Shown one piece after another: positions 1-64,000 of a stretch of 64,000 nt of DNA. The notes beneath the pieces are model-generated. The model saw nothing but the letters and a program-made list of their open reading frames with translations, was not told the DNA's origin and searched no databases. The position numbers were made by a program, and so were the translations under genes. Source of the stretch: Odiellus spinosus (lineage: Eukaryota; Arthropoda; Arachnida; Opiliones; Phalangiidae). How positions within the stretch are numbered: position 1 is the stretch's first letter; the number at the start of each line of letters is the position of its first letter. The stretch is from positions 434,001-498,000 of the forward strand of contig OY987227.1 in NCBI GenBank assembly GCA_963920705.1, in the 5' to 3' direction.

Positions 1-415
1 TTCGTATGTGATTTTGAATTTTTGGTCGATATCCCCGGATAGGGTGAATGTGATCCCGGAGCGGTCGGACATGGCGTAGAAGAACTGTTCGTCTTGTTCG
101 TCCACAAATAGTTCGCACGATGAGCCGTCTGTAGTTTTTGTAACCTTGAGAAGGATCCCGTAATTTTCCATAAGCTTTTCCCAGGCGTTAAGAGGAATAG
201 AGAATCCGACCAGTGAGTCGACTCGGCGAATAAATAATTCGAACCGATCGTAGTTTATCAGTCCCGAGAGGGAATCTCGAGTTAAGTTTTTTAGGCGATT
301 CAATTTTGCGATGTTTTTGACGGCGAGGTGGACCGTCGATAATTCCTCGATCCCGGGTTCCGCTCGACGATGGACCGTCGGAAATTCCGCGTTTTTGGCT
401 TCGATTCGAGAGCAT
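1..415 (-). pseudogene. Polinton terminal gene of unknown function (copy A, runs off the window)
   Basis: Counterpart of the 270-residue gene at 59,547-60,359 in copy B. The N-terminus is basic and polar (repeated DGP and RDRGI motifs, then a KHRKIES stretch) and the rest is predicted globular. The reading continues beyond base 1. It is the outermost gene on this side, next to the terminal repeat. I do not recognise the family, but its C-terminal half resembles the gene at 14,978-15,442. The copy in this window is broken. Confidence 0.6.
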
Positions 416-519
416 ATTTTGACCGTGTTAGCTGTTTTGATCGTAGAAGGGAAATGATTTGAAGATTTTTCGTACCGAGGGTCTTAGGATATTGTAGTGG
501 GGGTGGGAATTTAGCCCCC

Positions 520-756
520 TTATTTCATGTTTGGGCGAGTTTTAGCAAGTCTGTTAGAGAGGAGGGGGGTTAGCAATAGTTCCAGTTGCGTCGTACGATA
601 CCGAAATATCATAGAGTTTAATACAGGTTGTAACAATACCTCAGTTTTTTTAATCCGGTACCGAAATCTTATGGCGTCGCGTATATCGTAATTTGTCTGG
701 TCTTCGGAACTTACGTAATAAGTCGTTACAAAATCGTCAAAACGAACCTTGCCCAT
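520..756 (-). CDS. Small Polinton protein with an internal duplication (78 aa)
   Basis: Unknown function. The protein contains two near-tandem copies of a short module, FRYRIKKTEVLLQPVL and FRYRTTQLELLLTPLL, about residues 30-66, suggesting two similar helices or strands. It starts in the last codons of the BIR gene upstream and overlaps it slightly, so the two are probably read from one transcript. Copy B has the same ORF at 59,207-59,437 with few changes, which supports a real gene. No membrane segment or known motif is visible. Confidence 0.6.
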   Translation of the reverse strand: MGKVRFDDFVTTYYVSSEDQTNYDIRDAIRFRYRIKKTEVLLQPVLNSMIFRYRTTQLELLLTPLLSNRLAKTRPNMK

Positions 757-1132
757 TGTTTATTATTTTCTTTACGTGATATGCCAATACGAGTTTTTCT
801 ACTTCCCTCCTGGAAGCGCGGACCGTGATAAAAGGGGGATTGTCCGGTATCGACTTCTCTTTGACGACGGGAGGTTTCAAGTGGTAGCTCTCGTGGTTTT
901 CGGCCCGTCCATCAATTATACAGAAGGGCTTCTGATATTTCCCCGTCTCGTCAGCCGCTCTACCTTCACCGTCCAGGGTGATGCTGCGAATAAATGCGCA
1001 GTGAGCAAATTTTTCTTTGTGCTCAAATAAAGGATCGTCGGTGGTCTTCCAATTTTGAAGCCTCCCGTGGCACGCGAAGCACTCGACAGATAGATAGAAA
1101 AACCCGGCTTTAGCCATTAACAACTGCGACAC
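737..1132 (-). CDS. BIR-domain (inhibitor-of-apoptosis-like) protein of Polinton copy A
   Basis: The N-terminal half is a baculovirus IAP repeat. The zinc ligands follow C-x2-C-x16-H-x6-C (Cys18, Cys21, His38, Cys45 in this reading) with the typical AGFFY, LQNW and DDPLFEH surroundings. BIR domains bind caspases or IAP-binding-motif peptides, and in baculovirus and host IAPs they block apoptosis. No RING finger is visible; the remaining 80 or so residues are basic and unassigned. The start could be Met1 or Met6, since MAKAGFF begins the domain. It sits between the 157-aa and 78-aa genes, outside the core morphogenesis block, as an accessory gene would. Copy B carries the same gene. Capture from a host IAP gene is an inference. 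Confidence 0.8.
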   Translation of the reverse strand: MSQLLMAKAGFFYLSVECFACHGRLQNWKTTDDPLFEHKEKFAHCAFIRSITLDGEGRAADETGKYQKPFCIIDGRAENHESYHLKPPVVKEKSIPDNPPFITVRASRREVEKLVLAYHVKKIINNGQGSF

Positions 1133-1412
1133 GCGTATGTGGGGATAGTCAAAGAACGAACCATATCTGAGACGGGTGTCTTATATGGCTAACGACGTCT
1201 GAATGAATCAAACGAATGATAGGCTTATAGTATTTAAAGTATTTTTCTAGTAAATAAAGGGGTGATGAATTAATTTCAAAACGTAAAAAAGTGACGACTG
1301 GTAGGCTTATAGCATTTAGGATCGGCTTATGATATAATAAAAGGGAGAATGAAGTAGTTTCAAAAATTTGATGACAATAAAAAAACACAATAGAGTAATA
1401 ATTAAAAAAAAA
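1133..1412. repeat. AT-rich intergenic stretch with two diverged direct repeats
   Basis: It lies between the BIR gene and the 157-aa gene. Two roughly 85-bp units, each beginning 'taggcttatagyattta' and ending near 'tttcaaaa', follow each other at about 1,220-1,375. Copy B has the same pair. The short ORFs here are AT-rich shadows. The stretch probably carries the 3' end of the 157-aa gene and the upstream region of the BIR gene. Confidence 0.5.
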
Positions 1413-1886
1413 CTAAAAATGCAGGTATTCAGCCAAAAACTTGGCGTTAGCCCATGCGCGCTCCGTCGCGCAGGGCCGGATGGCTGTGGTGGACCCGTGG
1501 GGGTGTCCGCACCGAAGGGTAACGTCAACGACGGTCGGTCGCGGGCAAAGCACGTCGTTTAGGTTCCCCACGGGCCCGGTGGTCCAGAGGGATTGGGAGG
1601 TGCGGGTGGCGCGCTCCAAAAGCGCCTCGATCTGGTCACAGGGCACGTCACCCCCTTCGAACGACAGCCCGTGGATGCGGGCGGTGACGTGCCTGTTGGT
1701 CCTGGCGATGGAGGGTGGGAGGTACTTGGCCTCATATGGGGCCTGGAAGGTCCATGAGTTTAGGACGGGTACCCTGGCGACGGTGGCGACGGCCAGCTCC
1801 TTAATTATCAGATCCGGGCCATGTCCAAAACAGCGGACCCTGTTCCGCCCGGACAACATTTCCATTTCGACGATGGCGGCTGACAT
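1413..1886 (-). CDS. Unknown Polinton protein, 157 aa
   Basis: It has a TATA box at 1,951-1,958, a TCA initiator-like site about 30 bp downstream and the ATG some 40 bp further on. The coding sequence is clearly richer in G+C than its neighbours. The product has several conserved-looking His/Cys/Trp positions but no motif I can name. Copy B has the same gene with the same promoter at 58,017-58,088. The neighbours are the protease upstream and the BIR gene downstream. Because it has its own strong promoter it may be transcribed separately from the virion genes. Its base composition suggests later acquisition, but that is only an inference. Confidence 0.6.
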   Translation of the reverse strand: MSAAIVEMEMLSGRNRVRCFGHGPDLIIKELAVATVARVPVLNSWTFQAPYEAKYLPPSIARTNRHVTARIHGLSFEGGDVPCDQIEALLERATRTSQSLWTTGPVGNLNDVLCPRPTVVDVTLRCGHPHGSTTAIRPCATERAWANAKFLAEYLHF

Positions 1887-1925
1887 TTTTTTTCTGAGGT
1901 GCGTTGAGAGAACTTGAGAAACTTG

Positions 1926-1958
1926 TGATTTTTAGATCGGAAAGTTCGGGTTTATATA
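1926..1958 (-). promoter_or_regulatory. TATA box and initiator of the 157-aa gene
   Basis: TATATAAA (minus strand, 1,951-1,958) followed about 30 bp later by TCACA (around 1,928). The same pair and spacing occur in copy B at 58,017-58,049, upstream of the same start codon. Confidence 0.6.
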
Positions 1959-2038
1959 CCCTTTAAAAAAGCCCTCCATTCGTTACGGGGACGCGATAGA
2001 GAATTCCCACGATATGGGAGGTCCTATCATTCCTGAGG

Positions 2039-2482
2039 TTAGAACCCTCGTCTTTTGAAGAGGGTTGAAATAAGTTTATCATTGTGTTCGGCATTACGAG
2101 TAAACTTCTTTATAAATGAGGGCGTTCCCTTTTTCATTGATCGGTGTAGTAGATATATGACGCAGTATTTTCCGCACACGGAGCTTGTGAATGACTGGAA
2201 TCTACGTTTGTTGTATGTCCGGGATATAGAGTTTCGAGTGATAAACCACGCAATGGGGGGTATAAAATTCGGCCCAAACGCTAGTGAATCAAAATAATAG
2301 GAGTGGGCTCGCTTGTCAAAATAAATGGCCACCCAATGCGTACCTGGTTGGGCGCTATTATCGAAATTCACGATATACGAAGCCGGATAACTAACAATCT
2401 GGGCCGGTAGTGTGTCACTTGAATAAACTCCCTTAAAACTAGGGATGCTTCTCAAACAATGTCTTATCTGGGGGCCGTTCAT
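2039..2482 (-). CDS. Adenain-like cysteine protease (Polinton PRO)
   Basis: Virion maturation protease of the adenovirus/Polinton (C5/C48-like) fold. The expected catalytic pattern is visible: His49 in GTHWVAIYFD, Asp65 in YYFDS, Gln96 in RFQSF and nucleophile Cys103 in SSVCGKYC. The length of 147 residues is short but usual for Polinton proteases. It lies immediately downstream of the major capsid gene, with a short gap, in the same direction, as part of the morphogenesis cluster. In related viruses this enzyme cleaves capsid and core precursors during assembly. Copy B has the same gene from 57,507. Confidence 0.88.
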   Translation of the reverse strand: MNGPQIRHCLRSIPSFKGVYSSDTLPAQIVSYPASYIVNFDNSAQPGTHWVAIYFDKRAHSYYFDSLAFGPNFIPPIAWFITRNSISRTYNKRRFQSFTSSVCGKYCVIYLLHRSMKKGTPSFIKKFTRNAEHNDKLISTLFKRRGF

Positions 2483-2485
2483 GGT

Positions 2486-3752
2486 TATACTGTGATAGTG
2501 ACAGCACGGTTCTTATCAATTTGTATCAAAGCCTGAAATTCCGAAAAGACGACGCAGCTTAAGGTGTTCGCTGTCGCTTGATCAAAACCCATGCTGCGTC
2601 ACATTCCAATGGCTTGACTCACTCGCGCTTTAGTCCATAGAAATATCGAACGAATAGATCGCTGTACCTTCCCCGTATCTTCGAGGGAGATATTCAGCCC
2701 CCTGTCGCAATAATGGGTATCCGCGCCTGAGAACAGCGTATAGTATTCGCGGGCGAAAAGCTTTTTGGCGAAATTGGGTTTTAAAGGCCTGGCGGGGATT
2801 TGATCCGAGTTTACAAATAATGAAATATAGTTTAATCCAAAATTCGCAAAATTGAAAGGGTTGGTCTCCAGATCACCCGTTTGTGATTTATGATTAACCA
2901 AAGCAACGATAACACGCTCGGGCAGAACGCCGAGATAAAGATTTTCAATAGACGTGATCAGGAGATGGGGCGAAATTGTAAATATCTTTGCTTCCGTTCG
3001 GGTGTAAGGGTATTGGGCGGGCTTCGCTGTTAAAGCTCGTTCGTGGGCTAATAAAATTTTTGGCGCCACTTGACTTTAGGAACATAAAGAACGGCTTCTA
3101 GAATGTGTGATTTATAACCACCGTTCCCGGTGGGCTTTTTCCCTAACAAACAAAAACTAGGTTTGCTTTTATGCAATTTCAGTTTAAGGGGCACCCCGTT
3201 GAGAAGATATTTGGAGATATTGAAAAAGTCTAAGTAGAGTGCCCTGTACATTTCAAATTCTTTTGATTTCGCGCTAGCTTTACGTCGTTGTACATGGCCT
3301 TTGTTATCTTTCGTGGAATCCATGTGACCGGGGGTATCTTTAAAATACATGGCGCCTTGCAAGTGCGAATAACTAGCATCGCCCCCGTACGTCAATAAAC
3401 GCTGAAAGTAGCGAGTTGTATCCGTAATGATTTGCCGAGGGCGTTACTAGACAATCGCCTACGTAAATGTCAATGCGTTCAAATTGCGAATGCAGAAAAT
3501 TATTAATAGGTCCAACGTTATCACTATCAACAAGGTCAGACCCGTCATTGTTTGTAATTTTATTTCGGGTGTATAGCATAATAAGTGACGTATCGATGTA
3601 CTCGTCATTGTTAGCTGAATTTTCAAATTCTATTGGTTAATCCCCTTTGAGGGAAGTTAATGGCTGATACGTTACAGTTTTAATGCGCTCAATCGAAGTT
3701 TGAATTGGGGGCACCGTAAAAAGGTCTAACGCTGAATTAACGACTTCGCCCA
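2486..3752 (-). pseudogene. Polinton major capsid protein (double jelly-roll), broken
   Basis: The gene encodes the hexon-like major capsid protein. Family signatures are spread over the region: DLFTVPP and QTSIE near the N-terminus, VGPINNFLHSQF and CLVTPSAN, then YGGDASYSH, KDTPGHMD, YLLNGVPLKL, ILLAHERAL, YPYTRTEAK, NPFNFANFGLNY and YYTLFSGA. These match the conserved blocks of Polinton MCPs (the family that includes nematode F54H12.2-like proteins). The start lies just after the pVI-like gene and the end just before the protease. This copy is broken, with about three breaks. Confidence 0.88.
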
Positions 3753-3755
3753 TTT

Positions 3756-4220
3756 TTATCTTGAAAATATGTCGCGAACCGTCCGGAATGCGAGCTGACG
3801 CTTAACTGATCTGGATCGTTGTTTATCTACGCTCTTTATAGCTTTTTTCCGCTTTTTTGAGACTTTTTTAGCAGTTTTTCTTTTTTTCCGTGGTTTTCCG
3901 GAGCCATACTGTTTTCGGACTTCGTCTAATGTTTCGGTACCGCGCCGCTTAACGGCCTTTTGCAGGTTTTGCCCACTCATGACGTCATTAAAAACGAGCT
4001 TACCAGTTCCCAATAGTTTTTTACCGACAAATTTTGCGCCGTTATAAAGGATAGGCGCGATATAGCGCCCAAAGCGGGCAAAAATATTACCGATTCCGTG
4101 TCCCCGCTGGTAAGCTCGCCCAATATACACGGGTCCTACGCCATTACCCGCTTGGCCCTGGGCCTGAGCCAAGTAATATTGGGTATAACTACACCTTTCT
4201 AAGTTAGCCGTCCGCCGCAT
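3756..4220 (-). CDS. Small basic virion-type protein (adenovirus pVI/pX-like candidate)
   Basis: 154 residues. A glycine-rich central segment (GHGIGNIFARFGRYIAPIL, then GAKFVGKKLL) predicts an amphipathic or membrane-active helix. A conserved-looking FNDVMSGQNLQ/GTETLDEV stretch follows and a strongly basic tail (KPRKKRKTAKK and onward) closes it. Small proteins of this build lie next to the capsid genes in Polintons and adintoviruses and are compared with adenovirus pVI or core proteins. It sits between penton and major capsid genes, 3 bases from the latter. Assignment rests on layout and composition. The copy B homologue is at 55,752-56,210. Confidence 0.65.
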   Translation of the reverse strand: MRRTANLERCSYTQYYLAQAQGQAGNGVGPVYIGRAYQRGHGIGNIFARFGRYIAPILYNGAKFVGKKLLGTGKLVFNDVMSGQNLQKAVKRRGTETLDEVRKQYGSGKPRKKRKTAKKVSKKRKKAIKSVDKQRSRSVKRQLAFRTVRDIFSR

Positions 4221-4990
4221 TGTCTCAAGTGTACTACGCAGGACAGTGTCCCGTACTCAAATGGCGCGAGCTCGCCGAGATGATCTCTTATATGTACGGT
4301 AATGGTGTCAAAGTAGCTTTTCCCTATTGGTAAATAATAGGGGGAAACAAAGGTCTTTGCTACGGAATCCCCGTAATTTGTGTTTTCAACTGGAATAACC
4401 CTTAAAAGAGGGACTTAAGAATCACCCACTATTTCATAGTCTACAATATCTGTATAAATGTACAATTGAGAAGGGATATGGCAGTCAATACGCGCTTGTT
4501 TTTCGGCCCGCCCTTTTACATATTCGGAATCCTCGTAGCCCATGATATCGGCGATATCGCGAGGGATGGCCAAAACAGGTTCAATCGAACCAGCCGCTTT
4601 AGTCTTTAGGTTGATATAACCAGTCGTAGCGTCATGGAGAAAGCACGCTTGATTCTTAAGACAGATTTCAACGTCATTAATGACGCCTAATAAATGGTCA
4701 ATCGACTGATAATGACCGGGGGGCACGTCGATCATACCGAGTTTCGTAACGTTACCCCGGGGAGGTTGAGATGTCGAGCGTCGTGTGACGTTTACTTCAG
4801 CAGCGGTGTCCTTTTTCACGTTGAAAAAACTAGACGTATATATTAGTTCAACCAAAGCGCATTCCCACGACCCCTTGAGGGTAATTGGATTTGGTAGTTT
4901 CGTGACGTATGAAGCCATTGTGTTGTCGGGGAAAATATCCATTGACGAATCACTTGGGAGCGTTAGGTAAAGGTCTCACATTATCGCTAC
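4215..4990 (-). pseudogene. Polinton minor capsid (penton-type, single jelly-roll), broken
   Basis: Blocks typical of the Polinton penton protein are seen: DIFPDNTMASYVTKLP near the start, WECALVELIY, GHYQSIDHLL, PRDIADIMGY, LYIYTDIV and IVGDS, and a C-terminal HIRDHLGELAPFEYG stretch. In Polintons this protein forms the pentameric vertices. It follows the integrase and precedes the pVI-like gene, in the expected order. The copy is broken, with about one or two breaks. Copy B has the same gene at about 54,990-55,745. Confidence 0.85.
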
Positions 4991-5080
4991 TAACCCAACA
5001 ATTCTGGTCTTTAGGTAGGCCAATAAATGAAACAAAATATTCCAATTTCCCTTTCCGTTTCCTTTTCTTCAGAATTTTGT

Positions 5081-6031
5081 CTATACTGTACAGGTCGGTA
5101 CCTTGGTTCTAATGAGTTGAAAAGCGTAAAAGAGCCCCGTCATATCTTGACCATTGTAGTCTTGAAACTTATACAAATGTGGCGTCTTGTTTTCTAGTAC
5201 TTCGACCGAGAAATTGGCTTCGAAGCCTTTAGCGAAAACCGAACGAAGTTTACTAATTCTGACATGGTCACCAGTTTTAAATTTAGCGGGCTTGACTTTA
5301 AGTTTTTTAGCAACCCCGTAGATATTTCGATAAACTTGTAAGATGTTTCCGCTATGGAGTTGATCAGGCGCCATTTTAATCGTTGAATGCTTGGCCCCGT
5401 TATACGCGGAGATTAAAGTTTGAAGAATATCAATGTAACGCCGGGTATTGTTGTACGTTAAATAACGGAACATTCTCCCTTTGATAGTGCGATTAAGCCT
5501 TTCAATGAAGGGGGCGTGGTGCGGTTCCGATACCATAGCGGTAAATTTAACGTTGCTTTTCTTTAGCAAGGCTTGCACTTTAGTGTTTAAAAATTCAGTC
5601 CCACTATCACTATAGATGGCGCGCGGGACGCTACCGGCGAAAATCTCCTTCAGACCTCGAACGACCTCATCTCCGCTCTTCCTCTTTAAAGGGATACTGT
5701 AGGCTTTTCGCGAGAAGAAATCGATACCCATTAGCAAATACTTATACGAATCATTGTATTTTGCTAAAGACTGCATGTCAGCCAGGTCAATTTCAAACCT
5801 ATCGCCAATATTGGTGACGGGAATTTTTCTTCGCTTAAATTTCTTTCTAGCCGTGACGTGAAGCGTATAAGCTTCGGACCCTTCCAGAAATTCTTTCACT
5901 TTCTCCCTCGAAATACCCTTATCTTTAACGGCCTGGTATATTGATTCGATACTCGAAAATGACGCCGGATTACTTTCATCAAAATAAATTTCTTCTAGGG
6001 TGTTGATTTGGTCGTTTTGAACGTTAGCCAT
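5081..6031 (-). CDS. Polinton integrase (retroviral-type rve core)
   Basis: 316 residues, complete and open. The catalytic triad is Asp82 (FEIDLADM), Asp142 (IYSDSGTEF) and Glu177 (PFIERLNRTIKGR), a D,D-34-E spacing within the range for this family. The C-terminal part (FKTGDHVRISKLR, then GFEANFSVEV) is the SH3/chromo-like domain usual for Polinton integrases. I see no convincing N-terminal HHCC zinc finger. The enzyme inserts the linear element, giving the 6-bp target duplication seen around copy B. Its first codons overlap the end of the upstream 247-aa gene in another frame. Copy B has no counterpart in this window. Confidence 0.93.
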   Translation of the reverse strand: MANVQNDQINTLEEIYFDESNPASFSSIESIYQAVKDKGISREKVKEFLEGSEAYTLHVTARKKFKRRKIPVTNIGDRFEIDLADMQSLAKYNDSYKYLLMGIDFFSRKAYSIPLKRKSGDEVVRGLKEIFAGSVPRAIYSDSGTEFLNTKVQALLKKSNVKFTAMVSEPHHAPFIERLNRTIKGRMFRYLTYNNTRRYIDILQTLISAYNGAKHSTIKMAPDQLHSGNILQVYRNIYGVAKKLKVKPAKFKTGDHVRISKLRSVFAKGFEANFSVEVLENKTPHLYKFQDYNGQDMTGLFYAFQLIRTKVPTCTV

Positions 6032-6738
6032 TCTTGGGAGTTGGGGCTTTTATGTGGTAGCCCGAGCCGTTTTCTAATTGTGTGTACAGTTTTGCTGGTA
6101 ATTTTCGTGGGCGGCTTTTTCGCTTTGCGTAATCTTAATTTTAACGGCGTCGAACGGGTCGGTGTTGCGAGGGGTGACGGGCGTACGGGGGTGGTAACGA
6201 CGGAGTGTTGCGGTAAAAACGTCTTAACAAAAGGCGCGAATTCGACCCAGCCTACGGGTTGAGTTCCGAGGCTTTTGCCCTCACTAAGTTTAATCGTATG
6301 AAAAATTAATTCACTGATATCAGAATCTTTAATGGCGTGACCGTCGATGACGATGTTACCGTTTATTGTAGACCACGTTACTCTGTTTTCGCTTTCTGTC
6401 AAATGATCGAAAATTTTACGGGCGAGCCCCCTATATTTGAGCGGAAATAAATTGAGCCAGCGTTCATAGGGTAATTTACTAATTTCTTTCTTGGTTATAT
6501 TTTGGGCTCTTTGTAAAATTTGACTGTATTGTATCCATTTGGTCCTCGCGTCTAGTTCACGATCATCTAATATATTTCGCATTTCAGACTCGAGGGTATT
6601 TAAAACAGCTTTTTCTTTCGGCACGGCCCCTCCGGCCAGCGAGGCGGAATTTTCTGAAGGGCTGCCCACGCTAACATTCTCGGCATTTAGGGGATTCCGA
6701 GGTATAGGAACAAGGTGCATTTTAACGAATTGTTTCAT
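5995..6738 (-). CDS. Conserved Polinton protein of unknown function (247 aa)
   Basis: Resembles a protein type common in Polintons and adintoviruses next to ATPase or integrase. A start rich in LVPIPRNP is followed by a helical block (ILDDRELDARTKWIQYSQIL), a middle block with TWSTINGNIVIDGHAIKDSDI and GWVEFAPFV, and a Pro/Thr/Lys-rich basic tail. No enzyme motif is visible, and the role is unknown. It ends inside the start of the integrase gene, so the two are probably co-transcribed. The ORF is open. Confidence 0.65.
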   Translation of the reverse strand: MKQFVKMHLVPIPRNPLNAENVSVGSPSENSASLAGGAVPKEKAVLNTLESEMRNILDDRELDARTKWIQYSQILQRAQNITKKEISKLPYERWLNLFPLKYRGLARKIFDHLTESENRVTWSTINGNIVIDGHAIKDSDISELIFHTIKLSEGKSLGTQPVGWVEFAPFVKTFLPQHSVVTTPVRPSPLATPTRSTPLKLRLRKAKKPPTKITSKTVHTIRKRLGLPHKSPNSQEWLTFKTTKSTP

Positions 6739-6841
6739 TGTCCTACGAGAATCCCAAGGATATTGGCGGCGAGCGGTAAAAGTAACGAGAAAAAGCCGCT
6801 ACCTTTCTGGTTAATTAATAGATGTTTCTTTTTACGCCAAT

Positions 6842-7093
6842 TTATACGTCGGTCTCCAATCTGACGTAGATTTTTCTTATGTGGGCCAGTTGTATGGTAT
6901 TTTTAGGACTTAAAAGATTACCTCTTAAGGCGTTTAAAGCTACTTCGCTCAGGGCCTCGATCAATTCTTTGGGAGCAGATTTTAATATACTAAGCCTTTG
7001 GCTACGCTTTACACGACCTAAGGCTGATATAAGGTCGGCGTTACGTTTCGCAAGACTCGAGCGAGTTTTCGTTGTTCGCGCTTTGGGGGCCAT
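6842..7093 (-). CDS. Small conserved Polinton protein downstream of the ATPase (83 aa)
   Basis: I choose the ATG at 7,091-7,093 because the upstream extension overlaps the ATPase end in another frame and looks non-coding. The product begins with a basic MAPKARTTK stretch and continues with a helical core: RNADLISALGRVKRSQRLSILKS, ELIEALSEVALNALRGN. This pattern (R-N-x-L-I-x-A-L ... L-I-x-A-L-x-E-x-A-L-N-x-L-x-G) recurs in Polintons, often next to the ATPase; its function is not established. It may be a small virion or DNA-binding protein. The ORF is open. Confidence 0.65.
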   Translation of the reverse strand: MAPKARTTKTRSSLAKRNADLISALGRVKRSQRLSILKSAPKELIEALSEVALNALRGNLLSPKNTIQLAHIRKIYVRLETDV

Positions 7094-7131
7094 ACCACTA
7101 ATGATGGGATTACCTAGGGGACTGAAGAGTT

Positions 7132-7770
7132 TTATTGTTTTCTGGGGGTGTATACTGTTAGAGTTTCGTTGGGGAAAATATTCGTTCTTAATCTCCACTC
7201 TTCGGGGATTGTTTGCGAAAGGTCGTATAAGATATACGTATGAGGTTGGGACGTAGCATCTAAGTAGCTATCCAGAATGAATTTTGAGTTACTAGGACAT
7301 AATTGTCGCGCCAGAATATTGATTTGATTTAAGTCTCGTGTTTGCTTGAAATGTATTATATAAGTCGCGTTTAACGAGATTTCTCGGATACTTTTATTAA
7401 AAAGATTTTGAACAATGAAAAGTACGGACAAAGACTTATGATGTGAATATTTAGTGAAAATATCCGCAATCAACGCGCCTTTATTTTGACTCATAAGATC
7501 ATCGATAACTAACAAGACATTTCGGGAACCATCATAAATTGATACGTCGGGTAACCCTTCTAAAAAATTTACACATAATTTCTTGATATCGTCGTAGATT
7601 GGTTGCCAAACAGAGTTATACCAATCAACTTGAGCTATGGGGGGATCAAACATTGAAGCCCGCTCTTTTATTATCCTCTGACACAACATAGTTTTCCCAC
7701 TGCCGGAGCTACCGACCACCAGGGTACCGGAAGGATGATTGAATCGTAACATGACAACTCCAAAACTCAA
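7132..7770 (-). CDS. Polinton genome-packaging ATPase (FtsK/HerA, A32-like)
   Basis: 212 residues, open. Walker A is GSSGSGKT at residues 20-27, and Walker B is VLLVIDD at about 85-91, followed by LMSQN. FIVQNLF carries the conserved polar residue of the sensor strand. In Polintons and related viruses this ATPase pumps genomic DNA into the capsid. It is the first gene of the minus-strand block, so transcription of the whole cluster may begin just upstream, in the AT-rich DNA beyond 7,770. Met7 is an alternative start. Confidence 0.92.
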   Translation of the reverse strand: MSFGVVMLRFNHPSGTLVVGSSGSGKTMLCQRIIKERASMFDPPIAQVDWYNSVWQPIYDDIKKLCVNFLEGLPDVSIYDGSRNVLLVIDDLMSQNKGALIADIFTKYSHHKSLSVLFIVQNLFNKSIREISLNATYIIHFKQTRDLNQINILARQLCPSNSKFILDSYLDATSQPHTYILYDLSQTIPEEWRLRTNIFPNETLTVYTPRKQ

Positions 7771-8628
7771 ACTCTAATGATTCTAATTTCGAAAAGACAT
7801 TTAATTTTATAGGCATTATATCGCGATTCGCGGTGACAGTCCACACCCCCTTCGCGCGCGCGGTTTTTCGCGGTCGCGTTTCGCGGCTGTTGTTTACGCG
7901 GTAATTAAGCCTATACTAATAATTATTATTTAAACATTAAATAATGTTCGTTTTTCGGAGGCTTGCTATATGACTTTGTAAAACTTTATATTTTCGGTGG
8001 GAAAATCTCGGTCTATAGAAATAAGACAACATCTTTCTTTCCTAAAAATGGGAGGAACCTTTCTCACGATAAATTGGCAATCGAAAATAGCGATCATAAA
8101 AAGACGTATAGGTAGTTGAACCCCCAAGTCAAAAAAAGGGTAGGAACAACCCGTGGTTCAGAAGCCACGAAGGACCAACCTCGGTGGGCCTACAAACTAG
8201 GTGGTCCCTACCCGCGGTAAAGAAAACCAAGCTTCAATAGTGGGAAGATAATTGGTCCTTGCTGAATGATGAATGGGCATCGGTGAAATTTTGGCCAGTT
8301 ATTTCACACGGGGGTAAAGTTTGTAAGCGTTCGCTAACTAAGGTGTGGTAGTTCGTTTGGGGGCGTTAGGTGAAGATTCTTGAACCGTAGCTGACCATTG
8401 GAGGGTCGCGATGGTCCGGGGACAAGGGGGTAAAATTATCTCGCGGGTTTCCTATACAATTTTTTAGGATAAAAACGCCTAAATTTTTAACCAAGACTAC
8501 CATTCTGCTCCCGTTGGTCAAACCCTAACAAACAGACCTAAACCTTAAAAAAGATGGCTGCCCAACTTCCCGATTTGACGTAAGTGGAAATCTTTGAGAA
8601 AATCTCGGTACTTTAAGTTGGATATATT
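7771..8628. other. Non-coding stretch upstream of the ATPase
   Basis: No coding region found. A short CG-rich stretch (about 7,850-7,905, with repeated TTTCGCGG motifs) stands out in otherwise AT-rich DNA and could belong to a promoter or origin-like region. At 8,136-8,215 imperfect inverted segments built on GGGTAGG/CCTACCC could fold. I cannot assign a function. Confidence 0.4.
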
Positions 8629-8775
8629 TTTAGAAAATAACTTGGTTTAATTTCGGGACATTTAAGAAATAACTTGGTTTAATTTCGGCACATTTAAGAA
8701 ATAACTTTGATTAATTTCGGGACATTTTAGAAATAACTTTGGTTAATTTCGGGACATTTTAGATATAACTTTGAT
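8629..8775. repeat. Tandem repeat, ~32-bp unit
   Basis: Four to five imperfect copies of 'tttaagaaataacttggttt' plus 'aatttcgggaca'. The same unit reappears at 13,090-13,125, so the DNA between may be inserted material. Confidence 0.75.
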
Positions 8776-9741
8776 TATACAAAAACGTTGTTTTGCTTCG
8801 CACTTCAAAAAAGTGCATTTATAGGTAAGAATTTCAAACCCGTGAAGGGACAGAAATTATAAATTCACAGTGAAAGAAATATGAAAGTCACAGTCTAAGA
8901 AATCATAAATCTATAATTATTATACAAAAACGTTGTTTTGCTTCGCACTTCAAAAAAGTGCATTTAAAGGTAAGAATTTCAAACCCGTGAAGGGACAGAA
9001 ATTATAAATTCACAGTGAAAGAAATATGAAAGTCACAGTCTAAGAAATCATAAAGCTATAATTATAATAATTAATATGAATAAAAAATTTACAAAAAAAT
9101 GACGTATAAATTCGGCCTATCGAAACTTTTACTTATGTATATTTAATGATTAGAAACTTTATAAAGAGGCGAATGTTTCCTTTTACTAACTGAAAACTGC
9201 AACCATCGCCATTCGATATCACCACTCTAGAGTCTAGGAGAAGGGAAAAAGTAAGAGTCAACTAAACTTTAGTAGCTGTCAGATGACGATAACACGCGAG
9301 TAAAGGTTTGTTAGTGTATTCCCCGTGGTGAAACATGTTTAAAAATCAAAAGTCTCATCTAAACAGCAACCCCTCTTAATATAATATAATTCTCCACCCT
9401 AACAACTAAACATTTTAAAAACCCGGGCAGGAACTATTTGGTATTATGCTATTCTACCTTTCCACGCATAGATGGCTTTTAGTTACCCTTACCAAGAGTG
9501 AATTCTACAACAGAATGATTTCTGCATAATTAAAAGTTTCGATAGGCCGAATTTATACGTCATTTTTTTGTAAATTTTTTATTCATATTAATTATTATAA
9601 TTATAGCTTTATGATTTCTTAGACTGTGACTTTCATATTTCTTTCACTGTGAATTTATAATTTCTGTCCCTTCACGGGTTTGAAATTCTTACCTTTAAAT
9701 GCACTTTTTTGAAGTGCGAAGCAAAACAACGTTTTTGTATA
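8776..9741. mobile_element. Foldback-type non-autonomous DNA element with 211-bp inverted repeats
   Basis: The segment 8,921-9,131 is repeated in inverted orientation at 9,531-9,741 with almost no differences; about 400 bp of non-coding DNA lies between. The outer 145 bp of the left arm are also present as an extra direct copy at 8,776-8,920. The ends read TATACAAAAACG..., and TA flanks both sides, compatible with a Tc1/mariner-type MITE, but the superfamily is not certain. It is nested in the interior of Polinton copy A. Confidence 0.8.
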
Positions 9742-11950
9742 ATTTGTGTTTGCTTTTGGAAAAATTAAACACTTGTAAATCAATTAACCCATTTTTTTTT
9801 ATTTAGTGGTAGGAATTAAAATTGCAAATTTACAAGTTTAAATTGAAATGATTTAATATATATGATTATTTTATATTGTACAAACTTTAAAATCGGTTAT
9901 TGTTGTTCTAAATTATGGGGCCCTATAACTGTGGTTTAAGATTAAATATCCTATGGTGCACGCAACATCTTTTTTAATCTCGATCGCAGCACGTTATTCG
10001 ATCTTTTTAAAAGTAAATTGATTAAGTTCTTGGTTTTGCCATATTCAAAAATATTCCCTCGAGCTCCCGCAGAACGAACACGTCAATACTCTCAGCATAA
10101 AACTATAGTTCTTAAATTTCATTTCACACAGTTTAATTCAGAAGTGCTTTCGATTTAGATGAATATTAACATCGCTTAAGCCGTTGTTTTCATTTTGATG
10201 GTTTATACCGTTTAATTTTCATTTTTCACTTAGATTTAAAATGAAACCATTCAGTTTATTTGCCGGTTAATGAAAATTATTAACAACACTTAATAAATAC
10301 TGGTCTGCCATGGTGCAACTCATGGGCTATTAGATTAATAGTTTTGACCTAATTAATTGGTACCCTTTTAAAATAGCTTTGAACTCACTCGTTTTCCTGT
10401 GAGGACGCGTTACACGACGCGCACAAAAAATGGTGGACGGACGCGCACAATTAAAGATTGAAATGTATACAGAATACTGGTCGCTGACGTCTCGTCATCG
10501 CGTGATTTCGAATCATCTGATTGCCCGGTTAGATTTTATTTTGTACATGGCGATCAAGCCTTTTTCTTACTCCGTAGATTAAAACTCAATTTAAAAATTA
10601 TGACCTCTCGCTTTTAAGTCTCCAGTCCAACCTCAGGATACAGTAAGTAGGAAAATATATAATTGGTATCATGTCGCGGCATACGCGGGCATGGCAACTA
10701 AAAGGAATTTAAAGTTTTCTTAAAATTGAGTACACATGGGACCGATTTATAAAAAAAGGAAGTCCATGTGCAAGAAAAACCATTACAACTCTAACCTCCG
10801 ACCTCGCGCTAGCTAGATACGCGTATCGGAAGACCCAAAAAAAAACACCCTACGACTGTAATTGTTCTGGGGGGAGTCTCTGCCGTTTACTAATAAAAGT
10901 ATTTACGAATTAAAGATTAGGAGTCAAAGATTTTAAAGGTTATATAAGAAAATAGAAATAAAGTCCGAATTTGCCGTTACATATAATATGATGATTCTTT
11001 CTTTGTTTCCATCCACTACGCTTAGTTAGAATAAGAACGACGAAAGCGGCACCTCGTAACAAATCCGCGCATAACGAAGTTATACCTCAATCTCGCCATG
11101 GGACTGGAAGATTCGCTTCAATTCCGAACTCGTCAATTATAAGAGAGAAGGGTGATACCAAGGGATTACTAGCTAAAGGGATATTGGCTAATTCGAGTGA
11201 TAAAATATACTAGACTGACGTGACCTTACTAGCGTTGTTTTAATCTGCTAACTTAAAGATAACGAAAAGTGATTACCATGAACATCCACTAACATACTAA
11301 AATATCTACTCGAGAATTAACGAGACGATCGAGACCAGAATAAACATTAAACTTTATTATTACAAGTATAATTCTCATAAATTCAAAGAGCCCTGCAAAA
11401 AAAAAGCAAACGAAGTCGTAAAAACAACATCGCGTTAAAGAACATATTTGCAAAAAACTATGCCAATTCCTCCGCACTGTTCCTAAAGAAACGTAAGTCT
11501 TCCTTTACTCTGCTGTCCATGAGATGTACAGGATGATGGCCCCAGGCATCTATCCACTACTTGTCCTCTACTTGGCCTATCCTAATCCTTGAAGGCTAGG
11601 ACATTATAGGCGTCACCACGGAACTTCCACCTCTGCAGCAGGCTAAAGACGTAAACTTTTTTTTTTACACGATGTAGAACGCATGAATGACAGAGAGAGA
11701 ATGTGTTCTATCCATAGGCGCAAATGACTTTTATCTCTCGAAAAAATACGTCGACGTCCCTTAAAAAACGGATTTGGCCTACTGGCGATAGGCCAACTGA
11801 AAAACGTATTTACATCCCATTGTAAGAATTGGACGACGAGTCCGAAAGTTCGTTATGTCGAACACGTGATAGTACCGAAAGTTCGAATACTCAAAAGGGG
11901 CTGACTTCGCGTCGACTGCAACTAAATCAGACTGAGACTGTTGCACTCTA
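9742..11950. other. AT-rich non-coding stretch inside Polinton copy A
   Basis: I see no gene, tRNA or clear repeat. ORFs are short and AT-rich (for example 62 codons at 11,289-11,477) without protein-like composition. Confidence 0.5.
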
Positions 11951-12077
11951 CTAACGTAACCTTACCTATAATATTATAAGAGGAATGGGTTAGAGCAAGT
12001 GTTTAACTAGTTGGAGGGATGACGTAGTTCGAGTGATTAACTAACGTAACCTTACCTAAAATATTACAAGAAGGGAA
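11951..12077. repeat. Short direct repeat pair
   Basis: 'ctaacgtaaccttacctata' with a following 'atatta.aagargg' occurs at 11,951-11,987 and again at 12,042-12,077, about 91 bp apart. Confidence 0.55.
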
Positions 12078-12154
12078 AGGAAACAAAATGTCCTTTCGAG
12101 GTTGTGAACTATCGATAAAGATTCCACTTGAGATTATGTACATGAAGATTACGG

Positions 12155-12255
12155 TCTATCAAGATTGTGTCGCATCGACCTTATGTTCTGTCGAGATTGC
12201 GTCCCATCGAGATTATATCCCATCGTTATTGTGTCCTATCGCGCCTGTGTCCTAT
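12155..12255. repeat. Degenerate 16-bp minisatellite
   Basis: Six to seven imperfect copies of 'tcgagattgcgtccca'. The 74-codon ORF across it is a by-product of the repeat. Confidence 0.65.
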
Positions 12256-12689
12256 TTTGTTCTTATATCCGTATCCTTTCTAGACTCCTTTAAATTCTGC
12301 AGCATCATTTAAATTTCCCGCCAACTTTTATAACTAAATCAATTTATTGTACGTCAGTCTCAGAGTCCATTTTCTAAGACATTTCAAAATCTCACCGCTA
12401 TATACCATTTGGGCTAATGTATAATACCCAAGTTTATGTACCCTACGGCTTATAATCATTGATAAAAAAAATTCAATACGCACTATAAACGTTAAAAACA
12501 CTGTTTTGCATTAGACTCAATACGTAGAATTCTAGGCATCGTCCTATATCTTTTAAACCAAAACATATATCGTTTGTATCTCTCGCGTTCTGCTTTATTA
12601 TTTATATTTAATTAGACACGAGTTTTTTATTCAACTTCATACACCAACTTTATCTTTTTATCCGTCTTCCTATCCAACGTAATCAAAGC

Positions 12690-12950
12690 TACTGTTATTC
12701 AGTCTTAGTATTCAACATAATAAAAGTATAATAAAAATATAATAGAACACCCTTGTAAATCTAACACATTTCTCTCTTTCTAATGCAAACTCCCAATGAA
12801 ACGCCGTCTTTCACGGTGTTTCAACCTTATCTACAGCTTTTGTTATCTCAGTCTTAGTATTCATCCGAAACGTATAGAAAAATATAGAGTACCCCCACGA
12901 GCCTAACACATTTTTCTCTCTCGAATGCAAACTCTCAATGAAACGGACTA
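12690..12950. repeat. Diverged direct duplication, ~145-bp period
   Basis: The block 'cagtcttagtattca ... ctaacacattt.tctct ... aatgcaaactc.caatgaaacg' occurs at about 12,690-12,812 and again at 12,835-12,950. Confidence 0.65.
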
Positions 12951-13064
12951 GCGGTCGGACGAAGAAGAAGGAGAAAACCTCAGTTATCATTGACAAAAAA
13001 GATTCCACCTCATAAGACTAATCTCCATAGACTTTTCTAATGAAATTTTGAGATACCTATAAAT

Positions 13065-13088
13065 AAAACAGGCCAGCTGGCCTGTTTT
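13065..13088. repeat. Perfect 24-bp palindrome
   Basis: AAAACAGG CCAGCTGG CCTGTTTT is perfectly self-complementary. It sits directly before the return of the 'aatttcgggaca' tandem unit and may mark an insertion boundary. Confidence 0.7.
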
Positions 13089-13319
13089 TAATTAATTTCG
13101 GGACATTTTAGAAATAACTTTTTGAGTTTTCAACCCTATTTTACAGTTAACTTTGTTTAATTGCGGGTCGTTTTTAATAAACAACTGCCCGGATATATTT
13201 AGAAATATAGTTTTAGAAATTGATTACACTCTAGGTTAAGAGGTCTAAAACATATTCCAACTTGAAGTACCGAGATTTTAAAACCTTATATTTTGGAGGT
13301 ATTTAATTTTTTTTTATAT

Positions 13320-14180
13320 AATAGCCGTGTAAAGCTGGAGGCCCCTGCCTCAACCCCGGGAAGCTCGGCGTACTCGCCGCGCCGGTCTCCGGACCGACGT
13401 TGGATGGCGAGGTCACCTAGGGGGACCCCCCGAGCCGCTCGACACCCCGCCAGAGCTCGGCACGCTCTTTTCGGAGCTGGGGCGCCCGAAGCCCGGATTG
13501 CCGGGGTTCGACGCGTGCCACGTCGTCCGTCTCCGCCGCCATCACCGTTTTGGGAGGAAGGGAATCCCGCAGTGACCCCCGAGCCGCTTCAGAGGGAGGA
13601 ACCGCTCCTCCGGAGAGGGACACCATCGCCGCCACCCGCTGCCCACCGTCGCCATTTCGCGGAGGGGTACGCGGTCGTTAACGCCCCTGACCGAACAGGA
13701 TACCCCTGGCTCGCCCCTCCGCACACCCCCCACCCGGACGCCCACTCAGTCGTGTAAGTTTCACCAGCTTCTCAAAGTCAAATAGTAGTAATTTCACATT
13801 TATAATTTATATATATATCCTCGCCCACTTCCTCCATCTTGCCGCCCGCTACCAGATACGGTACGGTGAGTACCCGGCCGCTGCCATGACCCAGATTCTG
13901 GCGGTTGTGCGGAACAACAAGGTTCCGGCGGCCGCCTTGTACTCCTATGACGTTTGGGGTGGCCGGTACGTGACTAACGAACTCTTAATCAACCCTTATT
14001 GTAACTTACTAAATTATTATTATTATTATAAAAAGGGTACTCGCCGAACTGGACCAACTTGGCCATTGGCGGGCGGCCACCGCCGAGATCGAGACCTTCA
14101 TCGAGAAGGAGAGGGTCATAATCTCGGGGGCCCAAGACATCGTGAGGCGCGCAACGTGCCCCCCCCCCCATATATTAAAC
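13320..14180 (+). other. GC-rich island with exon-like open stretches
   Basis: The base composition changes abruptly from AT-rich to strongly GC-rich at about 13,330 and back at about 14,170. Three open stretches are visible: about 13,324-13,753, followed by GTAAGT; about 13,815-13,964, followed by GTACGT; and about 14,035-14,160, preceded by an AT-rich stretch ending in AG. The short AT-rich separators with GT and AG edges look like introns. The predicted residues (many Pro, Ala, Arg; later DQLGHWRAATAEIETFIEKE-like helix) match nothing I know. It could be a captured cellular or viral gene inside the Polinton. Which strand and frame of the first stretch is used is uncertain. Confidence 0.4.
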
Positions 14181-14342
14181 ACTGTTTAGGTGGGAAATGG
14201 TCCCTGCCGCTGTTTTTTTTTTTTATTTTTTTTTTGTACATAAGATAACTAAATGTGTTTTGAATAGTAATTTTCGTGAATTTGTTTTATTTACTTTTTC
14301 AGGCCTACCTACACATGGCCTGACCGCATACAAGTAAATATT

Positions 14343-14753
14343 ATTTTAGTTTAATTGTTAGGATATTATTCTATTTAGTTTTGGGGTTTATTTAGATGTC
14401 ATGGTTTCAGGTTATAAAGTTGCACTGTACGCCAAAGTTTCAACGTTCACGAATGGGGGTAGCTTACAGGTCCCCTGTCGACACCTATCGTGAAAATAAG
14501 CTACTAGAGTTTATTTAGTCAGTGTTATTATTTTTTACACCACCACATAATAATAAATTTTTAGTGTCTATTTAAGGTACTTTAATTGCTAGGTTATTAT
14601 TATTATTCCATTTAGTTTGGCATTTATTACTTAAATGTACTGGTTTCAAATTATACGGCAGCTAGGTGGCGCCAATGTTTCAACGTTCACGAATTGTGTT
14701 AGCTTACGGGTTGTCCCCTATCGTGAAAATCAGCTACTCGGGTTTATTCAAGG
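14343..14753. repeat. Two diverged direct repeats, ~235-bp period
   Basis: The unit contains 'gtttcaacgttcacgaat', then a 'tagcttac.ggt' and 'cctatcgtgaaaatmagctact' block. Copies lie at about 14,343-14,523 and 14,578-14,753, roughly three-quarters identical by eye. They lie just past the 3' end of the gene at 14,978-15,442. Confidence 0.75.
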
Positions 14754-14977
14754 GACCGCGATAGCGTTCAATGTTATGGGTCCTTCGTTTGTAATACAAT
14801 TTCCTTAAATCTATTTTGGGTTGTTTTTTACCCAAGTACTTGCTAATGAACTATACGCTATTTAGAGATTATACGGATTCATATTTGCTCAAGTAGCACT
14901 GTGACGCTAATGGAGGGTATAGGCTTAACTTCGAAAAATAGTAAAAAGCAATTTCAGAGATGATTTTTAGATTTTAT

Positions 14978-15442
14978 TTAAAAACAAATTAGGCAACACG
15001 CTCTAAACATTTTTTTAATTTGGACCAATTGCCCACTAATTATCGAAAACAAATTGTAGGCCCTAAAGTCGCTTTTCAGGCCTTTATTTTTTAGATTTTC
15101 CTCAAAGGTGGAAATAATCGTGAAAGGGCTCACGAAGCAAGTGTAATATTGATAGACGGCATCGAACTTTTCCGTTTGGTCGTCCTCGAAGAATAGGGAC
15201 ATGGTATTTCGGTCATTGAACGACTGGTCCCTAATTTGAATTAAGTACTCGGCGATTGTATGGTACATCTCCTCGAATACCGTCCTATGATTATTCAGGT
15301 GTGCCAGGTGGGCCGTAACACTGTCGCAAACCCGGTGTAACTCGGTAGCCTCTGCAGACGTCAGTGTGACGTCTTTCTCCGCTACGGAATAGCTGGTTAG
15401 TCGCGGGATATCGCTCATGGCCGTTGCTTTCAGAGTGTTCAC
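14978..15442 (-). CDS. Unknown Polinton protein (154 aa), related to the terminal gene
   Basis: I do not recognise a named family. The C-terminal half can be aligned by eye with the C-terminal half of the terminal gene (59,547-60,359): KFDAVYQYYT against KFDEIINYIT, TFEENLKNKGLKSDFRAYNLFSI against KFNERLAARECTFSLRDDNLFTL, and a closing helix ending in ACC/SCA. So the element carries two diverged members of one family. The protein is acidic to neutral and mostly helical, with no signal peptide. The gene is isolated, with about 450 bp to a TATA box upstream at 15,891-15,897. Confidence 0.6.
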   Translation of the reverse strand: MNTLKATAMSDIPRLTSYSVAEKDVTLTSAEATELHRVCDSVTAHLAHLNNHRTVFEEMYHTIAEYLIQIRDQSFNDRNTMSLFFEDDQTEKFDAVYQYYTCFVSPFTIISTFEENLKNKGLKSDFRAYNLFSIISGQLVQIKKMFRACCLICF

Positions 15443-15860
15443 TCAGTTCTCGCTAATGGTGACTACGAAAGGTGTGTCCTCGCGACCTTTAGCTATATGC
15501 TAAAGGTCCAAGACGGAGGGCCAAGGTCGCCCATTCCGCAGGCGTGATACTGAATCCCGACAGAGAATCTTTCGAAATTATTCGAATCTCAATGTCGAAG
15601 GTCTAATTGGCAAACCCAAACGTTAAGTAACGCTGTTCGCTAAGTTGAATCCTATGATTTAGCTTCCTACCACTTGCAAAAGCTGGAATTTAGCGCCGGT
15701 AGCCGGTAGCCGGATCGACAACGACAACTGAAAAAAAGAGAGAGGGCCCCGTGTAAATTCAAAGTCTAAAAAACTTTACCAAGTCCGCGGCAGAAAATAG
15801 CATAAGGTATTTACGGGGTAGCTTGGTTGTTGGTGGGTTCATCTTGGAATCTTGGGAAGC

Positions 15861-15897
15861 AACTAATAACTCGACCCAGCACGGTCCGCTATTTATA
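15861..15897 (-). promoter_or_regulatory. Candidate TATA box and initiator
   Basis: TATAAAT on the minus strand (15,891-15,897) with TTAGTT about 30 bp downstream (15,861-15,866). A short ORF with its ATG about 25 bases beyond the initiator, then a pyrimidine-rich stretch ending in CAG (about 15,730-15,745), lie between it and the 154-aa gene, so a spliced leader is possible. Confidence 0.45.
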
Positions 15898-15992
15898 CCC
15901 TTAAAATCGAATGGGGTCCCCCGAATTTAGACACCCCTAAAAACTCCGGAATTTTAAATTTGAACAAAAGAAAATAAGCTTCACAAGAACAT

Positions 15993-16181
15993 TTATTTTC
16001 TAAGGCTGTCAGTCCCATTCAAGGCAGACCGCATGCTGATTTTTATGTTGAATTTCTGAAAACATAGATTTATCGTTTCTAAAGCGGCCAATACTAAAAT
16101 TACACACAAAACCATAAGAATGTTCTTGGGTTTCTTCTGTAAGAAACTTATCAGCGAACGGGTTCCGACCTGTCCTTCCAT
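15993..16181 (-). CDS. Small single-pass membrane protein candidate (62 aa)
   Basis: I use the second ATG (16,179-16,181). A basic segment (FLQKKPKN) precedes a clear hydrophobic span, ILMVLCVILVLAALETI, about residues 20-37, followed by a polar basic tail. This is the layout of a small membrane protein with positive charges before the span. It lies between the 154-aa gene and the divergent polymerase-side genes. Nothing else supports it, and copy B does not preserve this part. Confidence 0.4.
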   Translation of the reverse strand: MEGQVGTRSLISFLQKKPKNILMVLCVILVLAALETINLCFQKFNIKISMRSALNGTDSLRK

Positions 16182-16475
16182 TGTAAGGCCCACGAGTTTA
16201 CTATCAGGTCAATCCATTTACGTGTCAATATAAGTACCACTATTCAACTCATTTCTAGGTGCGGCGAATCTTACGCCCTTATGAGTGACATAAATTGACC
16301 CCGTCATGACCTCCGTATCTATTATTCATATATTCAACAAAAAGCTCTCACGCCCTTGTGTTGGGGGCCTGCTGTGACTTGTTTGAACCTGCTCCAGCCA
16401 GGGTTTCCCACGCTCCTGTAGGGGGCGTTTGGGCCCATTGTACTCGTCTACGCGAGCCTTGAAGGCACGAACATT

Positions 16476-16617
16476 CCTGAGAACTCTTTTGTTGCAACAA
16501 CCTGACAGGCCTACTTTACCCCCTACATCGAATTTTTCATTCTAGGGAGGGAACTAGAAAAACACATTCCTAAGATTCCTTTGTTGAAACAACATGACAG
16601 GTCGACTTTAAGCCTAC
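16476..16617. promoter_or_regulatory. Repeated palindromic motif upstream of the 16,834 gene
   Basis: 'tttgttgcaacaacctgaca' and 'tttgttgaaacaacatgaca' lie about 91 bp apart, each inside a longer similar block. The first contains the perfect palindrome TTGTTGCAACAA. The position, 150-300 bp upstream of a TATA box, suggests regulatory sites. Confidence 0.4.
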
Positions 16618-16768
16618 CCATAGTGCCTTTCATACCGCGCAAACCAGGGAGTCATGAAAGGTCCTCGTATTTCACCATTGTAATTATTGTGTAGGGTTTA
16701 TAAGGCCGGTAGAAAAATCCCACGCTTGGGTGGTATTTAAAGTTGGGAGGGGCCAGAGGATTTTGTGG

Positions 16769-16806
16769 GTATAAATACGAAGGTTGGTCGAATCACAAAA
16801 TCAGTT
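16769..16806 (+). promoter_or_regulatory. TATA box plus arthropod-type initiator
   Basis: TATAAATA at 16,770-16,777 and TCAGTT at 16,801-16,806, a spacing of about 30 bp. TCAGT is the classical arthropod initiator. The ATG follows about 30 bp later at 16,834. Confidence 0.7.
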
Positions 16807-16833
16807 CAAACTTTAACATCTACACGGCTCATC

Positions 16834-17199
16834 ATGGACGGGGGATCTTTAACATGGTTTCTCGAGGAAATGGCTGTTTCTAGACCGTGGCCCCTAAAGA
16901 AAATCTACGAGTTTTATTTCTGGTTGTGTTTCTTGCTCAACGTCAATCCGACCGACGTTCCCACAACGCTGCCAACCTTCCTCCGACATGTGAGTTTTAA
17001 CCTCATTGAAACTTTCTTGGATCTTGTGGGGTACATGAAGCAAGCCCCAAAGAGCCCCGAAGAGTGCCAGACCATTGAACAACTGAATCTTTTCTGGAGT
17101 CTCCTCCCCGAGCGGCTAAGACCCCCGTACATGATCCGAATGGAAAAACGGACTGAGGAGTTAAAGACCTCTATTGATGAAGAGATCAAGCTCTTTTAA
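16834..17199 (+). CDS. Unknown Polinton protein preceding DNA polymerase (121 aa)
   Basis: The start at 16,834 is chosen because the longer reading from 16,765 begins upstream of the TATA box and initiator. The product is mostly helical, with a hydrophobic, aromatic stretch (IYEFYFWLCFLLNV, about residues 23-36), a middle FNLIETFLDLVGYM helix and a charged C-terminus rich in Glu/Lys. I do not recognise it. It ends six bases before the first ATG of the polymerase gene, so the two are probably on one transcript driven by the TATA/TCAGTT promoter. Confidence 0.6.
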   Translation: MDGGSLTWFLEEMAVSRPWPLKKIYEFYFWLCFLLNVNPTDVPTTLPTFLRHVSFNLIETFLDLVGYMKQAPKSPEECQTIEQLNLFWSLLPERLRPPYMIRMEKRTEELKTSIDEEIKLF

Positions 17200-17205
17200 G
17201 ACTTC

Positions 17206-20090
17206 ATGAGGTCCCAGCAAGATAGGGATATGACCCGATTTTTGGACGGTCCTGAGGGGGCTATGGACTCTGTGGGGGCTACGGTTCCAGACATAGACCT
17301 TCCCCTACCCCAGGACTGGGACTATTCAGATCTGAGTGAGGAAGAGGTGGATCAGGTCGGAGGCGGCGACCCACAACCGCCGGAGTCAGTCAATGACGAT
17401 GTACACGATCCCCAACCTCCGGGCCTTGATTCAATACCGGGGTGTGAGGTCATGAACACAGGTGAAAAATTCTACGCCAAGTTCAATTTATTCGCCCGTG
17501 AAATCACCGTGCAATTAACAGACAATGTCGAAGCCGGGATCTGTAGAGAACGTGAAGCCCACACGTGTGGTGAAATATACTGTACGGTCTGCAAAAAGTA
17601 CGTTACTTCTGACCACCTGTGTTACGTGCAGATAATCAAAGAGCCACCGGACTTCCCCGTGAAAAGACAGAAAAAAGCAATATACCCAGCTACATGTTGG
17701 TCTTTTTCGATTTTGAAACCATTCAAATTAAACGACGCCCCGACAAAGCTGGGGTTTTCGAGCACGAGGCGATCCTTTGCGTAAGTGAGGCGGTTTGCGC
17801 GGACTGTATTGATCAAGCCGGATCGGATTTCATCTGCAACAAATGCGGTCAATTTGGACCACGTTTAAATCGGTTCGCGGGCGCGACCCCTGTTAGAGGT
17901 TTCCTAGACTATCTCCAAAGGTTACTGGACCCCCGAACTTATAGTAAATGGTACCCAGATTCTGAAAATGAAACTTTCCAACCTCTTATTTCTCGATTCC
18001 TGTAGTTTCATTCCAACAGCTTTATCTAAGTTTCCAACCACCTTTGGATTGAAGGATAGTGCCAAAGGATATTTCCCCCACTTCCTGTTTAACGTGGTAA
18101 ACCACGAGTATGACCTCAGCCGCCAGGCGGCATGTAACTACATTCTGGAAAAAACGTTGCCACCTCCTGAAGCTTACGGGTACCAATACTTTGACAGCGC
18201 GGGTCAGGCCAAATTTTTGAAATGGTACCACGCGGAAACCGAAGCAGGAGTGGGGTTTTTTAGAGGCCCTTAATTTTTATTGCGGTAATGACGTCGCCCT
18301 ACTCAAAGCTGGTTGTTTGGCGTAGACCCCTTTGCATGCGGGGCTGTAACACTGCCAGGGGTTTGCTCATACGAGTACCGCAAAAAATTTCTAACGAAGG
18401 ATTCTATCGGGGTTTTACCCTCGAACAGTTACCGACATAAAGAGAATCAAAGCCACGTAGCTATCCAGTGGCTCGAATGGCTCTCATACCGGCGGGGTAT
18501 CGTCATTCAATCGGCCTATAACGGCAAAGAAGCCAAAATAAATAAGTTGAAAGTTGACGGCTTGTACAAGAAAGAAATATTTGAGTTTACGGGATGTTAT
18601 TACCATGCGTGTCCCACTTGTTTCAAAACTAACCGTCACCAACAGCTGCAGGGGGACCCTAGTCAGACGATGACCACTAGATATATCCGGACCGTAAAAA
18701 CCCTCAGTAAGCTCAAATCTCTCGGGTATCAGGTGACCGTAATTTGGGAATGCGAGTGGACACTTCAAAAGAAAAATAACCCCGAAATCGAGGCTTTTTT
18801 TAACCCGCGAAGATATAAAAATAAAAGTAATGAGCCCCTTAAACCCCCGCGACGCATTTTACGGTGGGCGTACAAATGCTTTGAAACTGTACCATAAGGT
18901 ACAGGGCGATGATAAGTTACTCTATCTTGACGTAACAAGTTTGTACCCGTTCATAAACAAGATGGGAAAACCCCTATAGGACACCCACAAATTATGCTAA
19001 ACAATATCCCTGACATATTTTCATTCGAGGGTTTATTAAAATGCGAGGTGCTTCCCCCTAAAAATTTATACCACCCTGTGCTTCCCCTTAAAATCAACGG
19101 TAAACTAGTCTTCACCCTGTGCTATACCTGCGCCGCAACTAGATATCAGGGCGAGTGCGACCATGCCGATCATTTGAGGAAATTGACGGGGGTATGGGTA
19201 GTAGACGAGCTTAGATACGCCGTAACCAGAAATTACACTATCTTGCGTTCGTTTGAAGCAGTACGGGTGACGCAGTACGATAAAGAAACGGGGCGTGGTG
19301 GTTTGTTCAAAGATTATATAGACTCGTTTCTAGTTTATAAAACTCAGGCGATCGGCTTCCCCTCAGAGTGCGTCAGTCGGGAAGACAAAGAAAAATACCT
19401 AAAATTGTACCGGGATAATGAAGGGATCCAGCTAGATATAGACCAGATAGCCAAGAATGAAGGTATGAGGAGCTTATCAAAATACTTTTTGAATAGTTTT
19501 TGGGGGAAGCTAGGACAGCGTCTGCGTTCCCCCCGCACTGAGCTAGTAAAAGAGCCTAGCAAGCTTTACGAACTGCTTTTGAACCCTGACATTGAGGTAA
19601 AATCCCTTTTGCCTATTATTGATGAAACTATCCTCATCAAGTACGAACCCACTATCGAAAATGAGGGAACACTCAAACACGGCAGCGTTACGCTGGCCGC
19701 ATACACTACAGCCCTAGCTCGGCTAGAATTGCTCAAATACCTCGAGATGTCGGCACTGACTCCCTTATATTCTTGGCCCCGGGTGGCGAGTCGGTAATTA
19801 AGACGGGTGACTATTTAGGTGAGATGAAGAACGAGCTTGAGGGTTACGGTCCTAGGGCCTACATTAGCGAACTCGGATGCGGCGGACACAAAAACTACGC
19901 TATTCGGATTCACAACCCCGACACCAATGAATTCAATGACGTCACTAAGACAAAAGGTTTCAGAATTAATGTATCAAATGAAAAAATCCTCTACTTTGAT
20001 AATCTGAAGCGTTTGGTGGGTGTCGGGGGCGAGAAGGTCGCAGGGTTCCAGGTTCCGATCAAAAAACAAATTAGGCGATTCGAGAGATGA
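17206..20090 (+). pseudogene. Polinton protein-primed DNA polymerase B (copy A), broken
   Basis: The gene replicates the element. After an acidic, low-complexity N-terminal region rich in Asp/Pro come recognisable family-B blocks: exonuclease motif FFDFET, a Cys-rich cluster (CADCI...CNKCG), the polymerase motif YLDVTSLYP and the NSFWGKLGQR block of the finger region, then a C-terminal domain with APGGESVIKTG and GCGGHKNYA. The order is as in Polinton PolB. The gene is on the opposite strand to the virion block and ends about 200 bp before the terminal repeat, where AATAAA occurs. It is broken, with about half a dozen breaks. Confidence 0.9.
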
Positions 20091-20159
20091 AGCTAAAATT
20101 TACCGCTCCGTGGTCGACAAGGTGCGAGTACTACCGAACTTAGAAACGGTACCTTACGG

Positions 20160-20280
20160 TTATGTCGGCTAGATTACTAATCGTAAATAATATGTATTAA
20201 TTGTCAATAGTCTGTCATAACTTTAAATGTTTTGAATGCAATTGTAAATAACCTGTATTGATCGTAAATAACCTGTGATA
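20160..20280. repeat. Short AT-rich repeats after the polymerase gene
   Basis: Three or four imperfect copies of 'tcgtaaataacctgt' or 'ttgtaaataacctgt', spaced about 20-40 bp, between the polymerase gene and the terminal repeat. Copy B has them too (about 52,125-52,240). Confidence 0.55.
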
Positions 20281-20710
20281 ACTTTGAATAAAAAAAAAGA
20301 TTTTTGTGAGACTTTGTCTTTGAAACTACGTCTGTTATTTACTAGCTCAAGCCTAACTTTTAAGCCTATCTTTTTCTAGCCGCAGACCTACGGGAGCTTG
20401 TATAGCTGAAGCCGATTTTAAAACTTTTTCTAGGACACCTCTAGGTCGAGGGTACCGGAATGCTACCCGTTGGCAGATTTTAGGGGGGCCGGTAGGGGGG
20501 CGAGAGTGCTCCCTGTTGGCGGACTCCAGGACGGGGAAAGGGGGCGAGAGTGCTCCCTGTTGGCGGACTCCATGAGGGGGAGGAAAAGGGGGAAAAGTGC
20601 TCCTGGTTGGCAGACTTTAAGGGGGGTAGGGATGGGGGCGTAATTTGTAGGGGGGAGGAAAAGGGGGAAGCACGGAAATCTCACTCTGCCAATGGGTAGC
20701 CCCTTCTCTC
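20281..20710. repeat. Terminal inverted repeat of Polinton copy A (polymerase end)
   Basis: It matches both ends of copy B: the terminal AGAGAAGGGGCTACCCATTG (read inward on the minus strand), then G/C-rich subterminal repeats built on a 'gagtccgccaacagggagca' theme, then a stretch ending at AATAAA (20,287-20,292), which probably serves as the poly(A) signal of the polymerase gene. The short subterminal repeats occur several times in each end. Confidence 0.85.
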
Positions 20711-20739
20711 ATTATATTTTAAAACAAAAACTTAAAATT

Positions 20740-22803
20740 TTCAGAAGTGGGATTCGAACCCACGCCCTCATACGAGGACCAGAATTCAAAGAGTCCCTAG
20801 CGGGGAAGCAAGGTTGAACTCCCTTGAGCCTGGCGCCTTAGACCGCTCGGCCATCCTGACACGTCTTAACCATTAACTACTTCACTACAACGCCATATTA
20901 TTACCATTATATATTAAAACAAAAACTTAAATTTGTCAGAATTGGGATACGAACCCACCCCCTCATACGAGGACCAGAATTCACAGAGTCCCCTAGCGGG
21001 AAAGCAAGGTTTAACTCCCATGAGTCCGGCGCCTTAGACCGCTCGGCCATCCTAACACGTCTTAACTATTAACTACCTCACTACAACGCAATACTATTAC
21101 CATTATATATGAAAACAAAACCTTAAATTTGTGAGAAGTGGGATTCGAACTCACGCCCTCATACGACGACCAGAATTCACAGAGTCCCCTAGCGGGGAAA
21201 CAAGGTTTAGCTCCCTTGAGTCTGGCGCCTTAGACCGCTCGGCAATTCTAACATGTCTTAAGCATTAACTACCTCACTACAACGCCATACTATTACCATT
21301 ATATTTTAAAACAAAAACTTAAAGTTGTTAGAAGTGGGATTCGAACCCACGCCCTCATACGAGGACCAGAATTCACAGAGTCCCTAGCGGGGAAGAAGGG
21401 TTCAATTCCTTTGAGTCTGGCGCCTTGGACCGCTCGGCCATCCTAACACGTCTTAACCATTAACTACCTCACCACAACGCCATACTATTACCATTATATT
21501 TTAAAACAAAACCTTAAATTTGTGAGAAGTGGGATTCGATCCCAAGCCCTCATACGAGGACCACAATTCAATGAGTCCCCTGGCGGGGAAGCAAGGTTTA
21601 ACTCCCTTGAGTCTGGCGCCTTAGACCGCTCGGCCATCCTAACACGTCTTAACAATTAACTACCTCACTACAACGCCATACTATTACCATTATATTTTAA
21701 AACAAAAACTTAAATTTGTCAGAAGTGGGATTTCAGCCCACACCCTCATACAAGGACCACAATTCACAGAGTCCCCTAGCGCGGAAGCAAGGTTTAACTC
21801 ACTTGTGTCTGGCGCCTTAGACCGCTCGGCAATCCTAACATGTCTTAACCACTAACTACCTCACTACAACGCCATACTATTATCATTATATTTTAAAACA
21901 AAAACTTTATTTTGTCAGAAGTGGGATTCGATCCCACGCCCTCATACGAGGACCAAGATTCACGGAGTCCCTCAGCGTAGTAGCAAGGTTGAGCTTCCTT
22001 GAGCTTCGCGCCTTAGACCGCTCGGCCATCCGGATACGTCTTAACCATTATCTACCTAACTACAACGTCATACTATTACCTTTATATTTTATAACGAAAT
22101 CTTAATCTTTTCAGAAGTTGGATTCGAACCCACGCCCTCATACGAGGACCAGAATTCACAGAGTCCCCTAGCGAGGAAACAAGGTTTAACTCCCTTGAGT
22201 CTGGCGCCTTGGACCGCTCGGCCATCCTGACACGACATAACCATTAACTACCTCACTACAACGCCATACTATTACCATTATATTTTAAAACCAAATCTTA
22301 ATTTTGGCAGAAGTAAGATTCGATCCCACGCCCTCATACGAGGACCAGAATTCACAGAGTCCCCTAGCGAGGAAGAAAGGTTTAACTCCCTTGAGTTTCG
22401 CGCCTTAGACCGCTCGGCACTTCTGACACGTCTTAACCATTATCTACCTCACTACAACCTCATACTATTACCATTATATTTTAAAACAAAAACTTAAATC
22501 TGTAAGAAGTGGGATTCGAACCCACGCCCTCATACGAGGACCAGAATTCACAAAGTCCCTAGCGGGGAAGCAAGGTTTAACTCCCTTGAGTCTGGCGACT
22601 TAGACCGCTCTGCAATCCTATCACGTCTTAACCACAACGCCATACTATTACCATTAAATTTTAAAACAAAACCTTAAATTTGTCAGAAGTGGGATTCGAA
22701 CCCACGCCCTCATATGAGGACTAGAATTCACAGCGTCCCCTAGCGGGGAAACAAGGTTTAACTCCCTTGAGTCTGGCGCCTTAGACCGCTCGGCAATCCT
22801 AAC
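20740..22803 (-). repeat. tRNA-Leu array block, 11 minus-strand copies
   Basis: Copies at 20,740-20,860; 20,934-21,056; 21,130-21,252; 21,326-21,447; 21,521-21,643; 21,717-21,839; 21,913-22,035; 22,109-22,231; 22,305-22,426; 22,501-22,622; 22,681-22,803. Each holds a 38-nt 5' exon, a roughly 39-nt intron and a 46-nt 3' exon; monomer period about 196 bp. Only 21,326-21,447 keeps all stems. Others show T-stem or acceptor mismatches (for example 21,717, with a damaged B box). The spacer contains a T-run a few bases after each gene, a Pol III terminator. Confidence 0.9.
21326..21447 (-). tRNA. tRNA-Leu(CAA), intron-containing, intact
   Basis: The acceptor pairs fully because GTTAGGA is matched by a compensating TTCTAAC. 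The A box is TGGCCGAGCGG and the B box GGTTCGAATCC. Anticodon CAA with A37. T5 lies downstream. Confidence 0.75.
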
Positions 22804-22898
22804 ATGTCTTAACCATTAAATACCTTGTTTCCCCGCTAGGGGGCTCTGTGAATTCTGGTCATTATATGAGGGCGTAGGTTCGAATCCCACTTCTGACA
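22804..22898. repeat. Orientation-switch junction in the tRNA array
   Basis: The minus-strand copy ending at 22,803 is followed by a short truncated spacer. A plus-strand half copy then begins inside the intron (about 22,825) and ends at 22,898. From here on the array runs on the plus strand. Confidence 0.8.
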
Positions 22899-23780
22899 AG
22901 ATTAAGATTTGGTTTTAAAATATAATGGTAATAGTATGACGTTGTAGTGAGGTAGATAATGGTTAAGAAGTGTCAGGATGGCCGAGCGGGTTATGGCGCC
23001 AGACTCAAGGGAGTTAAACCTTGTTTTCCCGCTAGGAGACTCTGTGAATTCTGGTCGTCTTATGAGGGCGTGGGTTCGAATCCCACTTCTTTCAAATTTA
23101 AGTTTTTGTTTTTAAATATAATGGTAATAGTATGGCGTTGTAGTGAGGTAGTTAATGGTTATGACTTGTCAGGATGGCCGAGCGGTCTAGTGCGCCAGAC
23201 TCAAGGGAGTTAAACCTTGCTTCCCCGCTAGGCGACTCTGTGTGTTAGGGGAATATGTGAATTCTGGTCCTCGTATGAGGGCGAGGGTTCCAATGCCACT
23301 TCTGACAAATTTAAGGTTTGGTTTTAAAATATAATGGTAATAGAATGGCGTTGTAGTGAGGTAGTGAGGTAGTTAATGGTTAAGACGTGGCAGGATGGCC
23401 GAGCGGTCTAAGGCGCCAGACTCAAGGGAGTTAAACATTGCTTCCCCGTTAGGGGACTATGTGAATTCTGGACCTCGTATGAGGGCGTGGGTTCGTATCC
23501 CACTTCTGACATATTTAAGTTTTTGTTTTAAAATATAATGGTAATAATATGGCGTTGTAGTGAGGTAGTTAATGGTTAAGACGTGTCAGGATGGCCGAGC
23601 GGTCTAAGGCGCCTGACTCAAGGGAGTTAAACCTTGCTTCCCCGCTAGGGGACTCTGTGAATTCTGGTCCTCCTATGAGGGCGTGGGTTCGAATACCACT
23701 TCTGACAAATTTAAGTTTTTGTTTTAAAATATAATGGTAATAATATGGCGTTGTAGTGAGGTAGTCAATAATTAAGACGT

Positions 23781-23903
23781 GTCAGGATGGCCGAGCGGTC
23801 TAAGGCGCTAGACTCAAGGGAGTTAAACCTTGTTTCCCCGCTTGGGAACTATGTGAATTCTGGTCCTCGTATGAGGGCGTGGGTTCGAATCCCACTTCTG
23901 ACA
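23781..23903 (+). tRNA. tRNA-Leu(CAA), intron-containing, foldable
   Basis: All stems pair, with one T-G wobble at 28:42. The A and B boxes are consensus, the intron is 39 nt and a T5 run follows. Confidence 0.75.
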
Positions 23904-26559
23904 AATTTAAATTTTTGTTTTAAAATATAATGTTAATAGTATGGCGTTGTAGTGAGGTAGTTAACGCTTAAGACGTGTCAGGTTGGCCGAGCGGCATAAG
24001 GCGCCAGACTCAAGGGAGTTGTACCTTGCTTCCCCGCTTGGGGACTCTGTGAATTCTGGCCCTCGTACGTGGGCGTGGGCTCGAATCCCATTTCTGACTA
24101 TATTAAGATTTTGTTTTAAAATATAATGGCAAAAGTATTGCGTTGTAGTGAGGTAGTTAATGGATAAGACGTGTTAATTAGGCCGAGCGGTCTAAGGCGC
24201 CAAACTCAAGGGAGTTAAACCTTGCTTCCCCGCTAGGGGACTCTGTGAATTCTGGTCTTCGTATAGGGGCGTGGGTTCGAATCCCACTTCTGACAATTTA
24301 AGTTTTTGTTTTAATATATAATGGTAATAATATGGCGTTGTAGTGAGGTAGTTAGTGGTTAAGACGTGTCAGAATGGCCGAGCGGTCTAAGGCGCCAGGC
24401 TCAAGGGAGTTAAACCTTGTTTCCCCTCTAGGGGACTCTGTGAAATGTAGTCCACGTATCAGAAAGGGATTTCGAATCCCACTTCTGACAAGATTTAGAT
24501 TTTGTTTTAAAATATAATGGTAATAATATGACGTTGTAGTGAGGTAGATAATGGTTAAGTCGTGTCAGGATGGCTGAGCGGTCTGAGGCGCCAAACTCAA
24601 GGAAGGTGAACCTTGCTACCCTGCTGGGGGATCTGTTAACTCTGGTGCTCGTATATGGGCGTGGACTCAAATCTTATTTCTGACAATATTAAGATTTTGT
24701 TTTAAAATATAATGGTAATAGTATGGCGTTGTAGTGAGGTAGACAATGGTTAAGATATGTCAGGCTGGCCGAACGGTCTACGGCGCCGGACTCAAGGGAT
24801 ATAAACCTTTCTTCCCCGCTAGGGGACTCTGTGAATTCTGGTCCTCGTATGAGGGCGTGAGTTCGAATCCCACTTCTGACAAATTTAAGTTTCTGTTTTA
24901 AAATATAATGGTAATAGTATGGCGTTGTAGTGAGGTAGTTGAAGGTTAAGACTTGTCAGGATGGCCGAGCGGTCTAAGGCGTAGGCTCAAGGGAGTTAAA
25001 CCTTGCTTCCCCGCTAGCGGACACTGTGAATTCTGGTCCTCGTATGAGGGCGTGAGTTCGAATCCCACTTCTGACAAATTTAAGTTTCTGTTTTAAAATA
25101 TAATGGTAATAATATGGCGTTGTAGTGAGGTAGTTAAAGGTTAAGACTTGTCAGGATGGCCGAGCTGTCTAAGGCGCCAGGCTCAAGGGAGTTAAACCCT
25201 GTTTCCCCGCTAGGGGACTCTGTGAATTCTGGTCCTCGTATGAGGGCGTGGGATCGAATCTTACTTCTGCCAAAATTAAGATTTGGTTTTGAAATATAAT
25301 GGTAATAGTGAATTCTGGTCCTCGTGAGGGCGTGGGGTCGAATTCCACTTCTGACAAATTTAAGTTTTTGTTTTATGGCGTAGTGAGGTAGTTAATGTTT
25401 AAGATGTGTCAGGATGGCCGAGCGGTCAAAGGCACCAGACTCAAGGGGGTTGTACTTTGCTTCCCCGTTAGGGGACTATGTGAATTCTGGCCCTCGTATG
25501 AGGGCGTGGGTTCGAATCCAGCTTCTGACATATTTAAGGTTTTGTTTTAAAATATAATGGTAATAGTATGGCGTTGTAGTGAGGTAGATAATGGTTAAGG
25601 CGTGTAAGGATGGCCGAGCGGTCTAAGGCGCCAAACTCAAGGGAGTAAAACCGCTAGGGGACTCTGTGAATGCTGGTCCTCGTTCAAGATCATGGGTTCG
25701 AATCCCACTTCTGACATATTTAAGTATTTGTTTCAATATTTAATGGTAATAATATGGCGTTGTAGTGAGGTAGTTAAAGGTTAAGACGTGTCAGGATGGC
25801 CGAGCGGTCTAAGGCGCCAGGTTCAAGGGAGTTAAACGTTGTTCCCTGCTAGGGGTCTCTGTAAATTCTGGTCCTCGTATGAGGGGGTGGGTTCGTATCC
25901 CACTACTGACATATTTTAGTTTTTGTTTTAAAATATAATGGTAATAGTATGGCGTTGTAGTGAGGTAGTTAATGTTTTAGTCGTGTCAGGATGGCCGAGC
26001 GGCATAAGGCGCCAGACTCAAGGGAGTTGTACCTTGCTTCCCCACTAGCGGACTATGTGAATTCTGGCCCTCGTATGTGTGCGTGGGCTCGAATCCCATT
26101 TCTGACAATATTAAGATTTTGTTTTAAAATATAATGGTAATAATATGACGTTATAGTTAGGTAGATAATGCTTAAGCCGTGTCAGGATGGCCGAGCGGTC
26201 TAAGGCGCAAGACTCAAGAGAGTTGAACCGTTCTTCCCCGCAAGGGGACTCTGTGAATTCTGGTCCTCGTATGAGGGCGTGGGTTCTAATCCCACTTCTG
26301 ACAAATTTAAGTTTTTGTTTTAATATTTAATGGTAATAATATTGCGTTGTAGTGAGGTAGTTAATGGTTTAGACGTGTTAGGATGGCCGAGCGGTCTATG
26401 GCGCCAGACTCAAGGGAGTTAAACCTTGCTTCCCCGGTAGGGGACTCTTTGAATTCTGGGCGTGGGTTCGAATCCCATTTCTGACAAATTTAAGTTTTGG
26501 TTTTAAAATATAATGGCAATAGTATGGCGTTGTATTGAGGTAGTTAATGGTTAAGACGT

Positions 26560-26682
26560 GTTAGGATGGCCGAGCGGTCTAAGGTGCCAGACTTAAGGGA
26601 GTTAAACCTTGCTTCCCCGCTAGGGGACCCTGTGAATTCTGGTCCTCGTAGGAGGGCGTGGCTTCGAATCCCACTTCTGGCA
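26560..26682 (+). tRNA. tRNA-Leu-like with UAA anticodon
   Basis: The loop reads CTTAAG instead of CTCAAG, changing the anticodon from CAA to TAA (still a leucine anticodon). The T stem has C53 instead of G53 and the acceptor end is changed to TTCTGGCA, so function is doubtful. Confidence 0.5.
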
Positions 26683-27867
26683 AATTTAAGTTTCTGTTTT
26701 AAAATATAATGGTAATAGTATGGCGTTGTAGTGAGGTAGTTAATGGTTAAGACGTGTCAGGATCTAAGGCGCCAGACTCAAGAGAGTTGAACCTTACTAC
26801 GTGAAATGTAGTCCACGTATCAGAAAGGGATTTCGAATCCCACTTCTGACAAGATTTAGATTTTTACCTCCCCGAGTAAACTTGTTCACGGGGAGGTTTT
26901 ACGTTCGTCGTGTCTGTGTGTCTGTGTGTCTGTCACGGATATCAAAAATCTTGGGACTCAAGACGTAAACATGCCATCTTATCGTTCAATTCCGTTCAAC
27001 GGGAATTCCTATAATCAGGCTGCCACATGGATAAGCTTCAGGTGTCGTGCGATTTTATGCAACCGTGGACGTCTCCCATTGCATATTATCGCCTTTCACC
27101 ATCCACCATCCACATCAAACCTCGATGCTGATTATACACAATGGGACGTCTCCCACTGTTATAATCACCTCCGACCATCCTAACGCACCAAGGTTCAACC
27201 TCCAGTTTCCGATCTCAGCGGGCCATATTAAAAAATAATATGGTCCACATCAATCATCAACTCGCCCCCTCTACGGGTCAGATTTTCGTTCGTAGCTACA
27301 CTGAGCGCCTGGTGTAATAACTACCTCCAGACATTGAACAGGGGGTGGGTTCCCCTTTCTTCACAGCTTTAAGTTACAGATACCTAATAATGTTTTTCGA
27401 TCGCCTTATATACCACTTTTTTTACACTAACGCGTTGTAGCCTTATGGCGTGGTATCTTTCAGTGAATTGAAACGAAATGTTCATTTAAATTATAATTAA
27501 AATTTCTTAAATTACTTAACTTAGTCTAATTAATAATTTCGCTGAAAATTAAATTAAAATTAAATGTTATTTTAGAAGATATTTAAGAAATTGTCTAAGA
27601 ATTTTGTGAAATTTGTGTGTTCAATACCAGCTCGAGTTGGCAGCACGCGTTAAGCTATTTTCCATGTACCATTTAGTCCAAAAACATAGGTATAAAGGTA
27701 TTGTAGGCTTAGGCTTGCTGCAAACTCAGGGTGGATTGGAAAACTAATACAGTTCAACGCATATGGAAGTAGTCTTGTTTTTTATCTATTTTAATTGATT
27801 GATTTAATTTTTTAGCTAAGCCTCAGTTATTAAAATGTGTAGGTGTTTTTTTTTTATTTTGTTTATC

Positions 27868-28080
27868 GCATATATAAAAGCGTGAAATACTATTTCGGCC
27901 GTCAGAGAAAAAGCTGGGATCGAAGAACTGGTTACCTTTTCGCTCGCCGTACCAATTCACTAGTGTGATGGTAATTCGACAGCGGCTCTTAGCTGCTTCG
28001 ACTGGCGTTTCTCTCCGTGGAGTGATACCTCCTTTACCTCGGTGTCGAGGAGAGCTAATACACGTGTGTTTGGGCTTCGT
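27868..28080 (+). promoter_or_regulatory. TATA/initiator promoter and hairpin-rich leader in the 2.6-kb insert
   Basis: TATATAAAAG at about 27,869-27,879 is followed by TCAGAG about 30 bp later, again the arthropod pattern. The next 170 bp contain several short hairpins (TTCACTAGTGTGA, CTCTCCGTGGAG, CCTCGGTGTCGAGG). No ORF follows. It could be the 5' end of a non-coding transcript or of a decayed element. Confidence 0.45.
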
Positions 28081-28452
28081 ACTTGTACATAACCTTAAGG
28101 CCTGCGTAAAAGCCTCATATAATGTAAGGTCTTATGGGTGATTTGCACTTGACTTTTGGAGCGAATGTACCCGTATATCTAACTTAAACTTCTCCATTAC
28201 CTACTTTGATTTTCATGTACTTGAGTTCCGTGACTGGAATGTGCTTTAAACCCAATCTTTAATAATTCGCCATTGAATAACAAACCAACTATTACCACGT
28301 AGGATAGGAGACATGATAATTGAGGTCTACATGTTGAATAACCTGCCACAAACTTGTTAATGCCTACTGTCGTTTATTTTCGGTGACATTTTAGCTAGTG
28401 TGTAGTCACGTAAAATAACGTTTGTTTCACAACTTGTGTTGTACACTAAAGC

Positions 28453-29200
28453 CATGTATAGGTTCAATTTAATATAACATTTTGCCTTTTACGTTACTTG
28501 GTCTACAAATACTCTACAACCGTCAAAATTCTGATATGGTTTTAAAAGAAGAACCTTGACCTTGTGTCTTTAATCTCATATCGAGATTAAATGTTTTTCG
28601 CATCTAATTTTAATTGGTTTATCAATATGTTATTTGTATAGATATTTTTTTTAAGATTTTATATTTTTTAGATTAAAATAAATTTATTATTCAGGAAGAT
28701 TTTGTAGAATCTAGTTCTCAGGATTACAGGTGTTGAAAATTTATTTTGCTAATGTTTTCTTGATGTCTGTGTTTTCTGCCCGCTATTTGGTAGTGGTAAG
28801 ATTAATATTTTTCATTTTAATTAATTGACTTATTTGGCGTTTATTTGATAATTTGCTTTACTTAAATTGTTCGTGTAAGGGCTATTTTACATATTACCAA
28901 AGATTGCTAATTTCAGTTGTCTTAATTCTGATTTTTTTGTTTTAATACTGAATTATGGACTGGATTATTTATCTTGAAATCTATGTGGTTATATCTTATT
29001 TATTTTCCTTTTTTTCTCTAGTTAGGTTTGGTTTTAAGTAGAGAATTATTTAGGGTTTTGTTGGTATACTGAAGAAATGCATATAGGTTCAATGTGATAT
29101 AATATTTTGCCTATTGGCGTTACTTGGTCTGCAAATACTCTAGAGCCTTCAAAATTATTATATGGCTTTAAAAGAAGAACCTTGACCTTGCTTATTTTAC
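28453..29200. repeat. Direct repeat pair of about 120 bp within the insert
   Basis: 'gttacttggtctacaaatac' with 'aaaagaagaaccttgacctt' occurs at 28,453-28,575 and, diverged, at 29,079-29,200. Confidence 0.7.
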
Positions 29201-30510
29201 TCGATACGCATTTATATTAAAATTAATTCATTATTCAGCAAATTTTTTTTCCGACTCTGGTTCTCAAAATTTTATTTTGAATTAAGTTTGATTCTTTTGC
29301 ATTCAAATTTATCTTGATAAGAAGTATATTTTTGATCTGAATTATTTGTTTAATATATTTGGTGTTTAATTGAGATATTATTTCTTTTTGCTTTCAATCT
29401 TCGTCTTCCACAAATGCCATAAATTTTAATATTTTAGGTAAGGTTAGGTTAGTTAACATCACGTGGTTGTCGGGGAGGTAATATTTTGGTTTCCCAACTT
29501 GTGTTTTAAAATATAATGGTAATAATATGACGTTGTAGTGAGGTAGATAATGGTTAAGTCGTGTCAGGATGGCCGAGCGGTCTGAGGCGCCAAACTCAAG
29601 GAAGGTGAACCTTGCTACCCTGCTGGGGGATCTGTTAACTCTGGTGCTCGTATATGGGCGTGGACTCAAATCTTATTTCTGACAATATTAAGATTTTGTT
29701 TTAAAATATAATGGTAATAGTATGGCGTTGTAGTGAGGTAGACAATGGTTAAGATATGTCAGGCTGGCCGAACGGTCTACGGCGCCGGACTCAAGGGATA
29801 TAAACCTTTCTTTCCCGCTAGGGGACTCTGTGAATTCTGGTCCTCGTATGAGGGCGTGAGTTCGAATCCCACTTCTGTTTTAAAATATAATGGTAATAGT
29901 ATGGCGTTGTAGTGAGGTAGTTGAAGGTTAAGACTTGTCAGGATGGCCGAGCGGTCTAAGGCGTAGGCTCAAGGGAGTTGTACCTTGCTTCCCCACTAGC
30001 GGACTATGTGAATTCTGGCCCTCGTATGTGTGCGTGGGCTCGAATCCCATTTCTGACAATATTATGATTTTGTTTTAAAATATAATGGTAATAATATGAC
30101 GTTATAGTTAGGTAGATAATGCTTAAGCCGTGTCAGGATGGCCGAGCGGTCTAAAGCGCAAGACTCAAGAGAGTTGAACCGTTCTTCCCCGCAAGGGGAC
30201 TCTGTGAATTCTGGTCCTCGTATGAGGGCGTGGGTTCTAATCCCACTTCTGACAAATTTAAGTTTTTGTTTTAATATTTAATGGTAATAATATGGCGTTG
30301 TAGTGAGGTAGTTAATGGTTTAGACGTGTTAGGATGGCTGAGCGGTCTATGGCGCCAGACTCAAGGGAGTTAAACCTTGCTTCCCCGGTAGGGGACTCTT
30401 TGAATTCTGGGCGTGGGTTCGAATCCCATTTCTGACAAATTTAAGTTTTGGTTTTAAAATATAATGGCAATAGTATGGCGTTGTATTGAGGTAGTTAATG
30501 GTTAAGACGT

Positions 30511-30633
30511 GTTAGGATGGCCGAGCGGTCTAAGGCGCCAGACTTAAGGGAGTTAAACCTTGCTTCCCCGCTAGGGGACCCTGTGAATTCTGGTCCTCGT
30601 AGGAGGGCGTGGCTTCGAATCCCACTTCTGACA
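30511..30633 (+). tRNA. tRNA-Leu-like with UAA anticodon
   Basis: The anticodon stem CCAGA/TCTGG is intact around CTTAAG, giving anticodon TAA. The acceptor pairs with wobbles. The T stem has C53, as in the copy at 26,560. Confidence 0.55.
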
Positions 30634-30900
30634 AATTTAAGGTTTTGTTTTAAAATATAATGGTAATACTATGGCTTTGTAGTGAGGTAGATAATTGTTA
30701 AGGCGTGTTAGGATGGCCGAGCGGACTAAGGCGTTAGACTCATAGGAGTTAAACCTTGATTCCCCGCTAGGGGACTCTGTGAATACAGGTCCTTGTTTAA
30801 GGGCGTGGGTTCGAATCCCACTTCTGACAATATTAAGATTTTTTTTAAATATAATGGTAATAATATGACGTTATAGTTAGGTAGATAATGGTTAAGACGT

Positions 30901-31023
30901 GTTAGGGTGGCCGAGCGGTCTAAGGCGCCAAACTCAAGGGAGTTAAACCTTGCTTCCCCGCTAGGGGACTCTGTGAATTCTGGTCCTCGTATGAGGGCGT
31001 GGGTTCGAATCCCACTTCTGACA
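30901..31023 (+). tRNA. tRNA-Leu(CAA), near-intact
   Basis: The 3' exon is fully consensus. One mismatch (A30-C40) lies in the anticodon stem, and the acceptor contains G7-T66 and T3-G70 wobbles. Confidence 0.6.
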
Positions 31024-31461
31024 AATTTAAGTTTTTGTTTTAATATATAATGGTAATAATATGGCGTTGTAGTGAGGTAGTTTATGGTTACGACGTGTCA
31101 GGATGGTCGAGCGTTCTAAGGCGCCAGACTCAAGGTAGTTAAACCCTGCTTCCCCGCTAGGGGTCTCTGTGAATACTGTTAATCGTATGAGTGCGTTGGT
31201 TCGAATACCAAAAATATAATGGTAATAGTATGGCGTTGTAGTGAGGTAGACAATGGTAGAGACGTGTTAGGATGGCCGATCGGTCTTAGAAGCCAGACTC
31301 AAGGGAATTAAACCTTGCTTCCCCGGTAGGGGACTATTTGAATTCTGGTCCTCGTATGAGGGCGTGGGTTCGAATCCCATTTCTGAGAAATTTAAGTTCT
31401 AGTTTTTAAATATAATGGTAATAGTATGGCGTTGTAGTGAGGTAGTTAATGGTTAAAACGT

Positions 31462-31584
31462 GTCAGGATGGCCGAGCGGTCTAAGGCGCCAGACTCAAGG
31501 GAGTTAAACTTTGCTTCCCCGCTAGGGGACTCTGTGAATTCTGGTCCTCCTATGAGGGCGTGGGTTCGATTCCCACTTCTGCCA
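31462..31584 (+). tRNA. tRNA-Leu(CAA), near-intact
   Basis: Consensus 5' exon and B box (GGTTCGATTCC). The 3' end reads TTCTGCCA, a single mismatch near the acceptor tip. Confidence 0.6.
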
Positions 31585-33160
31585 AATTTAAGTTTTTGTT
31601 TTAAAAAATAATATTAATATGATGGCGTTGTAGTGAGGTAGTTTATGAATAAGACGTGTTAGGATGGCCGAGCGGTCTAAGGCGCCAGACTCAATTGAGT
31701 TAATCCTCGCTTCACCGTTAGGGGACTCTGTGAATTCTATCCTCCTATGAGGGCGTGGGTTCGAATCTCACTTCTTACAAATTTAAGTTTTTGTTTTAAT
31801 ATATAATGGTAATAATATGGCGTTGTAGTGAGGTAGTTTATGGTTTCGAAGTGTCAGGATGATCGAGCGTTCTAAGGCGCCAGACTCAAGGTAGTTAAAC
31901 CTTGCTTCCCCGCTAGGGGACTCTGTGAATTCTGTTACTCGTATGAGTGCGTTGGTTCGAATACCACTTCTGACAAATTTAAGGTTTTGTTTTAAAATAT
32001 AATGGTAATAGTATGGCGTTGTAGTGAGTTCAACCTTGCTACTACGCTGAGGGAGTCCGTGAATCTTGGTCCTCGTATGAGGGCGTGGGATCGAATCCCA
32101 CTTCTGACAAAATTAAATTTTTGTTTTAAAATATAATGGTAATAGTATGGCGTTGTAGTGAGGTAGTTAATGTTTAAGACGTGTCAGGTTGGCCGAGCAG
32201 CATAAGGCGCCAGACTCAAGGGAGTTGTACATGCTTCCCCGATGGGGACTCTGTGAATTCTGGCCCTCGTACGTGGGCGTGGGCTCGAATCCCATTTCTG
32301 ACAATATTAAGATTTTGTTTTAAAATATAATGGCAATAGTATTGTGTTGTAGTGAGGTAGTTAATGGTTAAGACGTGTTAATTAGGCCGAGCGGTCTAAG
32401 GCGCCAAGCTCAAGGGAGTTAAACCTTGCTTCCCCGCTAGGGGACTCTGTGAATTCTGGTCTTCGTATAGGGGCGTGGGTTCGAATCCCACTTCTGACAA
32501 ATTTAAGTTTTTGTTTTAATATATAATGGTAATAATATGGCGTTGTAGTGAGGTAGTTATTGGTTGAGACGTGTCAGGTTGGCCGAGCGGCATAAGGCGC
32601 CAGACTCAAGGGAGTTGTACCCTGCTTCCCCGCTTGGGGACTCTGTGAATTCTGGCCGTCGAACGTGGGCGTTGGCTCGAATCCCATTTCTGACAATATT
32701 AAGTTTTTGTTTTAAAATATAATGGCAATAGTATGGCGTTGTAGTGAGGTAGTTAATGGTTAAGACGTGTTAGGATGGTCGAGCGGTCTAAGGCGCCAGA
32801 CTCAAGGGACTTAAACCTTGATTCCCCGCTAGGGGACTCTGTGAATTCTGTTCCTCGTATGAGGGCGTGGGTTCGAATCCCACTTCTGACAAATTTAACT
32901 TTTTGTTTTAAAATATAATGGTAATAGTATGGCGTTGTAGTGAGGTACTTAGTGGTTAAGACGTGTTAGGATTGCCGAGTGGTCTAAGACGCCATACTCA
33001 AGAGAGTTAAACCTTGTTTCCCCGCTAGGGGACTGTGCGAATTCTGGTCCTCGTATGAGGGCGTGGGTTCGAACACCACTTCTGTCAAATTTAAGTTTTT
33101 GTTTTTAAATATGATGGTAATAGTATGGCATTGTAGTGAGGTAGTTAATCCTTACGACGT

Positions 33161-33283
33161 GTCAGGATGGCCGAGCGGTCTAAGGCGCCAGACTCAAGGG
33201 AGTTAAACCTTGCTTCCCCGCTAGGGGACTCTGTGAATTCTGGTCCTCATGTGAGGGCGTGGGTTCGAATCCCACTTCTGACA
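33161..33283 (+). tRNA. tRNA-Leu(CAA), consensus copy
   Basis: Every stem pairs: acceptor GTCAGGA/TTCTGAC, anticodon CCAGA/TCTGG around CTCAAG, variable arm CCTC/GAGG, T stem GTGGG/CCCAC. Discriminator A73. The intron is 39 nt (33,199-33,237). A TTTTT run begins about 10 bp after the gene. Confidence 0.85.
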
Positions 33284-33552
33284 AATTTAAGTTTTTGTTT
33301 TAATATATAATGGTAATAATGTGGCGTTGTAGTGAGGTAGTTAATGGTTACGACGCGTCAGGAAGGTCGAGCGTTCTAGGGCGCCAGACTCAAGGGAGTT
33401 AAACCTTGATTCCCCGCTAGGGGACTCTGTGAATTCTGGTCCTCGTATGAGGGCGTGGGTTCGAATCCCTCTTCTGACAAATTTAAATTTTTGTTTTAAA
33501 ATATAATGGTAATAGTATGGCGTTGTAGTGAGGTAGTTAATGTTTAACTCGT

Positions 33553-33675
33553 GTCAGGATGGCCGAGCGGCATAAGGCGCCAGACTCAAGGGAGTTGTAC
33601 CTTGCTTCACCGCTAGGGGACTCTGTGAATTCTGGTCTTCGTATGAGGGCGTGGGTTCGAATCCCACTTCTGACA
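33553..33675 (+). tRNA. tRNA-Leu(CAA), D-loop variant CATAA
   Basis: The D loop reads GGCATAAGG instead of GGTCTAAGG, and the intron has CACC for CCCC. All stems and both promoter boxes are intact. Confidence 0.75.
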
Positions 33676-33920
33676 AATTTAAGTTTTTGTTTTAATATAT
33701 AATGGTAATAATATGGCGTTGTAGTGCGGTAGTTGAAGGTTAAGACTTGTCAGGATGGCCGAGCGGTCAAAGGCGCCAGGCGCAAGGGAGTTAAACCTTG
33801 TTTCCCCGCTAGGGAACTCTGTGAATTCTGGTCCTCGTGAGGGCATGGGGTCGAATTCCACTTCTGACAAATTTAAGTTTTTGTTTTATGGCGTAGTGAG
33901 GTAGTTAATGTTTAAGACGT

Positions 33921-34043
33921 GTCAGGATGGCCGAGCGGTCAAGGGCGCCAGACTCAAGGGAGTTGTACTTTGCTTCCCCGTTAGGGGACTATGTGAATTC
34001 TGGTCCTCGTATGAGGGCGTGGGTTCGAATCCCACTTCTGACA
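33921..34043 (+). tRNA. tRNA-Leu(CAA), D-loop variant CAAGGG
   Basis: The D arm reads GGTCAAGGGCGCC; anticodon, variable and T arms are consensus. The intron begins GGAGTTGTAC. Confidence 0.7.
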
Positions 34044-34288
34044 AATTTAAGTTTTTGTTTTAAAATATAATGGTAATAATATGGCGTTGTAGTGAGGTAG
34101 TTGAAGGTTAAGACTTGTCAGGATGGCCGAGCGGTCAAAGGCGCCAGGCGCAAGGGAGTTAAACCTTGTTTCCCCGCTAGGGGACTCTGTGAATTCTGGT
34201 CCTCGTGAGGGCGTGGGGTCGAATTCCACTTCTGACAAATTTAAGTTTTTGTTTTATGGCGTAGTGAGGTAGTTAATGTTTAAGACGT

Positions 34289-34411
34289 GTCAGGATGGCC
34301 GAGCGGTCAAAGGCGCCAGACTCAAGGGAGTTGTACTTTGCTTCCCCGTTAGGGGACTATGTGAATTCTGGTCCTCGTATGAGGGCGTGGGTTCGAATCC
34401 CACTTCTGACA
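34289..34411 (+). tRNA. tRNA-Leu(CAA), D-loop variant CAAAGG
   Basis: Fully paired copy with GGTCAAAGGCGCC in the D arm. Its spacer upstream is shortened (no 'aaaatataatggtaata'), placing it only 51 bp after the preceding copy. Confidence 0.72.
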
Positions 34412-34876
34412 AATTTAAGTTTTTGTTTTAAAATATAATGGTAATAATATGGCGTTGTAGTGAGGTAGTCAATAATTAAGAAGTGTCATGATGGCCGAGC
34501 GGTCTAAGGCGCTAGACTCAAGGGAGTTAAACCTCACTTCCCCGCTAGGGGACTCTGTGAATTCTGGTCCTCCTGTGAGGGCGTGGGTTCGAATACCACT
34601 TCTGACAAATTTAAGTTTTTGTTTTAATATATAATGGTAATAATATGGCGTTGTAGTGAGGTAGTTAATGGTTACGACATGTTAGGATGGTCGAGCGTTC
34701 TAGGGCGCCAGACTCAAGGGAGTTAAACCTTGTTTCCCCGCTTGGGGACTCTGTGAATTCTGGTCCTCGTATGAGGGCGTGGGTTCGAATCCCACTTCTG
34801 ACAAATTTAAATTTTTGTTTTAAAATATAATGGTAATAGTATGGCGTTGTAGTGAGGTAGTTAACGCTTAAGACGT

Positions 34877-34999
34877 GTCAGGTTGGCCGAGCGGCATAAG
34901 GCGCCAGACTCATGGGAGTTGTACCTTGTTTCCCCGCTTGGGGACTCTGTGAATTCTGGTCCTCGTAGGAGGGCGTGGCTTCGAATCCCACTTCTGACA
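34877..34999 (+). tRNA. tRNA-Leu-like body with CAU anticodon
   Basis: The loop reads CTCATG, so positions 34-36 are CAT (methionine codon) inside an otherwise leucine-type body with a paired anticodon stem (CCAGA/TCTGG) and long variable arm. The acceptor has a T7-T66 mismatch and the T stem a C53-C61 mismatch, so it may be inactive. Confidence 0.6.
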
Positions 35000-36968
35000 A
35001 ATTTAAGGTTTTGTTTTAAAATATAATGGTAATAGTATGGCTTGGTAGTGAGGTAGATAATTGTTAAGGCGTGTTAGGATGGCCGAGCGGTCTAAGGCGT
35101 TAGACTCATAGGAGTTAAACCTTGATTCCCCGCTAGGGGACTCTGTGAATACAGGTCCTTGTTTAAGGGCGTGGGTTCGAATCCCACTTCTGACAAAATT
35201 AAGTTTTTGTTTTAAAAAATAATATTAATATGATGGCGTTGTAGTGAGGTAGTTTATGAATAAGACGTGTTAGGATGGCCGAGCGGTCTAAGGCGCCAGA
35301 CTCAATTGAGTTAAACCTCGCTTCACCGTTAGGGGACTCTGTGTATTCTGGTCCTCGTATGAGGCCGTGGGTTCGAATCCCACTTCTGACAAATTTAAAG
35401 TTTTGTTTTAAAATATAATGGTAATAGTATGGCGTTGTAGTGAGGTAGATAATGGTAAAGACGTGTTAGGGTGGCCGAGCGGTCTAAGGCGCCAAATTCA
35501 AGGGAGTTAAACCTTGCTTTCCCGCTAGGGGACTCTGTGAATTCTGGTCCTCCCATGAGGGCGTGGGTTCGAATCTCACTTCTTACAAATTTAAGTTTTT
35601 GTTTTAATATATAATGGTAATAATATGGCGTTGTAGTGAGGTAGTTTATGGTTACGACGTGTCAGGATGGTCGAGCGTTCTAAGGCGCCAGACTCAAGGT
35701 AGTTAAACCTTGCTTCCCCGCTAGGGGACTCTGTGAATTCTGTTACTCGTATGAGTGCGTTGGTTCGAATACCACTTCAGACAAATTTAAGGTTTTGTTT
35801 TAAAATATAATGGTAATAGTATGGCGTTGTAGTGAGTTCAACCTTGCTACTACGCTGAGGGAGTCCGTGAATCTTGGTCCTCGTATGAGGGCGTGGGATC
35901 GAATCCCACTTCTGACAAAATTAAATTTTTGTTTTAAAATATAATGGTAATAGTATGGCGTTGTAGTGAGGTAGTTAATGTTTAAGACGTGTCAGGTTGG
36001 CCGAGCAGCATAAGGCGCCAGACTCAAGGGAGTTGTACATGCTTCCCCGATGGGGACTCTGTGAATTCTGGCCCTCGTACGTGGGCGTGGGCTCGAATCC
36101 CATTTCTGACAATATTAAGATTTTGTTTTAAAATATAATGGCAATAGTATTGTGTTGTAGTGAGGTAGTTAATGGTTAAGACGTGTTAATTAGGCCGAGC
36201 GGTCTAAGGCGCCAAGCTCAAGGGAGTTAAACCTTGCTTCCCCGCTAGGGGACTCTGTGAATTCTGGTCTTCGTATAGGGGCGTGGGTTCGAATCCCACT
36301 TCTGACAAATTTAAGTTTTTGTTTTAATATATAATGGTAATAATATGGCGTTGTAGTGAGGTAGTTATTGGTTGAGACGTGTCAGGTTGGCCGAGCGGCA
36401 TAAGGCGCCAGACTCAAGGGAGTTGTACCCTGCTTCCCCGCTTGGGGACTCTGTGAATTCTGGCCGTCGAACGTGGGCGTTGGCTCGAATCCCATTTCTG
36501 ACAATATTAAGTTTTTGTTTTAAAATATAATGGCAATAGTATGGCGTTGTAGTGAGGTAGTTAATGGTTAAGACGTGTTAGGATGGTCGAGCGGTCTAAG
36601 GCGCCAGACTCAAGGGACTTAAACCTTGATTCCCCGCTAGGGGACTCTGTGAATTCTGTTCCTCGTATGAGGGCGTGGGTTCGAATCCCACTTCTGACAA
36701 ATTTAACTTTTTGTTTTAAAATATAATGGTAATAGTATGGCGTTGTAGTGAGGTACTTAGTGGTTAAGACGTGTTAGGATTGCCGAGTGGTCTAAGACGC
36801 CATACTCAAGAGAGTTAAACCTTGTTTCCCCGCTAGGGGACTGTGCGAATTCTGGTCCTCGTATGAGGGCGTGGGTTCGAACACCACTTCTGTCAAATTT
36901 AAGTTTTTGTTTTTAAATATGATGGTAATAGTATGGCATTGTAGTGAGGTAGTTAATCCTTACGACGT

Positions 36969-37091
36969 GTCAGGATGGCCGAGCGGTCTAAGGCGCCAGA
37001 CTCAAGGGAGTTAAACCTTGCTTCCCCGCTAGGGGACTCTGTGAATTCTGGTCCTCATGTGAGGGCGTGGGTTCGAATCCCACTTCTGACA
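36969..37091 (+). tRNA. tRNA-Leu(CAA), consensus copy (unit 2)
   Basis: Sequence identical to 33,161-33,283 as read, exactly 3,808 bp away. Confidence 0.85.
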
Positions 37092-37360
37092 AATTTAAGT
37101 TTTTGTTTTAATATATAATGGTAATAATGTGGCGTTGTAGTGAGGTAGTTAATGGTTACGACGCGTCAGGAAGGTCGAGCGTTCTAGGGCGCCAGACTCA
37201 AGGGAGTTAAACCTTGATTCCCCGCTAGGGGACTCTGTGAATTCTGGTCCTCGTATGAGGGCGTGGGTTCGAATCCCTCTTCTGACAAATTTAAATTTTT
37301 GTTTTAAAATATAATGGTAATAGTATGGCGTTGTAGTGAGGTAGTTAATGTTTAACTCGT

Positions 37361-37483
37361 GTCAGGATGGCCGAGCGGCATAAGGCGCCAGACTCAAGGG
37401 AGTTGTACCTTGCTTCACCGCTAGGGGACTCTGTGAATTCTGGTCTTCGTATGAGGGCGTGGGTTCGAATCCCACTTCTGACA
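37361..37483 (+). tRNA. tRNA-Leu(CAA), D-loop variant (unit 2)
   Basis: Unit 2 copy of the CATAA D-loop form, unchanged. Confidence 0.75.
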
Positions 37484-37728
37484 AATTTAAGTTTTTGTTT
37501 TAATATATAATGGTAATAATATGGCGTTGTAGTGCGGTAGTTGAAGGTTAAGACTTGTCAGGATGGCCGAGCGGTCAAAGGCGCCAGGCGCAAGGGAGTT
37601 AAACCTTGTTTCCCCGCTAGGGAACTCTGTGAATTCTGGTCCTCGTGAGGGCATGGGGTCGAATTCCACTTCTGACAAATTTAAGTTTTTGTTTTATGGC
37701 GTAGTGAGGTAGTTAATGTTTAAGACGT

Positions 37729-37851
37729 GTCAGGATGGCCGAGCGGTCAAGGGCGCCAGACTCAAGGGAGTTGTACTTTGCTTCCCCGTTAGGGGACTAT
37801 GTGAATTCTGGTCCTCGTATGAGGGCGTGGGTTCGAATCCCACTTCTGACA
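37729..37851 (+). tRNA. tRNA-Leu(CAA), D-loop variant CAAGGG (unit 2)
   Basis: Same monomer one higher-order unit downstream, unchanged. Confidence 0.7.
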
Positions 37852-38096
37852 AATTTAAGTTTTTGTTTTAAAATATAATGGTAATAATATGGCGTTGTAG
37901 TGAGGTAGTTGAAGGTTAAGACTTGTCAGGATGGCCGAGCGGTCAAAGGCGCCAGGCGCAAGGGAGTTAAACCTTGTTTCCCCGCTAGGGGACTCTGTGA
38001 ATTCTGGTCCTCGTGAGGGCGTGGGGTCGAATTCCACTTCTGACAAATTTAAGTTTTTGTTTTATGGCGTAGTGAGGTAGTTAATGTTTAAGACGT

Positions 38097-38219
38097 GTCA
38101 GGATGGCCGAGCGGTCAAAGGCGCCAGACTCAAGGGAGTTGTACTTTGCTTCCCCGTTAGGGGACTATGTGAATTCTGGTCCTCGTATGAGGGCGTGGGT
38201 TCGAATCCCACTTCTGACA
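38097..38219 (+). tRNA. tRNA-Leu(CAA), D-loop variant CAAAGG (unit 2)
   Basis: Unit 2 copy with the same shortened upstream spacer. Confidence 0.72.
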
Positions 38220-38684
38220 AATTTAAGTTTTTGTTTTAAAATATAATGGTAATAATATGGCGTTGTAGTGAGGTAGTCAATAATTAAGAAGTGTCATGAT
38301 GGCCGAGCGGTCTAAGGCGCTAGACTCAAGGGAGTTAAACCTCACTTCCCCGCTAGGGGACTCTGTGAATTCTGGTCCTCCTGTGAGGGCGTGGGTTCGA
38401 ATACCACTTCTGACAAATTTAAGTTTTTGTTTTAATATATAATGGTAATAATATGGCGTTGTAGTGAGGTAGTTAATGGTTACGACATGTTAGGATGGTC
38501 GAGCGTTCTAGGGCGCCAGACTCAAGGGAGTTAAACCTTGTTTCCCCGCTTGGGGACTCTGTGAATTCTGGTCCTCGTATGAGGGCGTGGGTTCGAATCC
38601 CACTTCTGACAAATTTAAATTTTTGTTTTAAAATATAATGGTAATAGTATGGCGTTGTAGTGAGGTAGTTAACGCTTAAGACGT

Positions 38685-38807
38685 GTCAGGTTGGCCGAGC
38701 GGCATAAGGCGCCAGACTCATGGGAGTTGTACCTTGTTTCCCCGCTTGGGGACTCTGTGAATTCTGGTCCTCGTAGGAGGGCGTGGCTTCGAATCCCACT
38801 TCTGACA
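38685..38807 (+). tRNA. tRNA-Leu-like body with CAU anticodon (unit 2)
   Basis: Unit 2 copy of the CAT-anticodon monomer, unchanged. Confidence 0.6.
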
Positions 38808-40776
38808 AATTTAAGGTTTTGTTTTAAAATATAATGGTAATAGTATGGCTTGGTAGTGAGGTAGATAATTGTTAAGGCGTGTTAGGATGGCCGAGCGGTC
38901 TAAGGCGTTAGACTCATAGGAGTTAAACCTTGATTCCCCGCTAGGGGACTCTGTGAATACAGGTCCTTGTTTAAGGGCGTGGGTTCGAATCCCACTTCTG
39001 ACAAAATTAAGTTTTTGTTTTAAAAAATAATATTAATATGATGGCGTTGTAGTGAGGTAGTTTATGAATAAGACGTGTTAGGATGGCCGAGCGGTCTAAG
39101 GCGCCAGACTCAATTGAGTTAAACCTCGCTTCACCGTTAGGGGACTCTGTGTATTCTGGTCCTCGTATGAGGCCGTGGGTTCGAATCCCACTTCTGACAA
39201 ATTTAAAGTTTTGTTTTAAAATATAATGGTAATAGTATGGCGTTGTAGTGAGGTAGATAATGGTAAAGACGTGTTAGGGTGGCCGAGCGGTCTAAGGCGC
39301 CAAATTCAAGGGAGTTAAACCTTGCTTTCCCGCTAGGGGACTCTGTGAATTCTGGTCCTCCCATGAGGGCGTGGGTTCGAATCTCACTTCTTACAAATTT
39401 AAGTTTTTGTTTTAATATATAATGGTAATAATATGGCGTTGTAGTGAGGTAGTTTATGGTTACGACGTGTCAGGATGGTCGAGCGTTCTAAGGCGCCAGA
39501 CTCAAGGTAGTTAAACCTTGCTTCCCCGCTAGGGGACTCTGTGAATTCTGTTACTCGTATGAGTGCGTTGGTTCGAATACCACTTCTGACAAATTTAAGG
39601 TTTTGTTTTAAAATATAATGGTAATAGTATGGCGTTGTAGTGAGTTCAACCTTGCTACTACGCTGAGGGAGTCCGTGAATCTTGGTCCTCGTATGAGGGC
39701 GTGGGATCGAATCCCACTTCTGACAAAATTAAATTTTTGTTTTAAAATATAATGGTAATAGTATGGCGTTGTAGTGAGGTAGTTAATGTTTAAGACGTGT
39801 CAGGTTGGCCGAGCAGCATAAGGCGCCAGACTCAAGGGAGTTGTACATGCTTCCCCGATGGGGACTCTGTGAATTCTGGCCCTCGTACGTGGGCGTGGGC
39901 TCGAATCCCATTTCTGACAATATTAAGATTTTGTTTTAAAATATAATGGCAATAGTATTGTGTTGTAGTGAGGTAGTTAATGGTTAAGACGTGTTAATTA
40001 GGCCGAGCGGTCTAAGGCGCCAAGCTCAAGGGAGTTAAACCTTGCTTCCCCGCTAGGGGACTCTGTGAATTCTGGTCTTCGTATAGGGGCGTGGGTTCGA
40101 ATCCCACTTCTGACAAATTTAAGTTTTTGTTTTAATATATAATGGTAATAATATGGCGTTGTAGTGAGGTAGTTATTGGTTGAGACGTGTCAGGTTGGCC
40201 GAGCGGCATAAGGCGCCAGACTCAAGGGAGTTGTACCCTGCTTCCCCGCTTGGGGACTCTGTGAATTCTGGCCGTCGAACGTGGGCGTTGGCTCGAATCC
40301 CATTTCTGACAATATTAAGTTTTTGTTTTAAAATATAATGGCAATAGTATGGCGTTGTAGTGAGGTAGTTAATGGTTAAGACGTGTTAGGATGGTCGAGC
40401 GGTCTAAGGCGCCAGACTCAAGGGACTTAAACCTTGATTCCCCGCTAGGGGACTCTGTGAATTCTGTTCCTCGTATGAGGGCGTGGGTTCGAATCCCACT
40501 TCTGACAAATTTAACTTTTTGTTTTAAAATATAATGGTAATAGTATGGCGTTGTAGTGAGGTACTTAGTGGTTAAGACGTGTTAGGATTGCCGAGTGGTC
40601 TAAGACGCCATACTCAAGAGAGTTAAACCTTGTTTCCCCGCTAGGGGACTGTGCGAATTCTGGTCCTCGTATGAGGGCGTGGGTTCGAACACCACTTCTG
40701 TCAAATTTAAGTTTTTGTTTTTAAATATGATGGTAATAGTATGGCATTGTAGTGAGGTAGTTAATCCTTACGACGT

Positions 40777-40899
40777 GTCAGGATGGCCGAGCGGTCTAAG
40801 GCGCCAGACTCAAGGGAGTTAAACCTTGCTTCCCCGCTAGGGGACTCTGTGAATTCTGGTCCTCATGTGAGGGCGTGGGTTCGAATCCCACTTCTGACA
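40777..40899 (+). tRNA. tRNA-Leu(CAA), consensus copy (unit 3)
   Basis: Third occurrence of the fully paired monomer, with flanking spacers also unchanged. Confidence 0.85.
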
Positions 40900-41168
40900 A
40901 ATTTAAGTTTTTGTTTTAATATATAATGGTAATAATGTGGCGTTGTAGTGAGGTAGTTAATGGTTACGACGCGTCAGGAAGGTCGAGCGTTCTAGGGCGC
41001 CAGACTCAAGGGAGTTAAACCTTGATTCCCCGCTAGGGGACTCTGTGAATTCTGGTCCTCGTATGAGGGCGTGGGTTCGAATCCCTCTTCTGACAAATTT
41101 AAATTTTTGTTTTAAAATATAATGGTAATAGTATGGCGTTGTAGTGAGGTAGTTAATGTTTAACTCGT

Positions 41169-41291
41169 GTCAGGATGGCCGAGCGGCATAAGGCGCCAGA
41201 CTCAAGGGAGTTGTACCTTGCTTCACCGCTAGGGGACTCTGTGAATTCTGGTCTTCGTATGAGGGCGTGGGTTCGAATCCCACTTCTGACA
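41169..41291 (+). tRNA. tRNA-Leu(CAA), D-loop variant (unit 3)
   Basis: Unit 3 copy of the CATAA D-loop form, unchanged. Confidence 0.75.
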
Positions 41292-41536
41292 AATTTAAGT
41301 TTTTGTTTTAATATATAATGGTAATAATATGGCGTTGTAGTGCGGTAGTTGAAGGTTAAGACTTGTCAGGATGGCCGAGCGGTCAAAGGCGCCAGGCGCA
41401 AGGGAGTTAAACCTTGTTTCCCCGCTAGGGGACTCTGTGAATTCTGGTCCTCGTGAGGGCATGGGGTCGAATTCCACTTCTGACAAATTTAAGTTTTTGT
41501 TTTATGGCGTAGTGAGGTAGTTAATGTTTAAGACGT

Positions 41537-41659
41537 GTCAGGATGGCCGAGCGGTCAAGGGCGCCAGACTCAAGGGAGTTGTACTTTGCTTCCCCGTTAG
41601 GGGACTATGTGAATTCTGGTCCTCGTATGAGGGCGTGGGTTCGAATCCCACTTCTGACA
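41537..41659 (+). tRNA. tRNA-Leu(CAA), D-loop variant CAAGGG (unit 3)
   Basis: Same monomer two units downstream, unchanged. Confidence 0.7.
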
Positions 41660-41904
41660 AATTTAAGTTTTTGTTTTAAAATATAATGGTAATAATATGG
41701 CGTTGTAGTGAGGTAGTTGAAGGTTAAGACTTGTCAGGATGGCCGAGCGGTCAAAGGCGCCAGGCGCAAGGGAGTTAAACCTTGTTTCCCCGCTAGGGGA
41801 CTCTGTGAATTCTGGTCCTCGTGAGGGCGTGGGGTCGAATTCCACTTCTGACAAATTTAAGTTTTTGTTTTATGGCGTAGTGAGGTAGTTAATGTTTAAG
41901 ACGT

Positions 41905-42027
41905 GTCAGGATGGCCGAGCGGTCAAAGGCGCCAGACTCAAGGGAGTTGTACTTTGCTTCCCCGTTAGGGGACTATGTGAATTCTGGTCCTCGTATGAGG
42001 GCGTGGGTTCGAATCCCACTTCTGACA
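41905..42027 (+). tRNA. tRNA-Leu(CAA), D-loop variant CAAAGG (unit 3)
   Basis: Unit 3 copy with the same shortened upstream spacer. Confidence 0.72.
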
Positions 42028-42492
42028 AATTTAAGTTTTTGTTTTAAAATATAATGGTAATAATATGGCGTTGTAGTGAGGTAGTCAATAATTAAGAAGT
42101 GTCATGATGGCCGAGCGGTCTAAGGCGCTAGACTCAAGGGAGTTAAACCTCACTTCCCCGCTAGGGGACTCTGTGAATTCTGGTCCTCCTGTGAGGGCGT
42201 GGGTTCGAATACCACTTCTGACAAATTTAAGTTTTTGTTTTAATATATAATGGTAATAATATGGCGTTGTAGTGAGGTAGTTAATGGTTACGACATGTTA
42301 GGATGGTCGAGCGTTCTAGGGCGCCAGACTCAAGGGAGTTAAACCTTGTTTCCCCGCTTGGGGACTCTGTGAATTCTGGTCCTCGTATGAGGGCGTGGGT
42401 TCGAATCCCACTTCTGACAAATTTAAATTTTTGTTTTAAAATATAATGGTAATAGTATGGCGTTGTAGTGAGGTAGTTAACGCTTAAGACGT

Positions 42493-42615
42493 GTCAGGTT
42501 GGCCGAGCGGCATAAGGCGCCAGACTCATGGGAGTTGTACCTTGTTTCCCCGCTTGGGGACTCTGTGAATTCTGGTCCTCGTAGGAGGGCGTGGCTTCGA
42601 ATCCCACTTCTGACA
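42493..42615 (+). tRNA. tRNA-Leu-like body with CAU anticodon (unit 3)
   Basis: Unit 3 copy of the CAT-anticodon monomer, unchanged. Confidence 0.6.
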
Positions 42616-44584
42616 AATTTAAGGTTTTGTTTTAAAATATAATGGTAATAGTATGGCTTGGTAGTGAGGTAGATAATTGTTAAGGCGTGTTAGGATGGCC
42701 GAGCGGTCTAAGGCGTTAGACTCATAGGAGTTAAACCTTGATTCCCCGCTAGGGGACTCTGTGAATACAGGTCCTTGTTTAAGGGCGTGGGTTCGAATCC
42801 CACTTCTGACAAAATTAAGTTTTTGTTTTAAAAAATAATATTAATATGATGGCGTTGTAGTGAGGTAGTTTATGAATAAGACGTGTTAGGATGGCCGAGC
42901 GGTCTAAGGCGCCAGACTCAATTGAGTTAAACCTCGCTTCACCGTTAGGGGACTCTGTGTATTCTGGTCCTCGTATGAGGCCGTGGGTTCGAATCCCACT
43001 TCTGACAAATTTAAAGTTTTGTTTTAAAATATAATGGTAATAGTATGGCGTTGTAGTGAGGTAGATAATGGTAAAGACGTGTTAGGGTGGCCGAGCGGTC
43101 TAAGGCGCCAAATTCAAGGGAGTTAAACCTTGCTTTCCCGCTAGGGGACTCTGTGAATTCTGGTCCTCCCATGAGGGCGTGGGTTCGAATCTCACTTCTT
43201 ACAAATTTAAGTTTTTGTTTTAATATATAATGGTAATAATATGGCGTTGTAGTGAGGTAGTTTATGGTTACGACGTGTCAGGATGGTCGAGCGTTCTAAG
43301 GCGCCAGACTCAAGGTAGTTAAACCTTGCTTCCCCGCTAGGGGACTCTGTGAATTCTGTTACTCGTATGAGTGCGTTGGTTCGAATACCACTTCTGACAA
43401 ATTTAAGGTTTTGTTTTAAAATATAATGGTAATAGTATGGCGTTGTAGTGAGTTCAACCTTGCTACTACGCTGTGGGAGTCCGTGAATCTTGGTCCTCGT
43501 ATGAGGGCGTGGGATCGAATCCCACTTCTGACAAAATTAAATTTTTGTTTTAAAATATAATGGTAATAGTATGGCGTTGTAGTGAGGTAGTTAATGTTTA
43601 AGACGTGTCAGGTTGGCCGAGCAGCATAAGGCGCCAGACTCAAGTGAGTTGTACATGCTTCCCCGATGGGGACTCTGTGAATTCTGGCCCTCGTACGTGG
43701 GCGTGGGCTCGAATCCCATTTCTGACAATATTAAGAATTTGTTTTAAAATATAATGGCAATAGTATTGCGTTGTAGTGAGGTAGTTAATGGTTAAGACGT
43801 GTTAATTAGGCCGAGCGGTCTAAGGCGCCAAGCTCAAGGGAGTTAAACCTTGCTTCCCCGCTATGGGACTCTGTGAATTCTGGTCTTCGTATAGGGGTGT
43901 GGGTTCGAATCCCACTTCTGACAAATTTAAGTTTTTGTTTTAATATATAATGGTAATAATATGGCGTTGTAGTGAGGTAGTTATTGGTTAAGACGTGTCA
44001 GGTTGGCCGAGCGGCATAAGGCGCCAGACTCAAGGGAGTTGTACCCTGCTTCCCCGCTTGGGGACTCTGTGAATTCTGGCCCTCGAACGTGGGCGTTGGC
44101 TCGAATCCCATTTATGACAATATTAAGTTTTTGTTTTAAAATATAATGGCAATAGTATGGCGTTGTAGTGAGGTAGTTAATGGTTAAGACGTGTTAGGAT
44201 GGTCGAGCGGTCTAAGGCGCCAGACTCAAGGGACTTAAACCTTGATTCCCCGCTAGGGGACTCTGTGAATTCTGTTCCTCGTATGAGGGCGTGGGTTCGA
44301 ATCCCACTTCTGACAAATTTAACTTTTTGTTTTAAAATATAATGGTAATAGTATGGCGTTGTAGTGAGGTACTTAGTGGTTAAGACGTGTTAGGATTGCC
44401 GAGCGGTCTAAGACGCCAGGCTCAAGGGAGTTAAACCTTGTTTCCCCGCTAGGGGACTGTGCGAATTCTGGTCCTCGTATGAGGGCGTGGGTTCGAACAC
44501 CACTTCTGTCAAATTTAAGTTTTTGTTTTTAAATATAATGGTAATAGTATGGCATTGTAGTGAAGTAGTTAATCCTTACGACGT

Positions 44585-44707
44585 GTCAGGATGGCCGAGC
44601 GGTCTAAGGCGCCAGACTCAAGGGAGTTAAACCTTGCTTCCCCGCTAGGGGACTCTGTGAATTCTGGTCCTCCTGTGAGGGCGTGGGTTCGAATCCCACT
44701 TCTGACA
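44585..44707 (+). tRNA. tRNA-Leu(CAA), consensus copy (unit 4)
   Basis: Differs from the unit 1 copy only in the variable-arm loop (CCTGTGAGG); all pairs are kept. Confidence 0.83.
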
Positions 44708-44976
44708 AATTTAAGTTTTTGTTTTAATATATAATGGTAATAATATGGCGTTGTAGAGAGGTAGTTAATGGTTACGACGTGTCAGGAAGGTCGAGCGTTC
44801 TAGGGCGCCAGACTCAAGGGAGTTAAACCTTGATTCCCCGCTAGGGGACTCTGTGAATTCTGGTCCTCGTATGAGGGCGTGGGTTCGAATCCCTCTTCTG
44901 ACAAATTTAAATTTTTGTTTTAAAATATAATGGTAATAGTATGGCGTTGTAGTGAGGTAGTTAATGTTTAACTCGT

Positions 44977-45099
44977 GTCAGGATGGCCGAGCGGCATAAG
45001 GCGCCAGACTCAAGGGAGTTGTACCTTGCTTCACCGCTAGGGGACTCTGTGAATTCTGGTCCTCGTATGAGGGCGTGGGTTCGAATCCCACTTCTGACA
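44977..45099 (+). tRNA. tRNA-Leu(CAA), D-loop variant (unit 4)
   Basis: As the other three, but with the consensus variable arm CCTCGTATGAGG instead of CTTCGTATGAGG. Confidence 0.76.
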
Positions 45100-45198
45100 A
45101 ATTTAGGTTTTTGTTTTAATATATAATGGTAATAATATGGCGTAGTAGTGCGGTAGTTGAAGGTTAAGACTTGTCAGGATGGCCGAGCGGTCAAAGGC

Positions 45199-46448
45199 AT
45201 TGAGTTGGGAATATATATGTCTTCTAGAGTTCTTGTTCCAATCTGCGCATCGCGGGGCCACTTTTTTCAATTACAATAGTTTATCATTAGGCGGTGGCGC
45301 TATCTACCTCTAGCGACGTGAACTAGATAGTTCCCGCCGCTAGAGGTAGATGGCGCTAGCCGTAACTTTTGGGTGGAATTAAGGCGGGAAATTTAATTGA
45401 TTCTCAAACTAATATGTGAAACCTGGTGAAACACGTTTAGAATTGGCAGGTTTTTTGAAGTTAGGTCGTGTGTAAACTGAAAATAAAGTAACACTACGAG
45501 AAAAATTGTTTTTTTACGCGAATCGAAAATGAACATAATTAGCTATTTATATTGATTCGACTTAAAAATAGAAAGCACAATGGGCAATTGCATAAATTCG
45601 TGTAGAAACAAAAACGCCTGGTGCCATAAGTACGGCCACAATACCAATTGTGAAGCATAAATTAAGGTATTTCTAAACAAATGTTAACCAAGATTCCCAT
45701 TTTAAAATATTACGTAATTTGCGGGGAATCATTTTAATCACTCGGACAATCAGGCTGTTGCGAAAATATATTTGCAATGGGGAAATGCGATTTCTACTTT
45801 GCTTTTATCACAAACCTTAAACCTTAAAGTATATATTTCAATCGGTAAATTTTAAATTTAATTATTTACAGAAAACGTTCAATCGAGTTAACTTTGATCA
45901 CAATCAGATTTAATTGCTGGGGAAGAACAAATTGTAAATGATAATATGATTAGAATCTAATAGCGAATTAATTGAGAGACAAGTAGGGCTAATTTATCGA
46001 TCAAATAATAATAATAAAAGGCTTTATTGGAGAAGGAAACTTACCCAATTGATTCTGTTCAAATGTTAAAATTTTCCTTTTTGGATTGTTTTAAAATAAA
46101 ATGTTAATGTGTAAGGGAAAATTCAGAATATTTAAAACATTAGAACTAATCTTAAAACTTATTCCGTGTGAGAGACTCATTTGTGCACGTAAGCTTTGAA
46201 TGCAAAGATTATATTGTTTAAGAATCAATCAAATTTCCCGCCAAAATGACACTCTAAAGCTGCTGAAAGCGCCATCTGACGCTAGCGGTGGAAACTATAA
46301 AGTTCCCGCGGCTAAATGTAGATGGCGCCACCGACTAATGATAAAGATGTCCGTCCGTATTATGTTTTCAGAGCAGGCCCCGCAAAAACCTCCCTTGCCG
46401 AACGGCAAATGATAACTCTAGAAGACATATATATATTCCCAACTCAAT
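45199..46448. mobile_element. MULE-like non-autonomous DNA transposon inside a tRNA copy
   Basis: 1,250 bp, flanked by a perfect 10-bp target duplication GGTCAAAGGC (45,189-45,198 and 46,449-46,458). The termini are inverted: ATTGAGTTGGGAATATATAT with GTCTTCTAGAGTT following, matched at the other end with one 2-bp length change. The similarity resumes further in ('tttatcattaggcggtggcg' against its inverse near 46,325-46,345), so the terminal repeats extend about 110-150 bp. A local inverted repeat of 'ctagaggtagatggcgctag' type lies at 45,300-45,360. No transposase is encoded. A target duplication of 9-11 bp points to the Mutator superfamily. It splits the tRNA-like copy that starts at 45,173 and ends at 46,553. 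Confidence 0.85.
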
Positions 46449-46800
46449 GGTCAAAGGCGCCAGGCGCAAGGGAGTTAAACCTAGTTTCCCCGCTAGGGGA
46501 CTCTGTGAATTCTGATCCTCGTGAGGGCGTGGGGTCGAATTCCACTTCTGACAAATTTAAGTTTTTGTTTTATGGCGTAGTGAGGTAGTTAATGTTTAAG
46601 GCGTGTCAGGATGGCCGAGCGGTCAAAGGCGCCAGACTCAAGGGAGTTGTACTTTGCTTCCCCGTTAGGGGACTATGTGAATTCTGGTCCTCCTGTGAGG
46701 GCGTGGGTTCGATTACCACTTCTCACAAATTTAAGTTTTTGTTTTAATATATAATGGTAATAATATGGCGTTGTAGTGAGGTAGTTAATGGTTACGACAT

Positions 46801-46923
46801 GTTAGGATGGTCGAGCGTTCTAGGGCGCCAGACTCAAGGGAGTTAAACCTTGTTTCCCCGCTTGGGGACTCTGTGAATTCTGGTCCTCGTATGAGGGCGT
46901 GGGTTCGAATCCCACTTCTGGCA
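46801..46923 (+). tRNA. tRNA-Leu(CAA), near-intact
   Basis: Stems mostly pair, but GG at D-loop positions 18-19 has become GT (GAGCGTTC) and the 3' end reads TTCTGGCA. Confidence 0.5.
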
Positions 46924-49803
46924 AATTTAAATTTTTGTTTTAAAATATAATGGTAATAGTATGGCGTTGTAGTGAGGTAGTTAGCGCTTAAGACATGTCA
47001 GGTTGGCCGAGCGGCATAAGGCGCCAGACTCAAGGGAGTTGTACCTTGCTTCCCCGCTTGGGGACTCTGTGAATTCTGGCCTTCGTACGTGGGCGAGGGC
47101 TCGAATCCCATTTCTGACTATATTAAGATTTTGTTTTAAAATATAATGGCAATAGTATTGCGTTGTAGTGAGGTAGTAAATGGATAAGACGTGTTAATTA
47201 GGCCGAGCGGTCTAAGGCGCCAAACTCAAGGGAGTTAAACCTTGCTTCCCCGCTAGGGGGCTCTGTGAATTCTGGTCTTCGTATAGGGGCGTGGGTTCGA
47301 ATCCCACTTCTGACAATTTAAGTTTTTGTTTTAATATATAATGGTAATAATATGGCGTTGTAGTGAGGTAGTTAATGGTTAAGACGTGTCAGGTTGGCCG
47401 AGCGGCAAAAGGCGCCAGACTCAAGGGAGTTGTACCTTGCTTCCCGCTTGGGGACTCTGTGAATTCTGACCCTCGTACGTGGGCGTGGGCTCGAATCCCA
47501 TTTCTGACAATATTACATTTTGTTTTAAAATATAATGGCAATAGTATGGCGTTGTTGTGAGGCAGTTAATGGCTAAGACGTGTTAGGATGGCCGAGCGGT
47601 CTAAGGCGCCAAACTCAAGGGAGTTAAACCTAGCGGGGGCTAGGGGACTCTGTGAATTCTGGTCCTCGTATAGGGGCGTGGGTTCGAATCCCACTTCTGA
47701 CAAATTTAAGTTTTTGTTTTAATATATAATGGTAATAATATGGCGTTGTCGTGAGGTAGTTAATGGTTAAGACGTGTCAGAATGGCCGAGCGGTCTAAGG
47801 CGACAGGCTCAAGGGAGTTAAACCTTGTTTCCCCTCTAGGGTACCCTGTGAATTCAGGTCCTCGTATGAGGGGGTGGGTTCGTATCCTACTTCTGACAAA
47901 TTTAAGTTTCTGTTTTAAAATATAATGGTAATAGTATGGCGTTGTTGTGAGGTAGTTAATGGTTAAGACGTGTCAGGATCGCCGAGCGGTATAAGGCGCC
48001 AGACTCAAGAGAGTTGAACCTTACTTCCCCGCTAGGGGACTCTGTGAAATGTAGTCCACGTATCAGAAAGGGATTTCGAATCCCACTTCTGACAAGATTT
48101 AGATTTTGTTTTAAAATATAATGGTAATAATATGACGTTGTAGTGAGGTAGATAATGGTTAAGTCGTGTCAGGATGGCCGAGCTGTCTGAGGCGCCAAAC
48201 TCAAGGAAGGTGAACCTTGCTACCCTGCTGGGGGATCTGTTAACTCTGGTGCTCGTATATGGGCGTGGACTCAAATCTTATTTCTGACAATATTAAGATT
48301 TTGTTTTAAAATATAATGGTAATAGTATGGCGTTGTAGTGAGGTAGACAATGGTTAAGATATGTCAGGCTGGCCGAACGGTCTACGGCGCCGGACTCAAG
48401 GGATATAAACCTTTCTTCCCCGCTAGGGGACTCTGTGAATTCTGGTCCTCGTATGAGGGCGTGAGTTCGAATCCCACTTCTGACAAATTTAAGTTTCTGT
48501 TTTAAAATATAATGGTAATAGTATGGCGTTGTAGTGAGGTAGTTGAAGGTTAAGACTTGTCGGGATGGCCGAGCGGTCTAAGGCGTAGGCTCAAGGGAGT
48601 TAAACCCTGCTTCCCCGCTAGCGTACTCTGTGAATTCTGGTCCTCGTATGAGGGCGTGAGTTCGAATCCCACTTCTGACAAATTTAAGTTTCTGTTTTAA
48701 AATATAATGGTAATAATATGGCGTTGTAGTGAGGTAGTTAAAGGTTAAGACTTGTCAGGATGGCCGAGCTGTCTAAGGCGCCAGGCTCAAGGGAGTTTAA
48801 CCCTGTTTCCCCGCTAAGGGACTCTGTGAATTCTGGTCCTCGTGAGGGCGTGGGGTAGAATTCCACTTCTGACAAATTTAAGTTTTTGTTTTATGGCGTA
48901 GTGAGGTAGTTAATGTTTAAGATGTGTCAGGATGGCCGAGCGGTCAAAGGCACCAGACTCAAGGGGGTTGTACTTTGGTTCCCCGTTAGGGGACTATGTG
49001 AATTCTGGCCCTCGTATGAGGGCGTGGGTTCGAATCCAGCTTCTGACAAATTTAAGGTTTTGTTTTAAAATATAATGGTAATAGTATGGCGTTGTAGTGA
49101 GGTAGATAATGGTTAAGGCGTGTAAGGATGGCCGAGCGGTCTAAGGCGCCAAACTCAAGGGAGTTAAACCTTGCTTCACCGCTAGGGGGCTCTGTGAATA
49201 CTGGTCCTCGTTCAAGATCATGGGTTCGAATCCCACTTCTGACAAATTTAAGTATTTGTTTCAATATGTAATGGTAATAATATGGCGTTGTAGTGAGGTA
49301 GTTAAAGGTTAAGACGTGTCAGGATGGCCGAGCGGTCTAAGGCGCCAGGCTCAAGGTAGTTAAACGTTGTTCCCCGCTAGGGGTCTCTGTAAATTCTGGT
49401 CCTCGTATGAGGGGGTGGGTTCGTGTCCCACTACTGACATATTTTAGTTTTTGTTTTAAAATATAATGGTAATATTATGGCGTTGTGAATTCTGGCCCTC
49501 GTATGTGTGCGTGGGCTTGAATCCCATTTCTGACAATATTAAGATTTTGTTTTAAAATATAATGGTAATAATATGACGTTATCGTTAGGTAGATAATGCT
49601 TAAGACGTGTCAGGATGGCCGAGCGGTCTAAGGCGCAAGACTCAAGAGAGTTGAACCGTTTTTCCCGCAAGGGGACTCTGTGAATTCTGGTCCGGGTATG
49701 AGGGCGTGGGTTCTAATCCCACTTCTGACAAATTTAAGTTTTTGCTTTAATATTTAATGGTTATAATATGGCGTTGTAGTGAGGTATTTAATGGTTTAGA
49801 CGT

Positions 49804-49926
49804 GTTAGGATGGCCGAGCGGTCTATGGCGCCAGACTCAAGGGAGTTAAACCTTGCTTCCCCGGTAGGGGACTCTTTGAATTCTGGTCCTCGTATGAGGG
49901 CGTGGGTTCGAATCCCATTTCTGACA
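49804..49926 (+). tRNA. tRNA-Leu(CAA), foldable
   Basis: GTTAGGA acceptor with a T-G wobble and consensus A and B boxes. The T stem closes with a G-T pair (CCCAT) and the intron carries GGTAGGGG. Confidence 0.68.
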
Positions 49927-50952
49927 AATTTAAGTTTTTGTTTTAAAACATAATGGCAATAGTATGGCGTTGTATTGAGGTAGGTAATGGTTAGGACGTG
50001 TTAGGATGGCCGAGCGGTCTAAGGCGCCAAACTTAAGGGAGTTAAACCTTGCTTGGTCCTCGTATGAGGGCGTGGCTTCGAATCCCACTTCTGACAAATT
50101 TAAGTTTTTGTTTTAAATATAATATTAATATGATGGCGTTGTAGTGAGGTAGTTTATGAATAAGACGTGTTAGGATGGCCGAGCGGTCTAAGGCGCCAGA
50201 CTCAATTGAGTTAAACCTCCCTTCACTGTTAGGGGACTCTGTGTATTCTGGTCCTCGTATGAGGCCGTGGGTTCGAATCCCACGTCTGACAAATTTAAAG
50301 TTTTGTTTTAAAATATAATGGTAATAGTATGGCGTTGTAGTGAGGTAGATAATGGTTAAGACGTGTTAGGGTGGCCGAGCGGTCTAAGGCGCCAAACTCA
50401 AGGGAGTTAAACCTTGCTTCCCCGCTAGGGGACTCTGTGAATTCTGGTCCTCCTATGAGAGCGTGGGTTCGAATCTCACTTCTTACAAATTTAAGTTTTT
50501 GTTTTAATATATAATGGTAATAATATGGCGTTGTAGTGAGGTAGTTTATGGTTACGACGTGTCAGGATGGTCGAGCGTTCTAAGGCGCCAGACTCAAGGT
50601 AGTTAAACCTTGCTTCCCCGCTAGGGGACTCTGTGAATTCTGTTACTCGTATGAGTGCGTTGGTTCGAATACCACTTCTGACAAATTTAAGGTTTTGTTT
50701 TAAAATATAATGGTAATAGTATGGCGTTGTAGTGAGGTAGACAATGGTGGAGACGTGTTAGGATGGCCGATCGGTCTAAGGCGCCAGACTCAAGGGAGTT
50801 AAATCTTGCTTCCCCGGTAGGGGACTCTTTGAATTCTGGTCCTCGTATGAGGGCGTGGGTTCGAATCCCATTTCTGACAAATTTAAGTTCTTGTTTTTAA
50901 ATATAATGGTAATAGTATGGCGTTGTAGTGAGGTAGTTAATGGTTAAAACGT

Positions 50953-51075
50953 GTCAGGATGGCCGAGCGGTCTAAGGCGCCAGACTCAAGGGAGTTAAAC
51001 TTTGCTTCCCCGCTAGGGGGCTCTGTGAATTCTGGTCCTCCTATGAGGGCGTGGGTTCGAATCCCACTTCTGACA
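50953..51075 (+). tRNA. tRNA-Leu(CAA), consensus copy
   Basis: All stems pair. It differs from 33,161-33,283 only in the intron and the variable-arm loop, and a T5 run follows. Confidence 0.82.
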
Positions 51076-51691
51076 AATTTAAGTTTTTGTTTTAAAATAT
51101 AATATTAATATGATGGCGTTGTAGTGAGGTAGTTTATGAATAAGACGTGTTAGGATGGCCGAGCGGTCTAAGGCGCCAGACTCAATTGAGTTAAACCTCG
51201 CTTCACCGTTACCCCTAACGGTGTATTCTGGTCCTCGTATGAGGCCGTGGGTTCGTATCCCACTTCTGACAAATTTAAGTTTTTGTTTTAATACATAATG
51301 GTAATAATATGGCGTTGTAGTGAAGTAGTTAATGGTTAAGACATGTCAGGATGGCCGAGCGGTCTTAGGCGCCAGGCTCAAGGGAGTTGAACCTTGCTTC
51401 CCCGCTAGGGGACTCTGTGAATTCTGGTCCTCGTATGAGGGCGTGAGTTCGAATCCCGCTTCTGACAAATTTAAGTTTTTGTTTTAATACATAATGGCAA
51501 TAATATGGCGTTGTAGTGAAGTAGTTAATGGTTAAGACGTGTCAGGATGGCCGAGCGGTCTAAGGCGCCAGGCTCAAGGGAGTTGAACCTTGCTTCCCCG
51601 TTAGGGACTCTTTGAATTCTGGTCCTCGTATGAGGGCGTGAGTTCGAATCCCACTTCTGAAAAATTTAAGTTTTTGTTTTAAAATATAATG

Positions 51692-52130
51692 AGAGAAGGG
51701 GCTACCCATTGGCAGAGCGAGATTTCCGTGATTCCCCCTTTTCCTCCCCCCTACAAATTACGCCCCCATCCCTACCCCCCTTAAAGTCTGCCAACCAGGA
51801 GCACTTTTTCCCCCTTCCCTCCCCCTCATGGAGTCCGCCAACAGGGAGCACTCTCGCCCCCTTCCCTTCCCCCTTCCCCCTCCTGGAGTCCGCCAACAGG
51901 GAGCACTCTCGCCCCCCTACCGGCCCCCCTAAAATCTGCCAACGAGTAGCATTCCGGTACCCTCGACCTAGAGGTGTCCTAGAAAAACTTTTAAAATCGG
52001 CTTCAGCTATACAAGCTCCCGTAGGTCTGCGGCTAGAAAAAGATAGGCTTAAAAGTTAGGCTTGAGCTAGTAAATAACAGACGTAGTTTTAAAGACAAAG
52101 TCTCACAAAATCATTTTTTTTATTCAAAGT
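51692..52130. repeat. Left terminal inverted repeat of Polinton copy B
   Basis: About 0.4 kb, matching the inverse of 60,364-60,746. The outer 30 bp are identical, then 'gtctgccaaccaggagcact' and 'gagtccgccaacagggagca' subterminal repeats vary in number, so the two arms differ in length by some 50 bp. Confidence 0.88.
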
Positions 52131-52320
52131 TATCACAGGTTATTTACGATCAATACAGGTTATTTACAATTGCATTCAAAACATTTAAAGTTATGACAGA
52201 CTCTTGACAATTAATACATATTATTTACGATTAGTAATCTAGCCGACATAACCGTAAGGTACCGTTTCTAAGTTCGGTAGTACTCGCACCTTGTCGACCA
52301 CGGAGCGGTAAATTTTTGCT

Positions 52321-54966
52321 TCATCTCTCGAATCGCCTAATTTGTTTTGGGATCGGAACCTGGAACCCTGCTACCTTCTCGCCCCCGACACCCACCAAAC
52401 GCTTCAGATTATCAAAGTAGAAGATTTTTTCATTTGATACATTAATTCTGAAACCTTTTATCTTAGTGACGTCATTGAATTCATTGGTGTCGGGGTTGTG
52501 AATCCGAATAGCGTAGTTTTTGGGTCCGCCGCATCCGAGTTCGCTAATGTAGGCCCTAGGACCGTAACCTTCAAGCTCGTTCTTCATCTCACCTAAATAG
52601 TCACCCGTCTTAATTACCGACTCGCCACCCGGGGCCAAGAATATAAGGGAGTCAGTGTCGCAATAATACGCGTGTCTGCCGACAACTCGAGGTATTTGAG
52701 CAATTCTAGCCGAGCTAGGGCTGTAGTGTATGCGGCCAGCGTAACGCTGCCGTGTTTGAGTGTTCCATCATTTTCGATAGTGGGTTCGTACTTGATGAGG
52801 ATAGTTTCATCAATAATAGGCAAAAGGGATTTTACCTCAATGTCAGGGTTCAAAAGCAGTTCGTAAAGCTTGCGAGGCTCTTTTACTAGCTCAGTGCGGG
52901 GGGAACGCAGACGCTGTCCTAGCTTCCCCCAAAAACTATTCAAAAAGTATTTTGATAAGCTCCTCATACCTTCATTCTTGGCTATCTTGTCTATATCTAG
53001 CTGGATCCCTTCATTATCCCGGTACAATTTTAGGTATTTTTCTTTGTCTTCCCGACTGACGCACTCTGAGGGGAACCCGCTCGCCTGAGTTTTATAAACT
53101 AGAAACGAGTCTATATAATCTTTGAACAAACCACCACGCCCCGTTTCTTTATCGTACTGCGTCACCCGGTACGACCAAGCTTCAAACGAACGCAAGATAG
53201 TGTAATTTCTGGTTACGGCGTATCTAAGCTCGTCTACTACCCATACCCCCGTCAATTTCCTCAAATGATCGGCATGGTCGCACTCGCCCTGATATCTAGT
53301 TGCGGCGCAGGAAAAGCACAGGGTGAAGACTAGTTTACCGTTTAATTTAAGGGGAAGCACAGGGTGGTATAAATTTTTAGGGGGAAGCACCTCGCATTTT
53401 AATAAACCCTCGAATGAAAATATGTCAGGGATATTGTTTAGCAGAATTTGTGGGTGTCCTATAGGGGTTTTCCCATCTTGTTTATGAACGGGTACAAAAT
53501 TGTTACGTCAAGATAGAGTAACTTATCAGCGCCCTCTACCTTATGGTACAGTTTCAAAGCATTTGTACGCCCACCGTAAAATGCATCGCGGGGGTTTAAG
53601 AGGCTCATTACTTTTATTTTTATAACTTCGCGGGTTAAAAAAGCCTCGATTTCGGGGTTATTTTTCTTTTGAAGTGTCCACTCGCATTCCCAAATTACTG
53701 TCACCTGATACCCGAGAGATTTGAGCTTACTGAGGGTTTTCTCGGTCCGGATATATCTAGTGGTCATCGTCTGACTAGGGTCCCCCTGCAGCGGTTGGTG
53801 ACGGTTAGTTTTGAAACAAGTGGGACACGCATGGTAATAACATCCCGTAAACTCAAATATTTCTTTCTTGTACAAGCCGTCAACTTTCAACTTATTCATT
53901 TTGGCTTCTTTGCCGTTATAGGCCGATTGAATGACGATACCCCGCTGGTATGAGAGCCATTCGAGCCACTGGATGGCTACGTGGCTTTGATTCTCTTTAA
54001 GTCGGTAACTGTTCGAGGGTAAAACCCCGATAGAATCCTTCGTTAGAAATTTTTTGCGGTACACGTATGAGCAAACCCCTGGCAGGGTTACACCCCCGCA
54101 TGCAAAGGGGTCAACGTTTGCGATTGTTAACAACATTTGTCGGTACGCCAAACAACCAGCTTTGAGAAGGGCGACGTCATTCCCGCAATAAAAATTAAGG
54201 GCCTCTAAAAAATTGAACCCCACTCCTGCTTCGGTTTCCGCGTGGTACCATTTCAAAAATTTGGCCTGACCCGCGCGGTCAAAGTATTGGTACCCGTAAG
54301 CTTCAGGAGGTGGCAGCGTTTTTTCCAGAGTGTAATTACATGCCGCCTGGCGGCTGAGGTCATACTCGTGGTTTACCACGTTAAACAGGAAGTGGGGGAA
54401 ATATCCTTTGGCACTATCCTTCAATCCAAAGGTGGTTGGAAACTTAGATAAAGCTGTTGGAATGAAACTACAGGAATCGAGAAATAAGAGGTTGGAAAGT
54501 TTCATTTTCAGAATCTGTGTACCATTTACAATAAGTTCGAGTGTCCAGTCCCTGCGCATTATTTCTCTGATTAACAGCTGGTTGTCGTAATTCGACCCGT
54601 TATGCGATAACAACACGACGCTTTTAACCGCGTGTACCATTTACTATAAGTTCGGGGGTCCAGTAACCTTTGGAGATAGTCTAGGAAACCTCTAACAGGG
54701 GTCGCGCCCGCGAACCGATTTAAACGTGGTCCAAATTGACCGCATTTGTTGCAGATGAAATCCGATCCGGCTTGATCAATACAGTCCGCGCAAACCGCCT
54801 CACTTACGCAAAGGATCGCCTCGTTCTCGAAAACCCCAGCTTTGTCGGGGCGTCGTTTAATTTGAATGGTTTCAAAATCGAAAAAGACCACCAGGTAGCT
54901 GGGTATATTGCTTTTTTCTGTCTTTTCACGGGGAAGTCCGGTGGCTCTTTGATTATCTGCACGTAA
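52321..54966 (-). pseudogene. Polinton DNA polymerase B (copy B), broken
   Basis: Homologue of 17,206-20,090, with the N-terminal acidic region not represented. Blocks seen: FFDFET exonuclease motif, Cys cluster, VLLSHNGSNYDNQ (the second exonuclease block), SCSFIPTALSKFP, the YLDVT.LYP polymerase motif, NSFWGKLGQR and the C-terminal APGGESV/GCGGPKNYA region. Some stretches are better kept than in copy A. Broken, with about three or four breaks. Confidence 0.88.
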
Positions 54967-54989
54967 CAGAATTGTTGGGTTACTAGCGA

Positions 54990-55745
54990 TAATGTCAGAC
55001 CTTTACCTAACGCTCCCAAGTGATACGTCAATAGATATTTTCCCCGACAACACAATGGCTTTATACGTCACGAAACTACCAAATCCAATTACCCTCAAGA
55101 ATCGTGGGATTGCGCTTTGGTTGAACTAATATATACGTCTAGTTTTTTCAACGTGAAAAAGGACACCACTGCTGAAGTAAACGTCACACGTCGCTCGACA
55201 TCTCAATCTCCCCGGGGTAACGTTACGAAACTCGGTATGATCGACGTGCCCCCCGGTCATTATCAGTCGATTGACCATTTATTAGGCGTCATTAATGACG
55301 TTGAAATCTGTCTTAAGAATCAAGCGTGCTTTCTCCATGACGCTACGACTGGTTATATCAACCTAAAGACTAAAGCGGCTGGTTCGATTGAACCTGTTTT
55401 GGCCATCCCTCGCGGTATCGCCGATATCATGGGCTACGAGGATTCCGAACATGTAAAAGGGCGGGCCGAAAAACAAGCACGTATTGACTCCCATATCCCT
55501 TCTCAATTGTACATTTATGCAGATATTGTAGACAATGTAATAGTGGGTGATTCTTTAGTCCCTCTTTTAAGGGTTATTCCAGTTGAAAACACCAATTAAA
55601 GGGATTCCGTAGCAAAGACCTTTGTTTCCCCCTATTATTTACCAATAGGGAAAAGCTACTTTGACACCATTACCGTACATATAAGAGATCATCTCGGCGA
55701 GCTCGCGCCATTTGAGTACGGGACACTGTCCTGCGTAGTACACTT
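54990..55745 (+). pseudogene. Polinton penton-type minor capsid (copy B), broken
   Basis: Counterpart of the copy A penton. SSFFNVKKDT, GHYQSIDHLL, PRGIADIMGY and LYIYADIV are present, followed by LVPLLRVIPVENTN, a motif seen near the end of this family. It comes directly before the pVI-like gene. Broken, about one or two breaks. Confidence 0.8.
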
Positions 55746-55751
55746 GAGACA

Positions 55752-56210
55752 ATGCGGCGGACGGCTAACTTAGAAAGGTGTAGTTATACCCAATATTACT
55801 TGGCTCAGGCCCAGGGCCAAGCGGGTAATGGCGCAGGACCCGTGTATATTGGGCGAGCTTACCAGCGGGGACACGGAATCGGTAATATTTTAGCCCGCTT
55901 TGGGCGCTATATCGGGCCTATCCTTTATAACGGCGCAAAATTTGTCGGTAAAAAACTATTGGGAACTGGTAAGCTCGTTTTTAATGACGTCATGAGTGGG
56001 CAAAACCTGCAAAAGGCCGTTAAGCGGCGCGGTACCGAAACATTAGACGAAGTCCGAAAACAGTATGGCTCCGGAAAACCGCGGAAAAAAAGAAAAACTA
56101 ACAAAAAAGTCTCAAAAAATCGGAAAAAAGCTATAAAGAGCGTAGGCAAACAACGATCCAGATCAGTTAAGCGTCAGCTCGCATTCCGGACGGTTCGCGA
56201 CATATTTTAA
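55752..56210 (+). CDS. Small basic virion-type protein (copy B)
   Basis: 152 residues. It differs from the copy A protein (3,756-4,220) at only about a dozen positions; the glycine-rich GHGIGNILARFGRY segment and the Lys/Arg tail are conserved. It is followed within 10 bases by the start of the capsid region. Confidence 0.65.
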   Translation: MRRTANLERCSYTQYYLAQAQGQAGNGAGPVYIGRAYQRGHGIGNILARFGRYIGPILYNGAKFVGKKLLGTGKLVFNDVMSGQNLQKAVKRRGTETLDEVRKQYGSGKPRKKRKTNKKVSKNRKKAIKSVGKQRSRSVKRQLAFRTVRDIF

Positions 56211-56218
56211 AGATAAAA

Positions 56219-57505
56219 ATGGGCGAAGTCGTCAATTCAGCGTTAGACCTTTTTACGGTGCCCCCAATTCAAACTTCGATTGAGCGCATTAAAACTGTAA
56301 CGTATCAGCCATTAACTTCCCTCAAAGGGGATCAACTAATAGAATTTGAAATTTCAGCTAACAATGACGAGTACATCGATACGTCACTTATTATGCTATA
56401 CACCCGAAATAAAATACAAACAATGACGGGTCTGACCTTGTTGATAGTGATAACGTTGGACCTATTAATAATTTTCTGCATTCGCAATTTGAACGCATTG
56501 ACATTAACGTAGGCGATTGTCTAGTAACGCCCTCGGCAAATCATTACGGATACAACTCGCTACTTTCAGCGTTAATGACGTACGGGGGCGATGCTAGTTA
56601 TTCGCACTTGCAAGCCGCCATGTATTTTAAAGATACTCCCGGTCACATGGATTCCACGAAAGATAACAAAGGCCATGTACAACGACGTAAAGCTAGCGCG
56701 AAATCAAAAGAATTTGAAATGTACAGGGCACTCTACTTAGACTTTTTCAATATCTCCAAATATCTTCTCAACGGGGTGCCCCTTAAACTGAAATTGCATA
56801 AAATCAAACCTAGTTTTTGTTTGTTAGGGAAAAAGCCCACCGGGAACGGTGGTTATAAATCACACATTCTAGAAGCCGTTCTTTATGTTAATAAAGTCAG
56901 GTGGCGCCAAAAATTTTATTAGCCCACGAACGAGCTTTAACAGCGAAGCCCGCCCAATACCCTTACACCCGAACGGAAGCAAAGATATTTACAATTTCGC
57001 CCCATCTCCTGATCACGTCTATTGAAAATCTTTATCTCGGCGTTCTGCCCGAGCGTGTTATCGTTGCTTTGGTTAATCATAAATCACAAACGGGTGATCT
57101 GGAGACCAACCCTTTCAATTTTGCGAATTTTGGATTAAACTATATTTCATTATTTGTAAACTCGGATCAAATCCCCGCCAGGCCTTTAAAACACAATTTC
57201 GCCAAAAAGATTTTCGCCCGCGAATACTATACGCTGTTCTCAGGCGCGGATACCCATTATTGCGACAGGGGGCTGAATATCTCCTTCGAAGATACGGGAA
57301 GGTACAGCGATCTATTCGTTCGATATTTCTATGGACTAAAGCGCGAGTGAGTCAAGCCATTGGAATGTGACGCAGCATGGACAACTCCGACTGGAGTTGG
57401 GTTTTGATCAAGCGACAGCGAACACCGTAAGCTGCGTCGTCTTTTCGGAATTTCAGGCTTTGCTACAAATTGATAAGAACCGTGCTGTCACTATCACAGT
57501 ATAAC
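56219..57505 (+). pseudogene. Polinton major capsid protein (copy B), broken
   Basis: Same conserved blocks as copy A: DLFTVPP, YLLNGVPLKL, ILLAHERAL, NPFNFANFGLNY and YYTLFSGA. It begins ATGGGCGAAGTC right after the pVI-like gene and reaches the protease start. Broken, with about two or three breaks. Confidence 0.87.
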
Positions 57506-57506
57506 C

Positions 57507-57950
57507 ATGAAAGGTCCCCAGATAAGACATTGTTTTAGAAGCGTCCCTAGTTTTAAGGGAGTTTATTCAAGTGACACACTACCGGCCCAGATTGTTAGTT
57601 ATCCGGCTTCGTATATCGTGAATTTCGATAATAGCGCGCAACCAGGTACGCATTGGGTGGCCATTTATTTTGACAAGCGAGCCCACGCCTATTATTTTGA
57701 TTCACTAGCGTTTGGGCCGAATTTTATACCCCCCATTGCGTGGTTTATCACTCGAAACTCTTTATCCCGGACATACAACAAACGTAGATTCCAGTCTTTC
57801 ACAAGCTCTGTGTGCGGAAAATACTGCGTCCTATATCTACTACACCGATCAATGAAAAAGGGAACGCCCTCATTTATAAAGAAGTTTACACAATGATAAA
57901 CTTATTTCAACCCTCTTCAAAAGACGAGGGTTCTAACCTCAGGAATGATA
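57507..57950 (+). pseudogene. Adenain-like protease (copy B)
   Basis: The catalytic His (GTHWVAIYFD), Asp (YYFDS), Gln (RFQSF) and Cys (SVCGKYC) blocks are all visible. Only the C-terminal end differs from copy A, so I mark it as a decayed copy. Confidence 0.8.
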
Positions 57951-58016
57951 GGACCTCCCATATCGTGGGAATTCTCTATCGCGTCCCCGTAACGAATGGA
58001 GGGCTTTTTTAAAGGG

Positions 58017-58049
58017 TATATAAACCCGAACTTTCCGATCTAAAAATCA
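58017..58049 (+). promoter_or_regulatory. TATA box and initiator of the 157-aa gene (copy B)
   Basis: TATATAAA at 58,017-58,024 and TCACA from 58,047, with the start codon at 58,088. The arrangement matches copy A. Confidence 0.6.
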
Positions 58050-58087
58050 CAAGTTTCTCAAGTTCTCTAACGCACCTCAGAAAAAAA

Positions 58088-58566
58088 ATGTCAGCCGCCA
58101 TCGTCGAAATGGAAATGTTATCCGGGCGGAACAGGGTCCGCTGTTTTGGACATAGCCCGGATCTAATAATTAAGGAGCTGGCCGTCGCCACCGTCGCCAG
58201 GGTACCCGTCCTAAACTCATGGACCTTCCAGGCCCCATATGAGGCCAAGTACCTCCCACCCTCCATCGCCAGGACCAACAGGCACGTCACCGCCCGCATC
58301 CACGGGCTGTCGTTAGAAGGAGGTGACGTGCCACCCGCACCTCCCAATCCCTCTGGACCACCGGGCCCGAGAAGGCTCGGTTACTGGAGGACTACCTCAT
58401 CAGGCCCGTGGGAGACCTAAAAGACGTGCTTTGCCCGCGACCGACCGTCGTTGACGTTACCCTTCGGTACGGACACCCCCACGGGTCCACCACAGCCACC
58501 CGGCCCTGCGCGACGGAGCGCGCATGGGCTAACGCCAAGTTTTTGGCTGAATACCTGCATTTTTAG
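58088..58566 (+). pseudogene. Unknown 157-aa Polinton gene (copy B), broken
   Basis: The first 80 residues are almost identical to the copy A product (1,413-1,886), and the homology at DNA level continues to the same stop region. GC-rich like its counterpart. Broken, about one or two breaks. Confidence 0.6.
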
Positions 58567-58861
58567 TTTTTTTTTAATTATTACTGTATTGTGTTTTTTT
58601 ATTGTCATCAAATTTTTGAAACTACTTCATTCTCCCTTTTATTATATCATAAGCCGATCCTAAATGCTATAAGCCTACCAGTCGTCACTTTTTTACGTTT
58701 TGAAATTAATTCATCACCCCTTTATTTACTAGAAAAATTCTTTAAATACTATAAGCCTATCATTCGTTTGATTCATTCAGACGTCGTTAGCCATATAAGA
58801 TACCCGTCTCAGATATGGTTCGTTCTTTGACTATCCCCACATACGCGTGTCGAAGTTGTTA

Positions 58862-59208
58862 ATGGCTAAAGCCGGGTTTTTCTATCTTAACAAAGGGGGT
58901 GATACTGTCGAGTGCTTCGCGTGCCACGGGAGGCTTCAAAATTGGAAGACCACCGACGATCCTTTATTTGAGCACAAAGAAAAATTATTCGCAGCATCAC
59001 CCTGGACGGTGAAGGTAGAGCGGCTGACGAGACGGGGAAATATCAGAAGCCCTTCTGTATAATTGATGGACGGGCCGAAAACCTCGAGAGCTACCACTTG
59101 AAAGCTCCCGTCGTCAAAGAGAATCCCCCTTTTATCACGGTCCGCGCTTCCAGGAAGGAAGTAGAAAAACTCGTATTGGCATATCACGTAAAGAAAATAA
59201 TAAACAAT
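58862..59208 (+). pseudogene. BIR-domain gene (copy B), broken
   Basis: The BIR domain is well kept. MAKAGFFYLNKGGDTVECFA is the canonical run-in, with the GGDTVECF turn typical of the fold, followed by CHGRLQNW and DDPLFEH. With copy A this shows that the BIR gene was part of the ancestral element. Broken, about one or two breaks. Confidence 0.78.
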
Positions 59209-59437
59209 GGGCAAGGTTCGTTTTGACGATTTTGTAACGACTTTTTACGTAAGTTCCAAAGACCGGACAAATTACGATATACGCGACGCCATGAGATTTC
59301 GGTACCGGATTAAAAAAACTGAGGTATTGTTACAACCTGTATTAAACTCTATGATATTTCGGTATCGTACGACGCAATTGGAACTATTGCTAACCCCCCT
59401 CCTCTCTAACAGACTTGCTAAAACTCCCCAAACATGA
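59207..59437 (+). CDS. Small duplicated-module protein (copy B, 76 aa)
   Basis: Same two-module protein as 520-756: FRYRIKKTEVLLQPVL and FRYRTTQLELLLTPLL. It starts in the last bases of the BIR region, as in copy A, so the overlap is conserved. Confidence 0.58.
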   Translation: MGKVRFDDFVTTFYVSSKDRTNYDIRDAMRFRYRIKKTEVLLQPVLNSMIFRYRTTQLELLLTPLLSNRLAKTPQT

Positions 59438-59546
59438 AATCAGGGGGCTAAATTCCCACCCCCACTACAATATCCTAAGACCCTCGGTACGAAAAATCTT
59501 CAAATCATTTCCCTTCTACGATCAAAACAGCTAACACGGTCAAAAT

Positions 59547-60359
59547 ATGCTCTCGAATCGAAGCCAAAAACGCGGAATTTCCGATGGTCCATCGTCGAAC
59601 GGAACCCGGGATCGAGGAATTATCGACGGTCCACCTCGCCGTCAAAAACATCGCAAAATTGAATCGCTTAAAAAACTTAACTCGAGATTCCCTCTCGGGA
59701 AAAACTTGTACATAACTTTCGGACTGATAAACTACGATCGGTTCGAATTATTTATTCGCCGAGTCGACTCAATGGTCAGATTCTCTATTCCTCTTAACGC
59801 CTGGGAAAAGCTGATGGAAAATTACGGGATACTTCTCAAGGTGATAAAAACTACAGACGGCTCATCGTGCGAACTATTTCTGGACGAACAAGACGAACAG
59901 TTCTTCTACGCCATGTCCGACCGCTCCGGGATCACATTCACCCTATCCGGGGATATCGACCAAAAATTCAAAATCACATACGAAGAAGCGGAACTCCTCA
60001 AGGATGAAATGTGTCTCATAAACGAACATATTGGTATACTGAAATTAAACGCTAAAGCCATTGGCTGTATGTTTGGCGCCGTGGAAGACTTGATTGTTTC
60101 TTTACACGAGTCCCTGTTTACAAAGAGCTATATACACGGCAGCACCTCTACGTGGGAATCAACCGGGCAAAAATTTGATGAAATAATCAATTATATTACG
60201 AATTACGCAAGCATGAGCGAAATTTTAAAGAAATTTAACGAGCGGTTAGCCGCGCGCGAATGTACGTTCTCTTTAAGAGACGATAATTTGTTTACGCTGG
60301 TATTCTCACAACGACGCAATTTAAAAGAAGCCTTGAGTTGTGCCATTAAATATTTGTAA
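59547..60359 (+). CDS. Polinton terminal gene of unknown function (270 aa)
   Basis: Open over 270 residues. Residues 1-50 are basic and polar with RGISDGP/RGIIDGP repeats. The middle (about 55-150) is mixed strand and helix with an acidic LFLDEQDEQFFYAMSDRSG block. The C-terminal part (150-270) is helical and resembles the 14,978-15,442 protein. No motif of known function. The gene ends about 5 bases before the terminal inverted repeat, whose AATAAA may end the transcript. The best-preserved accessory gene in copy B. Confidence 0.65.
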   Translation: MLSNRSQKRGISDGPSSNGTRDRGIIDGPPRRQKHRKIESLKKLNSRFPLGKNLYITFGLINYDRFELFIRRVDSMVRFSIPLNAWEKLMENYGILLKVIKTTDGSSCELFLDEQDEQFFYAMSDRSGITFTLSGDIDQKFKITYEEAELLKDEMCLINEHIGILKLNAKAIGCMFGAVEDLIVSLHESLFTKSYIHGSTSTWESTGQKFDEIINYITNYASMSEILKKFNERLAARECTFSLRDDNLFTLVFSQRRNLKEALSCAIKYL

Positions 60360-60363
60360 AAAC

Positions 60364-60746
60364 TTTTGAATAAAAAATTGATTTTTGTGAGACTTTGTCT
60401 TTGAAACTGTGGTTTTTATTTATGTTGAAGCCCATCTTCTAGGACACCTAGCTTGTTTAGTTGAAGCCGATTTTAAGCCTATCTTTTTCTAGGACACCTA
60501 CAGGGCAAGACACAGTAGGAGCCGGAGGGTATCGGAATGCTACCCGTTGGCAGATTTTAGGGGGGCCGACAGGTTGGGGGGCGAGAGTGCTCCGTTGGCG
60601 GACTCCAGGAGTGGGAGGGAAGGGGGAAAAAGTGCTCCTGGTTGGCAGACTTTAAGGGGGGGTAGGGATGGGGGCGTAATTTGTAGGGGGGGAGGAAAAG
60701 GGGGAAGCACGGAAATCTCGCTCTGCCAATGGGTAGCCCCTTCTCT
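60364..60746. repeat. Right terminal inverted repeat of Polinton copy B
   Basis: Inverse partner of the left end. Its inner border begins with AATAAA (60,369-60,374), directly after the stop of the terminal gene, so the repeat supplies a poly(A) signal at both ends of the element. Confidence 0.88.
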
Positions 60747-60772
60747 ATAATGGTACTAGTATGGTTAAGACG

Positions 60773-61084
60773 GTCAGGATGGCCGAGCGGTCTAAGGCGC
60801 CAGACTCAAGGGAGTTAAACCTTGTTTCCCCGCTAGGGGACTGTGTGAATTCCGGTCCTCGTATGAGGGCGTGGGTTCGAACACCACTTATGTCAAATTT
60901 AAGTTTTTGTTTTTAAATATAATGGTAATAGTATGGCGTTGTAGTGAGGTAGTTAATGCTTACGACGTGTCAGGATGGCCGAGCGGTCCAAGGCGCCAGA
61001 CTCAAGGGAGTTAAACCTTGTTTCCCCGCTAGAAAGGTTCAACTCCCTTGAGTCTGGCGCCTTGGACCGCCTGGCCATCCTAAC
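60773..61084. repeat. tRNA-Leu copies and second orientation-switch junction
   Basis: A plus-strand copy at 60,773-60,895 (degraded T stem and 3' end) and a plus-strand partial copy at 60,969-61,032 that stops in the intron. It is joined directly to a minus-strand partial copy, 61,033-61,084, also broken in the intron. The two half genes form an imperfect palindrome. Confidence 0.82.
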
Positions 61085-61157
61085 ACGTCTTAACCATTAA
61101 CTACCTCACCACAACGCCATGCTATTACCATTATATTTTGAAACCAAATCTTAAATT

Positions 61158-61280
61158 TGTCGGAAGTGGGATTCGAACCCACGCCCTCATACGAGGACCA
61201 GAATTCACACAGTTCCCTAGCGGGGAAACAAGGTTTAACTCCCTTGAGTCTGGCGCCTTGGACCGCTCGGCCATCCTGAC
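61158..61280 (-). tRNA. tRNA-Leu(CAA), near-intact
   Basis: Consensus apart from TTCCGACA at the 3' end, one mismatch in the acceptor stem. Confidence 0.62.
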
Positions 61281-61546
61281 CGTCTTAAGCATTAACTACC
61301 TCACTACAACGCCATACTATTACCATTATATTTTAAAACCAAATCTTAAATTTGTCGGAAGTGGGATTCGAACCCACGCCATCATACGAGGACCAGAATT
61401 CAGAGTCCAGAAGCGGGGAATCAAGGTTTAACTCCCTTGAATCTGGCGCCTTGGACCGCTCGGCCATCCTGACACGTCATAACCATTAATTATCTCACTA
61501 CAACGCCATACTATTACCATTATATTTTAAAACCAAGTCTTACTTT

Positions 61547-61669
61547 TGTCAGAAGTGGGATTCGAACCCACGCCCTCATACGAGGACCAGAATTCACACA
61601 GTCCCCTAGCGGGGAAACAAGGTTTAACTCCCTTGAGTCTGGCGCCTTGGACCGCTCGGCCATCCTGAC
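61547..61669 (-). tRNA. tRNA-Leu(CAA), consensus copy
   Basis: All stems pair and the intron is standard length. The terminator is weaker here: the first T4 run lies in 'ttggttttaa'. Confidence 0.8.
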
Positions 61670-63379
61670 CGTCTTAAGCATTAACTACCTCACTACAACG
61701 CCATACTATTACCATTATATTTTAAAACAAAAACTTAAATTTGTCCGAAGTGGGATTCGAACCCACGCCATCATACGAGGACCAGAATTCAGAGTCCAGA
61801 AGCGGGGAATCAAGGTTTAACTCCCTTGAGTCTGGCGCCTTGGACCGCTCGGCCATCCTGACACGTATTAACCATTAATTATCTCACTACAACGCCATAC
61901 TATTACCATTATATTTTAAAACCAAGTCCTAATTTTGTTAGAAGTGGGACTCGGACCATAATTCACACACTCCCCTAGCGCGGAAGCAAAGTACAACTCC
62001 CTTGAGTCTGGCACCTTAGACCGCTCGACCATCCTGACACGTCTTAACCATTAACTACCTCACTACAACGCCATACTATTACCATTATATTTTAAAACGA
62101 AATCTTAATCTTGCCAGAAGTGGGATTCGAACCCCTGTTCTTATACGTAGACTAGAATTCACAGAGTCCGATAGCGGGGAAGCAAGTTACAACTCCCTTG
62201 AGTCTGGCGCCTTTGACCGCTCGGTCATCCTGACACGTCTTAAACACTAACTACCTCACTACAACGCCGTACTATTACCATTATATTTTAAAACAAAATC
62301 TTAATATTGCCAGAAATGGGATTCGAGCCCACGCCCACATACGAGCACCAAAATTCACAGAGCCCCCAGTGGGGTAGCAAGGTTCAACTTCCTTGAGCCG
62401 GGCGCCTAAGACCGCCCGGCCATCCTGACACGTGTTAACCATTAACTACCTCACTACAACGCCATATTATTACCATTAAATATTAAAACAAAAACTTAAA
62501 TTTGTCAGAAGTGGGATTCGAACTCACGCCCTCATACGAGGACCAGAATTGACAGAGTCCCCTAGCGAGGAAGGAAGGTTCAACTCCCATGAGCCTGGCG
62601 CCTTGGACCGCACGGCCATCCTGACATGTCTTAACATTAACTACCTCACTACAACGCCATACTATTACCATTATATTCTAAAACAAAAAATTAATCTTGT
62701 CAGAAGTGAGATTTGAGCCCACGCCAACATACGAGCACCAGAATTCACAGAGCCCCCAGCGGGGTAGCATGTTTGAACTTCCTTGAATTTCGCGCCTTAG
62801 ACCGCTCGGCCATCCTGACACGTCTTAACCATTATATACCTCACTACAACGTCATACTATTACCATTATATTTTAAAACCAAATCTTAACCTTGTCAGAA
62901 GTTGGATTCGAACCCCCGTTCTCATACGTGGACTAGAATTCACAGAGTCCCCTAGCGGGGAAGTAAGGTTCAACTCCCTTGAGTCTGGCGCCTTTGACCG
63001 CTCGGTCATCCTAACAAGTCTTAAACATTAACTACCTCACTACAACGCCATACTATTATCATTATATTTTAAAACAAAAACTTTATTTTGTGGGATTCGA
63101 ACTCACGCCCTCATACGAGGACCAGAATTCACAGAGACCCCTAACGGGGAAGTAAGGTTTATATCCCTTGAGTCCGGCGCCGTAGACCGTTCGGCCAGCC
63201 TGACATATCTTAACCATTGTCTACCTCACTACAACGCCATACTATTACCATTATATTTTAAAACAAAATCTTAATATTGTCAGAAATGGGATTTGAGTCC
63301 ACGCCCATATACGAGCACCAGAATTAACAGAGCCCCCAGCAGGGTAGCAAGGTTCTACTTCCTTGAGTTTGGTGCCTTA

Positions 63380-63556
63380 AGGCCCGTTTACAAAAGAGCG
63401 GCAAGCTTAAGCGTAAGCCGATGCATGGAACAATAACAAGAGGAGGCATAGGTTCCAAAATCTCATTTTAAACGATGTATGAACCTATGCCTCCTGTTGT
63501 TATTGCTCCATGCATGAGATTACGCTTCAGATTTCCACTCTTTTGCAAATGGGCCT
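63380..63556. mobile_element. 177-bp MITE (PIF/Harbinger-like) inside a tRNA copy
   Basis: Flanked by a TTA duplication (63,377-63,379 and 63,557-63,559). The ends AGGCCCGTTTACAAAAGAG and AGGCCCATTTGCAAAAGAG are inverted repeats. The interior is a long hairpin: 'aggaggcataggttc' and its inverse, bounded by 'gatgcatgga'/'tccatgcat'. A 3-bp TWA target suggests the PIF/Harbinger superfamily. It interrupts the D-arm region of the copy 63,278-63,579. Confidence 0.8.
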
Positions 63557-63769
63557 TTAGACCGCTCGGCCATCCTGACACGACCTAACCATTATCTACG
63601 TCACTACAACGTCATATTATTACCATTATATTTTAAAACAGAAACCTAAATTTGTCAGAAGTGGGATACGAACCCACCCCCTAATACGAGGACCTGAATT
63701 CACAGAGTCCCCTAGCGGGGAAACAAGGTTTAACTCCCCCCATTATATTTTAAAACAAAAACTTGAATT

Positions 63770-63894
63770 TGTCAGAAGTGGGATTCGAACCCACGCCCTC
63801 ATACGAGGACCAGAATTCACAGAGTCCCCTAGCGGGGGGAAACAAGGTTTAACTCCCTTGAGTCTGGCGCCTTGGACCGCTCGGCCATCCTGAC
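63770..63894 (-). tRNA. tRNA-Leu(CAA), consensus copy
   Basis: Fully paired mature body. The intron is two bases longer, with CCCCCCGC instead of CCCCGC. A T5 run follows on the minus strand. Confidence 0.8.
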
Positions 63895-64000
63895 ACGTCT
63901 TAACCATTATCTACCTCACTACAACGTCATACTATTACCATTATATTTTAAAACGAAATCTTAATCTTGTCAGAAGTGGGATTCGAAACCCCCTTCTCAT

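What the first reader, a model, noticed from the sequence alone, without database searches (positions are those of the whole stretch)
737..1132. A Polinton that carries a BIR (inhibitor-of-apoptosis) gene
Both Polinton copies contain a BIR domain with the full C-x2-C-x16-H-x6-C zinc pattern, so the gene belonged to their ancestor and is not a late insertion. BIR proteins block caspases in baculoviruses and hosts. An anti-apoptotic accessory gene fits the idea that Polintons lived as viruses that needed to keep an infected cell alive. I cannot tell from here whether BIR-bearing Polintons are already described.
Basis: partly seen in the sequence, partly recalled or inferred. Interest (0 to 1): 0.85.

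Follow-up and report, generated by a model that had tools for sequence, protein, structure and literature searches.

The report
Swappable anti-death gene in arthropod Polintons
In one arthropod genome, many virus-like jumping elements called Polintons carry a small gene of a family known for blocking cell suicide, and that gene appears to have moved between otherwise different Polintons, which fits the idea that these elements lived as viruses.

Summary
The BIR gene is real (copy 1: PF00653, 51.9 bits, E 1.2e-13) and belongs to a Polinton. Two details of the finding are wrong. Copy 2 does not keep the full zinc pattern: a 16-nt deletion removes the last cysteine and shifts the frame. And the two copies are poor independent witnesses: they share lesions, flank and target, so they look like one dead insertion duplicated.

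The stronger evidence is genome-wide. In the window's own genome (an arthropod, probably a chelicerate), 65 of 123 merged integrase loci have a BIR within 12 kb (random shifts: mean 8.69, max 15), and 50 of 123 have it on the same strand 4.2-5.5 kb away (mean 0.37, max 3). Forty BIR loci were read; they fall into seven sequence families in at least three gene orders. dN/dS is 0.09-0.20 for the six of 12 pairs with usable dS. The gene moves between backbones: elements with 35% identical capsid-side proteins share a 94% identical BIR, while elements 100% identical there carry BIRs 77% alike.

Most likely it is an accessory anti-apoptotic gene; the function is inferred. No paper seen here reports it, but the adintovirus founding paper is not held.

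The parts
737..1180 (-). copy 1 BIR gene, open frame of 147 aa; BIR domain about 989-1168; no in-frame start ahead of the domain; 15-nt in-frame deletion relative to copy 2
   Evidence: PF00653 E 1.2e-13; alignment of copies; frame
58799..59226 (+). copy 2 BIR gene, split over two frames (58799-59062 and 58972-59226) by a 16-nt deletion that removes the last zinc cysteine
   Evidence: PF00653 E 1e-14, profile 1-61
1..20709 (.). Polinton copy 1, runs off the window start; right terminal inverted repeat about 20274-20709
51692..60746 (.). Polinton copy 2, lacks the integrase-ATPase stretch; terminal inverted repeats 51692-52137 and 60355-60746 (74%)
51686..51691 (+). 6-bp target site duplication ATAATG, left
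60747..60752 (+). 6-bp target site duplication ATAATG, right
1..483 (-). ORF 'w_down' downstream of BIR (cut by the window start), unknown function; copy 2 at 59535-60359 (+)
   Evidence: beside BIR in the fetched relatives of the window type and, at 42%, in D-type L040; no family above cut-off
1413..1931 (-). ORF upstream of BIR, unknown function, found in the same place in fetched loci of families A, C and E
2039..2512 (-). adenain-like cysteine protease; copy 2 at 57477-57896 (+)
   Evidence: PF00770 E 3e-05; 1.3e-05
2599..3443 (-). broken ORFs 2599-3075 and 3048-3443; a single frame of 441-458 aa in L010-L013, L025, L026; capsid candidate by position only
   Evidence: no significant PDB match for the 456-aa frame of L025
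4415..4975 (-). capsid-side ORF (w_4415) used as backbone marker; function not identified
5081..6049 (-). retrovirus-like integrase, copy 1 only
   Evidence: rve PF00665 E 1.1e-07, 32.5 bits against cut-off 32.6; relatives
7132..7773 (-). P-loop packaging-type ATPase, copy 1 only
   Evidence: weak Pfam P-loop matches below cut-off; conserved beside integrase in fetched B loci
16741..20090 (+). broken type B DNA polymerase of copy 1; copy 2 at 52321-55002 (-)
   Evidence: PF03175 E 1.7e-09 and 3.9e-11; ORFs

Best explanation
The window holds one dead, duplicated Polinton whose lineage carries an accessory gene for a small protein: one BIR domain plus a tail of roughly 55-90 residues, and no RING in the proteins scanned. 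Shown: the gene belongs to Polintons of several lineages in this arthropod genome; it lies next to the terminal repeats at one end of the element, or between PolB and ATPase in other lineages; its protein was kept while its DNA changed; and its history differs from that of the backbone around it, so it has been exchanged between Polintons. Inferred: it descends from host IAP BIR domains, perhaps by more than one capture. Inferred and untested: the protein binds caspases, or host proteins with an IAP-binding motif, in infected cells and delays cell death while the element replicates and packages, as viral IAPs do.
For: Pfam BIR in both window copies and in 7 of 7 Polinton BIR proteins. 187 merged BIR loci (host genes included); 65 of 123 merged integrase loci have one within 12 kb (200 within-contig random shifts: mean 8.69, max 15); 50 of 123 have it on the same strand 4.2-5.5 kb away (random mean 0.37, max 3). 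Shared neighbours in families A, C, E and the w_down neighbour in D-type L040. dN/dS 0.128, 0.088, 0.177, 0.158, 0.196, 0.102 for six of 12 pairs. Exchange: L015 and L018 align only over about 650 of 9900 bp, the BIR and its edges (91.5%), with about 40% outside; capsid-side protein 35% and BIR 94%, against 100% and 77% for L015/L022; on that same backbone pair, DNA identity of 94-100% dips to 78-83% over the first half of the BIR. BIR-less relative L052.
Against: No functional data. The acidic residue of the peptide groove of XIAP BIR3 is matched by the invariant Asp55 of alignment A2, but the place of its key Trp is Lys in families A-D, His in E, Leu in F and Tyr in G (letters; the XIAP positions are recalled, from no call), so some of these BIRs may not bind IAP-binding motifs. 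75 of 150 PF00653 rows had neither a listed integrase nor a listed PolB row within 20 kb; the one of these with wide flanks fetched (L051) did have PolB and ATPase beside the BIR, but the rest are unread. 23 of 33 integrase loci of the 45-48% group have no listed BIR within 12 kb, so the gene is dispensable or often lost. Three of the six usable dN/dS pairs have dS above 1.7, where it is poorly estimated. One genome only, and searches scored only the best candidates (124 of 1253; 150 of 337; 150 of 243).
Confidence: 0.6

Rival explanations
1. The BIR acts in immune signalling rather than caspase block: a single BIR without RING competes with the host's IAP2 for its partners and damps an IMD-like antiviral response.
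For: Family E BIR groups with the BIR2 of host IAP2-type proteins (88/71, unstarred); no RING in the 9 Polinton BIR genes given to Pfam (copy 1, copy 2 as two pieces, 7 relatives). The role of IAP2 in insect IMD signalling is recalled.
Against: Weak tree support from 65 columns; whether this host has an IMD pathway was not tested.
Confidence: 0.2
2. The BIR has another job (virion part or chromosome tether, survivin-like) that does not concern cell death.
For: The Trp of the peptide groove is replaced (letters, position recalled); families A-D share a conserved C-terminal tail.
Against: Variable place in the element and a history apart from the backbone suit an accessory gene better than a structural one; some relatives lack it.
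Confidence: 0.12
3. The BIR is a host exon or retrogene that happens to lie in a Polinton (nested host sequence).
For: The host has its own three-BIR and survivin-like genes.
Against: Fixed spacing in 50 of 123 integrase loci against 0.37 by chance; same neighbours across backbones with 52% integrase identity; in the tree the window-type BIRs group with other Polinton BIRs, not host BIRs.
Confidence: 0.03
4. The apparent exchange of BIRs between backbones is assembly error or nesting of one element in another, not recombination between Polintons.
For: Only one assembly. Nesting does occur: L027, which I first took for a swapped cassette, is better read as a truncated B element abutting a shortened C element, because the repeats beyond its BIR are closest to C-type repeats (98.4% to L014 and L025, against 95.9% to L022).
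Against: L015 and L016 lie on different contigs and agree at 99.96% over 7.1 kb, so the L015 type is not a one-off join. The L015-L018 match covers just the BIR gene and close flanks, with no terminal repeats inside it, and within one backbone type the first half of the BIR alone differs.
Confidence: 0.1

Closest known systems
Polinton/Maverick elements and Adintoviridae
   Same: PolB, retrovirus-like integrase, adenain-like protease, P-loop ATPase, terminal inverted repeats, 6-bp target duplication. Buck et al. [quoted passage not shown]
   Different: that passage names no gene type; here it is a BIR gene in an arthropod. Barreat and Katzourakis 2021 (PMC8097293, passages) mark an accessory-gene region in a figure legend, but the terms I looked for there showed no BIR or IAP
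NS3-like zinc-finger proteins of bidnaviruses and granuloviruses (Krupovic and Koonin 2014, PMC4061559, passages)
   Same: proposed there as a family of apoptosis inhibitors that travels between arthropod viruses, in a lineage whose PolB came from a Polinton
   Different: the authors call them unrelated to IAP proteins; the BIR here is an IAP-type domain
Viral IAPs of large arthropod DNA viruses (baculoviruses and others; recalled)
   Same: BIR domain protein in a DNA virus-like genome
   Different: single BIR, no RING found, in a Polinton with many copies in the host genome
Host IAP2/XIAP-type gene of the same genome (L009) and of chelicerates
   Same: BIR domain family; 34-41% identity of the window BIR to the three host BIRs
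   Different: host gene has three BIRs in one frame; many of its relatives add a RING (PF13920)
NAIP (PDB 8fvu)
   Same: best PDB sequence match of window-type BIR L029, E 1.1e-29
   Different: long protein with several BIRs; distant

Membership tests
[quoted passage not shown]
   PF03175 in both copies; protein priming itself not tested
Polinton/Maverick | retrovirus-like integrase | tested here: met
   rve E 1.1e-07, 0.1 bit under the curated cut-off; relative L015 45.4 bits, over it
Polinton/Maverick | adenain-like protease | tested here: met
   PF00770 over cut-off
Polinton/Maverick | packaging ATPase | tested here: inconclusive
   P-loop matches all below cut-off
Polinton/Maverick | double jelly-roll capsid protein | tested here: inconclusive
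   no significant Pfam, PHROGs or PDB match to the long ORF of relatives; no fold made of it
Polinton/Maverick | terminal inverted repeats and 6-bp target duplication | tested here: met
   copy 2
BIR domain | PF00653 over gathering score | tested here: met
BIR domain | C-C-H-C zinc ligands | tested here: met
   copy 1 yes; not met in copy 2, which lost the last Cys; invariant in the 9 relatives of A2, but lost in some others, such as L031
Baculovirus-type IAP | RING finger after the BIRs (definition recalled) | tested here: not met
   no RING in the 9 Polinton BIR genes scanned
Inhibitor of apoptosis (function) | inhibits caspases or cell death | not testable with these tools
   needs biochemistry
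Adintoviridae | adenovirus-like virion proteins | not tested
   no reference adintovirus was compared

The most novel reading that the evidence does not exclude
Polintons of this chelicerate captured BIR domains from host IAPs more than once (family E from the IAP2 BIR2) and pass them between deeply different Polinton lineages as a swappable anti-death cassette, which requires different Polintons to meet and recombine in one cell, as co-infecting viruses do.
Probability: 0.33. Interest if true: 0.82.

Novelty: new variant of a known kind. Interest (0 to 1): 0.65.

Why it matters
Whether Polintons live as viruses or only as transposons is still open. A conserved gene of a known anti-death family that is exchanged between elements is what a virus would use and a purely intracellular transposon would hardly need, and it is testable: the protein either does or does not block arthropod cell death. 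A BIR history that differs from that of the backbone also points to recombination between Polinton lineages within a host.

Tried and rejected
Viral contigs: four single-protein scans (families A, E, F, G) gave no relative; an alignment query was not usable. Protein database: none with the window protein; 5 proteins with the profile, two of them named (Ornithodoros turicata IAP-like entries); none could be tied to a Polinton, no genomic context being given. Fold of the window BIR as a single sequence was useless (mean pLDDT 35.6), so no fold search was run. PHROGs gave nothing for 7 proteins. ORF 'w_down' of L025 has no PDB or Pfam match. A single Polinton origin of the BIR was neither shown nor rejected (AU p 0.478; A-D with E 0.34; A-D with F and G 0.33). 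Nested host exon rejected (see rivals). In one search, six of 12 pairs are not used: four have saturated dS (the ratio printed as 0.0 is meaningless) and two recent pairs have few changes (0.576 and 0.851). The random-shift control used the largest hit coordinate per contig as its length. Only 40 BIR loci (42 rows) were read as sequence, and family labels A-G are mine, by eye.

Papers: ten searches, listings with starts of abstracts, showed no report of a BIR or IAP gene in a Polinton, Maverick or adintovirus. Passages were read in PMC11071296, PMC8363768, PMC8097293, PMC10675110, PMC8905726, PMC11067908 and PMC4061559; other listed papers were not opened. Starrett et al. 2021, the adintovirus paper, is not held, so a prior mention there cannot be excluded.

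Full report
What is in the window. A BIR domain is encoded on the minus strand at about 989-1168 (frame 737-1180; PF00653, E 1.2e-13), within a Polinton that also has an adenain-like protease, an integrase, a P-loop ATPase and a broken type B DNA polymerase. A second copy lies inverted at 51692-60746, with terminal inverted repeats (74%) and a 6-bp duplication ATAATG. It lacks the integrase-ATPase stretch.

Corrections to the finding. Copy 2's BIR lost the last zinc cysteine through a 16-nt deletion that also shifts the frame; copy 1 has a 15-nt in-frame deletion relative to it. Neither has an in-frame start ahead of the domain. Both polymerases break at the same residues (frames ending at PRVASR and opening at RN-K/N-FVPVHK). 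The outer flank of copy 1 is nearly the exact reverse complement of that of copy 2, target included. The simplest reading is one broken insertion duplicated; over 1-5006 the copies differ by 126 mismatches and 118 gap columns in 5071 aligned columns. They are therefore weak witnesses for ancestry.

Genome survey. The window lies in a 443-Mb assembly. Its three-BIR host IAP scores best against a scorpion protein (43% over 95% of the query), and the first six named hits are chelicerates (scorpion, horseshoe crabs, spiders). TTAGG arrays are abundant (7381 forward and 2915 reverse matches, overlapping ones counted, control 0). So the host is an arthropod and probably a chelicerate. PF00653 gave 150 rows (150 of 337 candidates scored); 144 of the 150 have no stop inside the match, and at least 5 rows are host genes, judged by eye. 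The window BIR gave 147 rows (150 of 243 candidates scored). They merge to 187 loci. The window integrase gave 130 rows (124 of 1253 candidates scored), merged to 123 loci. 65 of 123 have a BIR within 12 kb, 50 of 123 on the same strand 4.2-5.5 kb away and 5 of 123 on the opposite strand 3.3-3.6 kb away; 200 random shifts gave means of 8.69 for the first and 0.37 for the second. By integrase identity to the window the shares are 30 of 57 (79% or more), 1 of 4 (68-76%), 13 of 17 (56-62%), 11 of 12 (50-52%) and 10 of 33 (45-48%). Since only the best candidates were scored, these may be undercounts. Seen from the BIR side, 75 of 150 rows had a listed integrase or PolB row within 20 kb and 75 had neither; of the latter, L051 was read and has PolB and ATPase beside the BIR.

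Families and gene order. I call the BIR families A to G (labels mine, by eye). In fetched loci of A (window type), C and E the order is capsid-side genes, protease, ORF 1413, BIR; A and C continue with ORF w_down. D has the same integrase spacing, and L040 continues into a w_down relative (42%, E 1.8e-27). B elements (integrase 43-48% to the window; with a chromodomain in L015) have BIR beside the ATPase on the other strand. In L049, L050 and L051 (families F and G) PolB, BIR and ATPase follow one another on one strand. Invariant residues in nine representatives include the four zinc ligands.

Selection. Nei-Gojobori dN/dS is 0.088-0.196 for six of 12 pairs, so the protein was kept while the DNA diverged; three of the six have dS above 1.7 and are rough. 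Four further pairs were saturated and two recent pairs had few changes (0.576, 0.851).

Exchange between backbones. L015 (B backbone) and L018 (window-like backbone) align only over about 650 of 9900 bp, the BIR gene and its edges, at 91.5%; identity is 98% over about 300 bp in the first part of the gene and about 40% outside, which is the level of unrelated sequence. Capsid-side and BIR protein identities disagree: L015/L018 35% and 94%; L015/L022 100% and 77%; L018/L025 75% and 48%; L021/L022 86% and 98%. L052, a B-type locus, has no BIR match and aligns on both sides of the slot in L015, where two 255-bp direct repeats (83.5% alike) flank the BIR; L052 has one, 94.5% like the right one and 82.4% like the left. 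Two loci (C5:4488114 and C9:1330049) have a B-type integrase (45-46%) yet a window-type BIR (92% and 88%) at the window-type spacing; the stretch between was not read. L027, which joins B-type genes (99.5% to L022) to a C-type BIR segment (99.6% to L025), is not counted: the repeats on its far side are C-type (98.4%), so it may be a shortened C element beside a truncated B element. Repeats near the element ends are shared by several lineages and may help recombination; that is inference.

Origin. In a 36-row tree of 65 columns, A-D are one clade (87/80), E sits with host BIR2 (88/71) and F with G apart (89/37); none of the three is starred, and a single Polinton clade is not rejected (AU p 0.478). 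More than one capture is possible, not shown.

Mechanism. The most likely role, from the family, is to hold off cell death in infected cells by binding caspases or IAP-binding-motif proteins. Steps shown: domain, conservation, element membership, exchange. Steps inferred: expression, binding, effect on cell death. The groove comparison to XIAP is recalled and ambiguous.

Novelty. Ten searches of the paper library showed no BIR or IAP gene reported in Polintons. Buck et al. [quoted passage not shown] The adintovirus founding paper is not held. I rate this a new variant of a known kind: an accessory anti-death gene in a Polinton, here BIR-type, widespread in one genome and exchanged between lineages.

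Noticed in passing
window 20710-51691 and 60753-64000: Long stretches of a roughly 196-bp tandem repeat; both Polinton copies border it at the same point of the unit.
   Followed up: partly
L015 4312-4566 and 5761-6015; same in L016: BIR is flanked by two 255-bp direct repeats, 83.5% alike; BIR-less L052 has a single one.
   Followed up: yes
G000 C5:4488114 and C9:1330049: B-type integrase with a window-type BIR at window-type spacing: possible further chimeras.
   Followed up: partly
L027 (G000 C280): Truncated B-type element abutting a C-type end that holds BIR and w_down between inverted C-type repeats.
   Followed up: partly
G000 C1, C10, C13, C17, C109 (family E): Six E elements on five contigs with the same BIR score and nearly the same spacing, suggesting recent spread.
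   Followed up: partly
window 1-483 and 59535-60359: Conserved ORF beside BIR with no known family; its relatives in L025-L027 weakly match (24%) ORF 14978-15442 of the window, perhaps a second copy in the element.
   Followed up: partly
G000 genome-wide: TTAGG arrays at many internal places of contig C1.
   Followed up: no
G000 C3:16519380 and C5:14347682: Two survivin-like BIR exons, by eye.
   Followed up: no
PMC8905726 (passages): The hard clam genome is reported with both an expanded BIR gene family and 1.7-1.9% Maverick; whether some of those BIR genes ride on Mavericks would be worth a look.
   Followed up: no
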